Positions 1 to 35,884 of a stretch of 35,884 nt of DNA are shown here, piece by piece. The notes below the pieces were generated by a model. That model was not told the DNA's origin. It did not search any database and worked only from the letters and a program-made list of their open reading frames with translations. Position numbers and translations under genes: made by a program. The first letter of the stretch is position 1. Each line of letters opens with the position of its first letter. Source of the stretch: a bacterium (GTDB taxonomy: Bacteria > Myxococcota_A > UBA9160 > SZUA-336); NCBI GenBank assembly GCA_024226335.1, contig JAAELY010000052.1:1-35884 (forward strand), in the 5' to 3' direction.

Positions 1-1
1 C

Positions 2-109
2 AACAACCGCCGGCTGCTCGAGCCGATCGGAAATATCCCTCCAGCCGAACTCGAACAGGTTTACTATGAGAAGCAAGAAAGTCTGGCCACGGTGGCTGGA
101 CTCAACTAA
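2..109 (+). CDS. IS3-family transposase OrfB, C-terminal end only
   Basis: Only the last 35 codons are inside the window; the gene enters from the left edge and stops with TAA. The visible peptide begins NNRRLLEPIGNIPPAELEQ and closes with ATVAGLN. The YNxRRxxxxLgxxsPaxfE-type tail is typical of the DDE transposase (OrfB) of IS3-family elements, which works in the cytoplasm on its own terminal repeats after a programmed frameshift joins OrfA and OrfB. The following 30 bases look like the right terminal repeat of the element. The catalytic DDE residues lie outside the window, so activity cannot be judged. Confidence 0.85.
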   Translation, partial: NNRRLLEPIGNIPPAELEQVYYEKQESLATVAGLN

Positions 110-139
110 ACGAGTCTCCGGAGAAACCGGGGCGGTTCA
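110..139 (+). repeat. probable right terminal inverted repeat of the IS3-family element
   Basis: Immediately after the transposase stop the sequence runs CGAGTCTCCGGAGAAACCGG and then GGCGGTTCA. Read from the outside inward it starts TGAACCGCCCC, fitting the TGA...TCA termini known for IS3 elements. The left copy is outside the window, so the match between ends and the target duplication cannot be checked. Confidence 0.65.
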
Positions 140-398
140 GGACGTCCCTTGACACCTCCGCTTTCATCGGGCGTTGGTGGTTTGTGCGTCGCAACTCCTT
201 GTTTCCGGCTTGCCATTCGGTCCACTGGTTCCAGGCTCTGCTTGGAGTCTGCGCCAACGGCATGCGTCGGATGTTGAAGGGCATCGTTCAAAATTCCGCT
301 GTACCGTCTGGCACCGGATTTTTCAGGTCCAGCGCACTCGGCGGCGCCCTTCAGCGCCGCTGATGCCTGGTCCGCTATATGCCAAGGAGAGAAGCGGT
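140..398. other. gap between the IS end and the HAD gene; one GC hairpin, no convincing gene
   Basis: Short frames exist on both strands across this stretch. Two minus-strand frames run straight through the IS terminal repeat, which argues against a real gene. A perfect 7-bp stem, GCGGCGC (341-347) with GCGCCGC (354-360) and a six-base loop, lies shortly before the HAD gene. It could be a terminator of IS-driven transcription or a leader structure; it lacks a T-run. A TTGACA box at 149-154 has no good -10 partner. Confidence 0.4.
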
Positions 399-1037
399 TT
401 GCACCACGTGATGTTTGACGTTGACGGCACGCTAGTAATGTCAGACGAGTTTGATGGCAATTGTTATCTTGAAGCCGTGTATGAGGTTCTAGGCCATAGT
501 CTGGATCCCGAATGGACGAAGTACGCCTATGTTAGTGATGCGGGCATCCTGGATCAGCACATAAACGAAAATGGACTTCATGCTAAGAGAGAAGAAATCC
601 ATGCTGATGTCAAAGGGACATTCGCTGATAAGGTGGCTAACCACTTGAAGGGCAACCCAGTGCAGCAGGTTCCAGGTGCTTCTGAATTCTTGTCTGCGCT
701 ACGTCGAATAGAAGATCTAGGATTATCAATTGCAACCGGTGGGTGGCACGAGACTGCTCTAATGAAACTGGAATCAGCGGGTATTGACGTCGCAGATATC
801 CCAATTGCATCTTCAAGTAACCATTTCTCGAGAATTGAGATAATGAAAATCGCAGAAGAGAAGGCCATCGGGAAGAATCGAGTTCCTTGCACCTATTTCG
901 GAGATGGGGAATGGGATAAGAAGGCTTGTGAGGAACTGGGCTTCAACTTTGTGTTAGTTGGTGAAAAGACATACCATCATCAACGAATCCTGGACTTCAA
1001 AAATGCAAGTCAGGCAATGGCGTTCATTGGCTTATAG
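399..1037 (+). CDS. HAD-superfamily phosphatase-like hydrolase (AT-rich, probably transferred)
   Basis: The protein opens with the HAD motif I VMFDVDGTLV, where the first Asp is the nucleophile and the second the acid/base. It continues with a helical cap, motif II around LSIATGG, and motif IV as FGDGEWDKKA, so the haloacid-dehalogenase phosphatase fold looks complete at about 212 residues, normal for phosphoglycolate-phosphatase-like members. The substrate cannot be read. A TTG start at 399 is chosen because AAGGAGA (384-390) sits eight bases upstream; ATG at 363 or 411 and a longer frame from 174 are alternatives. The gene is clearly richer in A and T (codons such as AAT, GAA, TTA) than every downstream gene and lies beside an IS3 end, so horizontal arrival is inferred. 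Confidence 0.75.
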   Translation: MHHVMFDVDGTLVMSDEFDGNCYLEAVYEVLGHSLDPEWTKYAYVSDAGILDQHINENGLHAKREEIHADVKGTFADKVANHLKGNPVQQVPGASEFLSALRRIEDLGLSIATGGWHETALMKLESAGIDVADIPIASSSNHFSRIEIMKIAEEKAIGKNRVPCTYFGDGEWDKKACEELGFNFVLVGEKTYHHQRILDFKNASQAMAFIGL

Positions 1038-1145
1038 GGCTGCAGCCGTGGAAGCGGGTTCGGTTTCGGCAAACGGAGACGCATTTCCCCCGGCTCGGTA
1101 GAATGAGTGAACGATGGCGCGACCATCGACTCAGTGGGGGTAGAA

Positions 1146-3395
1146 ATGTCGGATTCTCGCCTTTCTCTCGCGTGGATTCGTGCGAAACAGCGCTCTTATT
1201 GCATCGCACTCCTGGTGGGATCGATGCTCGCGTGTGGCGGGGGGGACAGGCCCGACGGTTTGATCGAAGGGCCTGGCCGGTCGAAGGAGTCGCTTTCCGC
1301 CGCCGCGCAACGACAGAGCGATGCTCGACGCGAGATCGCGGGACAAACGGGCACGGTGGCTGACTCGAAGACGATTCTCTTCGGCGATCTGCACGTGCAT
1401 ACCACCTATTCCTTCGATGCCTTTCTCTATTCGCTTCCAGTCGTCAACGGAGAAGGTGCCCATCCCCCGGCGGATGCATGTGATTTTGCCCGGCACTGTG
1501 CTGCGCTCGATTTCTACGCCCTGACGGACCACGCGGAAAATCTCACGTCCAAACACTGGCAGGACGTGAAGGAGAGTATCCGGCAGTGCAACGCCCGTGC
1601 GGGTGACCCGGCCGATCCCGACCTCGCCGCGTTTACGGGCTTCGAGTGGACACAGGTAGGACTCACGCCCGAGGAGCACTGGGGGCACAAGAATGTGCTG
1701 TTCCCGGGAACTGCCGAGAACGAGCTTCCGGCGCGTCCGATCGGCTCGGTTGAAGGTGAAGGCGGTCTGGTCTCTGGTTTCGAATCGGCCCGTACGGTGC
1801 GCTGGCTGGACCCGGGCGGTTGGGGTGAGTACAGCGACTTCGTCTGGTTGCTCGACAAGCTGGCGCAGATGCCCCAGTGCGAGGCGGGGGTCGATACTCG
1901 TTCGCTTCCCGCGGACTGTCGGGAGGCGGCGCTGGAACCGGGTCTGTTGTTCGCGAAACTCCGGCAGTGGGGCTTCGACACGCTGGTGATCCCACACGGG
2001 ACAACGTGGGGAGCCTATACGCCTCCGGGAACTTCCTTCGACAAACAACTCACCCTGAAGCGTCACGACCCGGAGTTGCAGACACTTGTCGAGGTGATGT
2101 CGGGTCACGGAAATTCCGAGGAGTATCGCGACTGGCGGGAATACGAGGTAGACGGGCAGGGCAACCCCGTCTGTCCGGCTCCAACGCCCGACTATCTCCC
2201 GTGTTGCAGGCGGGCTGGAGAGATCATGAGGGAGCGTTGTGGGGATCTCCCAGAACAGGAGTGTCAGGTGCGGATCGAACAGGCGCGACGCCTCGTGCTC
2301 GACGCCAATGTCTCGCCTCACATGGTCTTCCCCGATACCCGGGCCGAGGAATGGCTCGACTGCGGGCAGTGTCGCGATTGCTTCAAGCCTGCGTTTTCGC
2401 AACGCCCCCGCGAATCCGTGCAGTACATGATGTCGCTCTCCAACCCGAAGGAGAAGAACGCGAGCGGAGATCCTCTGCGCTTTCGCTTCGGCTTCATCTC
2501 GTCGAGCGACAACCACGCGGCGCGCCCCGGAACCGGTTACAAACAGTTCCAGCGCCGCAATATGACCGAGGCGACAGGCGTGCGTTCGGAATTCTACGAG
2601 AGTCTCGCCCGCACTCAGGTCGAAGCCGATCCGCAGGTTCCCCAACCGGTAGAGATACGTCCCGGAATGACCCACCGGGATACCGAACGAGTGGCGAGCT
2701 TCTACTATCCGGGCGGACTCGTAGCTGCGCATAGCAGCGGGAGGAATCGCGAGGCGATCTGGTCTGCGTTGAAGCGACGCGAAGTGTATGGAACCAGTGG
2801 CCCGCGCATTCTTCTCTGGTTCGATCTGCTCAATGCCCCCGGGGGCCGGGCGTCGATGGGAAGTGCCCATTCATTTGAGGGAATTCCACGCTTCGAGGTG
2901 CGAGCCATCGGCTCGCTCGAGCAGAAACCCGGTTGTCCCAGCGAAAGTCTCGAAGCGCTCACGCCCGAGCGCCTCGAAAACCTGTGCCGCGGCGATTGCT
3001 ACAACCCGAGCGACAGTCGCATACCGATCACGGCCATCGAGATCGTCCGCATCCGCCCCCAGCAGCGTCAGGGAGAGAACCCCGGCGATCTCATCGAGGA
3101 CCCGTGGAAACGAATCGAGTGCGATCCGGACCCGCGGGGCTGCGTCGCGTCTTTCGAGGATCCCGAGTACCCGGCCTCTCGGCGAGATGTTCTGTACTAC
3201 GCCCGTGCGATCCAGAAGGCGACCCCGGCCATCAATGCTGCGAGCTTGCGCACGGAATTCGACGCCGAAGGGAAGGCGATCCGCACCTCGCCCTGTTACG
3301 GTGACTATCGCACGCCCTTCGACGACGACTGCCTGGCGCCCGTCTCGGAGCGTGCCTGGTCTTCCCCCATCTTTCTGGACAGGAGAGTCCAATGA
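1146..3395 (+). CDS. DUF3604 family lipoprotein
   Basis: A 749-residue protein with a lipoprotein-type signal: basic residues (R, K, R), then YCIALLVGSMLAC with a lipobox-like LAC and Cys30 as the likely lipidated residue, so it is probably membrane-anchored outside the cytoplasm. Behind it lie the DUF3604 hallmarks: FGDLHVHTTYSFDA (His83, His85), a TDHAEN motif near 127, a later IPHGTTWGAY, and SSDNHAARPGTGY around 455. These resemble the metal-binding motifs of PHP-type hydrolases, so a metal-dependent hydrolase is plausible, but the reaction of the family is not established. ATG 1146 is preferred over the in-frame ATG 1107 because it gives a proper signal peptide. Its stop overlaps the next start by four bases (ATGA), implying translational coupling to the oxidoreductase gene. 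Confidence 0.85.
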   Translation: MSDSRLSLAWIRAKQRSYCIALLVGSMLACGGGDRPDGLIEGPGRSKESLSAAAQRQSDARREIAGQTGTVADSKTILFGDLHVHTTYSFDAFLYSLPVVNGEGAHPPADACDFARHCAALDFYALTDHAENLTSKHWQDVKESIRQCNARAGDPADPDLAAFTGFEWTQVGLTPEEHWGHKNVLFPGTAENELPARPIGSVEGEGGLVSGFESARTVRWLDPGGWGEYSDFVWLLDKLAQMPQCEAGVDTRSLPADCREAALEPGLLFAKLRQWGFDTLVIPHGTTWGAYTPPGTSFDKQLTLKRHDPELQTLVEVMSGHGNSEEYRDWREYEVDGQGNPVCPAPTPDYLPCCRRAGEIMRERCGDLPEQECQVRIEQARRLVLDANVSPHMVFPDTRAEEWLDCGQCRDCFKPAFSQRPRESVQYMMSLSNPKEKNASGDPLRFRFGFISSSDNHAARPGTGYKQFQRRNMTEATGVRSEFYESLARTQVEADPQVPQPVEIRPGMTHRDTERVASFYYPGGLVAAHSSGRNREAIWSALKRREVYGTSGPRILLWFDLLNAPGGRASMGSAHSFEGIPRFEVRAIGSLEQKPGCPSESLEALTPERLENLCRGDCYNPSDSRIPITAIEIVRIRPQQRQGENPGDLIEDPWKRIECDPDPRGCVASFEDPEYPASRRDVLYYARAIQKATPAINAASLRTEFDAEGKAIRTSPCYGDYRTPFDDDCLAPVSERAWSSPIFLDRRVQ

Positions 3396-5275
3396 TCAAA
3401 GGTTACGCGGGCCGAATCCTCGAAATCGATCTGGCGACGCAGAAGTACAGCTTTGAGCCGCTGGATGAAGAGATCGCGAAGCTCTATATCGGCGGCAAGG
3501 GCTATGGAACACGCCTGCTCTACGATCGCACGGAAGCGGGTGTCGATCCGCTCGGTCCCGACAACCCGTTGATCTTCGCCACCGGTCCGCTCAACGGTTC
3601 GGTGGCGCCGCAGAGCAATCGCTTTGCGGTCGTCTGCAAGAGTCCGCTTACCGGCGGGATCGGCAACGCGACTTGTGGTGGGAATTACGCCTACGGCATG
3701 AAGCGAGCCGGAGTCGATCTGATCGTCGTCAGCCATTGCTCCGAGCGACCCGTTCGCATCGAGGTCGACGGTGATCGCGACGAAGTCCTGTTCATCGATG
3801 CTTCGGACCTCTGGGGCAAGGGAACGTACGAAACCCAGGAGATCCTCGGCAAGAAGCACTCTCATGCCGTCATCGGACAGGCCGGAGAGAACCAGGTGCT
3901 CTATGCGGGCATCGTTTCGAACGAACGGATCGCGGGCCGCACCGGCGTCGGTGCCGTGATGGGTTCGAAGCGCCTCAAGGCGATCAGCGTCACGGGCTCG
4001 CGCAAGCTCGAAATGGACGATCCGGAGACTTTCAAGAGCTATACGAAGGAGGTTCGCGAAATCTTCAAGGATCATCCGGTGCTCGGAAGTTCGCTCAAAC
4101 GCTTCGGCACTGCGGCGATCGTCAATACGTCCAATGGTCGGGGCATCCTGCCCACCCGGAACTTTCAGCGCGGTCACTTCGATCAGGCGATGAAGATCTC
4201 CGGCGAATACATGGAAGACCACGCGCTCGTCGGCGTGAAGACCAGTTGTCAGCACTGCCCGGTGACCTGCGGTCGCGACGTGGAATTGAGGGGCAAGGGC
4301 CGGGTCAAGGGGCCCGAGTACGAAACCCTGGCACTGATGGGCAGCAATCTGGAAATCGGCGATCTGGAGAAGGTCTCCGAGTGGAATTATCTCGCGGACG
4401 ACTTCGGAATGGACACCATCAGCCTGGGCGGGAGCTTGAGTTTCGCCATGGAACTGCAGGAACGCGGAGTGCACGATTCCGGCATCCGCTTCGGCGATCC
4501 CGAGGGCATCAGCGAATTGATTGGCGACATCGCGCACCGCAGGGGCGCGGGTGACGAAATCGCCAACGGTTCGCGCAAGATGAGTCAGAAATTCGGCGGG
4601 CACGAATACGCCATGCACGTGAAGGGACTGGAACTCTCGGCGTACGATCCGCGCGGATCGTTTGCCCAGGGGGTCGAGTACGCCACCACCAATCGCGGCG
4701 GTTGCCACGTTCAGGGTGGAAGCATGTACATGGAATCGGTCGGCCCGCTCACGATCAATCCGCAGAACCACAAACTAAAGGCGGATATTCCGGTGCTCAT
4801 GCAGAACAGCGCCTGCGCGATCAACTCGATGGTGCTCTGTTTCTTCACCGCCTACGGCATGGTTCCCGCGTCCATACACAATATGGATCCGAAGTCGCTG
4901 ACCTACCGCACGATCTCGAAGATCTTCGAAAACTCGGGTCCGATGATGCGCCTGGGCATGGGGATGAAGGGCAAGCCCATGATGTGGTACGAAAAGTGGC
5001 TGACCTACGTTACCGGGCAGACTTTTTCATCCGGGCATCTCCAGGAGATCGGCGGTCGCATCTTCAATCTCGAGCGTATGTACAATCTGCGAGAGGGGTT
5101 GACGGGCAAGGACGACACGCTGCCTCCGCGCATGCTCAATGAGTCCATTTTCGAAAACATGGACGGGGGCCATCCGCTGGGTGATTTCCTGCCCCGGTAC
5201 TACAAGCTTCGCGGCTGGGATGCCGACGGTGTTCCGCTGCGGGCGACACTGGATCGGTTGCAGGTTCGAGTCTGA
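3392..5275 (+). CDS. aldehyde:ferredoxin oxidoreductase family protein (W/Mo-bis-pterin, 4Fe-4S)
   Basis: The 627-residue product has the AOR family N-terminus (MIKGYAGRILEIDL, then YIGGKGYGTRLLY and GPLNGSVAPQSNRFAVVCKSP), which packs around the bis-molybdopterin metal site. The iron-sulfur motif CQHCPVTC supplies Cys286, Cys289 and Cys293, with Cys483 (or Cys475) as a candidate fourth ligand. This spacing agrees with characterised archaeal AOR, where ligands fall near 288, 291, 295 and 494. Members oxidise aldehydes to acids, or run in reverse, with ferredoxin or a partner subunit; the substrate here is unknown. AGGAGAG lies just before the ATG, which overlaps the lipoprotein stop. The downstream MoaD-like gene fits a cofactor role. 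Confidence 0.92.
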   Translation: MIKGYAGRILEIDLATQKYSFEPLDEEIAKLYIGGKGYGTRLLYDRTEAGVDPLGPDNPLIFATGPLNGSVAPQSNRFAVVCKSPLTGGIGNATCGGNYAYGMKRAGVDLIVVSHCSERPVRIEVDGDRDEVLFIDASDLWGKGTYETQEILGKKHSHAVIGQAGENQVLYAGIVSNERIAGRTGVGAVMGSKRLKAISVTGSRKLEMDDPETFKSYTKEVREIFKDHPVLGSSLKRFGTAAIVNTSNGRGILPTRNFQRGHFDQAMKISGEYMEDHALVGVKTSCQHCPVTCGRDVELRGKGRVKGPEYETLALMGSNLEIGDLEKVSEWNYLADDFGMDTISLGGSLSFAMELQERGVHDSGIRFGDPEGISELIGDIAHRRGAGDEIANGSRKMSQKFGGHEYAMHVKGLELSAYDPRGSFAQGVEYATTNRGGCHVQGGSMYMESVGPLTINPQNHKLKADIPVLMQNSACAINSMVLCFFTAYGMVPASIHNMDPKSLTYRTISKIFENSGPMMRLGMGMKGKPMMWYEKWLTYVTGQTFSSGHLQEIGGRIFNLERMYNLREGLTGKDDTLPPRMLNESIFENMDGGHPLGDFLPRYYKLRGWDADGVPLRATLDRLQVRV

Positions 5276-5328
5276 AACGGCTGTGAGTCGGGCCGCCGCG
5301 TAGCTTCGAATCACACGAGGAACGAGCA

Positions 5329-5592
5329 ATGAGCATCCGAGTCGAATTGACCTACGACATGAGCAAGGCGCTGGGCCGGGACTGCCTCGAGATTGAATCC
5401 GCACAGACGGTCGAAGATGCGGTGGCGCAGACGCGCGCGCGCTTCGGGGATGGTGGGGAGCAGTTCGCCAAGCTGGTGCGTGTTGCTGCGGTGTCCGTCA
5501 ACGGCATCCTGACGACCCACCGCAAAGGCATGAAGACGAAGCTCAGCGATGGCGATCGCGTGGGTTTCGTGAAAGCGGCGGCGGGAGGATGA
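5329..5592 (+). CDS. MoaD/ThiS-family sulfur-carrier protein
   Basis: An 87-residue beta-grasp protein that ends in Ala-Gly-Gly. The C-terminal GG is the residue pair that MoaD/ThiS proteins have adenylated and thiocarboxylated by a MoeB/ThiF-type enzyme before donating sulfur. The body shows the family pattern: a central VSVNGIL strand and a late LSDGDRVGFV segment before the tail. Directly downstream of an AOR gene it most likely serves molybdopterin (tungstopterin) synthesis, as MoaD-like genes beside AOR are a recurrent arrangement; a general thiamine role is less likely. GAGGAACG precedes the ATG. Its stop overlaps the ATG of the next reading frame (ATGA). Confidence 0.82.
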   Translation: MSIRVELTYDMSKALGRDCLEIESAQTVEDAVAQTRARFGDGGEQFAKLVRVAAVSVNGILTTHRKGMKTKLSDGDRVGFVKAAAGG

Positions 5593-6159
5593 GCGAAGCG
5601 ATGTCCTACGATCCATTTATCCGGGGTAGCTCGCCCGTCGGTGTTCGCACTTTCGAGTGGACCGACGCCACGCGCGAACGGACGCTGCCCGTCGAAGTCT
5701 GGTACCCGGCCACCTCTGCGCACGCCGGACAGGATCTCGATCCCGAACACCGGGACAGCTTCCAGACCCTGCCGATCGCACCGCCCGCGAAACAGGCGGC
5801 GGTGCGCGATGCGGCGACGGCGGACGGTGTGTTTCCGCTGGTGATCTTCTCGCACGGCTTCGGAGGAGAGCGAAGGCAGACGACGCATCTGTGCACACAT
5901 CTCGCGAGCCACGCAGATGGGGCCGATGTTAGGTGCTGGGGCTCCGGCTGGGTCTCCAGATGTACAGGTCATCTTTGACGCGATGAAGTCGAGCAGTGAG
6001 CTCTGCCCCGCCGATCACGCCTACGCCTGGATTCAGGGGCTGGGCCTGGCGCATATGGATGCCCATGTGCGCGGGCAACCCGCGGCGGCGAAGCTGATGT
6101 CGAGTGATCTGGTCGCGCTTCTGGCCGAGCGAGGCATCGAGGTCGCTCAAATCGATTGA
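5589..6159 (+). pseudogene. alpha/beta hydrolase gene broken by internal deletion
   Basis: The first frame (5589-5978) codes for the N-terminal third of an alpha/beta hydrolase: a VRTFEWTDATRERTLPVEVWYPAT strand region, then FPLVIFSHGFGGERRQTTHL, the oxyanion-hole HG segment. After SHADG it loses register and stops at 5978. A second frame (about 5912-6159) carries what reads as the matching C-terminus (ADHAYAWIQGLGLAHMDAHV). The central part, where the nucleophile elbow GxSxG and the catalytic acid should lie, is absent, so the product cannot be a working hydrolase. The junction is near 5910. It begins by overlapping the MoaD-like stop and ends the operon. A true overlap of two small genes is possible but unlikely. 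Confidence 0.7.
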
Positions 6160-6174
6160 CGGCCGGAACAAGGC

Positions 6175-7122
6175 TCAGTCCGACGCTGAATCTTTCCCGC
6201 CAGAAAAGCTGAGGATATGCTGCGCGAGCAGCTCTGCGTGGGTGACCGGAAGCATATGGCTCCCGCCGCTGACCCGCAGAATTTTGGATTCGGGTTGTGT
6301 GCGACGGTAAAGGTCTTCGCCGACGGACAACGGCAATGAGCGGTCTTCGCTGCCGTGGATGACCAGGACCGGACGGCCGATCTTTTCCGGTTCCAGGGCA
6401 ACCGTCGGCCATTGCTGGCTTTCGAGTCGCATCGCACGTCGCGTGCCTGTACGTGCCAGATTTGCTCGGGTCTGGGGAACCCACCAGTCTGGCATCGCTT
6501 GTTCGCTGAAGGCCTCGCGACTGAGGGCGGTCGTGGTGGCCGCCGAAATCGGAGGAACGCGCCCGACCCATGCCAGTACGGGCGCCGAGAAGATCAGGTT
6601 TTCGATCCAGTTGCCGCCTTCGAATTCCACCGCGGGCCCGACGCTCGCCAGGAGCACGACGCGCGCGATGCGCGATGAATCCGCGATGCTGGCCAGAGTT
6701 GCGACCCCGCCCCCGTACGACCAGCCCACCAGTGTGGCGTTTCGAAGCTCGAGCGCTTCGAGCAACTGGAGCAACTCAGAGGCATTGGCCTCCATCGAGT
6801 GCGCCTCGTTCTCGCCTCGAGCGTCGGAATGCCCGTAGCCCTTTCGGTCGTACGCGATCACGCGTCCCCCACCGGCCGCCAGGGTTTCCGGTAACGGTCT
6901 CCAGTCATAGCCAGACCCCGGAAGCCCGTGGATCAATACGATCGGGTGAGCGGCTGCGTTTCCGCTCTCGAGTACGTTGAGCCGCGTGCCGTCGCGGAGT
7001 TCTAGCGATCGCCCGGCCTTCGGAAGCTCCGGGCGCTCGATGCCGACCAGGCTGTAACAGGCGGGCGGACCGACCACCCCGATCAGCAGTGTCAAGACGA
7101 AGAAAATCAAGAGTTTGCGCAT
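6175..7122 (-). CDS. alpha/beta fold hydrolase, membrane-anchored or exported
   Basis: A 315-residue protein that opens with a hydrophobic N-terminus (MRKLLIFFVLTLLIGVVGPP), a signal peptide or membrane anchor, so it probably acts outside the cytoplasm. The fold is visible in order: oxyanion hole IHGLPGSGYDW, nucleophile elbow VGWSYGGG with the catalytic Ser, acid in IHGSEDRSLPL, and histidine in GGSHMLPVTH. It belongs to the broad esterase/epoxide-hydrolase-like group; no substrate can be assigned. It starts 19 bp after the ilvD stop and in the same direction, so the two are probably cotranscribed. It converges with the broken hydrolase across a 15-bp gap. Confidence 0.85.
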   Translation of the reverse strand: MRKLLIFFVLTLLIGVVGPPACYSLVGIERPELPKAGRSLELRDGTRLNVLESGNAAAHPIVLIHGLPGSGYDWRPLPETLAAGGGRVIAYDRKGYGHSDARGENEAHSMEANASELLQLLEALELRNATLVGWSYGGGVATLASIADSSRIARVVLLASVGPAVEFEGGNWIENLIFSAPVLAWVGRVPPISAATTTALSREAFSEQAMPDWWVPQTRANLARTGTRRAMRLESQQWPTVALEPEKIGRPVLVIHGSEDRSLPLSVGEDLYRRTQPESKILRVSGGSHMLPVTHAELLAQHILSFSGGKDSASD

Positions 7123-7141
7123 TTGGGAACCCGCTCCCTTG

Positions 7142-9013
7142 TTATTTCAGTTGGTCGGGATCGCGTACTGCTCCGCGAGAGGCACTCGTGGTCATCAATG
7201 CGTAGGCCTGCAACGCCTTCGAAACTCTGCGTTCGCGCTTTTCTTCCGGTTGCCACGCGCTCTGGCCTCGCTCTTCCATGGCCGTGCGTCGGGTTTCGAG
7301 TTCTGCTGCTTCGACGGCGAACTCGATCTTTCGATTGGAAATATCGATACGGATCAGATCGCCGTTCTGGACCAGGCCAATCGCGCCGCCTTCGGCGGCT
7401 TCGGGAGATACATGCCCGATCGACAATCCGGCCGATCCACCGCTGAATCGTCCGTCGGTGACCAGCGCGCAGCTCATCTCGAGTTTCTTCGACTTGAGAT
7501 AGGAGGTCGGGTAGAGCATTTCCTGCATGCCGGGTCCTCCCTTCGGTCCCTCGTAGCGGATGACCAGGACATCGCCGCTCTGGACCTCGTCCTGGATGAT
7601 CCCCTTGCACGCGGCATCCTGTGACTCGTAGATGCGAGCCGGACCTTCGAAGACCCGAAGGCTCTCGGGTACACCCGCTGATTTCACGATGCACCCGTCT
7701 TCGGCGATGTTTCCGCGCAGTACCGCGAGTCCGCCGTCTGAACTATAGGCGTGGTCGCTTTCGCGGATGCAACCTTGTTCAGCGTCGTAGTCGACGGATT
7801 CGTAGTACTTGTCCTGCGAGAAGGCGACCGTCGTCCGCACACCGCCCGGTGCGGCCAGAGCGTAGGTTTGAGCCCTGGGGTCCGCGGTTTCAGAGCGAAC
7901 ATCGTTGCTGGCGATGGCTTCGCCGAGAGTTCCGCCCTCGACGGTTCCGACGTCTGCGTGTATTCGCCCGGCGCGCTGCAGAGCGCCGAGGATGGTGAAG
8001 ACTCCACCCGCCCGACCGACGTCCTCGAGGTGGTAGTTCGACGAAGGCGCGACCTTGCACAGAGTCGGGGTCAGGCGCGAGATCCTCTCGATGTCATTGA
8101 TCGTGAAGTCCACCTGCGCCTCGTGGGCGATGGCCAGAAGATGGAGCACGGTATTGGTCGAGCCCCCCATCGCGATATCGACGCTCATGGCGTTTTCGAA
8201 GGCGTCGAAGCTCGCAATGCTCCGCGGCCGTACACTGGAGTCATCTTGCTCGTAGCAGGCGCGGGCCAACTCGACGATGCGCGCTCCCGCGCGTTCGAAG
8301 AGTTCCCAGCGCAAGACGTGGGTGGCCAGCAGGGTGCCATTGCCCGGCAATGCCAGGCCCAGGGCTTCGGCCAGGCAGTTCATGCTATTGGCGGTGAACA
8401 TCCCCGAGCAGGAACCGCAGGTCGGACACGAAGAACGTTCGATGATCTCCAGGGTCTCGTCGTCGACGTCCGGGTTCTGGGACTGGATCACGGTATCGAT
8501 CAGGTCGAGGGCTTCGGGCAGTGGGTTGCCGAGGCGGTCCGTGGTTCCCACCGCCTTGCCGGCTTCCATGGGTCCGCCCGAAACGAAGATCGTGGGAATA
8601 TCGAGGCGCATGGCCGCCATCAACATTCCCGGAGTGATCTTGTCGCAGTTCGAAACGCACACGAGGGCATCGGCCATGTGGGCATTCACCATGTACTCGA
8701 CGCTATCGGCGATCAGGTCGCGACTGGGCAGCGAGTAGAGCATCCCGTCGTGGCCCATCGCGATTCCGTCGTCGATGGCGATGGTGTTGAACTCGACTCC
8801 GTAGCCTCCGGCCTCGTCGATGATCGTCTTGAGTCGTTGCCCCACGTCCCAGAGGTGGACGTGTCCGGGCACGAACTGGGTGAAGCTATTGGCGATGGCG
8901 ATGATGGGCTTGTTGAAGTCCTCATCGGTCATTCCGGTGGCGCGCCATAGCGAGCGCGCGCCCGCCATGTTTCGGCCCCGGGTCGTCGTGTGGCTGCGGT
9001 ATCCCTTGCTCAT
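7142..9013 (-). CDS. ilvD: dihydroxy-acid dehydratase
   Basis: IlvD dehydrates 2,3-dihydroxy-isovalerate and 2,3-dihydroxy-3-methylvalerate to the 2-oxo acids in valine and isoleucine synthesis. The 623-residue length fits the long E. coli-like form. Signature segments are intact: [12 protein letters not shown] (Mg/carbamyl-lysine region), [12 protein letters not shown] with Cys123, [17 protein letters not shown] with Cys196/199/202, and the C-terminal [20 protein letters not shown]. The cysteines coordinate an Fe-S cluster. No strong Shine-Dalgarno is seen before ATG 9013, but family N-termini begin at this point ([16 protein letters not shown]). An alpha/beta hydrolase follows in the same transcript; no other branched-chain gene is nearby. 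Confidence 0.97.
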
Positions 9014-9079
9014 GTTCGGGAGTGTAGCCGACTATCCGTTTGCGGCTGTGCTAGCGGGCGGGCGGCTTGCCGAGGTCGC

Positions 9080-9940
9080 TCAGATCAGCTCGACCGGGTC
9101 GCCGATGGCGATCCGACCGGGCGTGCATACCGACGCATAGGCGCCCAGGTTCTGGGCCAGATCGCGCACGATCGCGCGCATCAAACCAGGGTCCGCCGGG
9201 AGTTGGCGCTGGGCCCGACCCGGGATGGCGCAACGGACGGTCGGAATCTCGACCTGTAGCTCCGCCTGCCCGATGCGCAGTCTTCGCTCATTCCAGTCGG
9301 CCTCGACGGGCCCGATGGCCTCACCCTCGCTCTCGATCAACAGATTGGGTCGAAAGCGCGCGGGGTGCGCGTCCGTGCCCGGATGCAACTCCTCGAGTCG
9401 GCGCAGAGAAGCCGTCGTCAGCAGGTGCAGCGGAAAGGAGTCGAAGTAGGTGCCGGGCGGACAGGCGAAGAACGCGAGATCGCGTCGGAAGCCGGAAAAA
9501 TCGGGCAGGGGTTCACCGGGCTGACGGTCCATCACCTGTCGAAGTTCGGTCTCCATATCGGGGGCATCCGGCTTGCCGCGCCGGTAGTGGTCGAGGTCTT
9601 CCGCTGGTTTGCGAGGCCAGAGTGTGACGGGTCGCCCCAGCAGGGCCGAGAGGCGTTCGCCCGCATCTGAGGCGTCGCTGCGCAGTTCCGTGCCGTCGGG
9701 CAGGACGATCTCGGCCGGTGGAACTTCATCGCCCTCGGGTTCTTTGGTGTAGCGCGCGCGACACAGAAGCAGTTCGGGGAATTTCCGCCCGTTGCGGATC
9801 TCGCCCGCGGTCTCGTCGCGCACGGCCCAGCCCCGGTCCCCGGGGAGCCCAAGGTCTCCGAGCAGGCACTCCTGCAGATCCTCTCCCTCCATCGATTTGA
9901 CCGCGTACCGCCACAGGCCAGCCAACCGCCCTACGATCAT
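9080..9940 (-). CDS. MOSC domain protein with N-terminal beta-barrel
   Basis: A 286-residue protein: an N-terminal MOSC beta-barrel part beginning IVGRLAGLWRYAVKSMEGE, the LPGDRGWAV motif, then the MOSC domain with HPARFRPNLLIE and the conserved cysteine in TVRCAIPGRA. MOSC proteins bind molybdenum cofactor and include the mARC/YcbX N-reductases, which reduce N-hydroxylated compounds. That role is likely but not shown here. ATG 9940 is preferred over the upstream TTG 9958 because GGGGA lies seven bases before it and it gives the usual N-terminus. It diverges from the RidA gene over 41 bp, so both promoters share that small gap. Together with the AOR operon this is a second Mo/W-cofactor protein in the window. 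Confidence 0.88.
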   Translation of the reverse strand: MIVGRLAGLWRYAVKSMEGEDLQECLLGDLGLPGDRGWAVRDETAGEIRNGRKFPELLLCRARYTKEPEGDEVPPAEIVLPDGTELRSDASDAGERLSALLGRPVTLWPRKPAEDLDHYRRGKPDAPDMETELRQVMDRQPGEPLPDFSGFRRDLAFFACPPGTYFDSFPLHLLTTASLRRLEELHPGTDAHPARFRPNLLIESEGEAIGPVEADWNERRLRIGQAELQVEIPTVRCAIPGRAQRQLPADPGLMRAIVRDLAQNLGAYASVCTPGRIAIGDPVELI

Positions 9941-9981
9941 CGTACAATCCCCGCGCAATTCATTTGTAAAGAGGAGAACCC

Positions 9982-10383
9982 ATGAAGCGCAATCTGGTCA
10001 ACCCGCCCGGAACCGAGGCCGTCTACAAGAGCTGGAAGTTTTCTCAGGCCGTGCGCGTCGGCGATACGATCTGGGTTTCCGGCCAGGTCGGTACCGGTCC
10101 CGAGGGAATCCCGGCGGAGATCGACAAGCAGGCGCGTCTGGCTTTCGAAAATCTGAAGGCAGTGCTCGCGGAAGCGGGCGCCAGCCTGGCCGATGTCGTG
10201 GAACTGGTCAGCTACCACACCGATATCAGCGAAGTGCCAGCCGTGGCCGCGGTCAAGGACGAGTTCATCCCGCAGGACTACCCGGCCTGGACGGTTCTGG
10301 GCGTCAGCGCTCTCATTCTTCCCGATCTGCGTCTGGAGATCAGAGCCACGGCCGTGTTGGGAAGCTCCGAAGTCGAGCGTTAG
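9982..10383 (+). CDS. RidA family protein (YjgF/YER057c/UK114)
   Basis: 133 residues, the normal size for the trimeric Rid fold. It shows IWVSGQVGTGPEG near the N-terminus, the long QARLAFENLKAVLAEAGAS helix, and near the C-terminus LRLEIRATAVLG, which contains the Arg that holds the substrate carboxylate in RidA-type enzymes. Family members hydrolyse reactive enamine/imine intermediates released by PLP enzymes; other Rid subgroups have catabolic roles, so the exact substrate is open. A strong Shine-Dalgarno (AAAGAGGAGAA) precedes the ATG. It is divergent from the MOSC gene and convergent with the next hydrolase. Confidence 0.92.
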   Translation: MKRNLVNPPGTEAVYKSWKFSQAVRVGDTIWVSGQVGTGPEGIPAEIDKQARLAFENLKAVLAEAGASLADVVELVSYHTDISEVPAVAAVKDEFIPQDYPAWTVLGVSALILPDLRLEIRATAVLGSSEVER

Positions 10384-10465
10384 TTCAGCCGCCGTAGACC
10401 GCCAGGCCGAGGTACACGCCAATCTGCGTGCTGTCCAGCGGGGAGACGGTCCTGGTGTTCTGCGT
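10384..10465 (-). other. 82-bp gap holding an in-frame tail after the hydrolase stop
   Basis: Downstream of the hydrolase stop (TGA at 10468-10466) the same frame stays open for 26 codons to a second TGA at 10387-10385. It ends TQIGVYLGLAVYGG, which reads like a natural membrane-protein or barrel C-terminus rather than random GC-rich translation. It may be a remnant of another gene or the original longer end of the hydrolase. No separate start or Shine-Dalgarno is seen. Confidence 0.3.
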
Positions 10466-11524
10466 TCAGGATCCGGGAGCCAGGGGGAGCAGGCGTTCGA
10501 TCAGCTTCTGCTGGAATTCGGCAGGGGATTCGATCGGGACCATGTGCCCGGCTTCTTCGAACCAGACGATCTCGGTCGTGGAAGGGGCGAGGCGGGCCGC
10601 CCATTCTTCTACGAGCGGGAAGGGTGTGTTCCAGTCGTGGCGTCCCGTGAAGAAGAAGACCGGAACTTCGAACTGCGGAATCTGTGTGGGAAAATCGACT
10701 TCGTCCATGCCGCCCCAGAGGGCATCGAGGCTCGACATGAAGCACCCCAGCCATGACACGCGCGTGGACAGAGTGTATTCGCGTCCAAAGAGTGCGGACG
10801 GAAGTATGTTGAGCAACTGGTCGCTCGCGTAGATGCTGCCATCGTAGGCGTTGAGCCAGTTGCGCTGAACGACGAGTTCTTCGGACGTTCCATAGGGTGG
10901 AGAGACCGTGGCCAGCTCTTTCAAGGCTTCTTCGTCGCCGCGCCGACCGGCTTCTTCGACTACCCACTGATAGGAGAGTTCCTCGTTGCGCCGACCGTTG
11001 ACCACCTGGCCGAGCCCCACGTACGCGTAATACAGATCGGGCCGTTTCTGGGCTGCCAGAGCTCCGATGATGCTTCCCCACGAATGGCCGAGCAGGAAGA
11101 TCTTGCCCCCGGCGCCTTCGCGCCGCGAGAGGATCTCCGAAAGCTCGATCGTATCGCTCACGATCTGTTCGAGCGTCACGGTGTTCCAGTCGACCCCCTT
11201 ACAGGAGGCCCCCGCTCCGCGTTGATCCCAGTGCACCACGACGAAGTGTTCTTCGAGTCGCTTCGAGTAGTAGGGTGCGACCGGCAGCATGGCCGCACCC
11301 GGACCCCCGTGCAGGTAGAGGAGGACGGGTTGGGTCGCGTCCTGACCGCGCAACAGAAGAGTCTGTTCAAGACCGCCGAGCAGCACGCGTTCGAGCGATG
11401 CGATCGAGTTTCTTCCGGGAATCGAGGCCGTGCCCGCGGGAACCAGCCACCAGCCTGCGAAAAACAAGCAGAGAATTCCGACTAGCCCTGCCAAAGTCAT
11501 CAGTCCGCGGCGCAACCAGATCAT
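10466..11524 (-). CDS. proline iminopeptidase-like alpha/beta hydrolase (S33 type)
   Basis: A 352-residue protein with an N-terminal hydrophobic helix (LMTLAGLVGILCLFFAGWWLVP) after a short basic segment, so it is membrane-anchored or exported. The hydrolase core has LYLHGGPGAAM (the HGGPG oxyanion motif typical of prolyl iminopeptidases), HWDQRGAGAS, the nucleophile elbow LGHSWGSIIG, the acid in TGRHDWNTP, and the His in EEAGHMVPIE. This combination matches family S33, which removes N-terminal proline or acts on related amides and esters. The upstream in-frame start at 11629 would add 35 residues unlike the family; ATG 11524 places the hydrophobic helix properly. It is divergent from the MaoC gene and convergent with RidA. 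Confidence 0.82.
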   Translation of the reverse strand: MIWLRRGLMTLAGLVGILCLFFAGWWLVPAGTASIPGRNSIASLERVLLGGLEQTLLLRGQDATQPVLLYLHGGPGAAMLPVAPYYSKRLEEHFVVVHWDQRGAGASCKGVDWNTVTLEQIVSDTIELSEILSRREGAGGKIFLLGHSWGSIIGALAAQKRPDLYYAYVGLGQVVNGRRNEELSYQWVVEEAGRRGDEEALKELATVSPPYGTSEELVVQRNWLNAYDGSIYASDQLLNILPSALFGREYTLSTRVSWLGCFMSSLDALWGGMDEVDFPTQIPQFEVPVFFFTGRHDWNTPFPLVEEWAARLAPSTTEIVWFEEAGHMVPIESPAEFQQKLIERLLPLAPGS

Positions 11525-11627
11525 TTGACAATAGTATGCCAGCTCAATCGAGATGGCTCGTGCAGTTTCAACAATGACGGCTCGATGTGGATAGACTGAG
11601 AAGACCATCCGTTGGGAAAGGGCGAGC

Positions 11628-12566
11628 ATGTCTTCTGAACGCTTCCACCCACAGCCCCTGAAAACCTTTCGCGGTCCGTTGCCGAGTTCACTGACCGATG
11701 CTGCGGTCGAAGGTCAGGGCGAAGAGGGGCAGGCGATTGGGCTCTTGCGGGATGCGGGGAGTGTTCCCCCCGACGTGTTGATGGGCATGAGCTTGTTTCT
11801 GCTGGTCAATCAACCGCGCAGGCCGCGTGAAGACGGAAGCCGGCCCAAGGGTGCGGTTTCCGGTGGGGTCTGGGTGCGCGAACAGGTAACGATTCACCGA
11901 CCGGTTCGGATCGGGCAGTCCCTGGTGATCGAAGGCGAGTCGGCGCGTCGTTTCAGTCGCCGGGGTCGCCGCTACGGTGTCACGATCGCGGAGACGCGTG
12001 ACTTCGACGGCCGACTCCTGGTCTCCAACCGGACGACGGGTCTGCTGAGCTATCGCAAAGACGAAGCGCTACCCGACGGAGCCGAGGGAAGAACGGAGGA
12101 CGATCTCGGTTTCGCCGGACCCGATGCCCGCCGGGCTGTGGCCAATCCCGAGATCGACAAACTCACACGACTTTCGCCGGGAGATCGATTCGAAGGCAAA
12201 CGCTCTCTGGTGTCTCTGGAGATGATGCGCAAGCGCGATGCCGCACGAGACGAGAATCCGATCCACACCGATCCAGAGGTCGCAAAGCGCGAAGGGCTCG
12301 CCGCACCGATCGCGGGGGGATCTCATGTCGCGGCCTTTCTGACGGAGACGCTGATGCGAGCCTGGGGACCGGAAGTGCTCCTGCATGGCGCGCACTTCGA
12401 CCTCAGGTGGAAGGCGCAGACCTTTGCGGATACACGGATTACTCCCGTCGCCATCGTGAAGCGGGCGACGCCGGAACTCGTCGAACTTTCGCTGAGTGTC
12501 GAGGGTGAAGATCGAACTGCGCTCGAAGGCGCGCTGTACATTCCTCTCGCCGAGTCGCGTGGGTGA
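11628..12566 (+). CDS. double-hotdog MaoC-like dehydratase / acyl-CoA hydratase
   Basis: 312 residues arranged as two hotdog halves. The N-terminal half (about 1-145) lacks an obvious active-site motif. The C-terminal half carries DENPIHTDPEVA (Asp208, His213), matching the hydratase-2/MaoC signature D-x-N-P-[IV]-H followed five residues later by Ala. The closest named types are the FAS1-like dehydratase/MaoC proteins that hydrate or dehydrate enoyl-CoA or mesaconyl/methylmalyl-CoA thioesters; the substrate is not determined. Its TGA overlaps the GTG of the CoA-transferase gene (GTGA), so the enzymes are translationally coupled and probably act on the same CoA thioester. Confidence 0.85.
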   Translation: MSSERFHPQPLKTFRGPLPSSLTDAAVEGQGEEGQAIGLLRDAGSVPPDVLMGMSLFLLVNQPRRPREDGSRPKGAVSGGVWVREQVTIHRPVRIGQSLVIEGESARRFSRRGRRYGVTIAETRDFDGRLLVSNRTTGLLSYRKDEALPDGAEGRTEDDLGFAGPDARRAVANPEIDKLTRLSPGDRFEGKRSLVSLEMMRKRDAARDENPIHTDPEVAKREGLAAPIAGGSHVAAFLTETLMRAWGPEVLLHGAHFDLRWKAQTFADTRITPVAIVKRATPELVELSLSVEGEDRTALEGALYIPLAESRG

Positions 12567-14992
12567 CCGTCACGGCGCTCACGGGAGTTCGAGTTCTGGA
12601 CCTCGCGGATGAATCGGCCGCGTTCGCGACGCGTATCCTGGCGGATCTAGGTGCGGACGTCATCAAAGTGGAACCGCCCGGCGGAAGTCGCACGCGCAGC
12701 CGCGCGCCTTTTCTAGACGGTATTCCCGGCCCGGAGCGCAGCTTCTTTCATTTGTACCACGATGCGAACAAGCGCTCTGTCGTGATCGATCGCGCCAGTG
12801 ATGCCGGCGAAGCCCAGTTTCGAAATCTCGTGTGTTCAGCTGATGTTCTCGTGGAGACGGCGGCGCCCGCGCAGCGGGACGAGTTGCGCCTCGAATCTGA
12901 GCGGCTTCGCTCCTGGAATCCCCGACTGATTCACGCTTCCGTTCCCGCTTTTGCATCGGACGGAGAGTGGGCCGACTGGCGTGGAAACGATCTGATTGCG
13001 GGTGCGGCCAGCGGACTGGTCTGGGTATCCGGTGACGTGCGATCCGCGCCGCTGCAGGGCTCGGCTCGACCTGCATACGCGATGGCCAGTCTGGCGGCTG
13101 CGACGGGGGTGATGGTGGCTCTCTCCAGTCGCGATCGATCTTCGAGTTGCGGAGCTCACTTCGAAGTTTCCTTGCAGGAGGCCGCCTGCATGGCCGCGAT
13201 CCAGACGGCGACGCCAACCTTCTGGTCGTGGTTCGGTCGGGTTCCCGGACGTCCGGGGCTTTCCAATGCGCTGCGCTGCAAGGACGGCGGTTACGTAGGC
13301 GTGTTGATCCGGCCGGCGGGATTCGAACTCTTTCTCGACTGGGTCGAAGAAGCCGGCATCGAAACCACACTCACTCCAGAAGATGCCCACTATGCAGAGA
13401 CCGGCGCGCCCAGGCGCGGCAATCCCGTTTCGGCTGCAACTCTGGAACTCGCCGCACGCTACGGGAGAGACGCATTCGCGGAGCGCGCAGGGCGTGCGCA
13501 GATCGTATGTCTGCCGATCCTCGATTTTCCGAGCATGGAGACGCATCCCCACTATCAGGCGAACGAACAGTTTCTCGAGGTCGAGCACGCTTCACTCGGC
13601 CGGACGCTCGGCTTTCCGCGCAGCCCGGTCGACGCAATGGAACAGGATGTAGACCTCGGCCGTGCACCCCTTCTCGACGAGCACGGCCCGGAGATCGCGA
13701 GGGAACTCGCCTCGCTCAAAACGGGGTCTGCCGAGCCGCAGCCTGAACCACCGCGGTCCGCTGAGCCGGGTCCGAGGTTTGATCCCCTGCGGGCCCTCGC
13801 CGGAGTTCGCGTCGTCGACTTCTGCTGGGTACTCGCAGGACCGATCGGAACTCGACTGCTCGCTAGTTTCGGCGCCGATGTGATTCGCGTCGAGTCGACT
13901 CGCCACGCCGATGGAATGCGGTTTTCGGCGGGGCCTGATGGGAAACCCGACGCCACTCTGGGCGGTCTGTTCAATACCGCCAATGCCGGGAAACGTTCAC
14001 TCAGCATCGATCTGTCGACGGAGCGGGGTCGAGAAGTCGTGCGCCGTCTGGTGGCCGGGGCGGATGTCGTTACCAACAACTATCGGCCGGGCGCCCTCGA
14101 GCGCATGGGTTTCGGTTATGAGTCCCTGTGCCAGATTCGACCGGACATCATTCTCTTGAACCTTCCGGGTACGCACAAAGACGGACCGTGGCGCGATCGA
14201 CCGACCATGGGAAACGTCGTGATGGCCGCTTCGGGGTTCAACACTCTCATGGGCTTTCCCGACGAACGGCCCCGCGGTATCGGCGTTGCGTATCCGGACT
14301 TCACTTCACCCTACCTATTGGCCACGACCGTGATGGCGGCCTTGCGTCAGCGCGAACGCACCGGAAAGGGTCAGGAACTCGATCTATCCCAGCTATCGGC
14401 GACCATCTCCTTGCTGGGTGCGGAGTGGATGCAGTACCGCGCCACCGGCGTCCAGCCACCACCCGCTGCCAATCGAGATGCGAACTACTGTCCCCATGGC
14501 GTGTATCCGACACGCGGGGAAGATGAGTGGTGTGCGGTTGCGATCGAGGACGATGCTGCCTGGACTCGACTCTGCACCCAGATGAACCGATCTGAACTGT
14601 CGACCGATCCCCGGTTTGCCACGCATTTTGCCCGCAAGGCCAACGAGGATGAACTCGATGAGATCGTCCGCCGTTTCAGCGAGGGCCTGGACCGCTGGGA
14701 ACTCGCCGCGCGCCTGCAAGCCGACGGAATCGCCGCATCTCCTGTCGAGAATCTCCGCGATACCTTCGAGCGCGACCCGCAATTGCGCCCGCACTACCAG
14801 ATCGTGCGACAACCCGTAGCGCCTGAACTCGACATCCCCATCGATCGCGATGCGATCCGTTTTGACGGTGTCGACCAGCGCTTGACTCGCGCGCCCATGC
14901 TGGGAGAGCACAACGAGGCGGTCTTGTGTGACCTTCTGGACATGAGCGACGAGGAGTACCAGCAGTTGCGGGTCGATGGGGTGCTCGTCTAG
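12563..14992 (+). CDS. tandem class III CoA-transferase (CaiB/BaiF), two-domain fusion
   Basis: 809 residues, about twice the family's usual 400, made of two CaiB/BaiF domains: the first from VRVLDLADESAAFATRILADLGADVIKVEPP, the second from VRVVDFCWVLAGPIGTRLLASFGADVIRVE (about residue 409). Enzymes of this family move CoA between carboxylic acids through an Asp-bound anhydride. In domain 2 that Asp is visible as Asp579 in YPDFTSPYLLA. At the equivalent place in domain 1 the sequence is RPAYAMASLAAATG, with Tyr172 in the Asp position, so domain 1 is probably structural or regulatory. GTG start at 12563 overlaps the MaoC stop. The fusion resembles the heterodimer layout seen when two CoA-transferase subunits are encoded separately. 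Confidence 0.88.
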   Translation: MTVTALTGVRVLDLADESAAFATRILADLGADVIKVEPPGGSRTRSRAPFLDGIPGPERSFFHLYHDANKRSVVIDRASDAGEAQFRNLVCSADVLVETAAPAQRDELRLESERLRSWNPRLIHASVPAFASDGEWADWRGNDLIAGAASGLVWVSGDVRSAPLQGSARPAYAMASLAAATGVMVALSSRDRSSSCGAHFEVSLQEAACMAAIQTATPTFWSWFGRVPGRPGLSNALRCKDGGYVGVLIRPAGFELFLDWVEEAGIETTLTPEDAHYAETGAPRRGNPVSAATLELAARYGRDAFAERAGRAQIVCLPILDFPSMETHPHYQANEQFLEVEHASLGRTLGFPRSPVDAMEQDVDLGRAPLLDEHGPEIARELASLKTGSAEPQPEPPRSAEPGPRFDPLRALAGVRVVDFCWVLAGPIGTRLLASFGADVIRVESTRHADGMRFSAGPDGKPDATLGGLFNTANAGKRSLSIDLSTERGREVVRRLVAGADVVTNNYRPGALERMGFGYESLCQIRPDIILLNLPGTHKDGPWRDRPTMGNVVMAASGFNTLMGFPDERPRGIGVAYPDFTSPYLLATTVMAALRQRERTGKGQELDLSQLSATISLLGAEWMQYRATGVQPPPAANRDANYCPHGVYPTRGEDEWCAVAIEDDAAWTRLCTQMNRSELSTDPRFATHFARKANEDELDEIVRRFSEGLDRWELAARLQADGIAASPVENLRDTFERDPQLRPHYQIVRQPVAPELDIPIDRDAIRFDGVDQRLTRAPMLGEHNEAVLCDLLDMSDEEYQQLRVDGVLV

Positions 14993-15071
14993 CCCGCGCG
15001 GAATGGACTTGCACGGGGGCGGTGAAAGCGAGATCCTTCCAACGCGAGAACGCGCACGCGAAGGAGGTTCC

Positions 15072-15791
15072 ATGAGTCTTTTGGCACGAATTTCTACAGC
15101 CCGAGCGGCGATGAAGGAACTTGCGGAGGATCCGGAGAAGACCGAGAAGGTCTTCGTCATCGTCGAGGCCCTCTCTGGAAAGAACTCGCAACGCCTGTTG
15201 CGCAGTATCAGGCAGGATCCTGCGGGTATACGTCTGCTTCGCGAACGTCCCGTCTTCGATACTTCGACGTGCGATCTCGACGACCTGCTCGCGCTTCCGG
15301 CTGGAAGTTTTGGGCGTACCTTCGCAGAGTGGATGACGTTGAACGGATTCGAACCGGGATTGATGGAGAGGAAGTCATCCGCACCCGATCCCGAGGTCGC
15401 CTATCTTTCCCAACGACTCACTCAGGTACACGATTTCTGGCACGTGCTCACCGGCTACAATCGCGACCCGGTTGGCGAGCTCGGCGTTCTGGCTTTTGGC
15501 TGGGCGCAGATGCACAGCCTGGGCATCGGTTACCTGCTCGGGACGATTCTCATGCGCAGCACTCGCGCAACCTGGTCTGAGGGCAAGCTCGTGAGTCCAC
15601 TTCTTCCCTTCATGTGGCGCGCCTATCGGGCCGGACGACGCGCACGCTTCCTGGCTCCACTGGTCCTGGAGGATCTGTTCGAGATGCCACTCGACGAAGC
15701 CCGGGGGCTGCTCGGAGTCGAACCGCTGCGGGAATCAATCTCGGCCGAAGCGCTACCGCCGATCGCGGCCCCGCTGGCTGCCGGAGCGTAG
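15072..15791 (+). CDS. Coq4 family protein
   Basis: 239 residues with the Coq4 signature HDFWHVLTGYNRDPVGE, that is H-D-x-x-H-x11-E (His120, Asp121, His124, Glu136), which binds a divalent metal. Coq4 supports ubiquinone biosynthesis in mitochondria, where it has been linked to C1 decarboxylation and hydroxylation of the quinone ring; bacterial homologues are less studied. The helix-rich context after the motif (LGVLAFGWAQMHSLGIGYLLG) also matches. AAGGAGG at 15061-15067 fixes the ATG at 15072 against a longer open frame from 14976. It may share a transcript with the CoA-transferase 80 bp upstream. Confidence 0.85.
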   Translation: MSLLARISTARAAMKELAEDPEKTEKVFVIVEALSGKNSQRLLRSIRQDPAGIRLLRERPVFDTSTCDLDDLLALPAGSFGRTFAEWMTLNGFEPGLMERKSSAPDPEVAYLSQRLTQVHDFWHVLTGYNRDPVGELGVLAFGWAQMHSLGIGYLLGTILMRSTRATWSEGKLVSPLLPFMWRAYRAGRRARFLAPLVLEDLFEMPLDEARGLLGVEPLRESISAEALPPIAAPLAAGA

Positions 15792-15841
15792 GGCCGGGGA
15801 CGGTCTTCTTTGCGCGAGTATTGGATGTGTGAGATCCCGGA

Positions 15842-16807
15842 GTGAGTGAGCGTCCGCGAATCCTGTTCGTCGACGACGAATCTCATGTACTGGAAGGCTT
15901 GAAGCGAAATCTCCGCTCGCTGCGCGATGAGTGGGAAATGGAGTTCTTCGATGCGGCCCCCGACGCCCTGAGTCAGGTCGAAAGGGCCGGAGCCTGCGTC
16001 GTCGTGACCGACTGGATGATGCCCGGCATGGACGGTGTATCGCTCATCGAACGGCTGGTGGAGTACCGCCGCGAGAGCAATGAAAGCTGTTATGTGATCC
16101 TTCTGACCGGACGCAGCGATACCAGTTCCGTGGTCGAAGCGCTGGAAATTGGTGCGGACGACTACATTGCCAAGCCGTTTGAGCTGCGCGAAGTCATCGC
16201 CCGAATCCGAGTGGGGCTTCGCGTGGTTCAACTCGAACGGGCGCTAAGGGAAAAGAACGACCAGCTCCGACACCTGAGCCTCGTGGATCCCCTGACGGCT
16301 TTGTTCAATCGCCGTCGGGCGGATGAAGTCCTGGCGGCTGAGTACGAGCGGATGCAACGCGGCATCAGCCACTTTGGAATCGTGCTATTCGATCTGGATC
16401 ACTTCAAATCGATCAACGATCGATTCGGACACGAAACCGGAGACCTCGTACTGAAGCAGGTCGCGGACTGCCTGAAAGCAGACGTCCGTCCCTATGACTC
16501 TGTCGTGCGCTGGGGCGGTGAAGAGATCCTCATCATCTGCCCGGAACTGATGGGAGAGAGGTTATTGCACGTTGCGGATCGGCACCGCCTGGCGATCGAG
16601 AACCTCTCGATCGCGACCGCACCTTCGTCGCAACACCCTTCCTCTCCGGTTCCCGTGACCGTGAGCGGTGGGTTTGCGGACACGCGCTTCTCTGGCGCGA
16701 ATTCCGTCGAGGAACTCGTCGCACTCGCCGACGCCGCGCTCTACCGGGCCAAGGATTCCGGCCGCAATCGGGTGCTAGCCGCGCAGCTGGCCGAGGCCAG
16801 GCGCTAG
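15842..16807 (+). CDS. receiver-GGDEF response regulator (probable diguanylate cyclase)
   Basis: Residues 1-125 form a CheY-like receiver (acidic pair Asp11/Asp12, phospho-acceptor Asp57 in VVVTDWMMPGMDG, Lys111 in KPFEL). Residues about 145-315 form a GGDEF domain beginning LVDPLTALFNRRR, with active-site GGEEI at 225-229, a functional variant of GGDEF. An RxxD inhibitory I-site (RPYD, 216-219) sits at the standard five residues upstream, so feedback inhibition by c-di-GMP is expected. The layout matches PleD/WspR-type output regulators made in the cytoplasm. The start is a GTG at 15842. Its receiver strikingly resembles that of the HDOD protein at 22453. No cognate kinase is adjacent. Confidence 0.93.
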   Translation: MSERPRILFVDDESHVLEGLKRNLRSLRDEWEMEFFDAAPDALSQVERAGACVVVTDWMMPGMDGVSLIERLVEYRRESNESCYVILLTGRSDTSSVVEALEIGADDYIAKPFELREVIARIRVGLRVVQLERALREKNDQLRHLSLVDPLTALFNRRRADEVLAAEYERMQRGISHFGIVLFDLDHFKSINDRFGHETGDLVLKQVADCLKADVRPYDSVVRWGGEEILIICPELMGERLLHVADRHRLAIENLSIATAPSSQHPSSPVPVTVSGGFADTRFSGANSVEELVALADAALYRAKDSGRNRVLAAQLAEARR

Positions 16808-16867
16808 CCTGCATTTCTTGCTCGGGCGATCAAGCGACGAAGCATTCCGCAACAATGGAGGAGTGAA

Positions 16868-17314
16868 ATGGAGCCCGCCGAAAAACTGGCCATCTTTGCC
16901 GCGGGGATCTTCTTTCTCAACGCTCTTTTCTGCGGAGTGTGGAAGTACGCGCAGATCCGCAAGAGCGCCGACGGGCGAGCGCATCCCTATGTCGACACCG
17001 CTCACCGCGCATCTCTCCTCTACAGCTTTGCCTCGCTCTTACTCGCCCGCTTCGTGGAGGTTTCTGAATACTCCGCGACGCTCGAGTTGGTCGCTACGGG
17101 TTTCCCTCTGCTCTTCTTCGCACTGGCCATAGCGAACTACATGCTTCACGGAGCGTTGCGCGACACGGACAATGTCTTCGATTCCAGCCAGGTTCAGGCG
17201 GGGAAGGGCGCTTCCGAGTTCACCGTCATCGCCTTCATGTCGGCGCTGATCGTCGCCGAAATTGGCGGTTTCCTGGTTCTCTTCTGGGGGTTTGCGAGCG
17301 CGCAGCTCTTCTAG
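16868..17314 (+). CDS. small four-helix integral membrane protein, function unknown
   Basis: 148 residues with four predicted membrane helices at about 7-25, 47-65, 73-93 and 118-145, joined by a charged loop (KYAQIRKSADGRAHPYVDTAHR) and a polar one (RDTDNVFDSSQVQAGKG). A clean GGAGGAG precedes the ATG by a few bases, and codon usage fits the neighbours, so it is a real gene. The family is not recognised. It follows the GGDEF regulator by 60 bp on the same strand, which may mean cotranscription but says little about function. Confidence 0.75.
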   Translation: MEPAEKLAIFAAGIFFLNALFCGVWKYAQIRKSADGRAHPYVDTAHRASLLYSFASLLLARFVEVSEYSATLELVATGFPLLFFALAIANYMLHGALRDTDNVFDSSQVQAGKGASEFTVIAFMSALIVAEIGGFLVLFWGFASAQLF

Positions 17315-17429
17315 CTGGAGACCGCTGCTTTCGCTCTACCAGGTAAGTTCGCGCAGCATCCGATGGAGTTCTTCCTTCGGGTGTTTCCAGTTCTTCCGAA
17401 GTCAGCGCGACTTCTTTGCGGGAGGCTTC

Positions 17430-17768
17430 CTACGGGCTCGACGGTACGCGCAGGCGCGTACCGTACTGCATCGCCAGAAGGATCTCATCGGGGGGCAGAC
17501 AGCGGGGAAAGCGCACACCACTGATCCGTGCGCCGTGAATGCTGGCACCATCGAGGTCGGCGTGAAACAGGTCGAGGCCCCGCATGTCTGCGTTGCGCAT
17601 ATAGGATCCGCGCAAGTTCGCATGCGAGAGATCTACCCCGCGCAGGTCGATGCTGCGGAGATCGACGTTCTCCAGATCCGGTTGCTCTTCTCCGGCGAGG
17701 CGGTTGAACTCGTCGATCTTGCCATCGACCAGGAGCAGGCGGGTTTCCGAGTTGGTGATCAGACTCAT
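17430..17768 (-). CDS. short pentapeptide-repeat protein
   Basis: A 112-residue protein whose centre (about 30-85) is a run of five-residue repeats of the A(D/N)LxX kind: LENVDLRSIDLRGVDLSHAN and onward to LFHADLDGASIHGARISGV. Such repeats build a right-handed quadrilateral beta-helix. Roles of the family range from DNA-mimic gyrase protection to unknown; this one is short, about eleven coils or fewer, and no partner is indicated. GGAGGAG lies shortly before ATG 17768. The C-terminus (LPPDEILLAMQYGTRLRVP) is not repeat-like. It follows the decayed kinase on the same strand. Confidence 0.8.
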   Translation of the reverse strand: MSLITNSETRLLLVDGKIDEFNRLAGEEQPDLENVDLRSIDLRGVDLSHANLRGSYMRNADMRGLDLFHADLDGASIHGARISGVRFPRCLPPDEILLAMQYGTRLRVPSSP

Positions 17769-17806
17769 TTCAGGCTCCTCCCTCTTGGGATATCGGGCCT
17801 GGGCGG

Positions 17807-17856
17807 CCCACCCTTGAGACGGGCATCCCGAACCCGTGGTCCGAAGAATGGGTGGG
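17807..17856. other. nested inverted repeat between the kinase remnant and the pentapeptide gene
   Basis: CCCACCC (17807-17813) pairs with GGGTGGG (17850-17856), and inside it ACGGG (17819-17823) pairs with CCCGT (17833-17837). On the minus strand it would fold downstream of the decayed kinase and upstream of the pentapeptide gene, so it may be a terminator or 5' leader structure. There is no T-run, so the call is tentative. Confidence 0.35.
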
Positions 17857-17878
17857 GTGCGGATGGAGGCGGGACGGT

Positions 17879-18501
17879 TCAGGCTGGCTGGATGAAGTGC
17901 CCGAGCACTTCGCGAAGCTTCGCGGTATCGATCGGCTTCGAGAGGTAATGGTCCATGCCCGCGGCGAGGCAGTTTTCTCTATCTCCCTGCATGGCAGCTG
18001 CGGTCAAGGCAACGATCGGGATGTGAACTCCTGCCGGTCCTGTGACCGGATGAGCCTCGATGCTTTGAATCCGTCCAATTCCGGCATCTGGCAGTCCATC
18101 AATACAAGGTCGTGGGGAACGGATTTCACCGCCTTCACGGCTTCTCGGCCGCTGGATACCGCGTCGGTCTGGCAACCGAGGTTGGCCACGAGGGCGGTCG
18201 CTGCCTTCCGATTCACTCTGTCGCCATCCACGACCAACACTCGACCGTCGAAGCGGAGCGGGGCAGTGTCGCGGGAGCCCTTGACGGTCTGGGTGAAGTC
18301 CCGTTGTTCATCGCTCAACTCGGTCCCCATGAGCAGGTCCGTCATTCCGATCACGCCGTTCCTCGGTGTGCGATTTTCATGGCTCATACTCGCCAGGAAC
18401 CCGCCCTTGGCCACGCTGCTGGCCTCCGCCTTCTTCAGGACTTCATCGAAGTACAGGGCGCGTCCTCGCAGAGCCGCAATTTCCTCCTGTCGTTCCTTCA
18501 A
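17879..18501 (-). pseudogene. decayed hybrid histidine kinase (HisKA and receiver remnants)
   Basis: The frame from 18501 shows a coiled-coil ([20 protein letters not shown]), then the H-box [19 protein letters not shown], normally SHEIRTPMNGVIGM, so two conserved residues are altered. After about 20 residues it jumps from the dimerisation helix directly to a receiver domain ([19 protein letters not shown], phospho-Asp in [11 protein letters not shown]). The whole HATPase domain is missing. Near 18066 the frame shifts, and the rest of the receiver ([26 protein letters not shown]) continues in the next frame to a stop at 17879. A stop codon also sits right before the apparent TTG start. At least two inactivating lesions are therefore present. 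The intact ancestor would be a BarA-like hybrid kinase. Confidence 0.82.
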
Positions 18502-18625
18502 TCATCCAGAGGAGCTCTGCAGATGGGAATCGTCCGGATCGTCCTTCCCGATGTCTCGTTCTTGGGCTCGGGTTAGAATCGCGGCTCGAGTTTCACGTCG
18601 ATTCCACAACGCAGTGAGGGCTGAT

Positions 18626-18976
18626 TTGGCTGTCTCGATTTTCAATCTCATGAATCCCGAGTTCCTGGCGAGTGAGCCGGACTGCAGCGAGATTCGTTTT
18701 ACCATGCGACCGGACTTCATGATTCCCGCGGGTGTGGTTCAGGGTGGTATCGTCGCGACGATGCTCGACATGGCCATGGCGACAGCGGTCAACGGCGGGC
18801 TTTCCACGGCTTCGTTTCACTTCGAAATCATGCGACCCGTACGCGAGCGGGAAGTGACGGTGAAGGGTCGCATCGTGCGCAAGGGGCGCCGCATCATCTT
18901 TGCAGAGGCCGAGATGACCAATGATGAAGGTGCGTTACTGGCGCGAGGAACACAGACAGCGGTGCCTGTCGGTTGA
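18626..18976 (+). CDS. PaaI-like hotdog thioesterase
   Basis: About 116 residues with a single hotdog fold: FNLMNPEFLASEPD, then the central motif GVVQGGIVATMLDMAMATAV and a FHFEIMRPVRE strand. Acyl-CoA thioesterases of the PaaI/YbgC type usually show HGG before the central helix; here it is QGG, a known variation that may affect activity. The helix Asp (MLDMAM) is retained. The start is uncertain: TTG 18626 has GAGG six bases upstream, while GTG 18614 and ATG 18650 are also in frame. It lies divergent from the kinase remnant and 30 bp before the cupin gene, likely in one transcript. Confidence 0.72.
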   Translation: MAVSIFNLMNPEFLASEPDCSEIRFTMRPDFMIPAGVVQGGIVATMLDMAMATAVNGGLSTASFHFEIMRPVREREVTVKGRIVRKGRRIIFAEAEMTNDEGALLARGTQTAVPVG

Positions 18977-19006
18977 ACGCTCGGATTGACGAGAAGGGGG
19001 AATAAA

Positions 19007-19546
19007 GTGCCTGCACAGCCAACGCGACGGGTCGTCACAGGAAATGATGCAAATGGAAGATCCGTCTTCGTCCACGACGGCCCGACTCCGGGCCAACTCG
19101 ATCTCGGACTCGCGATCGACGATGAAATCTGGATCGACGACCCCGCAAATCCCGATCCCCAGGCCAGGATCGATCCCGCACAGGCGCAGAAGTTTCGCCT
19201 TGAACCGCCGTCGGGCGGCTCGGTCGTGCGTGTCTTTACGTTTCTACCCGCCGGCCATGAACCCACGGATCGAGATGAATTCGCAGAACTCGTGGCGCGG
19301 GCGGCCGCGCGTTTCGATACCGGCGGGGTGATGGAAGAAGACAGCCCCGGGATGCACACCACGAAGACCATCGACTACGGCATCGTGCTGTCCGGTGAGG
19401 TTTTCCTGGAACTCGACGAAGGCGAAGCCCATCTCCGTGCGGGCGATGTGGTCGTGCAGCGCGGTACTCGCCACGCCTGGCACAATCGAGGCACGGAACC
19501 CTGTAGGATTGCGTTCATCCTGATCGGTAGTTCGAACTACCGCTGA
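19007..19546 (+). CDS. cupin domain protein
   Basis: 179 residues with a C-terminal cupin barrel: HTTKTIDYGIVLSGEVFLEL for the first cupin motif and GDVVVQRGTRHAWHNRG for the second. The first motif lacks the usual HxH pair, but the second keeps its His, so metal binding may be altered. The N-terminal half (about 1-90) is a family-specific beta-rich lead. Function is unknown; this group is often annotated only as cupin. GTG 19007 is chosen because GAGAAGGGGG ends six bases upstream. It follows the hotdog thioesterase by 30 bp. Its last codons lie in a perfect 18-bp palindrome (19525-19542). Confidence 0.8.
   Translation: MPAQPTRRVVTGNDANGRSVFVHDGPTPGQLDLGLAIDDEIWIDDPANPDPQARIDPAQAQKFRLEPPSGGSVVRVFTFLPAGHEPTDRDEFAELVARAAARFDTGGVMEEDSPGMHTTKTIDYGIVLSGEVFLELDEGEAHLRAGDVVVQRGTRHAWHNRGTEPCRIAFILIGSSNYR
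19525..19542. repeat. perfect 18-bp palindrome at the cupin 3' end
   Basis: CGGTAGTTCGAACTACCG is its own reverse complement and ends two bases before the cupin stop codon. It could be a protein-binding site or the first of several RNA stems in this intergenic area. Its place within coding codons means part of it is constrained by the protein. Confidence 0.7.
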
Positions 19547-19555
19547 ACGACTCCC

Positions 19556-19648
19556 GGCCCGCTCCTCGCATTCTTGGAGCGGCCAGATCGAAAAACGCCT
19601 TCGAGTGGGGTGCCCGATCGGAGTTAAACGCAGCACCCCGCTCCGATC
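19556..19648. terminator. cluster of inverted repeats between convergent genes (candidate bidirectional terminator)
   Basis: Three pairings lie in about 93 bases: GGCCCGCTCC (19556-19565) with GGAGCGGCC (19576-19584, one bulge); GGGGTGC (19607-19613) with GCACCCC (19633-19639); and GATCGGAG (19616-19623) with CTCCGATC (19641-19648). The last two are interleaved, so they can form only as alternatives or as a pseudoknot. The site lies between the converging cupin and histone-like genes and overlaps the stop of the latter, so transcription termination in both directions is the simplest reading. Confidence 0.5.
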
Positions 19649-19979
19649 AGGAAGCCTTCTTCTTGGAGCCATTCTTGCGGGCCCTCTTGGCAGCTCTGTC
19701 CTTGCGCTTTGCCTTCCTGGCCTTCTTCTTGGCGTACTCTTGCTTGGCGCTCTTTTTGGCTGCTGAATCTCTCGACTTTGCCTTCGAGGCCGCCTTGTCG
19801 GCCTTGATGGCAGCTTCGGCCGCTATTTTCGCGGCGAGTCGAGCCGTCTTGGCGGCCTTCTTTGCCTTCCGGACGGCCTTTTCCGCCGCTGCAAGCAAAT
19901 CGTTCGCGTTGCTATTCGCGACGACATTGGCGTCGGAATCGAGGACCATCAGGCGTCCTGTTTTCTTCCTTTTGTCCAA
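19647..19979 (-). CDS. lysine/alanine-rich histone H1-like protein
   Basis: 110 residues, strongly basic and low in complexity: after a short N-terminus (DKRKKTGRLMVLDSDANVV) it becomes a helix-prone run of Ala/Lys/Arg (AEKAVRKAKKAAKTARLAAK and on to KRKDRAAKRARKNGSKKKAS). This resembles bacterial histone H1-like and AlgP/HctB-type C-terminal domains, which bind DNA or other polyanions. A TTG start at 19979 is inferred from GGAGGGG four bases upstream; a later ATG in the same frame is possible. It starts 25 bp after the PPK2 stop on the same strand, so the two are probably cotranscribed. Polyphosphate binding is a reasonable guess but not shown. Confidence 0.72.
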   Translation of the reverse strand: MDKRKKTGRLMVLDSDANVVANSNANDLLAAAEKAVRKAKKAAKTARLAAKIAAEAAIKADKAASKAKSRDSAAKKSAKQEYAKKKARKAKRKDRAAKRARKNGSKKKAS

Positions 19980-20004
19980 TGACCCCTCCTGGTTTCCGTC
20001 CCGC

Positions 20005-20904
20005 TCAACCAACTCCCACGATGGCGGGTTTGAGGATGTGTTCATCCCGTTCGTAGAGACGGTTCGCTGGGCCCACGATCAACGGATCGGGTGGTTGAAC
20101 GATTTCTTCGTCTTTGTCGGGATAGTCGAGGCTGCTGAGCATGTGTCGCATGCAGTTCACACGCGCTCGCTTCTTGTCGTCGGACTTGATGACGGCCCAG
20201 GGGGCGTCCGCAGTGTCGGTGTAGAAGAACATGGCTTCTTTGGCCTCTGTGTACTCCTCCCATTTGCCAAAGGACTGGATGTCGATCGGACTCAGCTTCC
20301 ACTGCTTGAGGAGATCCTTCTTGCGCGAACGGAAGCGCCGCGCCTGTTCCTCGCGGCTGACCGAGAACCAGTACTTGAACAAGTGGATGCCATCGTTCAC
20401 GAGCATGCGCTCGAGTTGCGGAGCCTGGCGCATGAACTCGAGATACTCGGCGGAACTGCAGAAACCCATCACCCTTTCCACCCCGGCCCGGTTGTACCAG
20501 GAGCGGTCGAAGAGCGCGATTTCTCCGGAAGTGGGAAGACACATCACATAGCGCTGAAAGAACCACTCACCGCGTTCTCTTTCACTCGGTTTCTCGAGTG
20601 CGTGCACGTGGGCACCGCGCGGATTCAGATGCTCCATGAAACGCTTGATCGTTCCACCTTTACCCGCCGCATCCCGACCTTCAAAAATCGCGACCACCCG
20701 CTGACCGCTCTCTTTGACCCAGTTCTGCATCTTGAGCAGCTCGATCTGGAGCAGGTGCTTGTTGGTCTCGTAATCATCGAGATCCATCTTCTTCCGGTAC
20801 GGATAGGTATCGCTCAGGAAGTCCGACTTGGCCGCGCGCAAGACCTGCCCACCCGGCCGCTTCCTGTTCCGGTTTCGGCTCTTTTTCTTCGGCTTTTTCG
20901 CCAC
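20005..20904 (-). CDS. ppk2: polyphosphate kinase 2 family protein
   Basis: 299 residues. After a basic tail (AKKPKKKSRNRNRKRPGG) the PPK2 core shows Walker A FEGRDAAGKGGTIKRF (about 75-90), the PSERERGEWFFQRY lid region, and Walker B ALFDRSWYNRAGVERV. PPK2 enzymes transfer phosphate between polyphosphate and nucleotides (ADP, GDP or AMP by subclass) in the cytoplasm; this one has a single domain, fitting class I or III. Preference cannot be read safely from sequence alone. GTG 20904 is preferred because AAGGA precedes it and upstream codons are not family-like. The next gene in the transcript encodes a strongly basic protein. Confidence 0.93.
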   Translation of the reverse strand: MAKKPKKKSRNRNRKRPGGQVLRAAKSDFLSDTYPYRKKMDLDDYETNKHLLQIELLKMQNWVKESGQRVVAIFEGRDAAGKGGTIKRFMEHLNPRGAHVHALEKPSERERGEWFFQRYVMCLPTSGEIALFDRSWYNRAGVERVMGFCSSAEYLEFMRQAPQLERMLVNDGIHLFKYWFSVSREEQARRFRSRKKDLLKQWKLSPIDIQSFGKWEEYTEAKEAMFFYTDTADAPWAVIKSDDKKRARVNCMRHMLSSLDYPDKDEEIVQPPDPLIVGPANRLYERDEHILKPAIVGVG

Positions 20905-21238
20905 GGTGTTCCTTGTTCCAATTGGTGCGGAGCCTGGGAAAGGCGCCACTGGGAAGCTGAATCGATATCCATCAAGCCCGCAGGAATTGTGCCAGTCAGC
21001 AGGCCACGGGGGGCTCCATTCTCGCCCGGTACGGGGCCGTTCGCCTCAATCGGGCTTGGGAATGGGGATTTCTGTCTCTGTTCGGTGCGGACACCGGCCC
21101 CCGGTTCACGAGCGCTTCCGGTATGCCGATACGAGGCGCGTGGATCTCCACGGGCGAGGGGATCTGCCCCGAAAACCGACTCTCCCGAGGGAATGCCGGA
21201 AGAGTCGAAACAGGCACCTGCGGGCCGAGGTCATCGCG
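20905..21238. other. 334-bp divergent intergenic region, no gene seen
   Basis: This gap separates the divergent PPK2 and receiver-kinase genes. Open frames cross it on both strands, but their translations are proline/arginine-rich and lack a plausible start or Shine-Dalgarno. It should hold the promoters for both transcripts. I could not single out convincing -35/-10 pairs or an operator. GAGG eight bases before ATG 21239 serves the downstream gene. Confidence 0.5.
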
Positions 21239-22456
21239 ATGAAAGTACTGCTGGCCGACGGCTCGAGATCACACCTCGAGCACACCAAGTCCCTGGTGGA
21301 GAGCTGGGGTTTCGAAACGGTTGCAGCCGTGGATGGCGAATCGGCTCTCGAGGCGTTTCGTCGCGACTACTCTTTGCAACTGGCGATCATCGACAGGAAA
21401 ATGCCAATCCTGGACGGCTTGCAGGTGATCGATCAGGTCAAACGTTCCGGGCGTTTCGTGTTCGCAGTCATGTTGACGGAGGAGACGGAAAAGGCAGACC
21501 TCGACCGGGCGTTTGCGGCAGGAGCAGACGACTACATCAACAAACCGTTTCGACCCGCCGAACTGCGCGCCCGTCTCGTGTCTGGTCAACGTCTGGTGGA
21601 AACCCAGATGCAGCTCGTGCATGCGCAAAAACTGGAAGCGATTGGCCAGCTGGCTGCGGGAATCGCGCACGAGATCAATACCCCGGCCCAGTATGTGGGG
21701 GATAACCTGGCGTTTCTCCAGCAGTCCTTCAGCGCACTTCTGGAATTGCTCGGCACCTACCGTGCGCTGCAAGCAGCTGCCGAGGCTGGCAACGTCTCGG
21801 CCGAACTGGTCGCCAAGGTGGCCGAGGCCGCCGAGGCGGCCGACATCGAGTTCCTGGAGGAAGAGATTCCCCGGGCACTCCTGCAATCGCGAGAGGGTAT
21901 CAGTCGGGTCGCGAAGATCGTCCGGGCGATGAAGGAGTTTTCTCATCCCGGACTGGCGAAAAAACAACCGCTGGATCTGAACCGGGCGATCGAGAGTACG
22001 GCTACCGTGGCGCGAAACGAGTGGAAATACGTTGCGGAACTGGAAATGGAATTCGACCCGAACCTGCCACCGGTTCCCTGTCTGGCTGGGGAGTTCAACC
22101 AGGTGGTGTTGAACATTCTGGTCAATGCCGCCCAGGCGATTTCCGAAGGCTCGGACGGTCGTGAGAAGGGCCTGATCCGCATTCGGACGAACCGAGAGGG
22201 CGATGAATGGGTCGTACTCGAGGTCTCGGACGACGGGCCGGGGATGCCGGAAGAGATTCGGATCAAGGTCTTCGATCCCTTTTTCACGACCAAGGAAGTG
22301 GGCAAGGGTACGGGGCAAGGACTGGCGATTGCACGTTCCGTCGTCGTGGACAAGCACGGCGGCACGATCGAAGTGCAGAGTGCCGTTGGCCAGGGGAGCA
22401 CCTTCCGCATTCGCCTGCCGCTTGGCGTTGAGGAGAACGCGGGGAGCGTCGATTGA
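21239..22456 (+). CDS. receiver-histidine kinase (REC-HisKA-HATPase)
   Basis: 405 residues in reverse hybrid order. Residues 1-118 are a receiver (phospho-Asp52 in AIIDRKMPILDG, Lys102 in NKPF). A helix leads to the HisKA H-box GIAHEINTPAQYVGDNLAFL with His144. A long coiled insertion follows (about 165-225, EAGNVSAELVAKVAEAAEAA). The HATPase has N-box FNQVVLNILVNAAQA, G1 SDDGPGMP, F-box FDPFFTTK and G2 GKGTGQGLA. There is no membrane segment, so it acts in the cytoplasm and receives its signal as phosphate or through a partner. Its TGA overlaps the TTG start of the receiver-HDOD gene, so kinase and likely target are translationally coupled. Confidence 0.93.
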   Translation: MKVLLADGSRSHLEHTKSLVESWGFETVAAVDGESALEAFRRDYSLQLAIIDRKMPILDGLQVIDQVKRSGRFVFAVMLTEETEKADLDRAFAAGADDYINKPFRPAELRARLVSGQRLVETQMQLVHAQKLEAIGQLAAGIAHEINTPAQYVGDNLAFLQQSFSALLELLGTYRALQAAAEAGNVSAELVAKVAEAAEAADIEFLEEEIPRALLQSREGISRVAKIVRAMKEFSHPGLAKKQPLDLNRAIESTATVARNEWKYVAELEMEFDPNLPPVPCLAGEFNQVVLNILVNAAQAISEGSDGREKGLIRIRTNREGDEWVVLEVSDDGPGMPEEIRIKVFDPFFTTKEVGKGTGQGLAIARSVVVDKHGGTIEVQSAVGQGSTFRIRLPLGVEENAGSVD

Positions 22457-23655
22457 GCCGCATTCTCTTTGTCGACGATGATCAGAGCATCCTCGACGGG
22501 TTGCGGCGAATGCTGCGTTCGCATCGCGAGGAATGGGAAATGGTTTTTGCGGGGAGTGGCCGCGAGGCACTCGAAGCTGCCGAGGCGTCTCCGTTCGACG
22601 TGCTCGTGACCGACATGAAGATGCCCGGCATGGACGGCACTGAGTTGCTCAAGTGTTTCCAGTCGCGATTTCCTGAGACCGTGCGCTTCGTACTCTCTGG
22701 CCATGCCGAACTCGAGAGCGTCATGCGAACCGTTCCGGTCGCCCATCAGTTCCTGACCAAGCCCTGCGATGCCGAGGTGCTCAAGGATGCCGTGACCCGG
22801 GCGTGCGAGCTGCGTTCTCTGCTCCGCAACGAGAGTGCAAAGCAGGTCGTCGGGACGCTGGACAGCCTGCCTTCGCGGCCAGAGACCTATGCGGCGATCC
22901 TGGAAGCGATCGCGGATCCGAACGCCGAAATGCAGCCGATCGTGGAGATCCTGAAATCCGATGTCGCGATGTCGGCGAAACTTCTGCAACTGGTGAATTC
23001 GGCCTTTTTTGGGCTCCCGCAACGCGTCGCAGATATCGGTCAAGCCACGATGTTTCTCGGACTCAATATGCTCCGAGATCTCGTACTCTCGATCGAAGTC
23101 TTCCAGCCGCCTCCCAATGCGACGGCTGCAATGGAGCATTTTCTTGCCGATCTCCAGGCGCGCTCGATGTGGACCGGACACATCGCCTCGCGGATGTTCG
23201 ATGACAAGCAGATCGGCAATCAGGCGTTTACTGCCGGAATGCTTCACGACATCGGCCTGCTGGTCATGGCTACACAGCTCCCGGAAGTTCTTTCCGAAGC
23301 CATCGAAAAGTCATGCAGGATCGGCCAACCGCTGTACGTCGTTGAAGAAGAACTCAACGGTGTGAGCCATGCCGAGATCGGTGCGTATTTGTTAGGCGTC
23401 TGGGGGCTGCCTTACCCGATTCTCGAAACCGCCGCCTATCACCACCGGCCGATGGATCTTCCCCAGAGGGCTTTTGGCGAGCTCGCAGCCGTACACGTGG
23501 CGAGTTCCCTGGTGGACGCGAGAATTGGTGCGGTTGGCGAGAGTCCACGAGGCCCGATCAACCTCGCCTATCTCGACTCCCTGGGCGTTCGCGACCAGCT
23601 CGAAGATTGGGAAGCTCTGGTAGACCGGGAAATGGACTTCGTCGGAGGGGCCTAG
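22453..23655 (+). CDS. receiver-HDOD response regulator
   Basis: 400 residues. The receiver (1-120) has Asp8/Asp9, phospho-acceptor Asp54 in VLVTDMKMPGMDG, and Lys103 in TKPC. The HDOD domain (about 135-340) shows IVEILKSDVAMSAKLLQLVNSAFFG, the helix-rich GMLHDIGLLVMATQLPE, and AYHHRP. HDOD is an HD-like domain generally without phosphodiesterase activity, used in signalling and chemotaxis control. The TTG at 22453 overlaps the kinase stop (TTGA), with GGGGAG before it. Because the kinase upstream carries its own receiver, a phosphorelay from the kinase to this regulator is the natural inference. Confidence 0.93.
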   Translation: MSRILFVDDDQSILDGLRRMLRSHREEWEMVFAGSGREALEAAEASPFDVLVTDMKMPGMDGTELLKCFQSRFPETVRFVLSGHAELESVMRTVPVAHQFLTKPCDAEVLKDAVTRACELRSLLRNESAKQVVGTLDSLPSRPETYAAILEAIADPNAEMQPIVEILKSDVAMSAKLLQLVNSAFFGLPQRVADIGQATMFLGLNMLRDLVLSIEVFQPPPNATAAMEHFLADLQARSMWTGHIASRMFDDKQIGNQAFTAGMLHDIGLLVMATQLPEVLSEAIEKSCRIGQPLYVVEEELNGVSHAEIGAYLLGVWGLPYPILETAAYHHRPMDLPQRAFGELAAVHVASSLVDARIGAVGESPRGPINLAYLDSLGVRDQLEDWEALVDREMDFVGGA

Positions 23656-23688
23656 TCTGCTGGGGCGATGTCCAGGTGCGTTGAATCG

Positions 23689-24588
23689 TCAGGAACCCGA
23701 GCGTCGGGGTGCCTTTTCTGCGAATCCCGCGATCCGCTTCACCAGATCGCCGAACAACTGAACGGGCAGGTCGTGTCCCATGCCTGGGATTTCCCAGAAC
23801 TCGGCACCGGGGATGGCAGCGGCCGTGTCCCGGCCACCCTCCACGTGGACCAGCGGATCGTCACTTCCGTGGATCACCAGCGTGGGTACGTCTAGCTCGC
23901 GCAGCGCATCGCGACGATCTCCATGGGCCATGATCGCCGCCATCTGGCGCGCCGTGCCCTGAGGGTGGAAGGCCCGGTCGTAGTCGCGGGCCGTGTTCGC
24001 CCGCGCGCTCGCTTCATCCGAAGGAAAGCCCGGGCTGCCGATCACTGCGCGGCCCCGCAGACCGTTTTCGATCGCTTCGTCGCGCGTCTTCGGCGGCGGA
24101 CCGGTGAGTACGGCCATCGCTTCGGGGGACGCCGGAGGAACCTCCGGATTTCCCGTGGTCGACATGATCGAGGTCATGCTGAGCACGCGGGCCGGATGGC
24201 GGATGGCCAGGGTCTGAACCAGCATGCCGCCCATCGACGCACCGCAGATATGTGCGCGTTCGATGCCGAGCGCATCGAGCAATCCCGCCGCATCGTCCGC
24301 CATATCGTCCAGGGTGTACGGGACCTCCGGGGTCTCGCCCGTGGCCATCGCAGTCATCATAGACAGGATGTCCGGGGCGCCGTGTTCGTCGAACCAGGTC
24401 GACAGGCCCACATCGCGATTGTCGAAGCGGATCACGTGATGGCCCTTGTCGGCCAGCATCCCACAGAAGTCGGGATCCCAGAGGGTGAGCTGGGCCCCCA
24501 GGCCCATCACCAAAAGGAGGGCCGGGTTCTCCCGACGCCCGAAGGTTTCGTATTCGATCGTGATTCCGTTGGAAGCTGTGTTGGGCAT
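23689..24588 (-). CDS. alpha/beta fold hydrolase (esterase-like)
   Basis: 299 residues, beginning MPNTASNGITIEYETFG as many cytosolic alpha/beta hydrolases do. Oxyanion segment LLVMGLGAQLTLWD replaces the usual HG, followed by RFDNRDVGLS, the nucleophile elbow ICGASMGGMLVQ, the acid in IHGSDDPLVHVEGG, and His in IPGMGHDLP. The group includes esterases, carboxylesterase EstB-like and aclacinomycin methylesterase (RdmC)-like enzymes; the substrate is unknown. ATG 24588 is preferred to the longer frame from 24702, whose extra residues overlap the SbcD promoter area. It is convergent with the HDOD gene and divergent from the SbcD-like gene. Confidence 0.88.
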   Translation of the reverse strand: MPNTASNGITIEYETFGRRENPALLLVMGLGAQLTLWDPDFCGMLADKGHHVIRFDNRDVGLSTWFDEHGAPDILSMMTAMATGETPEVPYTLDDMADDAAGLLDALGIERAHICGASMGGMLVQTLAIRHPARVLSMTSIMSTTGNPEVPPASPEAMAVLTGPPPKTRDEAIENGLRGRAVIGSPGFPSDEASARANTARDYDRAFHPQGTARQMAAIMAHGDRRDALRELDVPTLVIHGSDDPLVHVEGGRDTAAAIPGAEFWEIPGMGHDLPVQLFGDLVKRIAGFAEKAPRRSGS

Positions 24589-24674
24589 GAGTGGAATGCT
24601 ATCATCGACGCTACGAAGCAGTAAATCGAGAAGTAAACCGGATAGGCAGGACAAGGCGATAGAGGGGCGATTTC

Positions 24675-26051
24675 TTGACGCTGTTCTCCGATCCGGAATC
24701 ATCGACCGACGATCTCAAGCTTCTGGCCATCGGTGACGTTCACCTCGGGACGCGCCCTTCGAGTCTACCCGAGGGCCTCTCCGATCTCGGAGTCGATCCC
24801 CGCGCTCTCACGCCGGAAGCCGCGCTACTGGCGGCGGTTGATAGCGCCGTCGAGGAGCGCGTCGACGCAGTGCTGTTTGCCGGAGATGTCGTCGAAGATA
24901 CGAACGCTCGTTTCGAAGCTCTTCGGCCGCTCGAACAGGCGGTCCGCCGCCTGCTCGCGGCCAACATCCCGGTGCTGGGCGTGGTCGGCAACCACGACGT
25001 GGAGGCTCTGCCCCGTCTCGCGGGCATGATCGAGGGTCTGGAACTTCTGGGAGAACGGGGCCGCTGGCAGTCGCGCGTGATCGACAAGGACGGTCGGCCT
25101 GCACTCGAGGTTCTGGGCTGGTCCTTTCCCGAAAAACATGTGCGCAGCAGTCCTGTCGCCGATCTCCTGCGCAAGCCGATGGCGCCTGTGCATCCGGGGA
25201 TTCCGCGCATCGGTCTGCTTCACGGCGATCTGGATGCTTCGGGTGGAAGCTATGCACCCTTCACCCGTCGTGAACTCGCCGACGCGGGCCTCGATGCCTG
25301 GCTGCTGGGACATATCCACAAGCCTTCGTTGTCCGGGGCGGCCGGCACCGGTGAGCGGGGACCTTGCGGTTACCTCGGTTCGCTCGTCGGTCTCGATCCG
25401 GGCGAGACGGGCCAGCGCGGTCCCTGGCTGGTGCGTGTCACGAAAGCGGGCCAGATCGAAACCCGACAACTCGCGAACGCTCCGCTGCGCTGGGAACATC
25501 TCGATGTTCGTGTGGCGCAGGACGAGGAGGCCGAAGACGTCGGCGATCGTCTGCTCGAGGAGGCCGAGCGATTTGCGCGCCAGATCCAGACCCGGGGAAT
25601 CGCTCCGCAGGCCCTCGGTCTGCGCTTGCGGCTCGTGGGAGCTACCCGGAACTACGACGCGCTGCGCAACTTTGCCAAAGGCGGGCGATGGAAAGGCGGA
25701 ACGCGTCGGGCCGGGGAGACGCTCGTCTTCATCGACAAAGTGCTCGACGGTCTCGATCTCGCACTTGACCTGGAAGAACTGGCGCGCGGTGACGATCCCC
25801 CTGCGCTCCTGGCGCGCAAGCTGCTCATCCTCGAGCAACCTGGGGAGCCAAGACGCGAACTGCTGGAGGCCGCGCGTTCGAAACTGCAAGACCTGGCACG
25901 CGAGCCCCGTTGGTCGGTCCTGGACGAACAACGCGACTCGGCGGATCCGCTGTGCGAAGATGCGCTCGCCAGCCTGCTCAAGAAATCCGGGACCGCTGTA
26001 TTGAGCGAGCTGCTCGCGCAGCGCGTTCCCGATGCGGAAACCCGCTCGTGA
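24675..26051 (+). CDS. SbcD/YhaO-type metallophosphoesterase (DNA repair exonuclease)
   Basis: 458 residues with all calcineurin-like phosphoesterase motifs: AIGDVHLG (Asp21, His23), FAGDVVED (Asp71), VGNHDVE (Asn106, His107), LLHGDLDASG (His183) and LLGHIHKP (His213, His215). These bind two metals in Mre11/SbcD nucleases. The C-terminal part beyond about 250 is a capping region. TTG 24675 is chosen because GAGGGG (24662-24667) is seven bases upstream and no family-like ATG is available. Its TGA overlaps the GTG of the next gene, a YhaN-like ATPase, so the pair forms an Mre11-Rad50-type complex, here of the YhaO/YhaN branch. Substrate ends and polarity are not known. Confidence 0.92.
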   Translation: MTLFSDPESSTDDLKLLAIGDVHLGTRPSSLPEGLSDLGVDPRALTPEAALLAAVDSAVEERVDAVLFAGDVVEDTNARFEALRPLEQAVRRLLAANIPVLGVVGNHDVEALPRLAGMIEGLELLGERGRWQSRVIDKDGRPALEVLGWSFPEKHVRSSPVADLLRKPMAPVHPGIPRIGLLHGDLDASGGSYAPFTRRELADAGLDAWLLGHIHKPSLSGAAGTGERGPCGYLGSLVGLDPGETGQRGPWLVRVTKAGQIETRQLANAPLRWEHLDVRVAQDEEAEDVGDRLLEEAERFARQIQTRGIAPQALGLRLRLVGATRNYDALRNFAKGGRWKGGTRRAGETLVFIDKVLDGLDLALDLEELARGDDPPALLARKLLILEQPGEPRRELLEAARSKLQDLAREPRWSVLDEQRDSADPLCEDALASLLKKSGTAVLSELLAQRVPDAETRS

Positions 26052-29000
26052 AGCTGCGTCACCTCGCGATCGAGCGCCTCCCCGGGATCGACCGTCCCTT
26101 CGAACTCACAAAACTGGGCGACGGACTCTCGGTGATCGTCGGGCCCAACGGGATCGGGAAGTCGCAACTCTGTGCTGCGGTGCGTGCGCTCGTATGGCAC
26201 GAGCGGGGCGTCAAGGACGGCGGACTTGCGGCCAGTGCCGTCTTTGAACACCAGAACGCATCCTGGCGCGTAGTGCGCGATGGCTCACTTCATCGCTGGC
26301 AACGCGACGGCATCGATGAGGATCCACCTGCGTTGCCGGGTGAGCGCCTGGAAGGTTGCTTCTTCCTCGGCCTGCGCGACCTGCTCGACGCTTCGGATCG
26401 CGCGGGCCTGAACCTGCCAAACGAGATTCGCCGGCAGATGGCGGGCGGCTTCGATCTCGATGCGGTCCAGCAGCGGTTCGGAGGCTCGCTGCCGCCACGC
26501 GTTGGGGGCAAGGAGAGCAAAGCTCTCAGCGCCGCCGAAACCGAGCTTCGAAACGCTGAACTGGGCCAGGCCGGTCTCGAGAAGCGCGAGCGGGAACTCG
26601 AGAATCTGGAAAAGCGCGCGAACGCCGCAGAGATCGCTTTGCAGCGCCTCGTTCACTACGAGACCGCGCTCTCACTGGAGACGATGCGCGCCGATATTGC
26701 GCAAAAGGAAAGAGACCTCGAAGGCTTGCCCAAGTCGCTCGCGGATCTGGATGGCAGAGAAGTCGAGCGGCTGGAGAAGTTCGAAGAAGACCTTGCGCAG
26801 AAGCGACACGACCGGGAAGAGGCGGAAGGCTCCCTCCGCGAAAGCCGCGAAGCCGCGAGCCTGACTCTCCTGAAGGAGCCGATCGAGCGCAGTGTTCTCG
26901 GCACCTGGCGCGAGCGTGCGGAGAATCTCGCGGAGATCGAGCGAAATCTGGAGGTCGCGAAGAGTGAAGCGGCCTCCAGCCAAAGCGCAGCGGAGGCCAG
27001 GCGACGCGCACACGGTGCTCACGCTGAAAGCGGTACGGGGGCCGAGCCCGGAACCGCGCTCGCGATCGCCGATGATTTCGATCTCTTCGCGTTCCTCGAG
27101 GAGAGCCATCCGCTCGCGGCGAAGCGGGAAGAACTGGAGCAGCGACTTGCACTCCTGACCGAGCGCGGATTTTCCGACGAGGACAGACGACGTGCGGAAG
27201 TCTTGAAGCGCGGTATCGAACCGTTGCGGGCCTGGTTGCGAGCACCCGATCCCGATCAGCGCTCCAGTGCGCTGCTGCTCTGGCCCGGGCGCGGTTTCTG
27301 GATCGCGACGGCAATCGTCTTGTTCGCACTCGCTCTGGCCGGATTCTACTTCGAACGAACTCCACTGCTTACTCCGGCGCTGATGGGAGGGGCATTCGGT
27401 CTGGCGGTGGCCGCTCTACTGACTCGGGCACGGCTCGAGACACGCGATGCAACCGATTGGCGTTCGGTCGCCAGGCAGCAGTTCCCGGATGCGCTCGAGC
27501 CGCCGGAGCGCTGGTCCGTCGAACTCGTGCAAGACCGCCTCCGACAGTATGAAGACCAGTCGGCCAAGCTCGATGCCGACGAGAAACGCGCTCGCGATCG
27601 GTCGGTTGAGCGCGGAACAGTCGAGCAGGACTTGAAAGGCCTGGAAGCTCCCGCGGCCGCTTTGGAAGAGCGCCGCATCGCACTCTTCGATCGCCTTGGC
27701 CTGGCCGAAATCCGACCGGATGTCGAACTCGTCGGGCTGGCGCGAGCCCTGGATGAATCCCGCGCCGCACAGGTGGAGGCACTCCGCGCTCAGGCGAAGG
27801 TCGAAAGGTATGTACGACTCCGATGCGAGCTGCTCGAAGAGATCGCCGTATTTGTTTCCGAGTTCGGCGAGCCGTCACCGACGGACTCGGCTTCCGCTCG
27901 GGCGGCGGTCCACTCTCTCGAAGAGCGCGACCTCGCGCTCCGGAGTGCGAACTCCAATGCGATTCGAGATGAGAAGACTCGCGAACGACTCGATCGCGAT
28001 ATCGCGCAACTCGACGCCGGTCGGGTCGAGATCTTCCGGATCGCCGGGCTGGATGCGGGGGATCGCGTTGGACTCGTGCGGCTTCTCGCCGATCTCGACT
28101 CTTACCTTCAGTTGAAGACTCAACGCTCTGAACTGGCGTCGCGTATCGAACGCGCCGAGTCGGATCTGGCCGCTGCGGAAGAAACCGCACTTGCGGCATG
28201 CGGCGCGGCCCAGCTGACCGAAGAGCAGGCGGACCTGAAGGCGGAATCTGCTCAGCGCGGGGCTCTCGACCGCCAGATCGGGGAGATTCATCAGGCCGCG
28301 CAGGCAGCTCGAGAAGGTCACGCACTCGAGGATGCGCTCGCGAAAAAGAGTGCAGTTCTGGACGAGTTGCGCGATCGCCGCGCTGAAGCTCTTGCAGCCC
28401 ATGCAGCCGATTTCCTGATCGAAGGCGTTCGCCACGAACATGAGACGAAGCAGATGCCACGCGTGCTGGAACGCGCACGGGATCGTTTCGCCTCCTTCAC
28501 TCACCATCGCTACGAGTTGAACGTCTCCCCCAGCGATGGTGGCTCCTTCGTCGCCGTCGATACGACCAACGGCGTCGGACTCCGTCCAGAACAACTCTCG
28601 GACGGAACCCGGGCGCAACTCATCCTCGCGGCGCGTCTCGCTTTTGCCGAGGAGGCGGAACAGGGTGCTGATCTGCCCTTGTTCCTGGACGAAGCTCTGG
28701 ATCACAGCGATCCGGAGCGCTTTCACGCCATTGCCCGAAGCCTGGCGCGCATGGTGCTCGACGAAGCGCGTCAGGTCTTCTACCTGAGCAACGACCCGAG
28801 CGATGTCCAGCGCCTGCGGGCCGCCTTTGCCGAGGAAGGCTGCGATCAGCTGGACACCTATGACCTCGGGCAGATTCGCGCGCAAGCAGCCCGCGGTCAC
28901 GGTGCTCCGGTACTGCGGGTCGCGCCACTGGCTTCCGTGCCGAGTCCGGACGGAACCGATCCCGAGAGTTACGGCGCCGCGCTCGGTGTCGCGTCCCTCG

Positions 29001-29581
29001 ATCCCCGCCGCGACCCGATGAGTCAACACCTCTTCTATGTGCTCCGGGATGACATCACCCTTCTCTACGATCTCCTGCAGGCGCGGATCGAAACGGTGGG
29101 TCAATGTCGCAACCTGCTGAAAGGCGAGAGTCCACTGGCCAGACAGTTCATCGCTAGCAGCGAAGTCGGCCCGCAGCTCACGGCACGGATCGAGCTGCTC
29201 GAGATCTTCTGTCACGCCTGGCGTGAAGGTCGCGGCGCGAGGGTGGAACGCGCGGAACTCGAACAGAGTTCAGCGCTGAGCGAGAAGTTTCTTAACCCGG
29301 TGGTCGAAGTCGTTGCGGAACTCGCTGGAAATGCCTCGGATCTGCTCGTCGCGCTGCGCGAGCGCAACAAGGATCCGCGGCTCAGCGGCTTTCGCAGCAA
29401 GTCCGCGGACGACCTCGAGCAGTTCTTTATCGAGCACGGCCATATCGACGACCGGCCGATTCTCGACGAGGGCCAGATCAACGAACGTGCGGTCGGCACG
29501 CCGGCCGCCAACGCGCTTTCTCCCAGGGTTGCGGCTGAACTCGTGCACCAATGGTGGAGCCTGAGCGAGCCCGTCGGCTGA
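26048..29581 (+). CDS. YhaN-like SMC/Rad50-type ATPase with membrane hairpin and extra C-terminus
   Basis: 1177 residues. Walker A GPNGIGKS at 32-39; long coiled-coils from about 160 to 400 and 490 to 830; between them two hydrophobic helices (about 418-435 and 439-458: FWIATAIVLFALALAGFYF, then GGAFGLAVAALL), the mid-protein membrane hairpin known in B. subtilis YhaN. The C-terminal ATPase lobe has signature LSDGT (850-854) and Walker B LFLDEALDHSD (around 881). The H-loop place reads FYLSNDPSD, without the usual His. About 235 further residues follow, mostly helical, an extension beyond the ATPase core. The overlapping start with the SbcD-like gene (GTGA) indicates a nuclease-ATPase complex, probably tethered to the inner membrane. 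Confidence 0.9.
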   Translation: MKLRHLAIERLPGIDRPFELTKLGDGLSVIVGPNGIGKSQLCAAVRALVWHERGVKDGGLAASAVFEHQNASWRVVRDGSLHRWQRDGIDEDPPALPGERLEGCFFLGLRDLLDASDRAGLNLPNEIRRQMAGGFDLDAVQQRFGGSLPPRVGGKESKALSAAETELRNAELGQAGLEKRERELENLEKRANAAEIALQRLVHYETALSLETMRADIAQKERDLEGLPKSLADLDGREVERLEKFEEDLAQKRHDREEAEGSLRESREAASLTLLKEPIERSVLGTWRERAENLAEIERNLEVAKSEAASSQSAAEARRRAHGAHAESGTGAEPGTALAIADDFDLFAFLEESHPLAAKREELEQRLALLTERGFSDEDRRRAEVLKRGIEPLRAWLRAPDPDQRSSALLLWPGRGFWIATAIVLFALALAGFYFERTPLLTPALMGGAFGLAVAALLTRARLETRDATDWRSVARQQFPDALEPPERWSVELVQDRLRQYEDQSAKLDADEKRARDRSVERGTVEQDLKGLEAPAAALEERRIALFDRLGLAEIRPDVELVGLARALDESRAAQVEALRAQAKVERYVRLRCELLEEIAVFVSEFGEPSPTDSASARAAVHSLEERDLALRSANSNAIRDEKTRERLDRDIAQLDAGRVEIFRIAGLDAGDRVGLVRLLADLDSYLQLKTQRSELASRIERAESDLAAAEETALAACGAAQLTEEQADLKAESAQRGALDRQIGEIHQAAQAAREGHALEDALAKKSAVLDELRDRRAEALAAHAADFLIEGVRHEHETKQMPRVLERARDRFASFTHHRYELNVSPSDGGSFVAVDTTNGVGLRPEQLSDGTRAQLILAARLAFAEEAEQGADLPLFLDEALDHSDPERFHAIARSLARMVLDEARQVFYLSNDPSDVQRLRAAFAEEGCDQLDTYDLGQIRAQAARGHGAPVLRVAPLASVPSPDGTDPESYGAALGVASLDPRRDPMSQHLFYVLRDDITLLYDLLQARIETVGQCRNLLKGESPLARQFIASSEVGPQLTARIELLEIFCHAWREGRGARVERAELEQSSALSEKFLNPVVEVVAELAGNASDLLVALRERNKDPRLSGFRSKSADDLEQFFIEHGHIDDRPILDEGQINERAVGTPAANALSPRVAAELVHQWWSLSEPVG

Positions 29582-29585
29582 CCGG

Positions 29586-29754
29586 CTAGGGAATCTCTGC
29601 ACAGGGAGGAATCGAGCGAGAAGCGGGAGTCGCCGCCTGAGCAAGAAGCGTGATCCGATCGCAGATCCGTAGATCTGCAGAGGGTCGCGCGACGCAGCGC
29701 ATGCGGATGCATCGCGCTTCGCAGCCGCAGCCTCCCTGTGCAGAGGTTCCCTAG
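29586..29754. mobile_element. 161-bp palindromic MITE-like element with CTAG target duplication
   Basis: The left end reads CTAG, then GGAATCTCTGCACAGGGAGG (29590-29609). The right end in reverse complement reads GGAACCTCTGCACAGGGAGG (29731-29750), 19 of 20 identical, followed by CTAG (29751-29754). IS5-subgroup elements make 4-bp YTAR duplications and have ends starting GG, so a non-autonomous IS5-like MITE is the best reading. No transposase is encoded inside. It sits exactly between two convergent genes, could fold into a long hairpin and act as a terminator for both, and its right CTAG provides the TAG stop of the AraC gene. Confidence 0.7.
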
Positions 29755-30776
29755 CTCGAGTTGGCGCGGGCGAAGTCGGCCGGGGTCGTTCCTGTCCAGC
29801 GGCGGAAGGCTTTACCGAAAGCGCTGGGATCCGAGAATCCCAGCAGGGTCGCGACCTCGTCGATTCCCCGCTTCTCTTCCATCATGTGATGGCGCGCCAG
29901 TTCGGCGCGCACATCGTCGAGTATCTCCTGATAACTCGTGCCCTCTTCGTGAAGCCGTCTCCGCAGGGTGCGAGTGCTCATCGAGAACTGGGCGGCGACA
30001 GCGTCGGCGCTCGGACAGCTCAGCGGTAGCGTCGTTCTTATGCAGGCTCGGATGCGCTGGGAGAAGCTCGCAGCCGTCGGAATAGCGGCGAGCTGGTTGG
30101 CGGCATAGCGTTCCAGCAACTGCCTGAGGGTTGCGTCGGCGGAGGGGTTCGAGCTGTCCATCATCGAGATCGGCAGCAAGACCCCGTCTTCACCGGCGTC
30201 GAAACGGACTGGCAGTCCGAGTATCTGCGCGTATTCGTCCGCGTATGCGGGAGCGGAAAATGAGAATCTCGCCTCGAGGGGATCGGATTGACCCGCGCCG
30301 AGAAGTCTGCTCATCGCGATCGCGAGCCCGATCGCGTACTCGATGGTGAAACGGCTCGCCTGCGATTTGCACCCCGGGTTGCAGCGAATGAACGCGACTT
30401 TTCCGTCGCTCTCCAGGTCGCATTCGAAGTCTTCCCAGAGCAGCGGAGTCAGGCCTTTCACGAGTTCGAAGGCGCTGCGGCCGGATTCACTGGCCGAAGC
30501 CAGGTAGCCGATGACGCCGAGCGTATTCGCCTTGACTCGGGTGGAGACTCGGAGTGCGATGGCCGGGTCGCCGGTCACCTGGGCCGCTACCCGCCAGAGT
30601 GCTTCGAGCTTGCCGATCGGGCAGCGTGTTTTCGCGTCTACCAGAGCGGAATCGGGGATTCCGACTCGATCCAGAAGTTCCCTCAGGTCAAAGCCCGCGT
30701 TTTCGAGGTATTCGAGCAGCGGCAGGATCGCATTGACCGACCCGTAGGAACTCGCTCGTGAAGCGGATTCAAGCAT
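29751..30776 (-). CDS. AraC-family transcriptional regulator with arabinose-binding-like N-domain
   Basis: 341 residues. The N-terminal 200 or so (ILPLLEYLENAGFDLRELLD, then CPIGKLEALWRVAAQVTGDPA) match the Arabinose_bd ligand domain of OruR/ArgR-like AraC regulators. The C-terminal 100 hold two helix-turn-helices, QFSMSTRTLRRRLHEEGTSYQ and DEVATLLGFSDPSAFGKAFRRWTG. ATG 30776 is preferred over the frame start at 30872 because family members begin close to this point. Such regulators often control lipid, hydrocarbon or amino-acid catabolism. It is divergent from the diiron/BVMO row, so that row is the likely target. The TAG stop falls in the MITE target duplication. Confidence 0.9.
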   Translation of the reverse strand: MLESASRASSYGSVNAILPLLEYLENAGFDLRELLDRVGIPDSALVDAKTRCPIGKLEALWRVAAQVTGDPAIALRVSTRVKANTLGVIGYLASASESGRSAFELVKGLTPLLWEDFECDLESDGKVAFIRCNPGCKSQASRFTIEYAIGLAIAMSRLLGAGQSDPLEARFSFSAPAYADEYAQILGLPVRFDAGEDGVLLPISMMDSSNPSADATLRQLLERYAANQLAAIPTAASFSQRIRACIRTTLPLSCPSADAVAAQFSMSTRTLRRRLHEEGTSYQEILDDVRAELARHHMMEEKRGIDEVATLLGFSDPSAFGKAFRRWTGTTPADFARANSS

Positions 30777-30965
30777 TTCCCGAAGTCTACCCGTTCGCGC
30801 CTTCGCTGGCCGAAATTGACCAGTTTCCAGACCGGACCGGACAGGATCCACCCTATGGGGGCGCTCTATCATGGATCTCGCAGTCCGAGAACCAGGGTAC
30901 GCGATCCGATATTCGCTTGCCGGGCGGCCGGATTCTGCCCCAACAAAAACGTGGAGAACTGAATC
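30777..30965. promoter_or_regulatory. divergent control region between the AraC gene and the diiron gene
   Basis: This 189-bp gap separates the regulator from the catabolic row and should carry both promoters and any AraC operator. A TTGACC at 30816-30821 resembles a -35 box for the plus strand, but a matching -10 is not clear. A short direct repeat, ACCGGACCGGA, lies about ten bases further on and could be an operator half-site pair. No translated gene is seen. Confidence 0.35.
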
Positions 30966-31940
30966 ATGGATTTCGAGGTCATCGATACCACCGTCCAGGC
31001 GCTTTGGCGCTACGACTACGACACGAACATCAAGGCCCTGCGCGATCTCTACGAACTGGCGAAGAAGGAGCAGTGGAACGCGGCCACGGATATTCCCTGG
31101 GAACTCGAGACCGATCCCGCGTCTGTGGGAGACATGATGTCCGATCCCGGAGTCGAGCCGTACGACTTCGTCAAGGCGCTTCCGACCGAGAAGCAGATCG
31201 AACTATCAAAGCGGCGCTCGGCTCACCTCTTGTCGAATTTCCTGCACGGCGAGCAGGGCGCGATGATGATCTGCGGTCAACTCGTCGAGGTCGTTCCGGA
31301 CATGGACGGCAAGCTCTACGCATCTACCCAGGTGATCGATGAGGCGCGCCACGTCGAGGTCTTCGCCCGCTACATCCAACGCCTCGACCGGATCTACCCG
31401 ATCATGCCCGGACTGAAAGCGCTGCTCAATGCCGTGCTGCAGGCGGACTTGTGGCAGATGAAGTGCGTTGGAATGCAGGTGATCGCGGAGAGCCTGGCGA
31501 TGGGATCGTTCAAGAAGATGCAGGAGATCACGGAAGACGATGTTCTTCGCAAGGTCTTCGAACTCACTGCGCAGGATGAAGCGCGGCACGTGTCCTACGG
31601 CTTGATCTACATGAAGGACGAGATCCCGAAGATGAACGAGCGCGATCGCGACCGCCTCGAGGACTTCGCCTTCACCGCGATGACGATTCTGGCGACCAAT
31701 GGCCTGATGGAAGAGCAGCAGGGCAAGAAATGGGTCGATCCACTGGACCAGGTCTACAGGGATCTCGGTATCGACCCCAAGAAGGCGAACGACGAGATCA
31801 TCTCGAGACTGAGCGATCCAGAGGCGCTCAAAGCGCAACCGAACCCCTTTCGCGACTACGCCTATCCGCAATTGGAGCGGATCGGTCTGATTACGGATCG
31901 CACGTTTTCGAAATACCGTGAAGTGGGTCTGGCGGAGTAA
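30966..31940 (+). CDS. ferritin-like diiron protein
   Basis: 324 residues, mainly helical. Metal-ligand motifs of a ferritin-like four-helix bundle appear in order: LHGEQGA (Glu96), IDEARHVEVF (Glu126, His129), IAESLAMG (Glu175), and AQDEARHVSYG (Glu205, His208). The two E-x-x-H pairs fit a carboxylate-bridged diiron site, as in R2-like, AurF-like and related oxygenases. Reaction and substrate cannot be read. It heads the plus-strand catabolic row, with the BVMO 100 bp downstream and an AraC regulator divergent upstream, which suggests O2-dependent oxidation of the same substrate class. Confidence 0.83.
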   Translation: MDFEVIDTTVQALWRYDYDTNIKALRDLYELAKKEQWNAATDIPWELETDPASVGDMMSDPGVEPYDFVKALPTEKQIELSKRRSAHLLSNFLHGEQGAMMICGQLVEVVPDMDGKLYASTQVIDEARHVEVFARYIQRLDRIYPIMPGLKALLNAVLQADLWQMKCVGMQVIAESLAMGSFKKMQEITEDDVLRKVFELTAQDEARHVSYGLIYMKDEIPKMNERDRDRLEDFAFTAMTILATNGLMEEQQGKKWVDPLDQVYRDLGIDPKKANDEIISRLSDPEALKAQPNPFRDYAYPQLERIGLITDRTFSKYREVGLAE

Positions 31941-31984
31941 CGACCGGGGACCCGGCCGACTGGTTTCTGGCGAATCGGAAAAGG

Positions 31985-31998
31985 AACCCGAAAGGGTT
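31985..31998. other. GAAA-tetraloop hairpin before the BVMO gene
   Basis: AACCCGAAAGGGTT is a perfect five-base stem with a GNRA (GAAA) loop, 42 bases ahead of the BVMO start. It has no T-run on the plus strand. It may be a processing or attenuation structure between the diiron and BVMO genes. Confidence 0.4.
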
Positions 31999-32040
31999 TA
32001 AGATCACGGGGTCCAGCCAACACTGATTCCGGGAGAAGAC

Positions 32041-33507
32041 ATGACGAGCGATTCGACGGGTAGCGGTCCGCGCTTCATCATCATTGGAGCGGGAATGTCG
32101 GGGATCCTCAGCGCGATCAAGCTGCAGGAAGCCGGTCTTGACAACTACGCGATTTACGAAAAGGCCGAACGCCTCGGGGGTACGTGGCGGGAGAACGAGT
32201 ACGCGGGTGTGGCCTGCGACGTTCCTTCGCATTTCTACTGCTTCTCGTTCGCCCCCAACCCCGAGTGGAGCCATCGCTTCTCGCCCGGAGCCGAGATTCA
32301 GCAGTACTTCCTGGACGTGGCCCATCGCTACGGAGTGGACTCGCGCATCCAGTTCAACACCGAGATCACCCACTGCGAGTTCGAGAACGGGCGCTGGAAG
32401 ATCCAGATGGCCGATGGCTCCAGCGACGAGGGCGATTTTGTGATCGCCGCGACCGGCGTTCTGCACCACCCCTCCTATCCCGATATCGAGGGTCTCGATT
32501 CGTTCGAGGGCACGAGTTTTCACAGTGCTCGGTGGAACCACGACGAACCGCTTGCGGGCAAGCGCATTGGCGTGATCGGTACGGGTTCGACCGCGATCCA
32601 GATCGTGGCAGCCCTGGTCGACGACGCGGCTTCGCTCTCACTCTTCCAGCGGACCGCCCAATGGGTCATGCCTCAGGAGAACCCGGCCTATAGCGAAGTC
32701 GAGAAGACGGAGTTCCGGGAGCACCCAGAGGTCATTCAGGCGATGCGCGAGGAGATTGCGCAGATTTTTGCGGATGGCTTCTCCAACGCTGTCGTCGACG
32801 CGAGTTCTCCACAACTCGTGGCGATTCACGAAGCTTGCCTGGCGAATCTCGAGACCAGCGTGAAGGATCCGGAACTCAAAGAGCGGCTCCGGCCGAACTA
32901 TCGGGCGGGCTGCAAGCGCTTGATCATGTCGGAGAACTTCTACGACGCCATCCAGCGCCCCAATGCGCACCTCGTTACGGATGACATCGAGCGGATCGAG
33001 AAAAACGGCGTGCGAACGAGTGACGGAACCCTGCACGAACTGGATGTGCTGATTCTCGCCACGGGTTTCCGGGTTGATCGCTTCATGCGGCCGATGAAAG
33101 TGACCGGCCGCAGCGGTGTTTCGCTCGAGGAAGCCTGGAAGGAAGGTCCGAGTGCCTACATGGCGATCTCGGTTCCCGAGTTCCCGAATCTCTTCATGCT
33201 CAACGGCCCCAACGGGCCGGTGGGGAATTTTTCTCTGATCGAGGTCGCGGAACTGCAGTTTGCGTACATCATGCAGTTGGTCGAGCAGGTTCTTTCCGGT
33301 GCGTGCAAAGAGGTGAGCGCGAAGCAAGAAGCGCTGGACCGCTTCGACGTCGATCGCAAAGAGGCGGCCAAGTCGACGATCTGGCAGAGCGGATGCGATA
33401 GCTGGTATCTGGATGCCGATGGCGTGCCGGCCGTCTGGCCCTGGACTTTCGACCGCCTTCGCGACGAAATGGCAAAGCCGCGCCTCGCCGACTACGAAAT
33501 GAAATGA
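32041..33507 (+). CDS. flavin-containing Baeyer-Villiger-type monooxygenase
   Basis: 488 residues. FAD-binding GAGMSG at 16-21 and GGTW at 46-49; the BVMO fingerprint F-x-G-x-x-x-H-x-x-x-W is exact as FEGTSFHSARW (155-165), followed by Asn-His-Asp; NADPH-binding GTGSTA at 180-185. Type I BVMOs insert one oxygen from O2 next to a ketone carbonyl, giving an ester or lactone, using FAD and NADPH. The substrate is unknown; cyclic ketones, steroids and long-chain ketones are all found in the family. GGGAGAAGAC precedes the ATG. The ADH and crotonase downstream could make the ketone and process the product. Confidence 0.92.
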   Translation: MTSDSTGSGPRFIIIGAGMSGILSAIKLQEAGLDNYAIYEKAERLGGTWRENEYAGVACDVPSHFYCFSFAPNPEWSHRFSPGAEIQQYFLDVAHRYGVDSRIQFNTEITHCEFENGRWKIQMADGSSDEGDFVIAATGVLHHPSYPDIEGLDSFEGTSFHSARWNHDEPLAGKRIGVIGTGSTAIQIVAALVDDAASLSLFQRTAQWVMPQENPAYSEVEKTEFREHPEVIQAMREEIAQIFADGFSNAVVDASSPQLVAIHEACLANLETSVKDPELKERLRPNYRAGCKRLIMSENFYDAIQRPNAHLVTDDIERIEKNGVRTSDGTLHELDVLILATGFRVDRFMRPMKVTGRSGVSLEEAWKEGPSAYMAISVPEFPNLFMLNGPNGPVGNFSLIEVAELQFAYIMQLVEQVLSGACKEVSAKQEALDRFDVDRKEAAKSTIWQSGCDSWYLDADGVPAVWPWTFDRLRDEMAKPRLADYEMK

Positions 33508-33511
33508 TGCG

Positions 33512-33571
33512 CTCCTGCGAGCCTTCGGGTCGCGCACAGAGTCTTTTTGCCGACATCCCCCGACGCAGGAG
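33512..33571 (+). promoter_or_regulatory. inverted repeat covering the crotonase ribosome binding site
   Basis: CTCCTGCG (33512-33519) is complementary to CGCAGGAG (33564-33571), and the latter contains the AGGAG ribosome-binding site nine bases before the crotonase ATG. Pairing across the 44-base loop would hide the site. The eight-base match could be chance; there is no recognised riboswitch around it. Confidence 0.3.
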
Positions 33572-33580
33572 TTCCCCGTC

Positions 33581-34381
33581 ATGAATCCCGAGCACTGTCT
33601 GGTCGAACGCGAGGGCCATGTGTTGACTGTCACTCTCAACCGGCCTGAAGCGAAGAACGCATTGAGCAGCGGAATGCTGGCGGGGATGTATCGGGCCTGG
33701 CGTATGCTCGACGAGGATCCCGACCTCCGGGTGGCGATCCTCACCGGTCGCGGCGATGTGTTCTGTGCCGGCGCCGACCTCAAGGCGATGGGAGGGGGCG
33801 GAGAGAAGGACGAGGAATTCCAGAAGCTGATGGCCGAAGTGCCCGACGTTCACTGGCAGGCGTTGCTCCGGCACAACCGACCCATGAAGCCCATCATCGC
33901 GGCGGTCGAGGGTTTTGCAGTAGCCGGAGGCACGGAGATCCTCCAGGGCACCGATATCCGCGTCGCTGCACAGGATGCGATCTTCGGCGTCACCGAGGCC
34001 AAGCGCGGACTCTTTCCACTCGGCGGATCCAGTGTGCGCCTGCGCCGACAGATCCCCTACACCCTGGCCGCCGAGATCCTGCTCACTGCGCGACACGTCA
34101 CCGCTCAGGAAGCGCTCGACTTCGGACTGGTCGGTCGGGTGGTTCCCAGTGGTCAGGCCCTGGCCGAAGCGCGGAAGATCGCCGCGGTGATCTGCGAGAA
34201 TGGCCCCGTTTCGATCCGCGCTCTCATGCGCGTGTTGCGCGAGATCGACGAAAGCTATAGCGAAGCCGAAGCCCTGGAAAAGGAACTCGAGTACGGTGGG
34301 CCCGTCTTCGCTTCCAAAGACGCCCGCGAAGGACCGCGGGCCTTCGCGGAAAAGCGAAAGCCTGTATTCACGGGCGAGTGA
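33581..34381 (+). CDS. enoyl-CoA hydratase/isomerase (crotonase) family protein
   Basis: 266 residues of single-domain crotonase size. It shows VTLNRPEAKNALS at the start, FCAGADLKAM (62-70) for the oxyanion loop, GFAVAGGTEILQGTD with Glu119, and GVTEAKRGLFP with Glu139. These two Glu positions correspond to the catalytic pair of enoyl-CoA hydratase, so hydration of an enoyl-CoA is likely, though crotonases also isomerise or hydrolyse. It lies 73 bp after the BVMO gene and 73 bp before the ADH gene on the same strand, in keeping with a beta-oxidation step in the same pathway. Confidence 0.92.
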   Translation: MNPEHCLVEREGHVLTVTLNRPEAKNALSSGMLAGMYRAWRMLDEDPDLRVAILTGRGDVFCAGADLKAMGGGGEKDEEFQKLMAEVPDVHWQALLRHNRPMKPIIAAVEGFAVAGGTEILQGTDIRVAAQDAIFGVTEAKRGLFPLGGSSVRLRRQIPYTLAAEILLTARHVTAQEALDFGLVGRVVPSGQALAEARKIAAVICENGPVSIRALMRVLREIDESYSEAEALEKELEYGGPVFASKDAREGPRAFAEKRKPVFTGE

Positions 34382-34454
34382 AAAACCGGTGCTCGAGGAC
34401 GAACGAGTCTCGGGCATTGTCGGATGTCATGGGAAACAGCCAAGGAGAAACGCG

Positions 34455-35540
34455 ATGAAGGCCGCCGTGATGCGTGCGAACAATGCGCCGCTCGAGATCG
34501 AAGACGTGGAGATCGACGATCCCGGTCCCGGTGAAGTTCTCTTGAAGACGTCCGCTTCCGGTATCTGCCATAGCGATCTTCACGTAATCGAAGGCTCGCT
34601 TCCGGTCCCCCCTCCGTGCATCCTGGGCCACGAGCCGGCTGGAATCGTCGAGGCCGTGGGGCAGGGCGTGAGCGAATTCGCTCCCGGTGATCACGTGATC
34701 GGCTGTCTCACTTCATGGTGCGGGGTGTGTAAGTTCTGCACCGCTGGACGACCCTATCTGTGCCCGAGCCAGTACGAGGGTCGCCCATTGGACGCGAAGC
34801 CAAGACTCAGTCGGGGCGGAGACCCGATCATGCAGTTTGCCAACCTTTCTTCCTTCGCCGAGAAGATGCTGTGTCCAGAGCGCTCGCTGGTGAAGATTCG
34901 CGAAGACATGCCGCTGGATCGCGCGGCCTTGATCGGTTGTGGTGTGACGACGGGTCTTGGCGCAGTGCTCAACACCGTCGACGTCCGGGCCGGTGAGGCC
35001 ACGGTCGTGATCGGTTGCGGTGGCGTTGGGCTTTCAGCGATTCAGGGCGCGCGCCTGCGCGGTGCGGGCAAGATCATCGCGGTCGATACCCAGGCCTGGA
35101 AGTTCGACCTCGCACGCGAACTGGGCGCGACAGACTGCGTCGACGCCTCCGAGAACGACGCCACAGCAGCGGTCCACGATCTGACCGGGGGCGGTGCGGA
35201 TTTCGTGTTCGAGTGCATCGGAACCGTGGCGACGGTCCAGCAGGCGATTGCGATGACGGGACGCGGGGGGACCTCGGTACTGGTTGGCGTCGTGCCGATC
35301 ACCCAGATGGTGCCGATCTCCGCAGCGGATCTCACCCTCCAGGAGAAGAACGTGACCGGCTCGTACATGGGATCGAACCGGTTTCGCTTCGACATGCCGC
35401 GCTATATCGACTTCTACCTGGACGGGCGCTTGCACCTCGACCAGATGATTTCATCGCGGATCCCGATTGAAGAGATCAACGACGCATTCGACCTCATGCG
35501 CAAAGGTGAAGCTGCCCGACAGGTCATCATGTTCAGCTGA
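34455..35540 (+). CDS. zinc-dependent alcohol dehydrogenase
   Basis: 361 residues of the class III/AdhC-like medium-chain dehydrogenase type. Catalytic zinc ligands: Cys38 (GICHSDLH), His59/Glu60 (LGHEPAG) and Cys162 (LIGCGVTTG). Structural zinc: Cys89, Cys92, Cys95 and Cys103 (CGVCKFCTAGRPYLC). The Rossmann motif GCGGVG is at 187-192, followed by AVDTQAWK, where the Asp after the second strand favours NAD. It should oxidise an alcohol to aldehyde or ketone; a glutathione-formaldehyde role is possible but not favoured, since the family is broad. AAGGAGAAA precedes the ATG. It closes the catabolic row. Confidence 0.93.
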   Translation: MKAAVMRANNAPLEIEDVEIDDPGPGEVLLKTSASGICHSDLHVIEGSLPVPPPCILGHEPAGIVEAVGQGVSEFAPGDHVIGCLTSWCGVCKFCTAGRPYLCPSQYEGRPLDAKPRLSRGGDPIMQFANLSSFAEKMLCPERSLVKIREDMPLDRAALIGCGVTTGLGAVLNTVDVRAGEATVVIGCGGVGLSAIQGARLRGAGKIIAVDTQAWKFDLARELGATDCVDASENDATAAVHDLTGGGADFVFECIGTVATVQQAIAMTGRGGTSVLVGVVPITQMVPISAADLTLQEKNVTGSYMGSNRFRFDMPRYIDFYLDGRLHLDQMISSRIPIEEINDAFDLMRKGEAARQVIMFS

Positions 35541-35564
35541 GGTGTGCTGGAACCGACGTCCGTA

Positions 35565-35884
35565 TCAGAACTCTTCCCACTCATCGTCGGACCCTTCGGG
35601 ACCGGAGGATTCCGGAACTGGCGCTGACTGAGTCAGAGGACTCGGCTCGGCAGCGTGAGGCTTGGGGGATGTGGGCGGTGTGTCCATCTCGTGGTGTCCG
35701 CCGTTATCACCCGAGGAGAAGAACGACAGGACCTGGTTCATGTCGATCGCGTTGGTCGCGAGTTCCTCACTGGCACTGGTCGCTTCCTCGGCCAGCGCGC
35801 CGTTCTGCTGAGTGATCTCGTCCATCTCGCTGATCGCCTTGTTCACCTGCTCGATCCCCTGAGCCTGCTCGGTACTCGCAGCAG
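35565..35884 (-). CDS. methyl-accepting chemotaxis protein, C-terminal part
   Basis: The gene enters from the right edge; about 105 C-terminal residues are visible. They begin with the end of the signalling coiled-coil (ASTEQAQGIEQVNKAISEMD, then ITQQNGALAEEATSASEELA), the adaptation-helix side of a chemoreceptor. A long flexible Pro/Ser-rich tail follows (PPTSPKPHAAEPSPLTQ) and the protein ends DDEWEEF. The last five residues EWEEF fit the xWxxF pentapeptide that tethers CheR and CheB to enteric receptors. Sensor and membrane domains are outside the window. It is convergent with the ADH gene. Confidence 0.92.
   Translation of the reverse strand, partial: AASTEQAQGIEQVNKAISEMDEITQQNGALAEEATSASEELATNAIDMNQVLSFFSSGDNGGHHEMDTPPTSPKPHAAEPSPLTQSAPVPESSGPEGSDDEWEEF

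Follow-up and report, generated by a model that had tools for sequence, protein, structure and literature searches.

Complexes of the Mre11-Rad50 type play a central part in the repair of DNA breaks. In the window, by which we mean the whole 35,884-nucleotide stretch of DNA that was analysed, a nuclease gene of this general kind is followed by the gene for an ATPase that runs about 235 residues past its ATPase lobe (linker and tail, about amino acids 940-1177). This raises the question of whether the extra segment is a genuine protein module, how widely it is shared among related nuclease-ATPase pairs, and what it might contribute to them.

The nuclease and ATPase genes

The upstream gene of the pair (positions 24675 to 26051, forward strand) encodes a 458-residue Mre11/SbcD-type metallophosphoesterase nuclease that matches the Metallophos family with an E-value of 1.6e-12; it begins with a TTG codon, the exact start being uncertain. 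The downstream gene (26048 to 29581, forward strand) begins with GTG and encodes a Rad50/YhaN-type ABC ATPase of 1177 residues. The two reading frames overlap by 4 nucleotides, so that both the overlap and the length of the ATPase given in the preliminary description are confirmed. This arrangement recurs among relatives, with a nuclease gene lying directly upstream of the ATPase gene in every one of the 46 scored loci and with overlaps that are mostly of 1, 4, or 8 nucleotides.

All five metal-binding and active-site motifs of a metallophosphoesterase, which we looked for as marks of an Mre11-Rad50/SbcCD-type complex, are present in the nuclease (GDVHLG, GDVV, GNHD, LLHGD, and GHIH). Residues D21, H23, D71, N106, H107, D108, H183, H213, and H215 are kept in 31 to 33 of 34 homologues, and the nuclease is active-site-complete as judged from its translated sequence. 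The labels "SbcD/YhaO-like" and "YhaN-like" given to the two proteins in the preliminary description stand as statements of resemblance. They do not stand as statements of family membership, since the SbcD model TIGR00619 gives the nuclease 36.5 bits, below the curated cut-off of 77.65, and the ATPase scores 17.6 bits against the AAA_27 model, for which the cut-off is 22. The window nuclease is the sole SbcD-like match in its 97%-complete genome.

Motifs, lobes, and membrane hairpin of the ATPase

The translation and the alignment of homologues both support the nucleotide-binding motifs and the two-helix membrane hairpin that had been read from the sequence. On the forward strand, the Walker A motif GPNGIGKS (amino acids 32-39) is encoded at 26141 to 26164 and is kept across the alignment, the ABC signature LSDGT (amino acids 850-854) at 28595 to 28609, and the Walker B motif LFLDEAL (amino acids 878-884) at 28679 to 28699. 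These motifs are split over two ATPase lobes, as is expected of an Mre11-Rad50/SbcCD-type protein, and the profile of the C-lobe matches the Rad50 ABC-ATPase in the PDB (3qkr and 1ii8) with an E-value of 2.7e-5. The hairpin lies between the two lobes (about amino acids 417-458; 27296 to 27421, forward strand) and consists of hydrophobic segments at about amino acids 417-435 and 440-458 with hydropathy peaks of 2.18 and 1.96. Every full-length homologue has one or two hydrophobic segments at this same site. A zinc hook (CxxC) is absent from the apex of the coiled coils, where amino acids 400-470 contain no cysteine and the membrane hairpin is found instead.

The H-loop position reads FYLSNDPSD (amino acids 911-919; 28778 to 28804, forward strand) in both the translation and the alignment. 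It thus lacks its histidine, as had been proposed, yet this trait is common to the entire subfamily (FYFTAQ or FYLTxNP) and not peculiar to the window ATPase. Tail-less YhaN ATPases vary at this position, some being without the histidine (FTCSS) and others having it (LFSHH, LTCH).

The C-terminal tail

Beyond the ATPase lobe, a linker (about amino acids 940-965; 28865 to 28942, forward strand) of variable length, with gapped alignment columns and low model confidence, leads into an all-helical C-terminal domain (about amino acids 966-1177; 28943 to 29578, forward strand), which is delimited by a 24-sequence alignment and by an AlphaFold2 pLDDT of 93. The AlphaFold2 model built from the tail alignment has a mean pLDDT of 93.1 and a pTM of 0.84, with values of 68-72 at the start of the linker. 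When the lobe and the tail were modelled together, the C-lobe being included without its N-lobe, the pTM was 0.58 and the pLDDT of the linker was 66-69. Given the low confidence of the linker and the pTM obtained with the lobe included, the models suggest that the linker probably forms a flexible tether between the lobe and the tail.

The core motif of the tail is GRGxxVxR..LE.S.A(V/L)S..F ... F(R) ... G.(I/L)D, and residues G1061, R1062, F1115, L1123, and G1131 show little or no variation in a 47-sequence tail alignment. Homologues with as little as 17% and as much as 53% tail identity retain the tail over its full length. This retention, together with the recurrence of the pair in every scored locus, indicates that the tail is not a chance open frame, and the earlier suggestion of a conserved module is supported. 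All 24 members tested have a tail with a net acidic charge, and in most of them it is strongly acidic.

Searches of the tail sequence against Pfam, NCBIfam, and the PDB gave no match for the family, which agrees with the preliminary description, where the tail was not a module that could be recognised. Likewise, a Foldseek search with the tail model against the PDB and BFVD returned no match with an E-value below 0.8. Matches of the tail to CxC1, MakB, CalS8, and a single-member DUF4129 were weak or isolated and were discarded. No internal repeats were found in the tail; the one strong hhalign match represents the overlap of two query pieces. The tail is a real, conserved domain that is recognised by no library searched here.

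Distribution of the tailed ATPase

A search of 60 relatives yielded six full-length ATPase homologues with 32-54% identity, all of which have the tail. At the class level, matches occur patchily, in 16 of 91 genomes, and the class and phylum searches gave matches in 29 of 379 genomes. Within one ATPase clade, 47 of the 54 members sampled carry the tail; they come from Myxococcota, Planctomycetota, Bacteroidota, Balneolota, Rhodothermota, and haloarchaeal plasmids. No hits came from a pattern scan that used only the window protein. The pattern scan of named genomes detected the tail in Myxococcales, Planctomycetaceae, Bacteroidota, Balneolaceae, Rhodothermales, and the cultured Brumimicrobium glaciale, as well as an incomplete copy in Delongbacteria that lies at the edge of a contig. 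In that scan the tail is always the C-terminal part of its reading frame, and a nuclease gene was recognised directly upstream in most loci with a readable flank. A plasmid search placed the tailed ATPase on plasmids of Natrinema, Haloarcula, Halosimplex, Salinigranum, Haladaptatus, and other haloarchaea, with the nuclease gene adjoining the ATPase gene in the three intact loci that were opened (3/3). Searches of phages and viral contigs revealed no relatives.

These results divide what had been expected of the tail. That it would be found only on ATPases linked to an Mre11-type nuclease holds wherever the flank is readable; that it would be lineage-specific does not, given that it spans several phyla of bacteria as well as plasmids of haloarchaea. 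When only the tail was used as query, nearly the same genomes of the phylum were recovered as with the ATPase, so the tail is tied to this ATPase and was not seen free-standing.

Two candidates for a stand-alone tail gene were rejected. One, on a Halorussus caseinilyticus plasmid, belongs to a frame-broken second copy of the pair: nuclease, ATPase, and tail are spread over positions 7807-12645 of that locus (L100), where the detached tail has been annotated as a "hypothetical protein" (11917-12645). Elsewhere on this plasmid there is another copy, which has a long open frame (W04:C1:21203-22333). The other, from a Planctomycetaceae genome (L121; G380:C199, 2283-2846), is only a fragment, nearly identical to a part of the tail of the full-length copy (L047) on another contig of the same genome.

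Tail-less relatives and the history of the tail

We built a tree from the C-terminal ATPase lobe with 62 rows. One of its two clades holds six tail-less YhaN ATPases of the same class, together with two YhaN-type proteins that the Bacteroidota search had found, and all 47 tailed proteins fall in the other (100/100). The same-class YhaN ATPases, which have other nuclease partners, score 63.9 and 75 bits against AAA_27 and end right after the ATPase lobe. Since they stop at the lobe and form a separate clade, we rule out that the tail is a standard YhaN C-terminus. One further tail-less row (L084) was dropped because it is over-diverged; its position inside the tail clade in the first tree, on a branch 3.03 long, is taken as an artefact.

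Seven tail-less proteins nest inside the tail clade at two places, one occupied by L039 and the other by L134-L139. Their sequences end no more than about 15 residues beyond the lobe, and the nuclease gene is still adjacent. On the sequences sampled, this pattern fits one gain of the tail at the base of the ATPase clade followed by two independent losses. Given that two lineages appear to have lost the tail and yet kept the pair, the tail would be dispensable. In both of these lineages the signature glycine is replaced by alanine (LSSAT or LSDAT), and most tailed members keep the glycine; the tailed proteins L038, L041, L051, L061, L099, and L132 also have the alanine. With two losses to go by, this association is weak and gives a weak hint of a link between the tail and head engagement. 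A comparison of the nucleases of tailed and tail-less lineages revealed no conserved residue with a change in both, which leaves the idea that the tail docks on the nuclease unsupported.

Genomic context

Among 32 neighbourhoods we found no third conserved gene; besides the pair, there is just synteny shared among close relatives. The neighbours of the pair in the window are metabolic and signalling genes. Genes for a GGDEF response regulator, a histidine kinase with a receiver domain, and an HDOD response regulator are clustered upstream of the pair (15842-16807 and 20828-23655). Elsewhere in the window, an aldehyde ferredoxin oxidoreductase (AFOR) gene overlaps the gene of a DUF3604 protein by 4 nucleotides (3392-5275), and an AurF-like N-oxygenase gene is followed by a flavin monooxygenase-like gene (30966-33507).

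Possible roles of the pair and its tail

The reading that we somewhat favour from these sequences is that the pair represents a distinct, membrane-anchored subfamily of Mre11-Rad50-type nucleases, whose accessory helical tail would most likely serve in protein docking or regulation. The metallophosphoesterase and its coupled ABC ATPase would form a membrane-anchored DNA nuclease complex with a hairpin at the site of the Rad50 zinc hook. By homology, this complex would hold DNA ends and trim them in an ATP-dependent manner, the hairpin being its anchor in the membrane. By analogy with Mre11-Rad50/SbcCD, the ATPase would dimerise on ATP, hold DNA ends near the membrane, and gate the nuclease. 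The tail would hang from the head side of the coiled coils by its probably flexible linker and, as a presumed accessory module outside the catalytic core, may dock a repair or replication partner, or the heads themselves.

Its net acidity, flexible tether, and two losses make partner recruitment or regulation a better fit for the tail than the reading of DNA ends, and the acidity and the losses argue against an essential role in DNA binding. We consider it unlikely that, as the preliminary description suggested, the tail senses the state of DNA ends at the membrane, acting as a DNA- or end-binding domain through its GRGR...R and FR positions. The evidence that points this way is that R1062, the most conserved charged residue of the tail, is lysine or arginine in 96% of sequences and that positions 1064, 1068, 1116, and 1147 are partly conserved as basic (72-74% lysine or arginine), all of which could equally serve nucleic-acid contact, and that the R..L..SGAVS..F stretch has a helix-turn-helix look, with AlphaFold2 helices at tail residues 129-134 and 140-152. 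Set against this are the acidity seen in 24 of 24 members, the lack of a match to any DNA-binding family or fold, and the two losses in lineages that retain the pair. Regulation of ATP-driven head engagement by the tail in cis, for which the signature alanine of both loss lineages speaks, seems to us rather unlikely, as six tailed members have the alanine too and an association drawn from two losses is weak.

The patchy occurrence of the pair (16 of 91 class genomes) and its haloarchaeal plasmid copies, some of them beside toxin-antitoxin-like or integrase genes, would suit an accessory anti-plasmid or anti-phage defence system in which the tail recognises a target or recruits an effector, as would similarity to mad8 and mad3 in PADLOC. 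However, the PADLOC matches are partial and weak (the best, to mad8, has 31 bits) with no clear full-length defence match, the window neighbours are not defence genes, and no third gene is conserved. Moreover, pair-bearing genomes of the class tend to be without a second SbcD-like nuclease: another SbcD-like match occurs in 3 of 13, versus any such match in 45 of 78 genomes without the pair (p = 0.03, in a test that ignores relatedness and includes weak matches, not all of them confirmed as nuclease-ATPase pairs). We regard defence as quite unlikely, and replacement of a housekeeping SbcD-type complex by the pair fits these counts better, as a lead only. That the tail is an unconserved extension without consequence, as its loss in some lineages might imply, is highly improbable, being contradicted by conservation across bacterial phyla and archaea and by a confident fold.

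A broader proposal, which we put forward tentatively, is that the tail may be a previously undescribed domain with a fold absent from the PDB, one that would define a separate membrane-anchored Mre11-Rad50-type branch common to bacteria and haloarchaeal plasmids and would couple the nuclease to a specific partner or target. A widespread membrane-tethered branch with a conserved domain of unrecognised fold offers a defined, deletable module for which the natural tail-less relatives are controls. The tail could help to test why some Mre11-Rad50-type nucleases are located at the membrane and what directs them to their targets.

Comparison with known systems

The N-terminus of a haloarchaeal tailed ATPase resembles ASRP (Archaea-specific SMC-related protein, NF045487), with 47.1 bits and an E-value of 1.3e-12. 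However, this best relative falls far under the 300-bit cut-off, the 593-position model matches the N-terminal part only, and the window ATPase was not among the ASRP matches in the NCBIfam search. The likeness to YhaN/YhaO (AAA_27, PF13514), for which a literature search of incomplete coverage found no characterisation, lies in the nuclease gene directly upstream and, for the tail-less YhaN-type proteins L140 and L141, in a hydrophobic hairpin between the lobes. Unlike YhaN, the window ATPase continues past the lobe and belongs to a clade separate from the same-class YhaN proteins. Against AAA_27, the other members of the clade of the window ATPase score at most 21.3 bits, where the window ATPase has 17.6 and the cut-off is 22. 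Unlike the YhaNOM operon, no third gene (yhaM) accompanies the pair across the 32 neighbourhoods. The window pair differs from Mre11-Rad50/SbcCD (TIGR00619, PF13558) in a nuclease below the SbcD cut-off and in an ATPase that lacks the H-loop histidine, has a membrane hairpin in place of the zinc hook, and carries an extra C-terminal helical domain. It shares with these complexes adjacent nuclease and ABC ATPase genes, the metallophosphoesterase motifs, a Rad50-like C-lobe, and an ATPase with Walker A, signature, and Walker B motifs.
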